DNA from: an uncultured Prevotellaceae bacterium
GTDB lineage: Bacteria > Bacteroidota > Bacteroidia > Bacteroidales > Muribaculaceae
Assembly (NCBI GenBank): GCA_947165675.1
Contig: CAMVBJ010000030.1
Location: 1 to 40,833, forward strand
Reading direction: 5' to 3'
Length of the DNA: 40,833 bases
In this document: positions 1 to 40,833 of the stretch, piece after piece
Layout of the letters: each line of letters starts with the position of its first letter
Numbering within the stretch: the stretch's first letter is position 1
Made by a program: the position numbers and the translations under genes
Notes under the pieces: generated by a model
Told to the model about the DNA's origin: nothing
Database searches by the model: none
What the model saw: the letters and a program-made list of their open reading frames with translations, nothing else

Positions 1-1
1 A

Positions 2-37
2 CTACGCCCCGTGTGGACTTTCACCACAGATGTATGA
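2..37 (+). CDS. possible 3' end of an upstream plus-strand gene (partial)
   Basis: In the frame starting at base 2 the sequence reads LRPVWTFTTDV and stops with TGA at 35-37. A strong hairpin terminator begins 16 bases later, which is where one would expect the end of a plus-strand gene converging on rpiB. Only 11 codons are visible, so neither product nor reality of the gene can be judged; the other two frames do not stop before the hairpin. Confidence 0.25.
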   Translation, partial: LRPVWTFTTDV

Positions 38-52
38 CATGCCCGTCGTACG

Positions 53-89
53 AAAAAGCTCCGGAGGCAGTTGCCTCTGGAGCTTTTTT
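53..89. terminator. bidirectional hairpin terminator after rpiB
   Basis: The arms at 53-69 and 72-88 pair over 17 bp with one G-T wobble around a 2-base centre. The outer A/T pairs give a T tract on both strands, so it can stop rpiB transcripts (minus) and any gene arriving from the left (plus). Confidence 0.85.
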
Positions 90-113
90 CTTTACATTGA
101 GAGTACGTGCCAG

Positions 114-572
114 TTACTTGACGGGAATCTTATCGATGCGTCGCTGGTGGCGACCACCTTCAAAGGGAGTGGTCATGAAGGCCTCTACCATGGCGATGGC
201 TTCCTCGTCAGTAACGAAGCGGCCAGGCATGGCGATCACATTAGCATCGTTGTGTTGACGGGCCAATCGGGCCACGGCCAGGCGCCAGCACAGGGCCGAA
301 CGGATGCCCTGATGCTTGTTTAACGTGATGTTGATACCCTCACCACTGCCACACACAGCGATACCAGGATAACACTCGCCCTGCTCAACAGCAGCAGCAC
401 ACAAGTGGGCAAAGTCGGGATAGTCACAACTCTCCTCGCTATAGGTACCGAAGTCCTTATAGGCAATGCCTTGTTCGTCAAGCCAGCGCTTGACGGCCTC
501 CTTGACGGGATAGCCAGCGTGGTCGCTGCACAGGGCCACGGGAATGCCGGGTTTCAAAATCGAATTATCCAT
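114..572 (-). CDS. rpiB: ribose-5-phosphate isomerase B
   Basis: RpiB interconverts ribose 5-phosphate and ribulose 5-phosphate in the non-oxidative pentose phosphate pathway (cytosol). The 152-residue length matches the RpiB/LacAB family. The N-terminal SDHAG motif, the CGSGEG loop carrying the conserved catalytic cysteine, and the later NDANVIAMPGR segment are all family hallmarks. The gene lies 62 bases downstream of valS on the same strand, but a hairpin overlapping the valS stop separates them, so rpiB may be partly independently expressed. A second strong hairpin closes the unit at 53-89. Start ATG at 572 is the only reasonable one because the family fold begins within about 12 residues of it. 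Confidence 0.95.
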   Translation of the reverse strand: MDNSILKPGIPVALCSDHAGYPVKEAVKRWLDEQGIAYKDFGTYSEESCDYPDFAHLCAAAVEQGECYPGIAVCGSGEGINITLNKHQGIRSALCWRLAVARLARQHNDANVIAMPGRFVTDEEAIAMVEAFMTTPFEGGRHQRRIDKIPVK

Positions 573-573
573 C

Positions 574-606
574 TCACTAATCTCTAATCATTAATCACTA
601 ATCAAA
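574..606. repeat. short ACTAATC-type repeats between valS and rpiB
   Basis: The 62-base gap between valS and rpiB holds four imperfect copies of a 7-8 base CTAATC/TTAATC word in a row. They sit between the valS terminator hairpin and the rpiB start. No coding frame crosses the segment; it may be slippage-derived leader sequence. Confidence 0.4.
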
Positions 607-636
607 TAATTGCGCCCATGTGGGGCGCAATTATTT
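604..636. terminator. hairpin terminator overlapping the valS stop codon
   Basis: The 14-bp arms at 604-617 and 623-636 (GC-rich inner part CGCCC/GGGCG, A/T-rich outer part) pair perfectly around the 5-base loop ATGTG. On the minus strand the stem starts within the valS TAA (635-637) and is followed by a short T run. It probably ends or attenuates valS transcription before rpiB. Confidence 0.8.
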
Positions 637-3349
637 ATCTCTTAAGTGCCTGGAGGGCTTGCTCCATCGTGGCGATCTTGCTCTCGGCATCGGCTTTCTT
701 CTTGCGCTCGCCCTCGACAACAGCAGCGGGAGCGTTGGCGACGAAGCGCTCGTTGTTCAACTTCTTCTCGACACTGGCGAGGAAGCCACGAGTGTATTCC
801 AAGTCGGCTTCGAGTTTAGCGATTTCAGCCTCCACATCGATGCTGCCTGCAACAGGCACGGCAAACTCGGCGGTGCCCACCATGAATGCAGGTGCAGTGG
901 GATCCTTCTCGGTCACGGCCTCAATCTTCTCAAGTCCGGCGAGCTTGATGATGATGGCCTCCAGCGGATTGTTCAAGCCACCGACCACCTGCAGGGTGAG
1001 TTGCTCCTTGTTGGGGAGGTTCTTCTGCTTGCGCACATTGCGCACACCAGCCACGATTTCCTTGACATCGACCATCGCCTTGAGCAAAGTCTGGTCGGCT
1101 TCCTGAGCCTCGGGGATGAGGGCATACATGATGCTCTCGCCATCCTTGCGATCATCGAGGTGCTGCCACAGCTCCTCGGTGATGAATGGCATGAAGGGAT
1201 GCAGCAGACGCAGCAACATGTCAAAGAACTCGAGCGTGGCCTTCATTGTGGCTCGGTCCATCGGCTGGCCGTAAGCGGGCTTAACGGCCTCAAGATACCA
1301 TGCCGAGAACTCTTCCCAGAACAGGCGGTAAAGCACCATCATCGCGTCGCTCAGGCGGAACTTCGAGAAGTGGTCTTTGACCGTTGCCAGGGCATCATTG
1401 AGCTGATGGCGGAACCAGAGCACGGCCTGACGGCTGGCTTCGGGCTGCTCAACATCGGCGACCTCCCAACCCTTCACGAGACGGAAGGCATTCCAAATCT
1501 TGTTGTTGAAGTTGCGGCCTTGCTCACACAACGCGTCATCATAGAGGATGTCGTTGCCAGCGGGAGCAGCGAGCATCAATCCCATGCGCACACCATCGGC
1601 ACCAAATTTCTCGATAAGCTTCAAGGGGTCAGGCGAGTTACCAAGCGACTTGGACATCTTGCGTCCCAACTTATCACGCACGACACCTGTGAAATAGACA
1701 TTGTGGAAAGGCATGTCGCCCATGTATTCGTAACCCGACATGATCATGCGAGCCACCCAGAAGAAGATGATATCGGGGGCCGTCACCAGATCATTGGTGG
1801 GATAATAGTACTTGATTTCCTCGTTGTCAGGATTGTTGATGCCATCAAACAGCGAGATGGGCCACAACCACGAGCTGAACCACGTGTCGAGGGCATCCTC
1901 GTCATGGCGCAACTGGCAAGCCTCAATGTTCTCGTATCCTGGAATCTTGCGGGCTTTCTCGAGTGCTTCTTCCTCGTTGAGGGCAACGACATAGACCTCC
2001 TTCTCGGGGTCGTCGGTGGGCAGGAAGTAAGCGGGAATGCGATGTCCCCACCACAACTGACGGGAGATGCACCAGTCCTGAATTTCCTCAAGCCAAGCCT
2101 TGTAAGTGTTTTTATACTTGGAAGGATAGAACTTGAGTTCGTCGTTCATCACACAAGGCAGTGCGATGTCGGCAAAGTGCCTCATCTTCAAGAACCACTG
2201 CATGCACAATCGGGGCTCAACGGCGGTATCGCTATTGCGCTCGCTGTAACCCACCTTGTTGTCATAGTCCTCGATCTTCTCGACCAGACCAGCCTCCTTC
2301 AAGTCAATAACGATCTGCTTGCGGCAGTCCATGCGGTCCATGCCGACGTAGAGGGGAGATTGCTCACTGATAGTGGCATCAGCATTAAAGATGTCGATGG
2401 TCTCCAGATTGTGGGTCTTGCCCAACATGTAGTCGTTAGTATCATGAGCGGGGGTGACCTTCAAGCAACCGGTACCAAACTCGATCTCGACATAACGGTC
2501 CTCGATGACGTTGATCACGCGGCCAACGAGTGGCACGATAACCTTGCGACCCTTGAGCCACTGGTTCTTGGGGTCCTTGGGGTTGATACACATGGCGGTG
2601 TCGCCCATGATGGTCTCGGGGCGTGTGGTGGCAACGACGGCATAGTAGCCCTTCTCATCCTTGTGGATGATGTTGCCCTCGGCACGCAGCTGCTCCTCGT
2701 TGTCGAGGCTCTGCAAGCCGTCCACATAGTACTTGAGATGGTAGAGGTGGCTTTTCTCCTCACGGTAGATGACCTCCTCGTTACTCAAGGCGGTCTGTGC
2801 CTTGGGATCCCAGTTCACCATGCGCAGTCCACGGTAGATGTAGCCCTTGTCATAGAGATCGACAAAGACCTTGAGGACGCTCTTACTGCGGGTCTCGTCC
2901 ATCGTGAAGGCAGTGCGGCTCCAGTCGCATGAAGCGCCCAACTTGCGCAGCTGTTTCAAGATGATGCCGCCATGCTCGTGGGTCCAGTCCCAAGCGTGCT
3001 TGAGGAACTCATCACGTGTGAGGTCACGCTTGCGTATGCCCTGCTCGGCCAGACGCTTAACGACCTTGGCCTCGGTAGCAATCGAAGCATGGTCAGTACC
3101 AGGCACCCACAGGGCGTTCTTGCCCTCCATGCGCGCGCGGCGGATGAGGATGTCCTGAATCGTGTTATTGAGCATGTGACCCATGTGGAGTACACCCGTC
3201 ACATTGGGGGGCGGGATAACGATGCAATAGGGCTCACGCTCATCAGGCACACTCTTGAACAGGTCATGACTCTCCCAGTACTGGTACCACTTATCCTCGA
3301 CCTCTTTAGGGTCGTATTTTGTAGCCAGTGTATTCTCTTTTTCGCTCAT
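635..3349 (-). CDS. valS: valyl-tRNA synthetase
   Basis: ValS charges tRNA-Val with valine and edits misacylated threonine. The 904-residue product has the class I signature HMGH at residues 55-58, right after PPPNVTGVL, and KMSKS at 564-568. It has the expected editing insertion between them and a C-terminal arm rich in charged, coiled-coil-like sequence (ValS C-terminal domain). The frame stays open another 40 codons upstream, but that extension is hydrophobic, not ValS-like, and would overlap the divergent MarC gene. I therefore place the start at 3349 (MSEKENTL). A TAATTTTG -7 element lies about 43 bases upstream. Nothing is truncated or broken. Confidence 0.97.
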
Positions 3350-3391
3350 TTGAATAATGTATTGAAATAGTTTATTCTTAAGTTCAAACGG

Positions 3392-3399
3392 CAAAATTA
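3392..3399 (-). promoter_or_regulatory. Bacteroidota -7 element for valS
   Basis: The minus strand reads TAATTTTG here, an exact match to the Bacteroidota sigma-ABfr -7 consensus TAnnTTTG. It would give a leader of about 35 nt before the chosen valS start. No clear TTG -33 box is visible at the usual distance. Confidence 0.55.
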
Positions 3400-3421
3400 A
3401 TAAAAAAAGCTGAAAAAGCAG

Positions 3422-3429
3422 TACCTTTG
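3422..3429 (+). promoter_or_regulatory. Bacteroidota -7 element for the MarC-family gene
   Basis: The plus strand reads TACCTTTG, an exact TAnnTTTG match, 30 bases before the MarC start. It is back to back with the valS element 22 bases away. A -33 box is not obvious. Confidence 0.6.
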
Positions 3430-3459
3430 TCGTCAAAATAGAAATTAATAATATAATAT

Positions 3460-4038
3460 ATGGGAACAATTAATTTCACACAGATCCTGAGTGCGACACT
3501 GGTATTGCTGAGTATTATAGATATCGTGGGGTCGATACCGATCATCCTGCAGTTAAGAGAGAAAGGGCGTCACGTCGATGCCACTAAGGCCACCCTCTAC
3601 TCTACCCTGCTGATGGTGGGTTTCTACTATGGCGGTCACTGGCTGCTACGCATCTTTAATTGCGACATTCACTCGTTTGCCACGGCGGGCGGTTTCCTGA
3701 TGTTCCTGATGGCGCTGGAGATGATTCTGGACGTGGAAATCTTCAAGAACAACACGCCCAACAAGGGAGCGACAATGGTGCCGATGGTGTTCCCGCTCAT
3801 CGCTGGTGCCGGTGTTCTGACAACCCTCATCTCGTTAAAGGCGATGTATGATGACATCAACATCTTTATCGGTCTGGCCATCAACATGCTGTGGGTATTT
3901 GCCGTCATCAAGAGCACAGGCAAAATTCAGCAGTGGTTAGGCGAAGGCGGCATGATGTTCTCCCGCAAGTTCTTCGGCATCATCCTGCTGGCTATGAGCG
4001 TGAAGATGATGACTGAAAACATCGCCCACCTGTTCTAA
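3460..4038 (+). CDS. MarC-family integral membrane protein
   Basis: The 192-residue protein is almost entirely hydrophobic, with about six membrane segments, matching the MarC/YhgN family in length and layout. The segment [11 protein letters not shown] near residue 118 corresponds to the conserved Gly-rich re-entrant-like stretch of the family, and the first helix carries the family's DIVGSIPI motif. MarC proteins sit in the inner membrane. They were once linked to multiple antibiotic resistance, but this has been withdrawn and the substrate is unknown. The gene stands alone between a promoter shared head to head with valS and a long convergent terminator. Confidence 0.9.
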
Positions 4039-4062
4039 CGCCACGACTGGACAGGACAAAAA

Positions 4063-4133
4063 GAAAACAATAAGCACAATAAATACAATGTTCTGGGAAT
4101 GAACAGTTTGTATTTATTGCGCTTATTGTTTTC
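4063..4133. terminator. long bidirectional terminator between MarC and GHL10 genes
   Basis: Arms of 26 bases (4063-4088 and 4108-4133) are complementary with a single wobble, and the interior TGTTC/GAACA extends the stem. A/T ends provide T tracts in both directions. It separates the plus-strand MarC gene from the converging minus-strand operon. Confidence 0.85.
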
Positions 4134-4159
4134 CTTTTATCGGTATGTCTTGTCGTGGG

Positions 4160-5677
4160 TTACTTCCAGGCAGGATCACTCTCGTTCCAGCAGCGGTCGA
4201 GAGCGGTAACGGCATATTGCCAGTTTCCCTTGCCTCCATCGGGCAGGACAAATGAGGTCTCACCTGTAATCGCAAGGATAGCGGCAGCATTGTCGAGGTG
4301 ACCTTTCTTGCCCCTTGGGTAGCGATAAACAACATAGCGGACGGCTTGCTGCATGGGATCGTCGGTCTCATGAGCTCGCCATGTGAGGCATTTCTTGCCT
4401 GCCACCTTCTTGATCTTGAGGTCATGAACGCTATGAGGTTCCTTACTGTCGAGCCAAGTGTAAGCAGGGATAAGGGCCGGATGACAGGTCTGTTTTGAAT
4501 CCAATGAGTCGAGCACCCCCTTGAAGTTACTGGTAATGCTATAACCAGGCCACCAAGTCACACCATGAACATCGTTCATCGCGCGTTGCAGGCGCAACTT
4601 GTGGTCAAGCTGAGTGGGATTTATCGTGTCCCCACCCTCGTCGGCGATGTCTCGATGGTTCATCACATTGTTAACGGCCTGTCCGTAGTACATGTGGCGA
4701 CCGTTAGCATGGTCATTCCACCAGTGCATGAGCACGAGGTCACTTGCCGCCTTGTGCTCCAGTTCCCAATAGAGCTGAGGAACCATATAATCAACCCAAC
4801 CTTCGGCCGTCCACTTGGGACAGTCGGCATAGAGAGCATCATAGCATTGCAGACCGTTCGTCTCGCTGCCATCGGGGTCATTAGCCTTATTACGCCAGAT
4901 GCCAAACGGACTGATACCGAAACGCACCCAGGGTTTCACCTCCTTAATCGTACCATGCAACTGCTCGATGAGCAGGTCAACGTTGTGGCGACGCCAGTCA
5001 TTCTTGTCCCAGCCGATACCATACTTATTATAAGACGTTGTGTCAGGGAACTCGGCACCCTGGACGGGATAGGGATAGAAATAGTCGTCCATGTGCAGGG
5101 CATCAATATCATAACGCACGAGAATGTCACGCACCACTGTATCAATAAAGTCACGGCACTCGGGCAAACCAGGATCAAAGTAGAGCTTACCATCGGCATA
5201 CTTGACAAACCACTCGGGATGCTCATAATAGATGTGCCCTGGAGCAGGCTTGTCGTCCTCACTGCTGGTCACACGATAGGGGTTAATCCAGGCATGGAGT
5301 TCCATGCCTCGCTTATGGGTCTGCTCAATCATGAACTGTAATGGATCCCACACGGGGTCGGGTGCTTTTCCAGGCTCACCAGTGAGCCAGCGGCTCCAGG
5401 GTTCCAAGTTGCTAACGTAGGCTGCATCAGCCTGTGGGCGAATCTGCCAGATGACCGCATTACAATTGGCTTGCTGTAAGCGGTCAAGCTGATTGATGAG
5501 GTACTGGCGCGTCTGCTCAGGATTCATCTCGGCATACTGTTTCTGCCCAATGATGTGCATCCATGCACCCCGGAACTCATATTTGGGCAACCGAGCCGAA
5601 TTACCGCCCACCCCTTGAGCTGTCATGCAACTCGACAATGAGGCCAAGAGCATGAACAAGAAAAAGTAACGTTTCAT
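4160..5677 (-). CDS. GHL10-type glycoside hydrolase-like lipoprotein
   Basis: The 505-residue protein starts with a lipoprotein signal ending in LSSC (Cys17), so it should be lipid-anchored, probably in the outer membrane. From residue 34 it follows the glycosyl hydrolase-like 10 family (PF02638, formerly DUF187): EFRGAWMH, the VIWQIRPQADA segment, LHAWINPYR and HMDDYFYPYP are typical barrel-strand motifs. The C-terminal 100 residues look like a fibronectin type III-type beta domain. Related proteins are thought to act on peptidoglycan-like or other glycans, but few have been characterised, so no substrate is assigned. It is the last gene of a minus-strand series, 19 bases after the beta-helix lipoprotein, and ends at the terminator near 4.1 kb. 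Confidence 0.88.
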   Translation of the reverse strand: MKRYFFLFMLLASLSSCMTAQGVGGNSARLPKYEFRGAWMHIIGQKQYAEMNPEQTRQYLINQLDRLQQANCNAVIWQIRPQADAAYVSNLEPWSRWLTGEPGKAPDPVWDPLQFMIEQTHKRGMELHAWINPYRVTSSEDDKPAPGHIYYEHPEWFVKYADGKLYFDPGLPECRDFIDTVVRDILVRYDIDALHMDDYFYPYPVQGAEFPDTTSYNKYGIGWDKNDWRRHNVDLLIEQLHGTIKEVKPWVRFGISPFGIWRNKANDPDGSETNGLQCYDALYADCPKWTAEGWVDYMVPQLYWELEHKAASDLVLMHWWNDHANGRHMYYGQAVNNVMNHRDIADEGGDTINPTQLDHKLRLQRAMNDVHGVTWWPGYSITSNFKGVLDSLDSKQTCHPALIPAYTWLDSKEPHSVHDLKIKKVAGKKCLTWRAHETDDPMQQAVRYVVYRYPRGKKGHLDNAAAILAITGETSFVLPDGGKGNWQYAVTALDRCWNESDPAWK

Positions 5678-5696
5678 CTATACTCGATTTTGGGTT

Positions 5697-7136
5697 CTAT
5701 TCTTCAGGAATGAAGGTCCAGACGTATGCCCCCAAGTCAACGGCGCCTCTTGCCAGGCGGTCATTACCGTAGCGGTCGTAACGGGCCTCGGCTGGACACA
5801 GTGAGGGATTACCCTTGCCGATGGCATCACTCTCGTTACCCAAGCGATAATCAAAGAAATGATCGTCACGCACGGTGAGGAACATGGGATCGGCTTCCCA
5901 GACGCAGTTGATGAAGTGCCCATCGTCATTGCCAGCGCTTCGCAGCAGGCAATAACGCAGATATACATCAAAACCATTGAGGTCGCCCTCGTTAATATCG
6001 GTCGAGAGACCATAGATAATACAGTTGTCAAAGTATGCCTTGATCTTGCCCACCGTTCCATCGTTATACTCGACGTCAAACACATTAACAATGGGCAGTG
6101 AAGGCACCTTGAATAAATAATTGTTGGCAAAGGTGCACTGGCTCATCATCACTTTGCCGCCAGCAAAGTAGGCCACCTCCTCGGCAGCATCGCTGATTTC
6201 GGTACCAATGGCTTGTACATAGCACGTCTGGGTTGCTAAGCAGGTCGAAGCCGAGTTGGTAAGAACACAGTTCACGAGCTTGAGTGCACAGTTCACCGTG
6301 TCACCATAACCAGTTTCGCCATAGGCCGAGCAGTGCATACCGATGCTGCTGCCCTTCATGATGACGTGATTGAGTACATTATTCATCGTTGGCGGTGTGA
6401 AGATCACTCCACCCCACTGTCCCGACATGACGTCAAAGCTGGTAGAACCCACCACATGATCCAGACGATCGCCACGGAAGGTGATGGGTGCCTCGGCGGT
6501 ACCATTGGCCAGCATTCGACCGGCGCAACGCAATGCAGCCTTGTCGTGAAAGAGCAGAGTGGTGCCCGCATCAAGCGTCAGAGTAGTATAGGGCGAGACA
6601 TACAATGTATCGTAAATCAGGTAGGGCTTGGCCGAAGTGAAGCGGGTATTGCGAGAGATGGTGTCGCCCTTGATGCGCACAACATCTTGTCCCCATGCTG
6701 AAAGCAGGACGCTCTGACTCACACCATTAGTAACAAACTCCAGCCTATCTTCAAGCAGTGTTGGCTCGTCCTTCTCCATCTCGTCGAGATAGGCCTCGAT
6801 AAAGACAAAGATAGAGTCATTGCCGCGGATTTCCACATTCTGGAACGAATCGCCACGCACACCGTCCACATTGAGGTGAAAATGCCCCTTGTCAGCAAGA
6901 CCTGCGACCTTGATTGACGAAATGTTGATCTGTTTCTTACTGCGGTTATAGACCACCATCTGCTTGGTGGCGGTACCCTGAAGCGTTATCACCGTGTCAA
7001 ATGCCACGGTATCCTTGCTAAAGGTCAAGATATCGCTCGACGATGTTGTGAATCCATCCTCAATACATGAGGTGAGTAGCGCACTGGCTGCCAGCATTAT
7101 AGTTATGACCCACAGGGTGATTCTTGAATGATTCAT
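5697..7136 (-). CDS. right-handed beta-helix lipoprotein
   Basis: This 479-residue protein carries a lipoprotein signal with LTSC (Cys24). Residues about 35-170 look like beta-sandwich domains. From about 190 to 430 short repeating strands follow with recurrent asparagines and hydrophobics (APITFRGDRLD, GQWGGVIF, LNHVIMKGSS), as in pectate-lyase-like parallel beta-helices. The C-terminal ARGAVDLGAYVW matches the ending of choice-of-anchor Q type proteins. I see no catalytic residues that identify a reaction; binding or cleaving an extracellular polysaccharide is plausible only by fold. The next gene, a GHL10 lipoprotein, begins 19 bases later, so the two are probably co-expressed. Confidence 0.8.
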   Translation of the reverse strand: MNHSRITLWVITIMLAASALLTSCIEDGFTTSSSDILTFSKDTVAFDTVITLQGTATKQMVVYNRSKKQINISSIKVAGLADKGHFHLNVDGVRGDSFQNVEIRGNDSIFVFIEAYLDEMEKDEPTLLEDRLEFVTNGVSQSVLLSAWGQDVVRIKGDTISRNTRFTSAKPYLIYDTLYVSPYTTLTLDAGTTLLFHDKAALRCAGRMLANGTAEAPITFRGDRLDHVVGSTSFDVMSGQWGGVIFTPPTMNNVLNHVIMKGSSIGMHCSAYGETGYGDTVNCALKLVNCVLTNSASTCLATQTCYVQAIGTEISDAAEEVAYFAGGKVMMSQCTFANNYLFKVPSLPIVNVFDVEYNDGTVGKIKAYFDNCIIYGLSTDINEGDLNGFDVYLRYCLLRSAGNDDGHFINCVWEADPMFLTVRDDHFFDYRLGNESDAIGKGNPSLCPAEARYDRYGNDRLARGAVDLGAYVWTFIPEE

Positions 7137-7156
7137 TATCTTGGGATTATTGTGAA

Positions 7157-7173
7157 TTCTAATACTATTAGAA
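7157..7173. repeat. 7-bp perfect inverted repeat
   Basis: TTCTAAT and ATTAGAA flank the 3-base spacer ACT in the 92-base gap upstream of the beta-helix lipoprotein gene. It could be an operator or a weak hairpin. I see no TAnnTTTG promoter beside it. Confidence 0.35.
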
Positions 7174-7228
7174 CGAGAGAAAAGTCTTTTTAGTGTATCA
7201 AGTTGTCATCAATGAATGAGACACACCA

Positions 7229-8281
7229 TCAACGCTGGAAAACGGCGACCAGCGGATAATGGTCGCTATCGCCCTTTTTGTCACGACGGCACGTGAGCAG
7301 TTCAAGGTCACCTCGATACAGAATGTGGTCAATCTTGACGTACAGATGATGGGCATTGAAGGTATAAGTGGGTCCGCAACCAGCCTCGGCCCAGGCATCG
7401 AGCAGGTCATCACCACACAGGGTGCGATAAGCAAACGATCCTGGTGTATCATTCATGTCTCCCATCACCAGGACATCACCTACTGTCTCGTCAAGCAGAT
7501 TGCGCATAGCCTGCACCTGACGCACATGGGTGCGAAAACCATAATCCAACTTCTGAACTACCGACTTCACACGGCCCTTGCGATCGGATGGCACATTAAT
7601 CGAGTCAAGAATCTTACTGTCATTCACAGTAAAGCGTAATGAACTCAGGTGCATACTGACCACACGCAGGTCGCCACCTGGAGCCTGCACATCCCAAGCC
7701 TTGATAAAGTAGCTGATGGAGTCGGCAGCCAATGCCGGCGACTTGACATCGGTGTAAGGGTACTTGGAAAGAATGCCCACGTCAAAGAAGGCCTCCTTGC
7801 GGTAAGGATACTTCTGGTAAAGTTCATCAAGCATGGGCTGAACCGTCTTGAGCTGCTCGTAGGAGAAATCGACAAGACCCTCCTGAATCACCACGATGTC
7901 AGCATTCTGGTCAAGGATATAACGCATGCTCTGACTGGGATCATCACCCTCTGTCCAGTTAAACTGGGTGACATTCATTGTCAAAACTTTAAGTTGTGTT
8001 TTGTCGGAATCAACATCAGGATGAAACAGGTTGACAGGACTGATCAAACGTAGCGTGGGCCACGAGAGAAACAAGGCTGCCACAAGCACAACCGCTGAAC
8101 GCCACTGCCTGAAAATGAGCAGTAAAGCCAATAGCACCAGTACAACAATCGCAATAACAGGCAGCGCCAATGTGACCAACGATGGCAGCGACCAGATATT
8201 GGGATCGACACGTCCGCCATAAGCAGAAAATAACAAGACGAACGCTACTACAATCGATATGATATGGATTATGTATTTCAT
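7229..8281 (-). CDS. membrane-anchored endonuclease/exonuclease/phosphatase-fold protein
   Basis: The chosen start (8281, MKYIIHII) gives 350 residues. About three hydrophobic helices occupy residues 1-80, followed by a periplasmic or extracytoplasmic domain of the endonuclease/exonuclease/phosphatase superfamily. Visible catalytic-site motifs in order are LTMNV, IQEG, SMHLSS, MGDMND and SDHYPL, the full Asn-Glu-His-Asp/Asn-Asp-His set. Members cleave nucleic acids or phosphodiester and phosphomonoester bonds of lipids and sugars, so the substrate stays open. The frame extends 25 codons further upstream, but that would overlap the preceding acyltransferase gene and precede the membrane segment. 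It sits 16 bases after the acyltransferase gene, so it is likely co-transcribed. Confidence 0.85.
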   Translation of the reverse strand: MKYIIHIISIVVAFVLLFSAYGGRVDPNIWSLPSLVTLALPVIAIVVLVLLALLLIFRQWRSAVVLVAALFLSWPTLRLISPVNLFHPDVDSDKTQLKVLTMNVTQFNWTEGDDPSQSMRYILDQNADIVVIQEGLVDFSYEQLKTVQPMLDELYQKYPYRKEAFFDVGILSKYPYTDVKSPALAADSISYFIKAWDVQAPGGDLRVVSMHLSSLRFTVNDSKILDSINVPSDRKGRVKSVVQKLDYGFRTHVRQVQAMRNLLDETVGDVLVMGDMNDTPGSFAYRTLCGDDLLDAWAEAGCGPTYTFNAHHLYVKIDHILYRGDLELLTCRRDKKGDSDHYPLVAVFQR

Positions 8282-8297
8282 GATGAGACAGTGTTCA

Positions 8298-9320
8298 TTA
8301 ACGGATTGCCCACCCTGGCTTGAAAAAGGGCTCTTGGGCAGTGAAGCGCGGCGCATAGGTCTTCAACAACGAGATCACAGGCCACATGATGAGCATCGTC
8401 AAGGCAAAAACGATCAATGTCATTGCAATGCCAGGCTCCATACCTCCACGAAGGATGAGCCATGAGCGAATGGGATGGAAGATTACCGTGTGAGTGCCCA
8501 GGATGATGAGCGAGTAACGCCCATAATGACACAGGACAGGAACTCGAGGCAGTGGCTTACATGCCCAGAAGAGCGCCAAGATAGCCACAATGGGCAACAA
8601 GTATAATTTCCAGTAGGCGGGCAAAACCTGAAAGTGAAGGTTCATGAAGTCGCTGAGGTAATAGATGGGGATAGCCACAGCCACCAGGGCCACGATGCCC
8701 CACTTGTCATAGCGCGACGGCGTCAATGCGCCCAATCGTTTCATCCCCCACCCTAACACAAAATAGGGCAACGCCACCAGTGAGGTATCAAACATGAGTG
8801 GCAACTGCACCTTGTTGATACCCAGGTGATAGCCAGCTACCGAAATAGCCACAGTCGCCAGAATCAACCCCCAAACCGGTTTAATCCAATTGTGAAGGAC
8901 ATAGAAGAGCGCGTTTACCCAGAAAAGGCTTAAGAGGAACCACAAGGGTGTAGTAACCTGCCAATACCTCAAGTAGAACGGCTCAATGAGCTTGATGGGA
9001 TTGATATCGATTGACTGCGCACCGATGAGATAACGGACGCCATACTCCAGCAATTGCACTCCATAGGCCAGCACCACAAAAAAAACAAACGGCACAAGGA
9101 TATTATTGACCTTGCGCCGCATAAAATCGGCAAAGCCACTGTAGAGCTTAAAGAAAATGCCTGATATGAAATAATACATGGGCAGGCGGAAAGCCTGCAA
9201 GGCATCGTTCAGATTGGGAGCGAGATAGTTGAAAAACTCATGGTCAATATGGTACATCACAATGAGCATGATGCACAAGCACTTCATGAAGTCAATGTAG
9301 GCTATGCGCTGTTGGGGCAT
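8298..9320 (-). CDS. membrane acyltransferase (acyltransferase 3 family)
   Basis: The 340-residue protein has about ten membrane helices and the acyltransferase-3 opening YIDFMKCLCIMLIVMYHI, where His24 is the conserved residue of this family. FRLPMYYFISG follows, as in OafA/WecH-like proteins. These enzymes move acetyl or other acyl groups across the inner membrane onto surface glycans or lipids. Its gene lies 37 bases downstream of an acyl carrier protein gene and in line with a FkbH/ketosynthase cassette. It is therefore a candidate for the last step, transferring the custom acyl group; that link is inference. Confidence 0.88.
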   Translation of the reverse strand: MPQQRIAYIDFMKCLCIMLIVMYHIDHEFFNYLAPNLNDALQAFRLPMYYFISGIFFKLYSGFADFMRRKVNNILVPFVFFVVLAYGVQLLEYGVRYLIGAQSIDINPIKLIEPFYLRYWQVTTPLWFLLSLFWVNALFYVLHNWIKPVWGLILATVAISVAGYHLGINKVQLPLMFDTSLVALPYFVLGWGMKRLGALTPSRYDKWGIVALVAVAIPIYYLSDFMNLHFQVLPAYWKLYLLPIVAILALFWACKPLPRVPVLCHYGRYSLIILGTHTVIFHPIRSWLILRGGMEPGIAMTLIVFALTMLIMWPVISLLKTYAPRFTAQEPFFKPGWAIR

Positions 9321-9357
9321 TATGGGACCGGTATTGACCGCAAATGGTAAACCTGAT

Positions 9358-9585
9358 TTACTTCACCTTGGCTGCGAGCAGAGCAACCACACGAGAGAAG
9401 TCAGTCATCTCGGCAATCTCCTCGGGCTCCAATTCAATGTCAAAGGCATCCTCAAGTTCAGAAGCCAAAGTGAGATGATGCAGGGAGTCCCAGCGCTCAC
9501 AATTCTTCTGAGACGCATCGGTTGAGATCTCATCCATGTCAAACACCTCGCGCATGATTTCTAACACTTTTTCTTCGATAGTCAT
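9358..9585 (-). CDS. acyl carrier protein (partner of the FkbH-type protein)
   Basis: This 75-residue, acidic, all-helical protein has the phosphopantetheine attachment motif WDSLHHL with Ser34. Its start overlaps the stop of the FkbH-type gene by 4 bases (ATGA), which argues strongly that the two work as a pair. FkbH enzymes load a glyceryl group onto such stand-alone ACPs. It is clearly divergent from housekeeping AcpP (the usual DSLD is replaced by DSLH), as expected for a dedicated carrier. Confidence 0.9.
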   Translation of the reverse strand: MTIEEKVLEIMREVFDMDEISTDASQKNCERWDSLHHLTLASELEDAFDIELEPEEIAEMTDFSRVVALLAAKVK

Positions 9586-11174
9586 AATACTCTGATATTG
9601 TAATAATTCTTGATTTCAAACATATTGCTTAACGCCATGGTGTAATGCTTAGCGCCAGCATCATCGGTATGATCACAGCTCATGCCCATGCGGTCATAAA
9701 AGTCGGCCGTCTGGCCATTCTTGGCCGTTGGCAAGAAGTCCGCCGTAAGTTGACGATAGCCGTCTAACCGCAGCAGGTTGAATATCGTCTTGATGAAAGC
9801 CTCCTCAATACCCTTGCCCAGGATGCGACAACTCAACAGGAGTGAATCGATGTTGATGGTCGTATCATCGACAGGCTCCAGGAAAATTGCAGCTGTAATG
9901 CCGTTATCGCCAAAACGATCACTCACGCTCATGCAATAAACGCGCCACCCCTGATCAAGATGCTGATGGACATCGGCCTCGGTATAACGTCGGGTAGTAA
10001 GGTTAAACTGATTAGTCTTTTGAGTCATCTGGGAGATGCGCGATAGGTTATGCTCGTCGGCTGGAATAATGTCCAGTTGCATATCCAGACTGTATAGATA
10101 GGATTCAAGATCGGCAAAATGGGATTGCTCAGCCTTACGCATCGCATTGGCACGGTACTGTTCGGTCTTGGCTCGATCCTCACTCGTCACCGCGTAGATA
10201 CGGAAGTACTTCTCAACCAGCAGTTTGAAGAACGGCATGAGTTCATAGGGCTTATCTGGGAAGTCGGGGACCTCGACTTGAGGAAGCATCTGCTTAATTA
10301 ATTCGCGTTCGGTGGGATTGTCATCGACAAAGACCATGCTATCAAGTCCGATGTTGAGTTCGGTTGCGATCTCTCGGATGTTAGTCGCCTTGTCCTGCCA
10401 GTTGATGCGCAGGGAGCTGAAGTGTTCACGCTTGAGCACCATGAAGGGGTTTTGCCGCCATGCCTCATCGACATCGGCCTCATTATTCTTGCTGCACACG
10501 GCCAGAATCACACCATTGCGGGCTAACTGGAGAATAGAACGCTGCCAGTAAGAAAAGGCCTTACCAGGATAATCGCCACCCAACTTGATGCCATCAATTC
10601 CATCCTCGCCGAGGACTCCGCCCCACAGGGTATTATCAAGGTCAAGAATTAGACACTTCTTGCGCTGTAAGGCCAATTCGCCCTCAAGGCGCCGCCACCA
10701 TGCGTGGAAATCGCGTGCCAACTTGGGGTTGAGTAACGTCTGAGACAAGAGGTAGTATTTCCAGTTTACCAGTGTGTCGGCATCATAGCGGGATGTAAAC
10801 TCAGTGAAGTCCACCCACTTAACATTGGGATGGGAAACAGCCAGCGCCGATGCATGGTTGTTAAAAGCGGCGATTGCCTGGCCAACAGCGGTCTCATCAC
10901 CCGTGAGCCTCACTGAAAAAAGGTTGACAAGTGAGAAAATGACAAATGGCTTGTTTGAGTCGATGCCAGACAAGACAATGTCCAACTTGTCGCTATAGGA
11001 CTGAATCTCTTGAGCCAACTGAGCGCTATCAGCATTGACGGATACCTGATAGAACCATATATAACGATCCACCTCACTGGGTATCATGCTGATGTCATCA
11101 TAACCCGAGTAGGTCACGTCATCATAGCCCAGAAAGGCTTCAACCGTCTGATTGCGAAAGACAAAAGTAGTCAT
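9582..11174 (-). CDS. FkbH-type HAD-IIIC phosphatase / acyl transferase
   Basis: The 530-residue protein has the three parts of FkbH-like proteins: an N-terminal SGNH-like region (about 1-165), a HAD subfamily IIIC domain and a C-terminal GNAT-like domain (about 360-515). The HAD part shows DLDNT with Asp178 and Asp180, the conserved GGVLGEDG, CSKN at 227-230, and VFVDDNP with the paired Asp at 284-285. In characterised pathways (FK520, tetronates, bryostatin) such enzymes take 1,3-bisphosphoglycerate, remove the phosphate and leave D-glyceryl on an ACP. The partner ACP overlaps its 3' end. No FkbI/FkbK/FkbG-type oxidases or methyltransferase are nearby, so a methoxymalonyl product is unlikely and a glyceryl-type unit more likely (inference). 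Confidence 0.88.
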   Translation of the reverse strand: MTTFVFRNQTVEAFLGYDDVTYSGYDDISMIPSEVDRYIWFYQVSVNADSAQLAQEIQSYSDKLDIVLSGIDSNKPFVIFSLVNLFSVRLTGDETAVGQAIAAFNNHASALAVSHPNVKWVDFTEFTSRYDADTLVNWKYYLLSQTLLNPKLARDFHAWWRRLEGELALQRKKCLILDLDNTLWGGVLGEDGIDGIKLGGDYPGKAFSYWQRSILQLARNGVILAVCSKNNEADVDEAWRQNPFMVLKREHFSSLRINWQDKATNIREIATELNIGLDSMVFVDDNPTERELIKQMLPQVEVPDFPDKPYELMPFFKLLVEKYFRIYAVTSEDRAKTEQYRANAMRKAEQSHFADLESYLYSLDMQLDIIPADEHNLSRISQMTQKTNQFNLTTRRYTEADVHQHLDQGWRVYCMSVSDRFGDNGITAAIFLEPVDDTTINIDSLLLSCRILGKGIEEAFIKTIFNLLRLDGYRQLTADFLPTAKNGQTADFYDRMGMSCDHTDDAGAKHYTMALSNMFEIKNYYNIRVL

Positions 11175-11180
11175 TATTTA

Positions 11181-12191
11181 TTAATTCTTCTTGATCTTGA
11201 GATAGAGCTTACTTAACATCGCCCACAAGCGAGGATGCATCATCAGGCTGTGGATGATTTTCCACTTAGTGCCTCCATAGTTAGCCTCGGGTCCCACACA
11301 CGGAAACGGATATAGACCAGCATCTCGCATGTGGTCCAGCACATCATCTACTATGCCCGCAGTAAACGCACGAGTCAATGCAAAGAAGAGATAAACGTTT
11401 CTCAATCCAGCCACGCTGGCTGGGGCATCCTGTCGATTGTCGTGCTGAAATCTCTTGATAGTCCCATCAATAATCGAGGCAGAGTCAATCTGACTATATA
11501 ACCTTTTCCTCAAGTGGTTAAGGCCAGGATTGTGCATGGCACTATCCGAACGGTTGACGTAGCAATAGATTGCGGCTTCGTCATGAGCCACGCGGGCTGC
11601 ACTGAGCATAAACTCGGCAATAAGTGCACCATCCTCGCACACAATCAGTGACGGATTGAATCGCCACTGATTACGCTCAAGAAAATCACGCTTGACAAGA
11701 TACCGCCAGATGTAAGGAGTCATGCTGTGTCCATCAAGGTACTCGACCCCGGTCATCACCCCAGTCGAGGCACTGAAAGCCTCGGTGGCTAACTTTACGA
11801 CACCGTCAGGTGTAGCCTTACGGTTGTTCAACACCATGACATCAAGATCCTCACTTACAGCCCGGCGTAACAACGAAGCCATCGTCTGCCCCATCAGATA
11901 GTCGTCACTATCCACAAACTGCAGATAACGGCCACGGGCGTGTTCCAGAGCCAAGTTGCGAGCCGCACTCACACCTGCATTAACCTGAGTAAGCAACATG
12001 ACTTGGGAATGCTCACGAGCAAAACCCTCAACCACAGCACGGCTACCATCGGTCGAGCCATCGTCAATAACAATCACCTCATACTGGTCGGGTGATAAAT
12101 CTTGATCGACAATGGATTGCAAACACTTGAGCACATAAGTCTCGGTGTTGTACAGGGGAATGATGTATGTCAAGAGTAGATCACTCATCAA
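11181..12191 (-). CDS. family 2 glycosyltransferase
   Basis: This 336-residue protein opens with LTYIIPLYN, then VIDDGSTDGS and FVDSDDYL, the nucleotide-sugar and metal (DxD) motifs of inverting GT-A glycosyltransferases of family GT2. It transfers an unidentified sugar in the cytoplasm. The start overlaps the stop of the VOC gene by 4 bases and the FkbH-type gene follows after 6 bases. It is thus embedded in the acyl-group cassette, the best sign that the cassette serves a glycan. A second ATG lies one codon inside and cannot be excluded. Confidence 0.9.
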   Translation of the reverse strand: MMSDLLLTYIIPLYNTETYVLKCLQSIVDQDLSPDQYEVIVIDDGSTDGSRAVVEGFAREHSQVMLLTQVNAGVSAARNLALEHARGRYLQFVDSDDYLMGQTMASLLRRAVSEDLDVMVLNNRKATPDGVVKLATEAFSASTGVMTGVEYLDGHSMTPYIWRYLVKRDFLERNQWRFNPSLIVCEDGALIAEFMLSAARVAHDEAAIYCYVNRSDSAMHNPGLNHLRKRLYSQIDSASIIDGTIKRFQHDNRQDAPASVAGLRNVYLFFALTRAFTAGIVDDVLDHMRDAGLYPFPCVGPEANYGGTKWKIIHSLMMHPRLWAMLSKLYLKIKKN

Positions 12192-12613
12192 GAGAGATTC
12201 TCGACCAGTTCGATGAGGCCGGTGTTCTTCTGGAACAAGAATGCCACGCGCCTGTCATCCATGGCGCAAGCTGGAACAGGACCACTCACGAGCAAAAACC
12301 GTTGTCCACGCAGCATGGCAATGGCGGCCTCTATATCCTGCACCTGATAGCAGATGTGATAAGGAGAGACACCAACGGCACTGAGAGTGCGCAAGACCGG
12401 GCTCTGATCATCCAGGGGTTCAAGCAATTCAAGACGGGGTTCACCGTCCTTAGACAAGAAACAAATGCGGACATGCTGAATCGCATCGTCAACGGTGGCC
12501 GTAGCCTCATAACCCATCGTCAGATAGAAACCCTTGGTCTTCTCGATATCACGACAAGCTATACCGATGTGGTCAAAGGTCAGCATGGGAATCTTCTGGG
12601 ATTGATAATTCAA
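12188..12613 (-). CDS. VOC-fold protein, methylmalonyl-CoA epimerase-like
   Basis: This 141-residue protein has the paired beta-alpha-beta-beta-beta modules of the vicinal oxygen chelate superfamily. Probable metal ligands are His15 (DHIG), Glu62 (RLELLEP), His86 (YHICY) and Glu135 (LIELVE). The order and the closing GLIELVE resemble methylmalonyl-CoA epimerase more than glyoxalase I. Four-base overlaps with both neighbours (ketosynthase III and GT2) show tight coupling. No methylmalonyl-CoA mutase or decarboxylase is present here. Epimerising the alpha carbon of an ACP- or CoA-bound intermediate is a reasonable guess, not a demonstrated role. An internal ATG at residue 10 is an alternative start, but the overlap favours the longer form. 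Confidence 0.8.
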   Translation of the reverse strand: MNYQSQKIPMLTFDHIGIACRDIEKTKGFYLTMGYEATATVDDAIQHVRICFLSKDGEPRLELLEPLDDQSPVLRTLSAVGVSPYHICYQVQDIEAAIAMLRGQRFLLVSGPVPACAMDDRRVAFLFQKNTGLIELVENLS

Positions 12614-13659
12614 TATTCAATGACTGGAGAGACGCTGCAGTCACGCATGTTCATGATGGCTGAGCCCCAACTCAAGCCAGCTCCAAAACCGCTCATCAGT
12701 ACGATATTGTCGCCCTCGAGACGACCGCTCAATTCGCTGGAGATGGTCAATGGCACAGAGGCGCTGCTGGTGTTTCCATACTTGTGGATGCAGTATGGCA
12801 CCTTGTCTGGAGAAATCTTGAGCTTCTTGACAAAAAAGTCCATCATGAAGCGATTGGCCTGGTGGAACACCAAGAAATCCAAATCCTCGACCGTTCGCTC
12901 GGTCTCCTTGAGAAGCTGCTTCACACTCTTGGGCACCTTGCTAATGGCAAAGTTGAAGACATCCATACCATCCATAAACACTTCCAGGTCGGTACGGATG
13001 TTACCATCCTCGCGCTCACGCTCCACACAGGAGTCTGCCGTGACGGGATTACGCATTCCTGCAAATATCTTCAAGGTATCCTCACCACTGCCATCGGTAT
13101 TGAGGATAAAGGTAGCGTCACCATAGTCACCTTTCTCGATAAGTGTCGCCGTTCCTGCATCGCCATACAGGGGCCAATCCACCTTATCGCGACGGTTGAC
13201 AATCTTGGAAAACGTCTCACCATCAAGCAGAAGCACGCGGTTGATGCCCTCCATCGAGGCATAAGCAAACGCTGCACTCAAGGCAAACAAGTAGCCCGAA
13301 CAGCCCAAGGATATATCAAAGCACAAAGTGTCACGAGACAAGCCCAATCGATGCTGCAACAGGCAAGAAGTTGCGGGGATGCGATAATCAGCAGTCTGAC
13401 TCATGAACAATAACACATCAATGCTCTCGGGCTCGATGCTATTGTCGGCAAACAACTGCTTGGCTGCCTTGAAACTCAAGTCACTTGCTGTCACATCGGG
13501 GGCGGCAATGCGTCGCTGCTCAATGCCGATGTTGTTAATCGTTTTCTCAATCTCCTCTTGAGGAATGAGATAACCCAGGTCCTTGTTATATACAATTTCC
13601 TGAGGGACACAAGACGAAATAGCCTTGATGCCCACACCATGATAAGTAATTCTTGCCAT
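12610..13659 (-). CDS. 3-oxoacyl-ACP synthase III-like condensing enzyme
   Basis: This 349-residue protein has the complete FabH/KAS III triad: Cys120 in SLGCSGYLFAL, His266 in FLVFHQANR and Asn296 in KYGNTSSASVP. KAS III enzymes condense a CoA-bound acyl primer with malonyl-ACP; homologues in tetronate pathways and some glycan loci use other partners. It follows a stand-alone ACP gene by 49 bases and overlaps the VOC gene by 4. A housekeeping fabH is normally found with plsX/rpmF, which are absent, so I read this as a specialised paralogue. Its exact primer cannot be read from sequence. Confidence 0.9.
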   Translation of the reverse strand: MARITYHGVGIKAISSCVPQEIVYNKDLGYLIPQEEIEKTINNIGIEQRRIAAPDVTASDLSFKAAKQLFADNSIEPESIDVLLFMSQTADYRIPATSCLLQHRLGLSRDTLCFDISLGCSGYLFALSAAFAYASMEGINRVLLLDGETFSKIVNRRDKVDWPLYGDAGTATLIEKGDYGDATFILNTDGSGEDTLKIFAGMRNPVTADSCVEREREDGNIRTDLEVFMDGMDVFNFAISKVPKSVKQLLKETERTVEDLDFLVFHQANRFMMDFFVKKLKISPDKVPYCIHKYGNTSSASVPLTISSELSGRLEGDNIVLMSGFGAGLSWGSAIMNMRDCSVSPVIEY

Positions 13660-13708
13660 ACATTAAATTGCTTGAGGACCCGAGAAAACTTTTTGCCTCA
13701 CCAACGCA

Positions 13709-13942
13709 TCACTCGGCTCGTGATTGCACGATTTTAAACAAATCCTCAACGGTATTGCTGCTGCGAATGTCTTCTCCTCGAAATTCCACATCATACTCCT
13801 CGTCAATCATCGCGATTACTGACAAGGCAAGAAGTGAAGACCACTCCTCCAAGTCCTTAAACTGAGTGGTTGCATTTATGGTATCGGGATCTGTCTCATC
13901 GAACAGCTCCGTAAAATTCTCGATGAATTGATCTATGCTCAT
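13709..13942 (-). CDS. acyl carrier protein (first gene of the acyl cassette)
   Basis: The 77-residue acidic helical protein carries LEEWSSLLAL, in which Ser36 aligns with the phosphopantetheine-bearing serine of DSL motifs. The Asp normally before that Ser is replaced by Ser, marking it as divergent from AcpP and from the second ACP at 9.4 kb. It is the first gene after the promoter near 14.03 kb and lies 49 bases before the ketosynthase III gene, its likely partner. Confidence 0.85.
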   Translation of the reverse strand: MSIDQFIENFTELFDETDPDTINATTQFKDLEEWSSLLALSVIAMIDEEYDVEFRGEDIRSSNTVEDLFKIVQSRAE

Positions 13943-14029
13943 GAATTAAGATAAAACTTGAATTAGTTTAATTTGCGACTATTATTGCCTATTTAATCGT
14001 TAATAAAATGCATGTATTATTACAGCCTG

Positions 14030-14037
14030 CAAATTTA
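14030..14037 (-). promoter_or_regulatory. Bacteroidota -7 element of the acyl cassette operon
   Basis: The minus strand reads TAAATTTG, an exact TAnnTTTG match, about 88 bases before the first ACP start. It implies a leader of about 80 nt. A -33 box at the canonical distance is weak because the upstream stretch is an A/T run. The 199-base gap also contains a tandem 10-mer (CCCATTTATG/CCCATTTAAG) at 14081-14100. Confidence 0.55.
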
Positions 14038-14141
14038 AACAAATTTTTTTTATCTACACGCTCCTACAGAGAATAATTGCCCCATTTATGCCCATTTAAG
14101 TGCTAAAAACGGCGTTCAGTGCCTCGAAACCAGAAAAAATG

Positions 14142-14783
14142 TCAAAAATTGAATCGACGCGCAGGCACTCCCAAATAGGTCTTGTTGTTGCGTGGCTGAG
14201 TCATGAGCACGCTGTTAGCTCCTAACGTCACTCCATCACCGATGGTGATTCCCTGAAGCACAACACAGGCAACTCCCAGCATGTTGTTATTGCCGACAGT
14301 CACCCCTCCAGACAAGTGGGCTCCTGGCATAATGTCGTTAAAACTGCCAATGCGATTATCATGCCCCACCACCACATGGTCATTGATGAGATTGAAATCG
14401 CCGAGGGAAACATCACAGGAAATCATACAGTCGTTCTGGATAATATTTCCCTCACCCATGACCACGGTCACGGGATCGACCATGAAGAGAGTCGGGTCAA
14501 TCAGATTGGGGAAAGTGACATTTGGGTTGGTGATAGCCTTGCGAAGGCGCCGCACAGCCTTGTTGTCACTGATAGCAATGGCCACGGCAAGTGGTTCATC
14601 AACCTGCAACAGTGTCTCCATGCCTCCAAGCACCTTGCCATATCTTGACACCAGCGAACCTGCTGGTTTGCCATCATCAAAGAAGCCTATCAATTCCCAC
14701 TGTTGTTGTTGGGCATTTATTCTGGTTATGAGACAGGCAACTTCTTTTCCGAAGCCTCCTGCACCGTATATAGCAATTCTCAT
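14142..14783 (-). CDS. PglD/NeuD-type sugar O/N-acyltransferase
   Basis: The 213-residue protein has an N-terminal Rossmann-like PglD domain (IYGAGGFGKEVA, then FFDDG) and a C-terminal left-handed beta-helix of hexapeptide repeats. His141 in VVGHDNRIG is in the place of the catalytic His of PglD. The second helix-coil His of PglD (acetyl-CoA contact) is an Asn here. PglD acetylates the 4-amino group of UDP-4-amino sugars. The aminotransferase gene immediately upstream (44 bases) fits this. The frame extends 19 codons upstream but the family begins at MRIAIYGAGG, so I use 14783. The second half of the fused protein at 17656-18930 is a close paralogue, about half identical by eye. Confidence 0.87.
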   Translation of the reverse strand: MRIAIYGAGGFGKEVACLITRINAQQQQWELIGFFDDGKPAGSLVSRYGKVLGGMETLLQVDEPLAVAIAISDNKAVRRLRKAITNPNVTFPNLIDPTLFMVDPVTVVMGEGNIIQNDCMISCDVSLGDFNLINDHVVVGHDNRIGSFNDIMPGAHLSGGVTVGNNNMLGVACVVLQGITIGDGVTLGANSVLMTQPRNNKTYLGVPARRFNF

Positions 14784-14827
14784 GGCTTGACTCTTTACAC
14801 TAAAAAATCCGCAACATATTGTGCTGC

Positions 14828-15967
14828 TCACTTGCAACACGAGATAATCTCGCGAGCCACTTTTTCAACATGCTCATCGCTCACCCATGGTCCGCTGGGC
14901 AAACAGAGTCCCTTGGAAAATAAGTTTTCACTCACGCCATTGACATAGGCAGGTGCCCCTGAGAACACGGGTTGGGTATGCATGGGTTTCCACAAGGGGC
15001 GGGATTCGATATTGCATGCATCCAGGTGCTGGCGCACTGTTTCATAATCGGTACCAGTCTTGACGGGGTCAATGAGAATCGTGTTGAGCCAGTAATTGCT
15101 ATCGGAGCGCTCATCGCAATTGACATGAACGTCAATACCATCAACATCTGCCAATAACTCGACATATCGGTCACACAGGTGCTTGTGGTGAGCCAGATGG
15201 TCATCAAGAACGGTCATCTGACCACGACCGATACCAGCACAGATGTTACTCATGCGGTAGTTGTAACCTATCTCCTTGTGCAGGTAGTAAGGCATGGGCT
15301 CACGCGCTTGAGTGGCATAGAACATGATCTTCTTCTTGGTCTGCTCGTCAGGACAAATGAGAGCGCCACCTCCGCTGGTGGTAATCATCTTGTTGCCATT
15401 GAAGCTCATGATGCCATATTCGCCAAACGTGCCACAAAGCTGGCCACGGTAACGAGAACCGAATGCCTCGGCTGAATCCTCAATGACGGGTATCTCGTAA
15501 CGGCGCGCAATCTCCATAATATCGTCGATCTTGCCTGGCATACCATAGAGATAGACCGGGATGATGGCCTTGGGCTTGCGACCGGTTTTGGCCACGCGGT
15601 CCTTGATAGCATCCTCGAGTAGATTGGGATCCATATTCCACGTGTCGGGTTCGCTATCGACAAAGACTGGTATGCCCCCTTGATAGGTAATGGGATTAGC
15701 ACTGGCCGAGAATGTCATCGACTGGCAGATCACTTCATCATCCCGCCCCACCCCGAGGTTGACAAGTGCCAAGTGTATGGCTGCCGTGCCTGCACTGAGT
15801 GCGACAACCTTCTTGTTCTCGCCACACAATTGTTCGAGGTCTTCCTCAAAGGCATTCACATTAGGACCCAGTGGAACCACCCAGTTGGTGTCAAAAGCTT
15901 CCTGTATATACTTCATCTCTTGACCACTCATGTGGGCGAGACATAATAGGATTCTATCGTTTGCCAT
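14828..15967 (-). CDS. DegT/DnrJ/EryC1/StrS-type sugar aminotransferase
   Basis: The 379-residue PLP enzyme shows the family path: SAGTAAIHLAL (57-67), VIEDSAEAFGSRYRG with Asp164, and SFNGNKMITTSGGGAL with the PLP-binding Lys193. The order and the N-terminal WVVPLGPNV resemble PglE/PseC-like enzymes that aminate the 4-keto position of UDP-4-keto-6-deoxy sugars. It precedes a PglD-like acyltransferase gene, recreating the PglE-PglD pair of bacillosamine synthesis. The 4,6-dehydratase (PglF) that would supply its substrate is not in the window. Exact sugar specificity cannot be read. Confidence 0.92.
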   Translation of the reverse strand: MANDRILLCLAHMSGQEMKYIQEAFDTNWVVPLGPNVNAFEEDLEQLCGENKKVVALSAGTAAIHLALVNLGVGRDDEVICQSMTFSASANPITYQGGIPVFVDSEPDTWNMDPNLLEDAIKDRVAKTGRKPKAIIPVYLYGMPGKIDDIMEIARRYEIPVIEDSAEAFGSRYRGQLCGTFGEYGIMSFNGNKMITTSGGGALICPDEQTKKKIMFYATQAREPMPYYLHKEIGYNYRMSNICAGIGRGQMTVLDDHLAHHKHLCDRYVELLADVDGIDVHVNCDERSDSNYWLNTILIDPVKTGTDYETVRQHLDACNIESRPLWKPMHTQPVFSGAPAYVNGVSENLFSKGLCLPSGPWVSDEHVEKVAREIISCCK

Positions 15968-15991
15968 ATATTATAACTATATTATTATCTG

Positions 15992-16579
15992 TTATATGAT
16001 TTCTAAACTTTCAGGTGCATGACCTGGATAGACGGTTCGATGATCGGCTAACCGCTTGATTATGGACTCACTGTTTACCGCCTGTGGTTTGTTGGAGTGA
16101 GGGACATTTGTCACGGTCTTGACACCAGGAATGTAACTGTCGCCCGTAAACATCATGTCGTCGAGAACCCACGTCACGCTACAGGGGCTGTGCCCAGGTG
16201 TGAAAACGGCCTGTACGCTAATGCCGTCGAAGAGTTCAACCCTCTCTCCATCATGCACGATTTTAATGTTATTAACGGGCTGAAGTTGGATGCTATTGCC
16301 GTAGAACTTCGAAAAATTTAATTTATCGTTATATAAGGTCTCAAAGCCTTCTTCATTAGTATAGATGGTCACGTCTGGGTAAAGGCTCAGCAGCTGATTG
16401 AGTCCATAGATATGGTCAAAGTGGCCATGGGTGAGCAGAACACCGCACAACGTTCCCTCGATGAGTGGCATGATTTTATCCACATCACCGCAGTCCACCA
16501 GCCACGAACGTTCCGCCTGTGACAAGATGTAGCTACAGGAGCGAAAAACGGAATTGACGACCTGGTTGACGACCATCAA
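15992..16579 (-). CDS. metallo-beta-lactamase-fold hydrolase
   Basis: This 195-residue protein has the dinuclear-metal motif THGHFDH at 50-56 (HxHxDH complete), His130 in TPGHSP, Asp147 in TGDSY and His187 in YPGH. This is the full ligand set of glyoxalase II-like hydrolases. Such enzymes cleave thioesters or related bonds. Sitting between a short-chain dehydrogenase (12 bases) and a sugar aminotransferase (24 bases), it could release an acyl thioester or edit carrier-bound intermediates. That is inference. Confidence 0.88.
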   Translation of the reverse strand: MMVVNQVVNSVFRSCSYILSQAERSWLVDCGDVDKIMPLIEGTLCGVLLTHGHFDHIYGLNQLLSLYPDVTIYTNEEGFETLYNDKLNFSKFYGNSIQLQPVNNIKIVHDGERVELFDGISVQAVFTPGHSPCSVTWVLDDMMFTGDSYIPGVKTVTNVPHSNKPQAVNSESIIKRLADHRTVYPGHAPESLEII

Positions 16580-16591
16580 TCAATGGGTGTA

Positions 16592-17344
16592 TTACAACGA
16601 AAAGCCACCGTCAAGCACAAGGTCGTGACCCGTCATCCAACTTGATGCGTCGCTCAACAAGTAGATAGCGGTATTGGCCACATCGGTGGGCTCACCATAG
16701 CGGCCCAGGGGGTAACGCTTGGCATCCTCGGCAAGCTGTTCCTCGGTAATCGTGCCATCGTGAATCAGCGGCGTGTTGACCATACCGGGACAGATGCTGT
16801 TGACACGCACATTGCGGGTGGCATACTCACGGGCGGCATACCTCATGACAGAGTTCAAGGCAGCCTTGGATGCGCCATAGACACCATTGCCAGGCATGAA
16901 ACTGTGGGTTCCACCGATAGACGCAATCAAGACAACCGACGCGCCCTTGACAAGCACTTTTTTCTTATACATTAAGCGCAGCAACTCGACCGGGGCAAAG
17001 AAGTTGATGTTGAACATGCTGTCCAGCTTCTCGCGGGTACCAAATTGCAGTGGCACGGTCATCGAATTGCCAGCGCACAGCACAGCACCATCCAGTTTAG
17101 GCATCTCACCAACGAGACGCTCGATGTCCTGCTGCACAGTCATGTCGGCAATCAGCTGCATGTGTCCATCGACTTCAGGATTGAGTTGGTCAAGTGTTGT
17201 CTGCAAGCGCTCTTGATTGCGGGCGGTGATGACAAGTCGTGCCCCCATGCGAGAACAAGCGATGGCGGTTTCACGGCCGATTCCTGATGATGCGCCTGTG
17301 ACCAGAATGGTCTTACCCGATAACGAAAAAGGATTATATTCCAT
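16592..17344 (-). CDS. short-chain dehydrogenase/reductase, FabG-like
   Basis: This 250-residue SDR has the cofactor loop TGASSGIG at 16-23, an LCAG variant of the NNAG motif, and the catalytic residues Ser142, Tyr156 and Lys160 (YGASK). It ends in the typical GHDLVLDGGF. It is closest in layout to 3-oxoacyl-ACP reductases, which would fit reduction of the product of the ketosynthase III encoded 3.3 kb downstream. Sugar or other oxo substrates are equally possible. It is the first gene of the 14.1-17.3 kb group; no exact TAnnTTTG element is visible in front, only a repeat-rich non-coding stretch. Confidence 0.9.
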   Translation of the reverse strand: MEYNPFSLSGKTILVTGASSGIGRETAIACSRMGARLVITARNQERLQTTLDQLNPEVDGHMQLIADMTVQQDIERLVGEMPKLDGAVLCAGNSMTVPLQFGTREKLDSMFNINFFAPVELLRLMYKKKVLVKGASVVLIASIGGTHSFMPGNGVYGASKAALNSVMRYAAREYATRNVRVNSICPGMVNTPLIHDGTITEEQLAEDAKRYPLGRYGEPTDVANTAIYLLSDASSWMTGHDLVLDGGFSL

Positions 17345-17425
17345 CGTTTTTGATTGATATTTTGCTAATTGTTACTTAAGTTTCGCAAGTTGTTAACTTG
17401 CTCACTGCATAATGTTTAAAGAAAA

Positions 17426-17456
17426 CAGTTGTCAGTTGTCAGTTGTCAGTCGTCAG
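17426..17456. repeat. tandem 7-bp repeat CAGTTGT
   Basis: The unit CAGTTGT occurs three times exactly, then once as CAGTCGT, then a partial CAG. It lies about 80-110 bases upstream of the SDR start, where changes in copy number could shift promoter or leader spacing. Confidence 0.75.
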
Positions 17457-17607
17457 AATGCGGATGCCGCTGAAAACTGAAAACTTGAGAACTGAAAACT
17501 AAAGTTAAGGGTTAATTGTTTAATGAATAATACCTTCCATTTTCAGGAAACATTTATAAATCACATTTTGGCAAATTCTTTAACCATTAACCTTTATCCT
17601 TTATCCT

Positions 17608-17644
17608 CAAGTTTTTAAAGTGGCGCAGCTACTTTAGAAACTTG
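17608..17644. terminator. hairpin at the end of the polysaccharide operon
   Basis: Arms CAAGTTTTTAAAGT and ACTTTAGAAACTTG pair over 14 bp with one wobble around a 9-base loop, starting 12 bases past the stop of the fused acetyltransferase gene. No T tract follows on the minus strand, so termination is likely but not certain. Confidence 0.5.
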
Positions 17645-17655
17645 AAATTGTTATT

Positions 17656-18930
17656 TTATTCAAAATCAAATCTCTTGGCTGGCACACCGATATAGGTATG
17701 GCCATCTTTAGGTTTGGTCATGAGCACACTGCCAGCTCCCAAGGTAACAGAACTGCCCACCTTTACCTTCTGCAAAACAACGCTATCAACACCGAACAGG
17801 TTACAACAACCCACTTCGACGGCACCCGAGAGACGCACGGCAGGCATGAGGACATTGAAGTCCCCCACCACCACATCGTGGCCCAGTACATTGGACCCGT
17901 TCAACACATTGAAATCCCCCACAGTGACGTCACACGTGGCGCTACAGCCCTCTTGGATAATATTACCGCGCCCTATCTTGAATGTCTCTGGATCCAAAAT
18001 CCTGAACGACGGAGCAATAATATTCGGAAAATAGATATTCGGATTAGTAATCCGCTGAAAAATTTGATGACGGACATTTGGATCACCAATGGCAATCGCC
18101 AAGGCAAGCGGTTTATCAACTGCATTGAGTTCCTCCATACCTCCTAAGACCTTACCATAGTGCGAAACGTCAGTTCCTGCGTCCTTATTGTCATCGTAGA
18201 AGCCAACAAATTCCCATCTTTCCTTACCAGATTGATTAATCTTTGCAATACCACCAGCAACTTCACGACCCAGTCCACCAGCGCCATAGACTGCAATTTG
18301 ATTTGGTGTAACGATTGAGATACCAGCTTGTGAATAGGAGCAATCCTGCCGGTAACGTATGCGACAAGGATTGCCGTAAGCAACCGCACCGTCGGGGACA
18401 TCATGGACCACGACACTGCCAGCTCCGACAATGCTCCATTTGCCAATTTTCACACCAGGGATTACGACCGAGGCCGCTCCGATCCAAGCGCCCTCACCCA
18501 CATGGACATTACCACACAAGGTTGCTTGGGGTGAAATATGGGCAAAATCCTCGATGATGCACTCATGATCGATCGACGCCCCAGTATTCAGGATACAATG
18601 AGAACCCACAGTGGCACCACTCTGTATAATCGCCCCCTGCATTACGACAGTTCCCTTACCCATTCTGACATTCGGCGAAATGACCGCTGACGGATGTCGA
18701 ACAGTAGCAAAGTCGCAATTAAGAAGTTTATCTACTATCTGTTTGCGGGCAATATTATTACCTATGCTCACAATGATCGGCGACTCTCCGCACCATTGAT
18801 GCTTAACAGGAATTGATAGCAGTTCATTGATTGCCTCGTCATCATCAAACAAAGCATCAACCTTTATATTAAGGGCTTTAAGGATATCGATGATAACCTT
18901 AGCGTGCCCGCTTGCTCCGTATAGATACAT
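17656..18930 (-). CDS. tandem fusion of two PglD/NeuD-type acyltransferases
   Basis: The 424-residue protein contains two complete acyltransferase modules. Module 1 (1-205) has YGASGHAKV at 4-12 and a hexapeptide helix with the PglD-like His122 (IDHEC) and second His131. Module 2 (211-424) restarts with a new nucleotide-sugar-binding motif, YGAGGLGREVA, and has His351 in VLGHDVVVG, but Asn359 where module 1 has its second His. Module 2 is a close paralogue of the free-standing protein at 14142-14783. Family members are usually 200-220 residues, so this is a true double. It follows the PglC-like transferase gene by 3 bases, as in PglC-PglD arrangements. It may acylate two positions or two sugars. 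Confidence 0.9.
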   Translation of the reverse strand: MYLYGASGHAKVIIDILKALNIKVDALFDDDEAINELLSIPVKHQWCGESPIIVSIGNNIARKQIVDKLLNCDFATVRHPSAVISPNVRMGKGTVVMQGAIIQSGATVGSHCILNTGASIDHECIIEDFAHISPQATLCGNVHVGEGAWIGAASVVIPGVKIGKWSIVGAGSVVVHDVPDGAVAYGNPCRIRYRQDCSYSQAGISIVTPNQIAVYGAGGLGREVAGGIAKINQSGKERWEFVGFYDDNKDAGTDVSHYGKVLGGMEELNAVDKPLALAIAIGDPNVRHQIFQRITNPNIYFPNIIAPSFRILDPETFKIGRGNIIQEGCSATCDVTVGDFNVLNGSNVLGHDVVVGDFNVLMPAVRLSGAVEVGCCNLFGVDSVVLQKVKVGSSVTLGAGSVLMTKPKDGHTYIGVPAKRFDFE

Positions 18931-18933
18931 AAA

Positions 18934-19551
18934 TCAGTTATTTCCGTTAAATGCTTCCATTGTTGCTTGCCCGTCCTGGGAGATGCCATCGCGGACAATT
19001 ACTTTCTTAATCGTGGTGAAAATCACCTCTAAATCGGTCTTGAAGCTGCAATGATCCACATACCACACATCCAGCTTGAACTTCTCACTCCATGACAAGG
19101 AGTTGCGACCATGGCATTGAGCCCAGCCCGATATGCCTGGTCTCACCTCATGACGACGCGCCTGCTCGGGTGAATAAAGCGGCAGATACTGAACCAACAA
19201 GGGCCTCGGGCCTATAATGGCCATGTCACCCTTGAGCACATTGAAGAGTTGGGGCAACTCGTCTATACTCGTTGAACGTACAAAGCGCCCTACTCGGGTC
19301 AATCGCTCGGCATCTGGCAGGAGTTCACCATTAGCATCGCGCTCATCGGTCATGGTCTTGTACTTAATGATCTTGAATATCTTGCCATCCTTGCCTGGGC
19401 GATCTTGGAAGAAGAATGCGCCTGCGCCCTTGTTAGCGAAATGAAGCCAAATGGTCACCACAAGCAGCAATGGTGACAAGCATATAATTGCAACGAGTGA
19501 GATGATAAATCCCAGAACTCGCTTAATATAGTCACGATAAACCTTCATCAA
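18934..19551 (-). CDS. PglC-like initiating phosphoglycosyl transferase
   Basis: The 205-residue protein is a monotopic phosphoglycosyl transferase. It has one re-entrant hydrophobic segment (about 12-36), then DRPGKDGKIF, SIDELPQLFN with the catalytic Asp97-Glu98 pair, GDMAIIGPRPL and RPGISGWAQ. It moves a phospho-sugar from a UDP-sugar to undecaprenyl phosphate and so starts repeat-unit assembly at the inner membrane. Its short PglC size, without the extra N-terminal helices of WcaJ/WbaP, together with adjacent PglD- and PglE-type genes, suggests UDP-diNAc-bacillosamine or a similar amino sugar as substrate. A second ATG lies at codon 2. Confidence 0.93.
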   Translation of the reverse strand: MMKVYRDYIKRVLGFIISLVAIICLSPLLLVVTIWLHFANKGAGAFFFQDRPGKDGKIFKIIKYKTMTDERDANGELLPDAERLTRVGRFVRSTSIDELPQLFNVLKGDMAIIGPRPLLVQYLPLYSPEQARRHEVRPGISGWAQCHGRNSLSWSEKFKLDVWYVDHCSFKTDLEVIFTTIKKVIVRDGISQDGQATMEAFNGNN

Positions 19552-19626
19552 TACAACGCTTTCTTTAAAACGACTGACTCGTCTGAGTTTTCTGAGGATG
19601 GCGCATCGCCTCTCTTCAACAACTCA

Positions 19627-20742
19627 TCAGTTATTTAAGATTTCACGGTAAAAGCTATAGAGGCAGTTGCGCACATAGCTCTGTTCGTAGCGCGAAGCAA
19701 TGAGGGGACGCGCATTAGTAGCTAACTGCTTGACAAACTTGGGCTCTTCCACAAAACGTTTCATGGCATGGTATAACGCATCCTCATTTTGAGGAGGAAC
19801 TATAATGCCATTTTGACCATCGATGATGATTTCACGAGAACCATTGATATCTGTCACTATGCTTGGCAAGCCCATCGCACCAGCTTCAATCACCACATTG
19901 GGGAATCCCTCACGATAGCTCGGAAAAACCAGTGCATCGGCTTGGGCATAAAAAGACCTCACGTCGCTTTGCTTTCCCACGGCCTCAATGCCATCACCAC
20001 GATTGATACGATCTAACGTCTCGGGTAAAACTGGATCCAAATTATCTTCTCGCGGACCGACAAGGACTAATCGGGTATCGGGAATCTCTTGATGCAGACG
20101 GTCAAAGGCCTTTACCAATTCGTTAATGCCCTTATCGCGGACAAGGCGCCCAATGAAAACGAATGTGAATCCCTTATGAATCTCGCTAAGAGTTTCGGCA
20201 GGTTTGAAGTAATCTAAGTCTATACCCTTAACATTACCGTAGCCAAGCACCTTGATGGGCTTGCGGGTAATGTGGTGATTGAGCAAGTCACTCTTTACGC
20301 CCTCGCCTTCAGGGATAACGTGAGTTGCACACGCACAGGTCAGCCAGTCGGTAGCCATGAGGATACGACGCTTTAATCCAGACGTCGTCGGCCAAACAAG
20401 TCCCGTAAACGTGTGGACTCGTACAGGGACACCAGCAAGCCATCCAGCCATCATGCTGATGAGGCCAGCCTTGGGCGTCATCGAGTGAATCATGTCAGGC
20501 TTTTCGCGTCTCAATACACGCCACATTCGCCAAAGGGACTTCAAGTCCTTCAACAACGAAATGTGCCTTTCCATGGGCACACCAATTGTCCTAACGCCCT
20601 CGCGGCGCCCCACCCCGTCAAGCAACTCATCAGGTGTAGAAACCGCCACAACCTCATACTCACGCGACAACTCCTTCAACAAGTCCTTGCAAAAAGCCTC
20701 CAACGACAATGACACCGTCGCACTCCGAATTATCTTCTTCAT
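19627..20742 (-). CDS. family 4 glycosyltransferase
   Basis: The 371-residue protein has the two-domain GT-B layout of retaining GT4 enzymes. The C-terminal domain has FIGRLVRDKGI at 197-207 and the EX7E donor motif with Glu278 and Glu286 (REGFPNVVIEAG). The N-terminal stretch HSMTPKAGLISMMAG resembles PglA- and capsule-type GT4 enzymes that add the second sugar next to the initiating one. Its gene lies 75 bases upstream of the PglC-like gene in the operon, consistent with that role. The sugar is unknown. Confidence 0.9.
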   Translation of the reverse strand: MKKIIRSATVSLSLEAFCKDLLKELSREYEVVAVSTPDELLDGVGRREGVRTIGVPMERHISLLKDLKSLWRMWRVLRREKPDMIHSMTPKAGLISMMAGWLAGVPVRVHTFTGLVWPTTSGLKRRILMATDWLTCACATHVIPEGEGVKSDLLNHHITRKPIKVLGYGNVKGIDLDYFKPAETLSEIHKGFTFVFIGRLVRDKGINELVKAFDRLHQEIPDTRLVLVGPREDNLDPVLPETLDRINRGDGIEAVGKQSDVRSFYAQADALVFPSYREGFPNVVIEAGAMGLPSIVTDINGSREIIIDGQNGIIVPPQNEDALYHAMKRFVEEPKFVKQLATNARPLIASRYEQSYVRNCLYSFYREILNN

Positions 20743-20814
20743 TACTCAAATCAATCGATACTATCTACTCTCACTAAGATGAAATCCACATCAAGGCCCA
20801 GCGTCACAAATACC

Positions 20815-21912
20815 TTAATCACTATGTACCAGCTTGTTATACAATTCCAAATAATCATCTGCCATAATAGAGATATCGTAATGGCGAGCTCTTTCCTGAC
20901 ATCGCTTTGCCACGTCATGATACTCTGTGGGGTTCTCACATAGCCATTGTATTTTTTCAGCAAGAGCTTTATCATCGCCTTGAGGAAAGAGAACACCTGC
21001 ACCATGAACAACATCCCGCAATCCGCCAACGTCGCTTGCAATTAGAGGTCTTCCTGCTGCCATGGCTTCGACTGCGGCCAAACCAAAGCCTTCCCAATGA
21101 GAAGACATGACCACAACATCACTTTTCTCTAACAATTCCGGCACATCTGAGTGCGCACCCAGGAAATCAACTCGATCCTGGATTCCAAGATCAACACACA
21201 TCTGCTTGAGTGCGGGTACTTTTCCATCAAAATCCCGACCAGCAAATTGTAACTTATAATTTCGTGGTAATCTTGAAACAGCCCTTATCAATGTCTCATG
21301 ATCCTTCTGTTTTCTAAAAGCAGCTATCATTGAGATAAGATAGTTGCTCCTCTTTGATATATCTGCTACTGATTTTAAAAATCTACTTATATTAACTCCA
21401 TTTTGAATTGTTCTTATACTTTTTAAATCTCCTAAGTATTCGCAAAGATTTCTTCTCGTCTGCTCAGAGATACAAACAATTGCAGAATACTGATTATACA
21501 TCCACTTATCAATTAGCTTAAACCATTTTTGAGAACGCCTACAATTGTATGTATTATGCTCCGTGGTCACTAACATAGAGTTAGAATTAAACAATGCCAC
21601 AGCTAATGCCACATAGAATTGACAAGCTGTGTTATGCGTATGTACAATATCATAATCATCTAAATACTTTCTCAATCTGAAAATATTTGCGGGATTATAG
21701 ACCTCATAGTGATTCTTTATACCTTTCCAACATGATAACTGGTGAATGTGGATACCTTTCCTGATCAACTCATTCTTAAATGGAGTATCTACCCCATTAA
21801 ACAACAATAAATCTACTTGATTGCCATCCTGCTGCAACAATGGGAGCAGATCGACCATCAGTCGCTCTGCCCCTCCGATGTCAAGTGTAGTAATCACATG
21901 AAGTATCTTCAT
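20815..21912 (-). CDS. family 4 glycosyltransferase (paralogue A)
   Basis: This 365-residue GT4 opens with MKILHVITTLDIGGAERL, the acceptor-side GGAE loop, and carries the EX7E motif at Glu274/Glu282 (HWEGFGLAAVEAM). It is closely similar over its whole length to the protein at 23821-24900 (both share TTEHN, WMYNQY, ADQTR/SEQTR and KDHETL). The two likely arose by duplication and now add related sugars or act on related acceptors. The start overlaps the next upstream gene by 4 bases. Its coding sequence is visibly A/T-richer in the middle than the flanking housekeeping genes. Confidence 0.9.
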   Translation of the reverse strand: MKILHVITTLDIGGAERLMVDLLPLLQQDGNQVDLLLFNGVDTPFKNELIRKGIHIHQLSCWKGIKNHYEVYNPANIFRLRKYLDDYDIVHTHNTACQFYVALAVALFNSNSMLVTTEHNTYNCRRSQKWFKLIDKWMYNQYSAIVCISEQTRRNLCEYLGDLKSIRTIQNGVNISRFLKSVADISKRSNYLISMIAAFRKQKDHETLIRAVSRLPRNYKLQFAGRDFDGKVPALKQMCVDLGIQDRVDFLGAHSDVPELLEKSDVVVMSSHWEGFGLAAVEAMAAGRPLIASDVGGLRDVVHGAGVLFPQGDDKALAEKIQWLCENPTEYHDVAKRCQERARHYDISIMADDYLELYNKLVHSD

Positions 21913-22886
21913 GATTCTAATATATAATTGGGCATTTGTCGATACTCCCGTGAATTCACTTTCTTTATTCCATCACAAATACCTTTACAATAGAAATAAA
22001 GGACTTTTGGCGAACGAAAATAAATAGATGCAACGATATGAGACAAAAACAACCATATTGATTTACAAACAAAAGCCAACAATGCCCATAACTTCTTATA
22101 GATTGGTAATTCTCTAAGATTGTAACAGATTCGGTGCCATACCATTAGAGATGCCATTGATCGGGTGTAGAACTTCTTAGGGTCACGCTGAAAGGCACCG
22201 CTTGATGATTTACCGTCAAGATGGTTGATGCCGCAATTGTAGTGCATTCCTAATCGGTAACCATTCTTATAGAGTTTATTGAAAATCAAGTTATCGTCAC
22301 CATAAGAGAAGCCAAACTTATCTATCCACAACTCGTCCTCGTAATGCAAATCACGAAAAACCTGCTTACGCCACAACGCTGCGGGTCCAGCAGCACTCTG
22401 GGAAAGATAAACATCCTTCGTAACCTTGTTGTTGTAACTGAAACTGCCGTTGCTATGTATCTTCACTGCCCAGGTATCACTCCAATGAGGGAACACCAAA
22501 TTTGTAAGTGCGATATAAATCTTCTTGGGTAGCGAGATCATATAATTCCTGAACGTAACAGCGGCAATGCAATCGAAGTCATTCTCCTCCAATGCCTCTA
22601 TCAATCGCTGAGCGCTATCGTCTGCTAATTCCACATCGTCATCAAGCATCAGAATCAAGGGAGTATCGATTTCATCATAAGGCAAAACGCGTTGTGCCAT
22701 CATACCTTTTTTGACCCAAACATACTCTTCCTTGCCTATCGTATATTCTGGTCGCTGGTAACCCTCTGCGATATAAATGATCACCTTCTCGGGCTGTACG
22801 GTTTGTCTCTTGATAGATTCCAATTCACGGACAAACTTCTCACCAGAGGTGCCCAAGGTTCGTATAGCGATAGAGTATTTCGTCAT
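21909..22886 (-). CDS. family 2 glycosyltransferase with membrane-active C-terminus
   Basis: This 325-residue GT-A protein opens with SIAIRTLGTSGEKF and has LDDDVEL at about 75-82 as its DxD site, with the GT2 QxxxRxxG-like region replaced by PAALWRKQVF. A hydrophobic stretch near residues 268-290 (LWALLAFVCKSIWLFL) suggests membrane association. It overlaps both neighbours by 4 bases (translational coupling). The sugar and linkage cannot be read. Confidence 0.82.
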   Translation of the reverse strand: MTKYSIAIRTLGTSGEKFVRELESIKRQTVQPEKVIIYIAEGYQRPEYTIGKEEYVWVKKGMMAQRVLPYDEIDTPLILMLDDDVELADDSAQRLIEALEENDFDCIAAVTFRNYMISLPKKIYIALTNLVFPHWSDTWAVKIHSNGSFSYNNKVTKDVYLSQSAAGPAALWRKQVFRDLHYEDELWIDKFGFSYGDDNLIFNKLYKNGYRLGMHYNCGINHLDGKSSSGAFQRDPKKFYTRSMASLMVWHRICYNLRELPIYKKLWALLAFVCKSIWLFLSHIVASIYFRSPKVLYFYCKGICDGIKKVNSREYRQMPNYILES

Positions 22887-23806
22887 CCTGCCTTATATTT
22901 AATAAAAACCGACAAGGCCAAGCCAATAGGTGCCGCAGCCAGCACAAGCATCTTATTGGATGTATTCTTGAGCCATTGCTTGTCTTTAGCGATAATGCAA
23001 CTCGACACATAATGAATTGCAGAGCGGAAGCGGTTCTTAAATGTGTTGCGCTTCAGTTGCATCTCCAATAAACGAAGCTTTGCAAAACTCCTTGGACTAT
23101 TCATATACTGTCGATAGATGCCCCGCGACATGCTGTCATCCTGCTGATACTCCACAATACACAGGTTCTCGTTGAGCACTAACAGCGGATAATCATCACA
23201 CACTTGCAATAGCATATAAACTGGATTGAAGTTCTTTTCTCCATCAAAACCCACCTGTGGTGCAACTTTTTTCATGAGATCGGTACGCATCACTTCCTTG
23301 GTATCTGCCCGATGGATATTCTTAATATACATATCCAAGAAGTAAGTCTCAGTCAAGCCCTCAGGAAAATAGCCACCCAAGGGATTCCCATCGGTATCGA
23401 AGTCGAGCCCCATGATACCTGCATACTGCCTTCCACCCCTCTCATTCCAGCAGTGAATAATCTTCTCGACAGCATCATCAGGCATCCAATCATCACTGTC
23501 GATGCAAACACAAAGCTCCGTGTCGATGTTAGCGTATGCCGTATTGTAGCCCGTATGCAAGCCTCCATTCTCTTTCCAGATGTATCGGATCTTAAATCCA
23601 GCATCACAAAAACCCTCAAAGTCATCAGTAGGCTCAGGATGTCCTGATATCCATGATGACACTAACTCACGAGTGCCATCGGTGCTGCCGTCATCTATAA
23701 CAAGCCATTCAAACTCCTTTGATGACTGGCAACAGAGGCTCTCGTAAGTGCGCCAAATGGTATGAGCGCGATTATAAGCCGGAGTAAAAACTGTCAATGT
23801 GACCAT
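22883..23806 (-). CDS. family 2 glycosyltransferase
   Basis: This 307-residue protein has the GT2 opening TVFTPAYNRA, VIDDGSTDG and CIDSDDWMPDDA (DxD). It resembles capsule-type inverting glycosyltransferases. It ends in a short hydrophobic segment (LVLAAAPIGLALSVFI), perhaps a membrane contact. The gene follows the second GT4 paralogue after 14 bases and overlaps the next gene by 4 bases. Confidence 0.9.
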   Translation of the reverse strand: MVTLTVFTPAYNRAHTIWRTYESLCCQSSKEFEWLVIDDGSTDGTRELVSSWISGHPEPTDDFEGFCDAGFKIRYIWKENGGLHTGYNTAYANIDTELCVCIDSDDWMPDDAVEKIIHCWNERGGRQYAGIMGLDFDTDGNPLGGYFPEGLTETYFLDMYIKNIHRADTKEVMRTDLMKKVAPQVGFDGEKNFNPVYMLLQVCDDYPLLVLNENLCIVEYQQDDSMSRGIYRQYMNSPRSFAKLRLLEMQLKRNTFKNRFRSAIHYVSSCIIAKDKQWLKNTSNKMLVLAAAPIGLALSVFIKYKAG

Positions 23807-23820
23807 TGTAGAAGAAAAGA

Positions 23821-24900
23821 TTAAGATCCAATTAGGGACTTGTACAGATTGAGGTAGTTCTGAGCCATAAAGGCGATATCATATTGGCGAGCTTTTCTCT
23901 GACATCGGGTTGCTACGATTTGATATTCATCAGGATGCTCGCTCAGACGCATAATAATTTGCGCCAGTTGCCCATCATTCTCGTGCTGGAAGAGTTCTCC
24001 CGCTCCACCGACGATCTCCCGAAGTCCGTCAACATCGCTCGCGATGAACGGCCGTCCTGAAGCCATGCCCTCAATACTGGACAGAGAAAGGCCCTCCCAA
24101 TGAGAGGACAGAACCACAAAATCACTCTTCTCCAAAATGTCTGGCACATCACTGCGAACGCCCAAAAATGAGACTCGGTTGTCGAGTTCATAGCGGTGGC
24201 AATACGAACGCAATCGGTCCTCATCTACTTTTTCGCCACCACCAACAAACTGGAGTTGAAAATTCTCGGGCAAATGCGTCATGGCCCGCATCAAGGTCTC
24301 ATGATCCTTCTGTACCCGATAGGTCGATACCATCGTTATCATGAAATCCTTTTTGCCCGTTATATCGTTTATAGGCCGAATGAAACGTTCAAGATCAATG
24401 CCATTATAGATCGTGTGGATTTTATCCTGCTCACCAATATATGCTTCAAGATTCTGACGTGTCTGGTCAGCAATGCAAACGACAGCGGCATACTGATTAT
24501 ACATCCAGCGGTCTATCGGCTTCAACCACGATTTCTTGCGGCGCCGATTAACTGCATTATGCTCTGTTGTCACCAATACGGGACGAGCCGAGCATAATCG
24601 CATGGCCATCGGAACAAACAATTGGCATGCAGTATTGTGTGTATGAATGATATCGTATTGCGCCAAATAGGGTCGTATCTTGAAAATATTTCGAGGATTA
24701 TACACGTCATTTGTCGATGCAAGAGCGAATACCTGAATGCCTCGTTCTTGGATCATTGCCTTGAGAGGCGTTTCAACTCCATTCAAGAGAAGGAGAGCGG
24801 TTTGATTATTGCCGTTATCGCACAACCGCGGCAACAAATCAACCATCAGTTGCTCTGCCCCACCAGTATATAACGACGTGATTACGTGAAGAATCCTCAT
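23821..24900 (-). CDS. family 4 glycosyltransferase (paralogue B)
   Basis: This 359-residue GT4 begins MRILHVITSLYTGGAEQL and has the EX7E motif at Glu269/Glu277 (HWEGLSLSSIEGM). Whole-length similarity to the protein at 20815-21912 is obvious by eye, including TTEHN, RWMYNQY and the final RQYDI segment. The acceptor-side loop after the GGAE motif differs, so specificity may have diverged. It is 45 bases downstream of the polymerase gene. Confidence 0.9.
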   Translation of the reverse strand: MRILHVITSLYTGGAEQLMVDLLPRLCDNGNNQTALLLLNGVETPLKAMIQERGIQVFALASTNDVYNPRNIFKIRPYLAQYDIIHTHNTACQLFVPMAMRLCSARPVLVTTEHNAVNRRRKKSWLKPIDRWMYNQYAAVVCIADQTRQNLEAYIGEQDKIHTIYNGIDLERFIRPINDITGKKDFMITMVSTYRVQKDHETLMRAMTHLPENFQLQFVGGGEKVDEDRLRSYCHRYELDNRVSFLGVRSDVPDILEKSDFVVLSSHWEGLSLSSIEGMASGRPFIASDVDGLREIVGGAGELFQHENDGQLAQIIMRLSEHPDEYQIVATRCQRKARQYDIAFMAQNYLNLYKSLIGS

Positions 24901-24945
24901 CAGCAGAATCGATAAATCCTATTAGTAGATTGATCTAAATTCATC

Positions 24946-26118
24946 TTAGTCTTTCCACCAGTATAGGTCGAGGCCACGATAGCCATTACCCGTACCGAAA
25001 TAGTAAATATAGAACATGAAGAATGTAAAGCCAGAATAGAAAAACAGGATTAAAGCGGTGCGACGGTCTTGATCTTTCCACAAATTCATGCGCAATAACG
25101 GGAATGCCATCACAACAGGATAAATAAACCACGACAAATAGGCAAAACGATTGGAGAACGAGGAACGAATCACAATAATCCAGAATGCATTACAGAGAAG
25201 ATATACATTGGCAATAATTGTATAAGATAAATCCTTAAACTTTCGGTGCTGTGTTACATACCAAATCATGATAACTGGGAACAAACTGTAAAGCCAAAAA
25301 TCCCAACGAAAACCCGTTCCTGAGAAATACATTTCCTCTGTTGCCTCATAAGAATATTGGTCCATTCGATCATCAAATCCAAGAGAAGCAAAGAGTTGAG
25401 TGATCTCCGATCCAGCCACCAATGATATAAAGATTGACGCAATCCAAAAACGTATAGCCCATTTTGTATCTTTTACGAGATAAATTGTTGAAATAGCAGC
25501 AGCTGTTGGCAACATGGTTGAGCGATGGATACCCAAAGTCAAAAACATCAATATGAAACCAAGTGCACGTCTGGGACCCTGTTTAATCACTAAAGCAATC
25601 GCCACCAGTTCTATACTACAAGCCATTCCATTTCTAATGCCATTTGTGCCGAATGAAAACGTTTGGAACGCCGTGAAGAAGAAAAGCATAGCTATCCATA
25701 GGTTCTTTCTCATCAGAATCCATGAACAAATTAACATTCCACCAATATAGAAAACTTCAACGAAAAGAAAATACTCGTTGACATTGAACCCTAAACTCCT
25801 ACAAAAACCACCAATTGAAGACCATAGCCATTCTTTATCTAAACTGACTGGCATATAATCCTGTCGCCCTGATATGTAATCCATCGCATAATTAAAAGAA
25901 TCACCAAACTCCATCGAAGCCTGACGTAAACCAAGGAAAAGAGTAATAATCACCGTTAGTATAAATGCTGCCGTTTGAACCGGTGACCCCTCGGCATGCA
26001 GGATTCGCTGGGAGGCGGCACCAATATAGTAGAGGACCGTGAACCAGGTAATGACCAGTAGTGTGGTGTAATAGACTGTTGTAAAGTAATATGCAGGAAT
26101 AAATTCAATAGCTTCCAT
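24946..26118 (-). CDS. EpsG-family O-antigen/capsule polymerase (Wzy-like)
   Basis: The 390-residue protein has about ten to eleven membrane helices. It carries the EpsG-type motif FGTNGIRNGMA near residue 155, a long outer loop before it (FGDSFNYAMDYISG), and LGIHRSTMLP further on. EpsG-type proteins polymerise lipid-linked repeat units at the periplasmic face of the inner membrane. It is the only polymerase candidate in the window. No Wzx flippase or Wzz/Wzc chain-length protein accompanies it here. Confidence 0.87.
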   Translation of the reverse strand: MEAIEFIPAYYFTTVYYTTLLVITWFTVLYYIGAASQRILHAEGSPVQTAAFILTVIITLFLGLRQASMEFGDSFNYAMDYISGRQDYMPVSLDKEWLWSSIGGFCRSLGFNVNEYFLFVEVFYIGGMLICSWILMRKNLWIAMLFFFTAFQTFSFGTNGIRNGMACSIELVAIALVIKQGPRRALGFILMFLTLGIHRSTMLPTAAAISTIYLVKDTKWAIRFWIASIFISLVAGSEITQLFASLGFDDRMDQYSYEATEEMYFSGTGFRWDFWLYSLFPVIMIWYVTQHRKFKDLSYTIIANVYLLCNAFWIIVIRSSFSNRFAYLSWFIYPVVMAFPLLRMNLWKDQDRRTALILFFYSGFTFFMFYIYYFGTGNGYRGLDLYWWKD

Positions 26119-26154
26119 TCTAATTGAGCTTTTTCTTTTTTTACAAAGAATGAT

Positions 26155-27162
26155 TTATAGTTTAAGCAAGAATGCTAATGGCGTGTGACGAATGGCCTCG
26201 GATACTGCCGCCGAGGCAACGGTATATAGTAATGCAATGACGATTGCAACAACTGGATGTACAGTCAACTCATTGAGTTCAGGGAAAATCCAACCGAGCA
26301 CAATCATCAAGATCAAATGAAATATATAGATACCCAAGGCATTGTTGGCGAGAAACGAGATGAAACGCTTGAACCCGTTCACACTGGTATCATAATCCTT
26401 GATGAGCAAGAAAAGAGCCATCGAAAGGAACAATGCGCCAAATGTGGGGAAACAGTAATTGCCGCCCTCAAACTGCATGTGAGTGGCATTAACCGTAGCT
26501 ATCACCTCAAGGATAAGCAATGCCAGACCTGCTAACGCTAAAGCAATCACGGTCCATTTCTTGGCTCGATAAACTTTAATCAAATCGCCCATGTAGAGAT
26601 ACACCACGCCATAAAGGGTAAATGCTCCCGTTCGCCAACAAATCATAGTCGTGTCTGGGTTCTGTAACAAGACTAAATCCCAACCAAGATTGGTTGCAAA
26701 AGGACATGCCAACAAGACTCCCACAAGCACCCAACGGCACCAATTGGGCAAATGGTCCATAGCGAAACTGATCAGATACATCAAGGCCAATGAAAACAAG
26801 AACCAATAATAGCCCAGTGCTGAAATAGAAAATGCTGCCATGTCATGGTTACTCATAGCCTTGAGACACATGATCACCACGCCCCAAACGGTACCGGCAA
26901 GAATTAATCTGCCTGCCTTTGAAACGGATTTTCTCAGATCGTAGTGCCTACTAACAGTGAGTGCACCGTTCACCATGAAGAACAAAGGAACACCGCAAGC
27001 ACAAAAGAGCCAGAGCACCTGAGAGATAGTTGGATAGTAGAAAATGCCTTCCTGGTAGCCAAAATCCACCATTCCGACGTGATAGAGTACGACAAAGAAG
27101 GCAGCAAGTGCCTTTAACACGTCATAGCCAAATATGCGTTGTTTACCCAGTGATTCCATCAT
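26155..27162 (-). CDS. membrane acyltransferase (WecH/OafA-like)
   Basis: The chosen start at 27162 (MMESLGKQ) gives 335 residues with about ten membrane helices. His28 in VLYHVG is the acyltransferase-3 hallmark, followed by PLFFMVNGAL. It likely O-acetylates the growing or finished polysaccharide at the inner membrane. The start lies one base after the stop of the preceding glycosyltransferase gene. The frame runs 21 codons further upstream, but that would overlap the previous gene and is not family-like. Confidence 0.88.
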   Translation of the reverse strand: MMESLGKQRIFGYDVLKALAAFFVVLYHVGMVDFGYQEGIFYYPTISQVLWLFCACGVPLFFMVNGALTVSRHYDLRKSVSKAGRLILAGTVWGVVIMCLKAMSNHDMAAFSISALGYYWFLFSLALMYLISFAMDHLPNWCRWVLVGVLLACPFATNLGWDLVLLQNPDTTMICWRTGAFTLYGVVYLYMGDLIKVYRAKKWTVIALALAGLALLILEVIATVNATHMQFEGGNYCFPTFGALFLSMALFLLIKDYDTSVNGFKRFISFLANNALGIYIFHLILMIVLGWIFPELNELTVHPVVAIVIALLYTVASAAVSEAIRHTPLAFLLKL

Positions 27163-27163
27163 T

Positions 27164-28087
27164 TCACAGCGTGTATCGCGACAAACAACGGGCCAGGAAG
27201 TAACTCCTTGAAACCATAAAAGCATACAGGCTCATCTTCAGGGAGGATATACCCGTCTTGGAAATTAGATGCCCATAACGTCGCACAACTTCTTGCAGCA
27301 GTTTCACACTTGTATCGCGTTTATATCCGCTCAAGGCTGCAGCTCGAAGTATCTGAGTCATTTCGCAAGCAAACCTGGCATAAACTATGTCATGGTATTC
27401 AGGCCGTGACTCATCGACATCACGACAGATGGAATCCCAGACAGTGTAGGACGAAAATTTCTTGCCGTTAAATGATTGCCTCGACAAGCTGTTCATGTTT
27501 TCGCGATAGTGGTAAAATGACTTATCAAGCACACACACGCTCTTGACGCGCTGCAACACTTGCCAGATCATCAAGGCATCCTCGCCAAAACTCACTGTAC
27601 TATCGAATGACAAGCCATCAAAAAGCGACCGCCTAATCAACTTGTCACACATGGATCCCCTGAAAGTGGTGTGTTCCAGAAACAGTTTAATGATCTGTTC
27701 TCTATCATACACATCCCTTTTTTCGGTTGACACTCCTGATAATTTATAGGAAACAATATCATAATCCCCATCAGGCTGTGCGCTAACTAACGACTCAACC
27801 GTATTGAGCTCAATCCAGTCGTCACTATCGACAAACAGCACCCATTCTCCTCTCGCCTTATCTAACAAGAGATTGCGCGTCATGGCTACACCACCATTGG
27901 TCTTTCCATATACCTCAATGCGCTTATCTTCACGCGCCAATTCCTGTAAAATATCCCACGAATTGTCGGTCGATCCATCATTGATAAGAACAATCTGAAG
28001 GTCACTATAGGTCTGGCCCGTGAGAGAATGCACGCATTCTTTCAGATAAGGTCCCGTGTTATATACTGGTACGAGGATTGATACCAT
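27164..28087 (-). CDS. family 2 glycosyltransferase
   Basis: The 307-residue product begins MVSILVPVYN at 28087, the usual GT2 start; an extension of 12 codons upstream overlaps the previous gene. Motifs LINDGSTDNS and FVDSDDWIE are the nucleotide and DxD sites. It adds an unidentified sugar during repeat-unit assembly. It lies 8 bases after the preceding glycosyltransferase gene and ends one base before the acyltransferase start. Confidence 0.9.
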   Translation of the reverse strand: MVSILVPVYNTGPYLKECVHSLTGQTYSDLQIVLINDGSTDNSWDILQELAREDKRIEVYGKTNGGVAMTRNLLLDKARGEWVLFVDSDDWIELNTVESLVSAQPDGDYDIVSYKLSGVSTEKRDVYDREQIIKLFLEHTTFRGSMCDKLIRRSLFDGLSFDSTVSFGEDALMIWQVLQRVKSVCVLDKSFYHYRENMNSLSRQSFNGKKFSSYTVWDSICRDVDESRPEYHDIVYARFACEMTQILRAAALSGYKRDTSVKLLQEVVRRYGHLISKTGISSLKMSLYAFMVSRSYFLARCLSRYTL

Positions 28088-28095
28088 TTTGCAGT

Positions 28096-29301
28096 CTATT
28101 GTTGTGGATGCTCTGCAAGCCAACGTTGTTGTGCTTCCAGCAGGTTATTGAGCAGGCTCTCGGCAGCAGCCTTGCCGTTGAAGTGGGAGCGCACAAATTC
28201 ACATCCCGCCTTAGCAATCGACTCCAGCTCTTGCTGATGCTCAGGTTGCTGATAATAAGAGATTTTTGCCTTCAGGTCATCAAGCGTGCCATCATAGCCA
28301 ATGTAGTGCACACCCTCCTTCATACCATAGTCCTCATAATAACCAACCGTTTGCCCTATATAGGCACAACCGCAAGCCATTCCCTCTACAAAACCGATGC
28401 CAGGCAAGCCTGTAATCTCCTCACCAACCACACACATCTTGTAGTCATTGAATTTCTCAACCATGTCAAAGGAATAATACTTCTTCTGGTGGCCAAGGAA
28501 AAACTTGTCATGCAGACGGTTGAACAGTTTGCGTAACGGATTAGCAGATGCATTTGTGTTGTATGGCTTATCTTCGGCAAGGTAATCACTATTGTTGCAA
28601 TCGATCCAGGGCTTCAGTTCCACTGCATTATCATATACTTGCTTACGTGCCGGCTGCAAACACTGTGTACCATAATACTTGAGCACATAGAGAGGATAAG
28701 TGATAGTTCCAACAGAAACAGCTTTATTGTGACGTTCAGCAAATGGTTTCAAAGGCTTAAACCTATCCGCAAACACAAACGGGATAACGAGATACTGCTT
28801 GTTAAACCAGCCAAAGTACTCGTCAAAAGCGATAAAACGCTTCTGCATATTGCTCTCGTTATACATCAAGTCAGGATCCAAAAGTTTTGCTCTTGAGGCA
28901 TGATCTACCGAGAAATGCAACTGGCTCAATGCGATAAAGGAATCAGGTCGATTCGTGAATTCGAATTGAGATTCGAATAACTGGTAAACAATGACGATAT
29001 CGTCATGCCTAATTTCATTCTCACTCTTGAGCACTTTGATCTTCCGTTGTGGAATTCCATTTTTCCACATCGTGATTCTGTGTTCAAGGAAGCGAAATGA
29101 CTGAAGAAACCTGTTGCGGGTTGAATAAGATAACGATAACCCCCGCTTGTTAATGTAAGAACAAACTTCCACGTCATCACGTGAAAGCAAGTATTCCAGT
29201 AAATACTTATGTTTAATGGCAACTGACTGTTTGAAAATAAACTTATTTAGTGTCTTCACTAAAAATTCATTGCCATGCAAGTTGATAAAAACAATTCTCA
29301 T
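28096..29301 (-). CDS. probable GT-B glycosyltransferase
   Basis: The 401-residue protein has two Rossmann-like halves. The C-terminal one ends with GIGFVEGMACGCAYIG, which resembles the GT4 donor loop but keeps only the second Glu of EX7E; the first acid position is displaced. The N-terminal half (MRIVFINLHGNEF, then SLSYSTRNRF) is not one I recognise. A cytoplasmic sugar transferase role fits the location between other transferases. The divergent catalytic motif leaves the family uncertain. Confidence 0.75.
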   Translation of the reverse strand: MRIVFINLHGNEFLVKTLNKFIFKQSVAIKHKYLLEYLLSRDDVEVCSYINKRGLSLSYSTRNRFLQSFRFLEHRITMWKNGIPQRKIKVLKSENEIRHDDIVIVYQLFESQFEFTNRPDSFIALSQLHFSVDHASRAKLLDPDLMYNESNMQKRFIAFDEYFGWFNKQYLVIPFVFADRFKPLKPFAERHNKAVSVGTITYPLYVLKYYGTQCLQPARKQVYDNAVELKPWIDCNNSDYLAEDKPYNTNASANPLRKLFNRLHDKFFLGHQKKYYSFDMVEKFNDYKMCVVGEEITGLPGIGFVEGMACGCAYIGQTVGYYEDYGMKEGVHYIGYDGTLDDLKAKISYYQQPEHQQELESIAKAGCEFVRSHFNGKAAAESLLNNLLEAQQRWLAEHPQQ

Positions 29302-29342
29302 CGCATTAAATATATTTCTCGAAAATGCTATCCAACTCTAAC

Positions 29343-30038
29343 TCACACAAGCTTAACAGCGACACTCCAGTCCTGATAGTTATCGATCTCTATAGGACGG
29401 AATATCCTCTTATCGAGTAGCATTGCATAGATGATATGAGACAGATACAGTGGCGAATAATCTTTAAGGCGATCAAAATAGTCACAAAATTCATCTGCAT
29501 CCTCGAAGCAATAACCACCTGCGCTGAAGAAATGGCTTACCACGCGTTTCTCAATGATATTCGTTACATAAAACATATCATCAACAGCTACATAGCTCTT
29601 GTGTTGAGGATCAACAATCGGTAAATTCTCAAGTGCATATATAGCCACACCATTTTGTGGTAATATCTCATCAGTTGAGAAATAACAGTCAGCATCTTTA
29701 ACAAATACGATGCCTTTTATACCGTTCATGCGAATCGCACAGGCAACTGTTTCGGCTTGCGATGAAGTGTGGTGGTCAAGTATTGTAACGTGCGCATTTT
29801 TAAGGTTGTGTTTGCGGAACTGCATAGCGAGTTGTTCACTAAGCATGAAACGCTCTTCATGATCACGTAGTATCACAAAGTATATATCTTTAATTTCCTC
29901 CATGGGTAGGCCAGTAATAGCCTTTACACAGAACATTGTTCCTTCATCATCAAATCGAAATGGCTGTGGCAATTTCTTGACGTAATCAGAATGGTCTGCT
30001 GCTATAGGCACTATAAGAGTCATCATCATTTTATGCAT
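29343..30038 (-). CDS. nucleotidyltransferase-like protein with degenerate nucleotide loop
   Basis: I do not recognise a named family. The 231-residue protein looks like a GT-A/nucleotidyltransferase fold: the start VPIAADHSDYVKKLPQPF aligns with the IMPMAGEGSRF...PKP loop of the enzyme encoded 1.5 kb upstream, and VKDADCYF (Asp115, Asp117) is in the metal-site position. TSSQAETVACAI resembles the segment after the nucleotide site. However, the essential Gly-rich loop and its Arg are missing, so catalysis may be lost or changed. It overlaps the kinase gene by 8 bases from the 30038 start; a start at 30029 (MMMTL) is equally possible. Confidence 0.7.
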   Translation of the reverse strand: MHKMMMTLIVPIAADHSDYVKKLPQPFRFDDEGTMFCVKAITGLPMEEIKDIYFVILRDHEERFMLSEQLAMQFRKHNLKNAHVTILDHHTSSQAETVACAIRMNGIKGIVFVKDADCYFSTDEILPQNGVAIYALENLPIVDPQHKSYVAVDDMFYVTNIIEKRVVSHFFSAGGYCFEDADEFCDYFDRLKDYSPLYLSHIIYAMLLDKRIFRPIEIDNYQDWSVAVKLV

Positions 30039-30915
30039 TTTTAGGATTATTAATTATAGAAAGTTGGCCTTCGATCACTTGTTTAAGGTAAGTAATGACC
30101 TTTTCTTCATGACCATATTGTAGAATCCTCAGGAAATTCATTAGCTGCAATGGCATGTAATACTTTCTATACCACTCATACTTTGCCGAGAAATACTCGT
30201 CAATCGCTTTATCTATCTTTTCACTCACGATACTTAGTCTGACCTTATCAAACGGCTTTCCATACATGAGTGTAGACCATAGATATGCTGTATCCTGCCT
30301 TATCTTAACAATATCCAGTAAAGGTGATTCAATAAACGAATCAAGGAAATCAATCAAATAATAATTATTACCATTGAACAAAATATTGCTGAACGTGAGA
30401 TCTCCATGGCAAGTGCCTACAGGCATCACCATATCCCCCACACTATTCATGACTTGCTTAGATAATTCTACAAGCTCCAAGGCCTTCTCATCATCTTGCA
30501 GATGCTTATTCTTAGACACTTTCCGTGCTACATCGGCCATTTTGTCAGTCAAGACACAAGATGGAACAGTCTGAATCGTTGACGCATTGATCTCAAGGTC
30601 AATAAAATACTTGATCGCCCCTATTAAATACTTGATTTGCTCAAATCCGGCATTTTCAAAATACTCAATAAAGTTCTTTGAGTAAATATACTCCATCTTA
30701 ATTGTAGCATCACGGTCTGTGTGCTCCACCTCAAAGATGAATGGGATACGTATATTCTGATACTCCCGCTTGGAAGCCTCAATCTGTTTGTTTGCCTGAT
30801 TGATTAGTCTTGGCACATAATTTGGATCATGAGTACTCTTGTGGATTCGTAACTCATTATCATTGTGTACGATAACTATATCGCAACCAGAATGGCCTTG
30901 GATGTCAAGTTTCAT
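30031..30915 (-). CDS. APH/choline-kinase-type phosphotransferase
   Basis: The 294-residue protein has the protein-kinase-like fold signature of aminoglycoside phosphotransferases and LicA-type choline kinases: HGDLTFSN with His170, Asp172 and Asn177, and the Mg-binding Asp189 in LIDFLDSF. It probably phosphorylates a small hydroxylated compound or sugar that is then activated by the nucleotidyltransferase two genes upstream. Neighbours HAD (20 bases) and nucleotidyltransferase make a compact activation module. The substrate (choline, ethanolamine, glycerol-like or sugar) is not readable, and no LicD is present. Confidence 0.8.
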   Translation of the reverse strand: MKLDIQGHSGCDIVIVHNDNELRIHKSTHDPNYVPRLINQANKQIEASKREYQNIRIPFIFEVEHTDRDATIKMEYIYSKNFIEYFENAGFEQIKYLIGAIKYFIDLEINASTIQTVPSCVLTDKMADVARKVSKNKHLQDDEKALELVELSKQVMNSVGDMVMPVGTCHGDLTFSNILFNGNNYYLIDFLDSFIESPLLDIVKIRQDTAYLWSTLMYGKPFDKVRLSIVSEKIDKAIDEYFSAKYEWYRKYYMPLQLMNFLRILQYGHEEKVITYLKQVIEGQLSIINNPKNA

Positions 30916-30935
30916 GTTAAAAAAATTCGAGGTAA

Positions 30936-31490
30936 TTAAATTGTTATTTTTATATATCCTGCTCCAGATGCTTCAGCCGCTTGGAGACCGACAGCAGAGT
31001 CTTCAAATATGAGGGTCTCGCCTGGAGTAACTCCCAACCTGTTCATCACAGTCTCATAGATTTCAGGAGACGGCTTACCGTTAACAACATCTTCACCAGC
31101 CAGAATTAAGTCAAAATCGTTTATTGCTCCGATATGATTAAGCGCATTAATGAGGTTCTTACCTCGTGCCGTTGAAGCCACAGCTGTTAATCCACCGCCC
31201 TGTCTAAACATTCTAATGAAATCCAATAGAGATTGATTAGTCTCTAAAAGATTGAAAAAGCGAGGATAGCATTCGCCTTTAATGTTTCGAATGTTTTTTC
31301 GTATCTCAGTATCTGCTATGCCCATTTTGTCCATAAAACCGTCGAACCGTAAACCATAGCATTCAAAATACTGCTCTTCGGGTAGCAATAGGCCACACTT
31401 TTCAAAAGCTTCATGATAGGCATGATAATTTGCCTGGAAAGTATTGACAAGTGTGCCGTCAAAGTCTGTAATTAATAATCGGATTGCCAT
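30936..31490 (-). CDS. HAD-superfamily phosphatase/mutase, beta-phosphoglucomutase-like
   Basis: The 184-residue protein starts ITDFDGTLVNT with nucleophile Asp9 and Asp11, has a small alpha-helical cap, VASTARGKN as motif II, and ends IFEDSAVGLQAAEASG with the acidic metal pair. The size and the cap type match the beta-phosphoglucomutase/phosphatase group. It may dephosphorylate or isomerise a phospho-sugar or polyol for the neighbouring kinase and nucleotidyltransferase. It lies 6 bases after the latter. Confidence 0.88.
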   Translation of the reverse strand: MAIRLLITDFDGTLVNTFQANYHAYHEAFEKCGLLLPEEQYFECYGLRFDGFMDKMGIADTEIRKNIRNIKGECYPRFFNLLETNQSLLDFIRMFRQGGGLTAVASTARGKNLINALNHIGAINDFDLILAGEDVVNGKPSPEIYETVMNRLGVTPGETLIFEDSAVGLQAAEASGAGYIKITI

Positions 31491-31496
31491 TGCAAT

Positions 31497-32234
31497 TTAT
31501 GATTGTAGAGCATGCTTGAATTCCTCGGGAGTACCGTAGGAGTGGTATTCTTCCATTGTGGCCAAATGCACGACCTTTCCCTCAGACAGCAAGTAATTGT
31601 ATAACAAAGAAACATAGAACTCAGCCTTACCGTGAGTACCGTCCTCAAGTAATTGATGGGCAATTCTCTTGAAATCCTTTCCACAGCCAAAGAAGTAGGC
31701 ACCACACAGCGCATGGCTGGATATCAACTCTTTCTCGGCTGTCCGCAACACTTTCCCTTGCTTATCTATTTGAGCGTAACTATAACGAGGATTATCGGAT
31801 TCAAAAGACACCAAAGCGCCACCATCAGCATCAGCAGCTGGAAGAGAAAGGTTTCTTGAGACCAATTGATTATAAGCTCTACTGCGGAACTCAAGATCAC
31901 AATCCATCACTACCACCGCATCTTCGTCGTCAATACCTTCCTCGGCAACCAAACAAGTTTCGACGGCACCACGCGTAGTCTTACGAACTGAGAAAATACG
32001 CGCATCAGGTAGAATTCCTCCTATCAACTCATCTATATGCTGATTATCGATATGCTCTTGACGCACGATAAAACTGTACTTCTTTTTGACTCCTTCGATT
32101 GCTATGCTACGGATCGCCCGTTGAAACAGGGGAATTCCATTAAGTTCAATCAGAGGTTTGGGCGTATTCCATCCTGCTTTGGCGAAACGGGAACCTTCGC
32201 CAGCCATTGGCATAATGATGTGTAAAGGTCTCAT
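31497..32234 (-). CDS. sugar- or LicC-type nucleotidyltransferase
   Basis: This 245-residue enzyme has an intact nucleotide loop, MAGEGSRF (residues 10-17), followed by NTPKPL with Lys26, and VVVMDCDLEF as the metal Asp region. The compact length resembles LicC-type and small hexose-1-phosphate nucleotidyltransferases. It would activate a phosphorylated sugar or small alcohol with a nucleoside triphosphate. It heads the nucleotidyltransferase-HAD-kinase module, 19 bases after the pyruvyl transferase gene. Substrate not determinable. Confidence 0.88.
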   Translation of the reverse strand: MRPLHIIMPMAGEGSRFAKAGWNTPKPLIELNGIPLFQRAIRSIAIEGVKKKYSFIVRQEHIDNQHIDELIGGILPDARIFSVRKTTRGAVETCLVAEEGIDDEDAVVVMDCDLEFRSRAYNQLVSRNLSLPAADADGGALVSFESDNPRYSYAQIDKQGKVLRTAEKELISSHALCGAYFFGCGKDFKRIAHQLLEDGTHGKAEFYVSLLYNYLLSEGKVVHLATMEEYHSYGTPEEFKHALQS

Positions 32235-32253
32235 TCGTATAATTATCTGGGTT

Positions 32254-33324
32254 TTACAAATTGTTTAACAAGAAACTGACACTGTCCCTCCGTAATGACG
32301 CGAGTCGACCATGCACATCGGACCAGTCAACCACTTGTTTCATTTCTTTCACTTCAGAATAGGTTATCAGACGAGACGTGAGGCCGAGGGGGGTGAGGAG
32401 GCTGGAGATGCGGGGGTTGCCGCGGTCGGCGTTGCACAGGGTGTAGAAGTCGCGACCGAAGAGGATGCTGAATACTGTCCCGTGAAAAGAGTCGGTCACT
32501 ACTATCGTGGCCTTGCTGAGCATGGCGAGCCATTGCCCGATTGTCAATTCTGACTTCCAGCCCGCTGAAAAACGACGCACCTTCAAACCTCGTGTAGCTG
32601 CCAGTCGATTGAAAAAAGCTTCCTTCTCGGGAGTGATATCCAAGCAATATACCGCCAAGTAAGGTTCTTCATCGTCCCAATAAGAATCAATGATGCTATC
32701 ATAGTCACTGGCTTCTAACAGCAGGGTCGGGTCAAGAACGCACTCGGCTTTCACTTTCAAATGTTCACGACATAATGTCACTCCACTGGGCTCGCGAACC
32801 GATATGGCATCCATTTGTTGGGCCAGCGCTGCACATCTTGCGGTCTGCTGCTCAGTATATTCCCAGTCATCCACACCGAATGAAGCCGCATAGGCAATAC
32901 GCTTCAGTTTAAGTCCCTCGGCAAAACCCAGATACATATCCTCAAGGTGGTCGCCGTTATACCTCGCACGCCACACCTGGTCACTTCCCACAACGAGCGC
33001 TTCAATGCCATACTTCTTCACGATGTCGCGCTTGTAGTGCCACATGACCTTGGTTTTGTCGATGTGCTCTTCAATGAAGTTCCCCATCAGTTCATTGCGC
33101 AGTGCTCCTTTATACGGCCTGGGCAATCCCACACTACGGCCCGCCAACCTCTTGACAATGGCACGCAGGCAGTTGAACAAATAGTGAACAGTGGAATATC
33201 GCTGGTAAGCATCGATCGTGATGGGCTCGTGACCGAGTTTCTTGAGCGCTTGTTGCAACGCCCAGTTCTGTAAAATGCCGCCGTAATTCATTTCAAGCGG
33301 CTGTGTCACGATCCCTATTCTCAT
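32254..33324 (-). CDS. polysaccharide pyruvyl transferase family protein
   Basis: This 356-residue protein begins MRIGIVTQPLEMNYGGILQN, typical of the PF04230 family, then VVGSDQVWRARYN, ISVREPSG and TDSFHGTVFSILFGR, where His is the proposed phosphoenolpyruvate-site residue. Members add ketal-linked pyruvate from phosphoenolpyruvate to sugars, giving negative charge to the polysaccharide. The gene lies 12 bases after the first glycosyltransferase of the operon. Confidence 0.92.
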   Translation of the reverse strand: MRIGIVTQPLEMNYGGILQNWALQQALKKLGHEPITIDAYQRYSTVHYLFNCLRAIVKRLAGRSVGLPRPYKGALRNELMGNFIEEHIDKTKVMWHYKRDIVKKYGIEALVVGSDQVWRARYNGDHLEDMYLGFAEGLKLKRIAYAASFGVDDWEYTEQQTARCAALAQQMDAISVREPSGVTLCREHLKVKAECVLDPTLLLEASDYDSIIDSYWDDEEPYLAVYCLDITPEKEAFFNRLAATRGLKVRRFSAGWKSELTIGQWLAMLSKATIVVTDSFHGTVFSILFGRDFYTLCNADRGNPRISSLLTPLGLTSRLITYSEVKEMKQVVDWSDVHGRLASLRRDSVSFLLNNL

Positions 33325-33336
33325 CTACAGTATGTT

Positions 33337-34347
33337 TTAACCAGTGATGCTTTGTTTAAAGCCTTCTTTGTCGAATTGTGACTCACATCTCTTGGCATGA
33401 ATCCTATAAAGCGGAGCATACAATGCCGGCATGTGATAGAAACAATACAGAGCACATTTGACAGGAATGCTCAATCTACTATGCAGCAGTTCGCTGATTG
33501 TTTTCTCATAAATCTCCTGAGTTTTGGCCTTCACTTGGCCGTACAGGGCACTGCCTCGGAACTGCAAACGAGTCGAGAGCAAGTACTTGTAAGTATATAA
33601 CAGGCACCAGGAGCGGTAATCAGGGCACTCTGTGGGTATCTCGTCAAGACACATCAAGTAGGTATCCAAGCGATTAGCAATCGCTGGATTAACACCTGCG
33701 GACTGTCGAGTTATTGACGTGGGGCGGAGGCGGTAACCATAAAGCGGGCGCTCTATCAATGAAATCTTTTCGGCACGCATCGTCACCCGTGTAGTCCACT
33801 CAATATCCTCGGCATCAATTGACTTAAATGTCATGCCCTCAATAACTTCACGACGGTAGAGTTTGTTCCAAACAACTGGAAACCCAAACTCGTTTCGCTC
33901 GAACAGGCAGCGCATATAATCTTCTTGAGTGATCAAGCGCACCAAGGTTACATCAGCCTTTACTGGTGAGTTGATAACGCCATCATCATCGATAGTGTAG
34001 GCCCTGACCATTGCAAAATCACTGTCAGTGGTTTCCAATGCCTCAAATAACTCGGACAACATCTCTGGTTTGATTTCATCATCACCGTCAATGAATATCA
34101 CATACTCACCCCGAGCCAATGCCAAGCCACGATTTCTTGCGCTACTGATGCCTCCATTTGCCTGATGAACAACCCTGATTCTTTCGTCTCTTGCTAAATA
34201 ATCATCGCATATCGAGCCAGAGCTGTCCTTTGACCCGTCATCGACAAGTATCAACTCAAAGTCTGTCATCGTTGATTTCAACACGCTGTCAATGCAGTGA
34301 GCAAGATACTTCTCAATGTTGTAAATTGGAACGATTATTGAAATCAT
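33337..34347 (-). CDS. family 2 glycosyltransferase, first gene of the polysaccharide operon
   Basis: The 336-residue protein opens MISIIVPIYN, then LVDDGSKDSS and IFIDGDDE, the GT2 nucleotide and DxD sites. It is the first gene behind a predicted promoter with a roughly 230-nt leader. The ARNRGLALARGEY segment is typical of the family. Sugar unknown. Confidence 0.92.
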   Translation of the reverse strand: MISIIVPIYNIEKYLAHCIDSVLKSTMTDFELILVDDGSKDSSGSICDDYLARDERIRVVHQANGGISSARNRGLALARGEYVIFIDGDDEIKPEMLSELFEALETTDSDFAMVRAYTIDDDGVINSPVKADVTLVRLITQEDYMRCLFERNEFGFPVVWNKLYRREVIEGMTFKSIDAEDIEWTTRVTMRAEKISLIERPLYGYRLRPTSITRQSAGVNPAIANRLDTYLMCLDEIPTECPDYRSWCLLYTYKYLLSTRLQFRGSALYGQVKAKTQEIYEKTISELLHSRLSIPVKCALYCFYHMPALYAPLYRIHAKRCESQFDKEGFKQSITG

Positions 34348-34585
34348 GGGAAGTTATTAGGCGCTTTGCGAGACAAGTTGGATCATCCTTGACTCATGAC
34401 GTCACAGCTTGCAGATATACAAAAAGGGTCACCAGACCATGACGGGCCAGCGAGACTGTGGAGAGCGGGTAAAGCTGTGGACACTATCGCAGTAGTCATT
34501 ATCAGCAAGTTACCTGATGTATGTCTTGAACATTGAGCTTCACTTGCACAGGCGTGCGCGATGAATGCTCTAATTATTTACATTG

Positions 34586-34617
34586 CAAAAGTAGGTTTTT
34601 TCGGTGACACTTGCAAA
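34586..34617 (-). promoter_or_regulatory. promoter of the polysaccharide operon
   Basis: On the minus strand TTTG (34617-34614) is followed after 20 bases by TACTTTTG (34593-34586), a textbook Bacteroidota -33/-7 pair. Transcription would begin near 34579, leaving a leader of about 230 nt before the first glycosyltransferase gene. Confidence 0.75.
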
Positions 34618-34876
34618 TTTGCGACAAACAAAGTACAGATATCCCTTCGGAGGAGGCTTTGAAGCCCCTCATTCATCAACCAAGACCAATTGGATATATA
34701 TCACTAATTCATTTATCAATATGATTTATATGATTCTTAAATGGCTGCCTTGAAATATCCTTAACGGCATCTCAAGAAGCTATTGAGTTCATGCGAGCAC
34801 ACCGACCCTATCACTGAACAAAGATGACTATGTAAAGTTTTTTCATTCATTCACAAGATCATGTGACTAAAATTGC

Positions 34877-34884
34877 TACATTTG
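34877..34884 (+). promoter_or_regulatory. -7 element of the plus-strand acyltransferase
   Basis: TACATTTG is an exact TAnnTTTG match 56 bases before the acyltransferase ATG. No clear TTG box lies at the usual distance upstream. Confidence 0.55.
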
Positions 34885-34939
34885 CAACATCGATCGGCAC
34901 AACATATCCACAATCTCCCGCCATTAACAATCATTCGTT

Positions 34940-35980
34940 ATGACTGGCAGTGCCATTGAGTGTAAAAGATATTTTCAGATGCGTTTAAACAAGACACAAT
35001 GCGCTAATATTAAGGGTATTGCAATTTTAACTATTGTGATACACAATTTCACATCTCATCTGCTAAACATCGAAAGCAATGAAATGGTTTACAATCAGCA
35101 TATCACAGATTATTTCATGAATAACATCTGGAGCGCTGATGCCCTGTGGTTGTGGTTTTCTTTCTTGGGATGGTGCGCTGTAGCCGCATTCTTCTTCTTG
35201 AGCGGATATGGTTTAGCGATAAAATACGACATCAGAGACATCAATCACAAGAAATATATCAGCCATCACTTGGTCAAGTTATGGAAATTACTCATTCCCG
35301 TTTATCTAATCTACGTCCTGGTTTACCATTTTTACTTTCAGCATAATTATTCGTTTATTATTTTTACTGGCCACCTGACTTTTACCATCAACTTTTTCAT
35401 CTATAAGAGCTACACTTTGGAGCCTGGTCCATATTGGTTTTTTGGAGCGATTCTCCAGTTATATTTCCTTTTTTTATTTATCAGGAAACTTAATATCAAG
35501 TGGTTGATAACCCTGTGTGCCATTTTCATCCTTTATTATTACATAGTACTCTACTCGGGCGACAAACAGTTGTCCTTGTGGAGTCGGGTCAACTTCCTGG
35601 GATGGGCCACACCATTTATCATGGGCATCATCTACGCAAAAGCAAACGCCACGATAGCGCTATCCAGACCCACGATTGCAACGCTATGCGTTCTATCGCT
35701 TGTCATGTGCTTTATCTCCATGACAAACAAGCCAATGGTTCCTTTAACCGAGGTTTTTGCAGTAACTTTCCTCGTCTGCTTTGTTAAACTCTTCACTTTC
35801 AAGATCTTCACCATCTTGGGGGCTATTTCGGCAAGTCTTTTTGTTGTTCATCCGTTTTTCAGGATGTTATTCCTGGAGTATAGCCATAGCTCTTGTCACA
35901 CGACAACGGCCACCCTCTGCTACTTAATGATAACCCTGTTATTCAGTTGGATTCATGACAAGTTCAAGAGTCTGAAATGA
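34940..35980 (+). CDS. membrane acyltransferase (acyltransferase 3 family)
   Basis: The 346-residue protein has about ten helices and the motif IKGIAILTIVIHNF, where His35 occupies the conserved acyltransferase-3 position, and AAFFFLSGYGLAIKY. It likely O-acetylates a surface glycan. A start 13 codons downstream (MRLNKTQ, 34979) also gives a family-like N-terminus; the promoter does not decide between them. It is transcribed away from the polysaccharide operon and may be a separately regulated modifier of its product. Confidence 0.87.
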   Translation: MTGSAIECKRYFQMRLNKTQCANIKGIAILTIVIHNFTSHLLNIESNEMVYNQHITDYFMNNIWSADALWLWFSFLGWCAVAAFFFLSGYGLAIKYDIRDINHKKYISHHLVKLWKLLIPVYLIYVLVYHFYFQHNYSFIIFTGHLTFTINFFIYKSYTLEPGPYWFFGAILQLYFLFLFIRKLNIKWLITLCAIFILYYYIVLYSGDKQLSLWSRVNFLGWATPFIMGIIYAKANATIALSRPTIATLCVLSLVMCFISMTNKPMVPLTEVFAVTFLVCFVKLFTFKIFTILGAISASLFVVHPFFRMLFLEYSHSSCHTTTATLCYLMITLLFSWIHDKFKSLK

Positions 35981-36295
35981 AATCGGCAATTTGAGCTTAA
36001 GTATATATTGGCTTTTTCATTCTTTACTGCATCAATTACCATAGCCCAGCTACTCATGATTAATTATTCACTTTTCAGGCCGCACATCTGTTGATTTGAT
36101 ATTTTTTCATTGAAAATTATTGCGTATCAAAAAAAATCATTCTAATTTTGCACTTAAAGCACTGTGGTTTATTATTGCAGTGAGGATTATTTTTTAACGG
36201 CATTAATATTTCTATTTCTGTAAGATAAACACAGTTTTGCTATTTTAGTTCAACAGCTCAATATTCAATAATAACTAACATTAATATTTCAACTT
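35981..36295. other. non-coding, A/T-rich promoter region of the LRR gene
   Basis: The 315-base interval has no plausible coding frame. Its second half carries the promoter at 36120-36150 and a leader of about 140 nt, with a weak CACTG/CAGTG hairpin near 36162-36185. I see no clear terminator after the acyltransferase. Confidence 0.65.
36120..36150 (+). promoter_or_regulatory. promoter of the giant LRR gene
   Basis: TTG (36120-36122) is followed after exactly 20 bases by TAATTTTG (36143-36150), a perfect Bacteroidota -33/-7 arrangement. The transcript would start near 36157, giving a leader of about 140 nt. Confidence 0.75.
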
Positions 36296-39200
36296 ATGAT
36301 GAAACGCTTACTATTTATTTCATGTACGGTCGCGCTATTTGCGCTATCGGGCGCCCCGTGGGCACAGGCCAGCGTGACACTCAACTCGACCAACTTTCCT
36401 GACGCCAACTTCAGGGCAGCGTTGTTGGCCTACGCCACCAATGGAGTGATCGATGAGACCCAACTCACCGAGCTCGATGTCTCCAACCAAGGCATCACCG
36501 ACCTCACAGGACTAGGATTACTGACAGGCTTAACCTATCTTGACATCAGTAACAACAACCTGACTACCGGCGCCAACATCACGGGATTAACAGCACTCAC
36601 AACCCTCAAGGCTAGTAACTGTAATCTTGTCTCTTTAGCTGGTACTACAGGAACAAGCAGTATAACTCATGTCACTGGATCTGGTCTTACTATCAGCGCC
36701 AACAACGTTAATCTTATCTATTTAGACATTTCCCACAACCCTAATTTCTACTCCAGTGGTAACCTTCAGCATCTCACAAAGCTTGAGACATTAGTAATGC
36801 ATCACTGCACCTACTTTGACTTTTGGGGCACGCCTGGCAACTACATGTCTAGCCTCAAGTATGTTGATGTGAGCTATTGTACCAATATGGATCGTATTTT
36901 CTTGCCCGCAGCTTCAAACCTTGAAGTACTCAAAGCTGTAGGATTGACAAATCTCAAAGGTTTCAAGTCTAAAAGCTCTTTAACGTCATCACAGCAATAC
37001 TATATCGTTTTAAAGCACCAATTAGCTACATTAAAATGGCTGGATGTGAGTGAATGTTCCCAACTGAAAAACGTCTATTTGCGTTACTGTACCAATATGC
37101 AGCACTTGAACGCATCAGGCACCAACCTTACTGGTTTCTCGTCCTCAGCGACTTTGTCTGATGGTGAGCCCACCGACGGGTATATCCAGCTACCGACCGG
37201 ACTGACTACGCTCGAATACCTCAACCTTGCAAATTGTTCATCCCTAAATTCATTCCGTGCCATTAAAGAGACCTATAACATCACTTGCATTGACACGCTG
37301 ATTTTGACCAATGACACGAATTTAGGATGGTCCAATGTCGGCTTTGAGGCACAAACGCACATGTCCTATCTTGATGTGACCAATTGCGGCATTAAAACAA
37401 CGGGCAGTTACATCCCAAATTTTGATAACTTAAAGGATTTGGAGACATTGCTTTATGGCGAGAACCCCAATGTAGGTTATTTGAGAATCAGTGGTAACAG
37501 TAACTTGAAGACCCTTGACCTGCATAGCAATACGAGCATGACGATGCTTGCCCTCGACAACTGTGGATTGCCACGCACCAACCTAAGCATCGATGGCACC
37601 AACTGTCCTGCTTTAACTGGCCTTAAGCTCAATAACAACGGTTACACATCGGTGAGTCAGGCCAAGGCTAACGCCACCACATGGGGGCTTGAAAACGTCA
37701 AGTTCCTCTATTTGGAAAACAACAACTTAGGCGGAGGTGCTTTGACACTTAACAGAGATGAGTGTGAAGGTCTGACGGGGTTAGACCTGGGCAATAACGG
37801 TTTCACCAGTTTTACCGCCGAGAGCCTACCCCAAAGCCTCACGGCACTCATGCTGGGTGACAACCCAAGCATGGAACGCTTGGAGATGCATAACAATCCT
37901 GGTATCAAGACTATGACTGCCAGCCCCGTAATGAGCGACGGCAGTGGATTGTATCTGCTGGGGAACACGGCGTTGACCTATATGGACATCAGTGGCACTG
38001 CCGAGCAACCCAACTATTTCCAGCGCATCGGCAACAACGGTTCGCTGAATGGCGTTCCCATCGAAACGCTCAAAGCCAGCTATAACAAGTTCTACACCTT
38101 CAGGAACCTAACGACAGTGGCTGGTGGCATTTTCGAGAGATGGAACAAGAACTCTGGTGTTTATGACTTCTCCAGTACGCGACCCAGTCTTCAATACTAC
38201 TACTATGCTTACTGGCCCACATCGGCAGCCCAGCCCGACAGCGCATCACTTGAGCAATTAACTGGGCTTAAATATCTTGACTTGAGCCATTGCAACCTCA
38301 AGGATTCAGTCTATCTGCACAAGAACACGGAATTGCGATATCTGGACGTGAGCCACAACCGTTCCATAGAACGTCATACCACATCACAAGACAAGGGTGC
38401 TGGTATAAGGAATTGGATAGACAATGGCAATACCTCGACCTCTTATCCTGACTACAAGAAGTACTTGTGGCTCATTGACACGACACCCAAATATCCAGGC
38501 AGACAGGAGGCCTACGACCAGGAATACTACACGATGGATTACAATGACACTACCGGGCTCTATATCCTCGACCTATTGGATAACAACAAGCTGGAATATC
38601 TAGACATCAGCTATACCGGCATCCAGCAGACGGCACTAACTCATTGCCATGTTTCCAACGCCAGGTTCATCTGGATTCAGGATTTACCTGAATTGAAATA
38701 TTTCTATGCCGACTACAACGGAATGCGCTCAATGGGCATCGGTTCCCAGAACGGCAAGAAGAAGACCAACGGAGAAATCTTGACCCCGGGCCTCAAGTCA
38801 CTGGAGAGATTGTCAGCCATTGGCATGAGAGGGGCGGACGTGACCACCATGCAGGGCTCTATCAATTTCACCCTTGATACCAGATGCAAGAATCTCCACT
38901 ACATCAATTTGTCCTATTCCGATTATGATTCCATCGGAGTCTATGCGTCCAAGATTGACACCATCATTCTAACGGGCAACCCAATTCACAAGTTGAACGT
39001 CCAAACGGTTGACTCCATCACCTATATTGACGCCTCCAAGTGTGCCTTTAAGCATCGCGGTTATGACCCCGAAACTGGCATCACGGTCGGCATTCCATCT
39101 ACTGTACGACAGAGGTATTCATACACTGATTACAGTACAGGCGTGACCGAAACCCGAGAAAAGACCATCACGATGAACGGCGCACGATCAAATGGCACTT

Positions 39201-40717
39201 ACACCGGAACAGTGACTTCTCCATTTAGTGGTTTGCGCTATGTGTATGCTTTCAATCGGCCTAAACTAACGACAGTGCTGCTTGACAACTGCAATGGTTT
39301 GTATGATGTCTATTGTTACAAGAATCCCAAGTTGCCACGCATCAGTGGTTTCAACAATTTGGCTTACCCATTGCCAACAGTAGATGCACAAGAGGGATTC
39401 AGTGCCGATGCCGACTCATTGCATCTCGTGTGGGTGAACGACAACAAGGTGTTTAGAGAACTCGACCTGCACAAGAACGTCAATCTGAAGTACCTGCACG
39501 CCTATAATGACTCGACGTTGGGCACCACATTGGGCAGTGATGGCATGGACTTGACAGCCAATAAGAATCTCATTACGGCATGGGTATCCAACTCTCGCCT
39601 GGAGAAATTTGTCAATGATGCTGGTCTTAACCTCGATTCGCTATGGATTTGGCAGAACCCTGAACTTGAAATCCTGGATGTGAGAGACAACAAGAACCTC
39701 AGGTATTTTGACCTGCGCAACTGCATGGTCCGCAATCTTGACGTGAGCAATAACACCCAGTTGCGCCATTTTGATTGCAGTAACCAGGATAGCATCTGGA
39801 CGAACTATGACCACTTCAATTTCGATATGCCAGGTAAAGTGCCTACTGTGGTGAACGATCCCGGCAAGAACAGCATTGCGGACCTACACTTCGGCAGCAA
39901 AGTGCTCGAAGTTGTCCACGCCGACAACAATGACCTGTACTGTATGGACGGTCTGAACAACAATCCAAATCTGCAAACGCTCACCTATAGTTACAACCAC
40001 ATCAATGGCATTGACTTGAGTGGATGTCCCAACATCACCAATTACAACTGCCATCATAACGTGAGGGGACTAATTCCTGGTGAATTAGCAACATGGAGCA
40101 CCACCGAAAACGGAGTAACCACCACCCATGAGCTCTACTACCTGCAATTGAAGCCCAACGCAGGAGATGGCATAGATGGCAACGACACATTCTTAGGCAA
40201 TAAGTGTGGACAAGATTCACTGCTATCTGATCAAGTAGATGCTTATCAGAGGCGACTCATCGATGACGGCTTTGATCCTGACAAGGTCATTGAGTTCACG
40301 GTTAATTCATCAGGCCCGCACATCGGCACCCGAGGACAGAACTCTGCTTCAGGCGCCCCCATGAGGGCTGACATGGTTGAGCCTGGGACAACGCTCGATC
40401 CAGAATCATTCTATGGTAAGATTGCCATCATCAAGCGTTATGACAGAGTCCGCAATTACGTCTACTACACCTACGATGATGGACGTCCCAACAGCAGCTC
40501 TCGTGGTGGTTCAGGCTTCGGACTCGCCTGGGGACCACCTCCTAGTGCCACCGATGTCCGCGAGACTACTGCCGATGGAATGGGTGAACTCACTGTCGTG
40601 AGCGAGCGCTACTATGACGCCGCAGGAGCTGAACACAGCGAACCCATCGATGGCGTGAACATCATCGTGCGCCAGATGAGCGACGGTTCGACCCAGACGG
40701 TCAAAATCATCAAGTGA
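36296..40717 (+). CDS. giant secreted leucine-rich-repeat protein with T9SS-like tail
   Basis: The 1473-residue protein has a signal peptide (about 1-25, ending AQA). It is followed by the capping segment NFPDANFRAALLAY, common at the start of Bacteroidota and Firmicutes LRR proteins, and then dozens of irregular leucine-rich repeats (for example LTYLDISNNNL, LKYLDLSHCNL, LRYLDVSHNRS) to about residue 1250. The last 36 residues (YYDAAGAEH, then DGVNIIV and KIIK) match the pattern of type IX secretion C-terminal sorting domains, so it is likely exported and attached to the cell surface. LRR surface proteins often bind proteins or glycans; the target is unknown. It is not in the operon and has its own promoter and terminator. 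ATG at 36299 is an alternative start. Confidence 0.9.
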   Translation: MMKRLLFISCTVALFALSGAPWAQASVTLNSTNFPDANFRAALLAYATNGVIDETQLTELDVSNQGITDLTGLGLLTGLTYLDISNNNLTTGANITGLTALTTLKASNCNLVSLAGTTGTSSITHVTGSGLTISANNVNLIYLDISHNPNFYSSGNLQHLTKLETLVMHHCTYFDFWGTPGNYMSSLKYVDVSYCTNMDRIFLPAASNLEVLKAVGLTNLKGFKSKSSLTSSQQYYIVLKHQLATLKWLDVSECSQLKNVYLRYCTNMQHLNASGTNLTGFSSSATLSDGEPTDGYIQLPTGLTTLEYLNLANCSSLNSFRAIKETYNITCIDTLILTNDTNLGWSNVGFEAQTHMSYLDVTNCGIKTTGSYIPNFDNLKDLETLLYGENPNVGYLRISGNSNLKTLDLHSNTSMTMLALDNCGLPRTNLSIDGTNCPALTGLKLNNNGYTSVSQAKANATTWGLENVKFLYLENNNLGGGALTLNRDECEGLTGLDLGNNGFTSFTAESLPQSLTALMLGDNPSMERLEMHNNPGIKTMTASPVMSDGSGLYLLGNTALTYMDISGTAEQPNYFQRIGNNGSLNGVPIETLKASYNKFYTFRNLTTVAGGIFERWNKNSGVYDFSSTRPSLQYYYYAYWPTSAAQPDSASLEQLTGLKYLDLSHCNLKDSVYLHKNTELRYLDVSHNRSIERHTTSQDKGAGIRNWIDNGNTSTSYPDYKKYLWLIDTTPKYPGRQEAYDQEYYTMDYNDTTGLYILDLLDNNKLEYLDISYTGIQQTALTHCHVSNARFIWIQDLPELKYFYADYNGMRSMGIGSQNGKKKTNGEILTPGLKSLERLSAIGMRGADVTTMQGSINFTLDTRCKNLHYINLSYSDYDSIGVYASKIDTIILTGNPIHKLNVQTVDSITYIDASKCAFKHRGYDPETGITVGIPSTVRQRYSYTDYSTGVTETREKTITMNGARSNGTYTGTVTSPFSGLRYVYAFNRPKLTTVLLDNCNGLYDVYCYKNPKLPRISGFNNLAYPLPTVDAQEGFSADADSLHLVWVNDNKVFRELDLHKNVNLKYLHAYNDSTLGTTLGSDGMDLTANKNLITAWVSNSRLEKFVNDAGLNLDSLWIWQNPELEILDVRDNKNLRYFDLRNCMVRNLDVSNNTQLRHFDCSNQDSIWTNYDHFNFDMPGKVPTVVNDPGKNSIADLHFGSKVLEVVHADNNDLYCMDGLNNNPNLQTLTYSYNHINGIDLSGCPNITNYNCHHNVRGLIPGELATWSTTENGVTTTHELYYLQLKPNAGDGIDGNDTFLGNKCGQDSLLSDQVDAYQRRLIDDGFDPDKVIEFTVNSSGPHIGTRGQNSASGAPMRADMVEPGTTLDPESFYGKIAIIKRYDRVRNYVYYTYDDGRPNSSSRGGSGFGLAWGPPPSATDVRETTADGMGELTVVSERYYDAAGAEHSEPIDGVNIIVRQMSDGSTQTVKIIK

Positions 40718-40751
40718 CGCCACTGGTCGTCACAACCTGATTGATAAAAAT

Positions 40752-40790
40752 GGATGCCTCGTCAACATCGGGGCATCCGTTTTCCTGTTT
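40752..40790 (+). terminator. terminator of the LRR gene
   Basis: A 10-bp stem (GGATGCC-t-CG with CG-g-GGCATCC, one wobble) and 7-base loop at 40752-40778 are followed by GTTTTCCTGTTTT, 34 bases past the stop codon. This is a good intrinsic terminator on the plus strand. Confidence 0.8.
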
Positions 40791-40833
40791 TCCGCAATGA
40801 GACACCCAAATTAAGATTTTGCAATTTCGACGA

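What the first reader, a model, noticed from the sequence alone, without database searches (positions are those of the whole stretch)
8298..13942. FkbH / ketosynthase III / two-ACP / VOC cassette inside a glycan locus
Seen: seven tightly packed genes in the order ACP, KAS III (Cys120-His266-Asn296), VOC epimerase-like, GT2, FkbH-type HAD-GNAT, second ACP and membrane acyltransferase, with 4-base overlaps at four junctions if each adjacent pair is counted where visible (KAS-VOC, VOC-GT2, FkbH-ACP) and small gaps elsewhere. Known: FkbH enzymes make glyceryl-ACP from 1,3-bisphosphoglycerate, and FkbH plus FabH-like plus ACP is the core of tetronate synthesis. Inference: here the same core, without polyketide megasynthases, may build a short unusual acyl group (glycerate-derived or extended by one condensation) that is put on a surface sugar. 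I do not know a described pathway with exactly this gene set.
Basis: partly seen in the sequence, partly recalled or inferred. Interest (0 to 1): 0.82.

Follow-up and report, generated by a model that had tools for sequence, protein, structure and literature searches.

The report
Glycerate-primed acyl cassette for surface sugars
A gut-type bacterium carries a compact gene set that probably builds an unusual small acid from a sugar-breakdown intermediate on carrier proteins and hangs it on a surface sugar, a new mix of two partly known routes that predicts a specific, testable sugar decoration.

Summary
The genes are real: ACP, KAS III, VOC, GT2, FkbH, second ACP and membrane acyltransferase lie at 8298-13942, minus strand. 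The unit is larger than reported: a FabG-like reductase (16592-17344), an MBL protein, a DegT aminotransferase and a PglD-type acyltransferase belong to it. In 80 relatives a frequent order is PglD-ACP1-reductase-KAS III-(VOC)-FkbH-ACP2. Two halves are separable. ACP1/reductase/KAS III/PglD matches the sugar N-acyl pathway predicted in Flavobacterium psychrophilum and supported by a reductase mutant in Pseudomonas syringae. VOC/FkbH/ACP2 also occurs without KAS III; the VOC tracks FkbH, not KAS III. FkbH-adjacent KAS IIIs form one clade (44 of 45). Within it the residue at E. coli FabH Phe87, the documented primer-specificity position, is Ile in 48 of 48 VOC-linked rows and 0 of 16 VOC-less rows (3 of 3 supported independent contrasts, too few for significance; one pair outside the clade does not follow). 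Best reading: FkbH makes glyceryl-ACP2, the VOC changes it (probably C2 epimerisation), KAS III extends it once, the reductase reduces it, PglD puts the polyhydroxy-acyl on an amino sugar. Separate glyceroyl and 3-hydroxyacyl groups remain the main rival. No product was measured.

The parts
16592..17344 (-). SDR / FabG-like reductase; beta-keto reduction step (inferred)
   Evidence: adh_short_C2 187.5 bits; FabG models among the hits, below their cut-offs; 45-50% identical to reductases near KAS III in L037, L038, L046, L055
15992..16579 (-). MBL-fold hydrolase of unknown role (thioesterase-like?)
   Evidence: Lactamase_B 60.8 bits; recurs beside the cassette in the closest relatives and after ACP2 in L085, L089, L095, L103
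14828..15967 (-). DegT aminotransferase, LegC/PglE-like: makes the 4-amino sugar (inferred)
   Evidence: DegT 306.9 bits; TIGR04181 362.6 bits, under its cut-off of 420
14142..14840 (-). PglD/NeuD-type left-handed beta-helix acyltransferase: candidate enzyme that puts the acyl on the amino sugar
   Evidence: PglD_N and Hexapep; TIGR03570 160.6 bits, just under the cut-off of 160.8; PglD-type gene near the cassette in 52 of 63 KAS III loci
13709..13942 (-). ACP1, W-S-S-L type, carrier of the KAS III/reductase branch (inferred)
   Evidence: PP-binding; Ser36 invariant in an alignment of 7 ACP1 and 7 ACP2
12610..13659 (-). KAS III; Ile94, Gly119, Phe150, Tyr165 at the E. coli FabH positions 87, 111, 142, 157
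   Evidence: separate from the housekeeping FabH at G000:C12
12188..12613 (-). VOC protein of an FkbH-linked subfamily (candidate glyceryl-ACP epimerase)
   Evidence: AF2 model pLDDT 94, best PDB fold 3hdp
11181..12191 (-). GT2 glycosyltransferase, inserted between VOC and FkbH in the closest relatives
   Evidence: Glycos_transf_2 100 bits; VOC-GT2 neighbours in 24 and GT2-FkbH in 26 of 80 loci
9582..11174 (-). FkbH-type HAD-IIIC + GNAT enzyme, candidate glyceryl-ACP2 synthase
   Evidence: TIGR01686 297.5 bits; D178, D180, S228, K262, D284 and S448-C449-R450 invariant in 29 aligned sequences, window included; AF2/Foldseek: 3slr (27% id), then GNAT folds
9358..9585 (-). ACP2, W-D-S-L/M type, partner of FkbH
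   Evidence: PP-binding; an ACP directly after FkbH in 77 of 80 loci; W-D-S-L or W-D-S-M in 69 of these 77
8298..9320 (-). Acyl_transf_3 membrane acyltransferase; probably a separate O-acylation
   Evidence: 101 bits; found only in part of the relatives
17656..19551 (-). LbH/PglD_N protein (17656-18930) and Bac_transf initiating sugar-phosphate transferase (18934-19551)
   Evidence: Bac_transf-PglD stands upstream of the module in part of the relatives (15 of 63 KAS III loci have Bac_transf near)

Best explanation
The cassette builds one short polyhydroxylated acyl group on two dedicated carrier proteins and attaches it to the amino group of a 4-amino-4,6-dideoxy sugar of a surface polysaccharide. 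Steps: (1) FkbH takes 1,3-bisphosphoglycerate and loads a D-glyceryl group on ACP2 (inferred from family knowledge). (2) The VOC protein changes that glyceryl-ACP2, most likely by epimerising C2 through a metal-bound enediolate (inferred). (3) KAS III uses the glyceryl group as primer and condenses it with malonyl carried on ACP1 (inferred; supported by the residue pattern). (4) The FabG-like reductase reduces the keto group. The expected product is a 3,4,5-trihydroxypentanoyl-ACP1. (5) The PglD-type acyltransferase moves it onto the amino sugar made by the DegT aminotransferase. Shown here: gene content, conserved order, the VOC-FkbH link, the clade of FkbH-linked KAS III, and the match of the primer-specificity residue with VOC presence inside that clade. 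All chemistry is inferred.
For: The module PglD-ACP1-SDR-KAS III-(VOC)-FkbH-ACP2 recurs among 80 loci, mainly Bacteroidales, with single loci titled Fibrobacter, Treponema, Sedimentibacter and others. 46 of 80 have both VOC and KAS III just upstream of FkbH, 17 KAS III only, 11 VOC only, 6 neither (L077 was miscalled, so 47 and 16). VOC in 0 of 16 fetched KAS III loci without FkbH. FkbH-adjacent KAS III: 44 of 45 tree rows in one clade (100/99), sister to 8 FkbH-less rows. Position Ec87 is Ile in 48 of 48 VOC-linked rows and in 0 of 16 VOC-less rows of the clade; of 134 columns at least 95% conserved in the VOC-linked rows, only Ec87 and Ec111 (next to the catalytic Cys) differ in all four VOC-less rows that sit among VOC-linked ones. 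Independent contrasts: Ec87 goes with VOC in 3 of 3 supported pairs. Phe87 is the known primer-specificity residue of E. coli FabH (PMC3734052, passages). Of 21 single-KAS loci with enough flank, 16 hold exactly one PglD-type acyltransferase, as one acyl product would need. F. psychrophilum precedent for ACP/KAS/reductase/PglD.
Against: Three contrasts cannot reach significance (sign test p 0.25); the column scan was made after the pattern was seen; and L086, one of the VOC-less rows among VOC-linked ones, is a long branch whose place is unsure. Ile at Ec87 is not unique to this clade (3 of 24 FkbH-less and 3 of 32 other rows). Outside the clade, the sister pair L184 (VOC) and L186 (no VOC) has identical residues at Ec87 and Ec111. 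A planned out-of-sample test gave no new FkbH-linked case. VOC-FkbH-ACP2 occurs without KAS III in 11 of 80 loci, so glyceryl can be used without extension. In the window four genes stand between the reductase and KAS III. No structure of this polysaccharide is known to me.
Confidence: 0.45

Rival explanations
1. Two parallel acyl groups. ACP1, KAS III and the reductase make a 3-hydroxyacyl group from acetyl-CoA, as in P. syringae, while FkbH, VOC and ACP2 make a glyceroyl group that another acyltransferase puts on a different position.
For: Each half occurs without the other. Both kinds of N-acyl are known in bacterial polysaccharides: 3-hydroxybutanoyl, and D-glyceroyl on QuiNAc4N of Pragia fontium (PMC10609480, passages). 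The window has two LbH/PglD-type proteins and three Acyl_transf_3 genes.
Against: 16 of 21 well-flanked single-KAS loci hold one PglD-type acyltransferase only. FkbH-linked KAS IIIs form their own clade, and inside it the primer-specificity residue follows VOC presence, which separate pathways would not predict.
Confidence: 0.3
2. The VOC acts on the extender unit (a methylmalonyl-type substrate), so KAS III makes a branched 3-hydroxyacyl; FkbH supplies something else.
For: The VOC is closest in sequence and fold to Clostridium acetobutylicum 3hdp/2qh0 and then methylmalonyl-CoA epimerases.
Against: The VOC tracks FkbH and is absent from 16 of 16 fetched FkbH-less KAS III loci. It differs at conserved sites (Asp43, Cys88, Tyr89) from 15 VOCs of related genomes that lie away from FkbH. 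The covarying residue is a primer-specificity position.
Confidence: 0.1
3. A tetronate-like small molecule: KAS III joins glyceryl-ACP with a beta-keto acyl chain and releases a lactone, as in tetronate biosynthesis.
For: [quoted passage not shown]
Against: No polyketide synthase among the 30 window proteins scanned with Pfam. 65 of 80 related loci carry at least one of the sugar-gene labels used. Homologues of the acyltransferase and dehydratase partners of that operon were not tested for directly.
Confidence: 0.06

Closest known systems
Flavobacterium psychrophilum O-antigen R-group genes wfpC-G (PMC6519341)
   Same: ACP (wfpD), KAS genes (wfpC, wfpE), keto-reductase (wfpF) and PglD-homologue acyltransferase (wfpG) with genes for UDP-Qui2NAc4N; product 3,5-dihydroxyhexanoyl amide by NMR; gene roles predicted there
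   Different: No FkbH, second FkbH-type ACP or VOC is mentioned in the passages read; the primer there would be acetyl (my inference) and two KAS proteins are used
Pseudomonas syringae viosamine island vioS, vioR, acp, vioB (PMC3927599)
   Same: KAS III, keto-reductase, ACP and LbH acyltransferase for the N-(3-hydroxybutanoyl) group of a 4-amino-4,6-dideoxy sugar; the vioR mutant lacks modified viosamine
   Different: No FkbH or VOC among the seven genes listed in the passages read
Campylobacter jejuni flagellar glycan locus, cj1301-cj1302 (PMC7099621) and di-O-methylglyceroyl pseudaminic acid (PMC3068675)
   Same: FkbH-domain gene cj1302 and cj1301, annotated as an epimerase, in a glycan locus of a species whose flagellin carries an N-glyceroyl-type group
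   Different: No passage that I read links cj1302 to that group; the nearby fabH2 and acpP genes are recalled, not looked up; no sequence comparison could be made
Tetronate glycerate-utilisation operon (Mad7/Mad8/Mad16 and kin, PMC7489565)
   Same: FkbH-like enzyme, stand-alone ACP and FabH-like protein
   Different: There the FabH-like protein forms a tetronate ring and releases a polyketide; here no polyketide synthase was found and there are ACP1, reductase, VOC and PglD

Membership tests
FkbH glyceryl-ACP synthase family (TIGR01686) | score over curated cut-off with HAD motifs | tested here: met
   297.5 bits against 146.65; HAD residues and S-C-R motif invariant in 29 aligned sequences
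[quoted passage not shown]
   needs an assay; the specificity could also be for another C3 unit
Type II R-group pathway of sugar N-acylation (wfpC-G, vioS/R/B type) | KAS III with Cys-His-Asn | tested here: met
   C120, H266, N296; conserved in 65 of 65 FkbH-adjacent KAS III
Type II R-group pathway of sugar N-acylation (wfpC-G, vioS/R/B type) | keto-reductase, dedicated ACP and PglD-type acyltransferase in the same gene run | tested here: met
   16592-17344, 13709-13942, 14142-14840
Type II R-group pathway of sugar N-acylation (wfpC-G, vioS/R/B type) | acyl amide on a 4-amino sugar | not testable with these tools
   DegT LegC-like aminotransferase present; a Polysacc_synt_2 protein of 667 aa is elsewhere in the genome; no glycan structure
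Tetronate glycerate-utilisation operon | polyketide chain to be released as tetronate | tested here: not met
   no PKS domain in the 30 window proteins scanned with Pfam
Methoxymalonyl-ACP pathway | two dehydrogenases and an O-methyltransferase with FkbH and ACP | tested here: not met
   no acyl-CoA or hydroxyacyl-CoA dehydrogenase and no methyltransferase hit among the 30 window proteins scanned
Methylmalonyl-CoA epimerase (TIGR03081) | score over curated cut-off | tested here: not met
   66.9 bits against 114.95
Methylmalonyl-CoA epimerase (TIGR03081) | His/Glu/His/Glu residues at the metal site of the fold (site recalled) | tested here: met
   H15, E62, H86, E135 invariant in 36 aligned VOCs, window included; 15 VOCs away from FkbH share them, so this does not tell the two apart

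The most novel reading that the evidence does not exclude
A previously undescribed branch of sugar decoration in which a KAS III is primed by a glyceryl group made from a glycolytic intermediate and stereochemically edited on its carrier protein by a VOC-fold glyceryl-ACP epimerase, giving a trihydroxypentanoyl amide on a surface sugar; the KAS III primer pocket has co-evolved with the epimerase.
Probability: 0.33. Interest if true: 0.75.

Novelty: new variant of a known kind. Interest (0 to 1): 0.56.

Why it matters
If true, it joins two pathways that have been treated apart, glyceryl-ACP supply known from polyketides and type II acyl-chain building known from O-antigens, and names a new class of N-acyl sugar, an undescribed epimerase activity and a residue (Ec87/Ec111 of KAS III) that predicts the primer from sequence. 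The window's own gene order is shared by 25 of the 80 related loci, and a VOC-less form lies in a Bacteroides fragilis chromosome (L095), so it bears on surface antigen diversity of gut bacteria. It also suggests a source for glyceroyl groups reported on Campylobacter flagellin and Pragia O-antigen.

Tried and rejected
1. Glyoxalase-I-like metal set as a mark of the FkbH-linked VOC: I expected Gln at the place of E62 in true epimerases (recalled). Rejected: the 15 VOCs away from FkbH also have Glu there.

2. Membrane acyltransferase AT3 as the enzyme that attaches the special acyl: not favoured, because it is missing from 38 of 63 KAS III/FkbH loci while PglD is in 52.

3. Out-of-sample test of the Ec87/VOC rule. 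The prediction was noted in the same turn as the draw (note), before regions were fetched. The order draw of 393 genomes gave 9 hits, the window's own among them. Two look like contigs already held (L230 as L105, L231 as L103, by equal contig length and gene order). The other six (L232-L237) showed no FkbH beside KAS III; in L232, whose KAS III has the VOC-less residues Gln and Ala, and in L234 the contig ends soon after. A draw of 194 genomes in the order of L130 gave only L130's own genome. So the rule is untested outside the first set.

4. Named C. jejuni proteins could not be compared: no search reached them. Seven FkbH-bearing viral contigs and plasmid hits were listed but not studied.

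5. Paper searches. FkbH with glycan and acyl carrier protein: 0 papers; with O-antigen and acyl carrier protein: 0; with polysaccharide: 3, of which one (C. jejuni) is relevant by title. The library is open-access only. Seven papers were opened, all as passages found by terms (searches are eight such look-ups of eight papers, of which PMC3958885 is not used further).
Full report
WHAT IS THERE. The window is a whole contig (G000:C30, 40,833 bases) of a 3.12 Mb genome that is 98% complete. The record titles of the nearest relatives (Prevotellaceae, Muribaculaceae, Bacteroidales MAGs, many from rumen) suggest a gut or rumen Bacteroidales species; the organism itself is not named to me. From about 34.3 kb down to 8.3 kb the genes run on the minus strand and form a polysaccharide locus: GT2, pyruvyltransferase-like protein, nucleotidyltransferase, HAD, APH-like kinase, more glycosyltransferases, an EpsG-like protein, an initiating Bac_transf, LbH proteins, and then the cassette. 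All seven genes of the finding are present. The same run also holds a FabG-like SDR (16592-17344), an MBL protein (15992-16579), a DegT/LegC-like aminotransferase (14828-15967) and a PglD/NeuD-type acyltransferase (14142-14840), with gaps of 12, 24, -13 and 199 bases between successive genes down to ACP1. The genome has one FkbH match and a separate housekeeping FabH on another contig (354 bits, over its cut-off; the cassette enzyme scores 220.6, under it). FkbH rings in 0 of 14 well-known control genomes.

HOW CONSERVED. I annotated all 80 with profiles grown from the window genes. FkbH is followed directly by an ACP in 77; a VOC lies within three genes upstream in 57 and a KAS III within four genes upstream in 63; both in 46, KAS III only in 17, VOC only in 11, neither in 6. 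One of the 17, L077, does have a VOC that my ORF caller missed, making 47 and 16. A frequent order outside the closest relatives is PglD-ACP1-SDR-KAS III-(VOC)-FkbH-ACP2, at times with Bac_transf in front and DegT or MBL behind; in the 25 closest-order relatives a GT2 stands between VOC and FkbH and, in most of them, AT3 follows ACP2. At least one of the labels GT2, GT4, Bac_transf, EpsG or DegT is found in 65 of 80 loci; the other 15 include short contigs. The labels rest on home-made profiles, so they are approximate.

HOW COMMON. In a draw of 59 genomes of the same family, 5 had an FkbH match (the window's own among them), 4 over the cut-off. In a draw of 395 genomes of the phylum, 33 had a match and 28 were over the cut-off, again the own genome included. 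I fetched 27 of the 32 other loci (L172-L198). A VOC stands within two genes of FkbH in 4 of 27 (L172, L180, L182, L184); a KAS III is near in 4 (L176, L184, L186, L190); all three are together in one, L184. In L194 my profile did not call FkbH. So FkbH is mostly in other settings in the phylum, and the full cassette was met mainly in the gut and rumen MAGs, a sample chosen for likeness to the window.

TWO SEPARABLE HALVES. A phylum draw for the KAS III itself gave 25 of 296 genomes, the window's own included. I fetched 16 of the 24 other loci, the better-scoring ones (L037-L052). These 16 have no FkbH and no VOC in the 14-20 kb held, and most carry ACP1, SDR and PglD. Two of the eight not fetched then (G323, G263) came back as FkbH loci L176 and L186. 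In contrast, 11 of the 80 FkbH loci have a VOC without a KAS III near. The VOC therefore goes with FkbH. The VOC of FkbH loci is its own kind: the 36 aligned ones, window included, share His15, Asp43, Gln46, Glu62, His86, Cys88, Tyr89 and Glu135; 7 further FkbH-adjacent ones keep Asp43 and Cys88, one of them (L172) departing at two other sites; the 15 VOCs found away from FkbH have Val-Ala-Phe or, once, Val-Ala-Ile at 43/88/89. One more VOC-like protein near an FkbH, in L194, keeps Asp43 but lacks His86. The AlphaFold2 model of the window VOC (pLDDT 94) is closest to Clostridium acetobutylicum 3hdp/2qh0 and then, but for a Bacillus protein, to methylmalonyl-CoA epimerases. Epimerases of this fold move a proton at the carbon next to a thioester (recalled), which is the chemistry that epimerising glyceryl-ACP would need; this step is inference.

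KAS III AND THE PRIMER. I aligned 121 KAS III proteins with E. coli FabH taken from NC_000913. The catalytic Cys, His and Asn are present in 65 of 65 FkbH-adjacent ones. In a tree of 76 rows, 44 of 45 FkbH-adjacent rows and one further FkbH-linked row (L124) form a clade with support 100/99, sister to 8 rows from FkbH-less loci; the 45th (L190) groups with E. coli FabH on long branches. Inside the clade the residue at E. coli position 87 (window Ile94) is Ile in 48 of 48 VOC-linked rows and Gln (12), Ser (3) or Met (1) in 16 VOC-less rows; position 111 (window Gly119, just before the catalytic Cys) is Gly in 96% and Ala in 16 of 16. Of 134 columns at least 95% conserved in the VOC-linked rows only these two differ in all four VOC-less rows that lie among VOC-linked ones (L086, L095, L100, L130). 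Tyr165 (Ec157) and Phe150 (Ec142) follow less strictly. With these four columns masked, the tree needs four changes of VOC state; on supported branches there are three independent pairs and position 87 goes the same way in all three, position 111 in two, with p of 0.25 and 0.5, which cannot be significant with so few; L086 is a long branch whose place is unsure. A whole-genome search of 17 genomes, VOC-less by my annotation, found only weak VOC matches (41-48 bits) in those of L086, L095 and L100, and an FkbH-linked VOC near another FkbH in that of L122. PMC3734052 (passages) states that Phe87 of E. coli FabH sets its preference for acetyl-CoA and that a smaller residue there goes with longer primers. 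So the residue that follows the VOC is one that is known to choose the primer. The simplest reading is that this KAS III takes the FkbH/VOC product as its primer. Against it: L184 and L186, a close pair outside the clade with and without VOC, have the same residues; Ile at Ec87 also occurs in 3 of 24 FkbH-less and 3 of 32 other rows; and the scan of columns was made after seeing the pattern.

THE FkbH AND THE CARRIERS. FkbH scores 297.5 bits against TIGR01686. In 29 aligned sequences the HAD residues and a Ser-Cys-Arg motif in the GNAT part are invariant. The best PDB relative is 3slr (BF1531 of B. fragilis), followed in the fold search by GNAT acetyltransferases; the model has mean pLDDT 87.6 but pTM 0.53, so the domain arrangement is uncertain. 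ACP1 and ACP2 are two kinds, 22% identical in the window, with the same invariant carrier serine.

WHERE THE ACYL GOES. A PglD-type gene is near in 52 of 63 KAS III/FkbH loci; AT3 in 25, never without PglD; neither in 11. Of 21 single-KAS loci with at least six genes upstream and five downstream, 16 have one PglD-type gene, 3 have two and 2 none. In F. psychrophilum the PglD homologue WfpG is predicted to move 3,5-dihydroxyhexanoyl from ACP WfpD to UDP-Qui2NAc4N, with two KAS (WfpC, WfpE) and a reductase (WfpF) (PMC6519341, passages). In P. syringae the vioR (reductase) mutant lost the N-(3-hydroxybutanoyl) viosamine (PMC3927599, passages). Glyceroyl amides are known: D-glyceroyl on QuiNAc4N in Pragia fontium (PMC10609480, passages) and 2,3-di-O-methylglyceroyl on pseudaminic acid in C. 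jejuni (PMC3068675, passages), whose locus has FkbH-domain gene cj1302 and cj1301, annotated as an epimerase (PMC7099621, one passage).

VERDICT. The finding is real and somewhat larger than reported. Its halves are known kinds; their fusion, the FkbH-linked VOC and the KAS III residue pattern are, as far as the searches show, not described in the open-access library. I rate it a new variant of a known kind. The order of steps, the product and the stereochemistry are predictions.

Noticed in passing
L058:122-4406 and the same place in other close relatives (e.g. L060, L074, L077): Upstream of the cassette these relatives carry an extra module: two ACPs, an AMP-binding ligase (498 aa in L058), a second KAS III and a sugar-transfer-associated ATP-grasp protein (the Pfam scan was made on L058 only). 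The window and L057 have a plain SDR there instead. A third acyl branch may have been lost or gained.
   Followed up: partly
L047:11040-12128: A Rieske oxygenase lies between the reductase and a second KAS III in an FkbH-less KAS III locus, hinting at a hydroxylated acyl group.
   Followed up: no
window 30031-33324: APH-like kinase, HAD, nucleotidyltransferase and polysaccharide pyruvyltransferase-like genes in a row, perhaps for a phospho-substituent on the glycan.
   Followed up: no
window 36296-40717: 1473-aa leucine-rich-repeat protein beside the glycan locus.
   Followed up: no
window 26155-27225 and 34940-35980: Two more Acyl_transf_3 membrane acyltransferases in the locus.
   Followed up: no
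L184 and L186: A diverged KAS III pair (Ile/Ala/Leu/His at Ec87/111/142/157) in the order ACP1-KAS III-SDR-(VOC or SDR)-ACP-FkbH, a second lineage of FkbH with KAS III.
   Followed up: partly
NZ_OY725812.1 and NZ_OY725780.1 (Parabacteroides distasonis plasmid records): KAS III relatives with an SDR or an ACP annotated under the match on plasmids, so such modules may be mobile.
   Followed up: no
L239-L245: Seven viral-collection contigs encode FkbH-like HAD-IIIC proteins.
   Followed up: no
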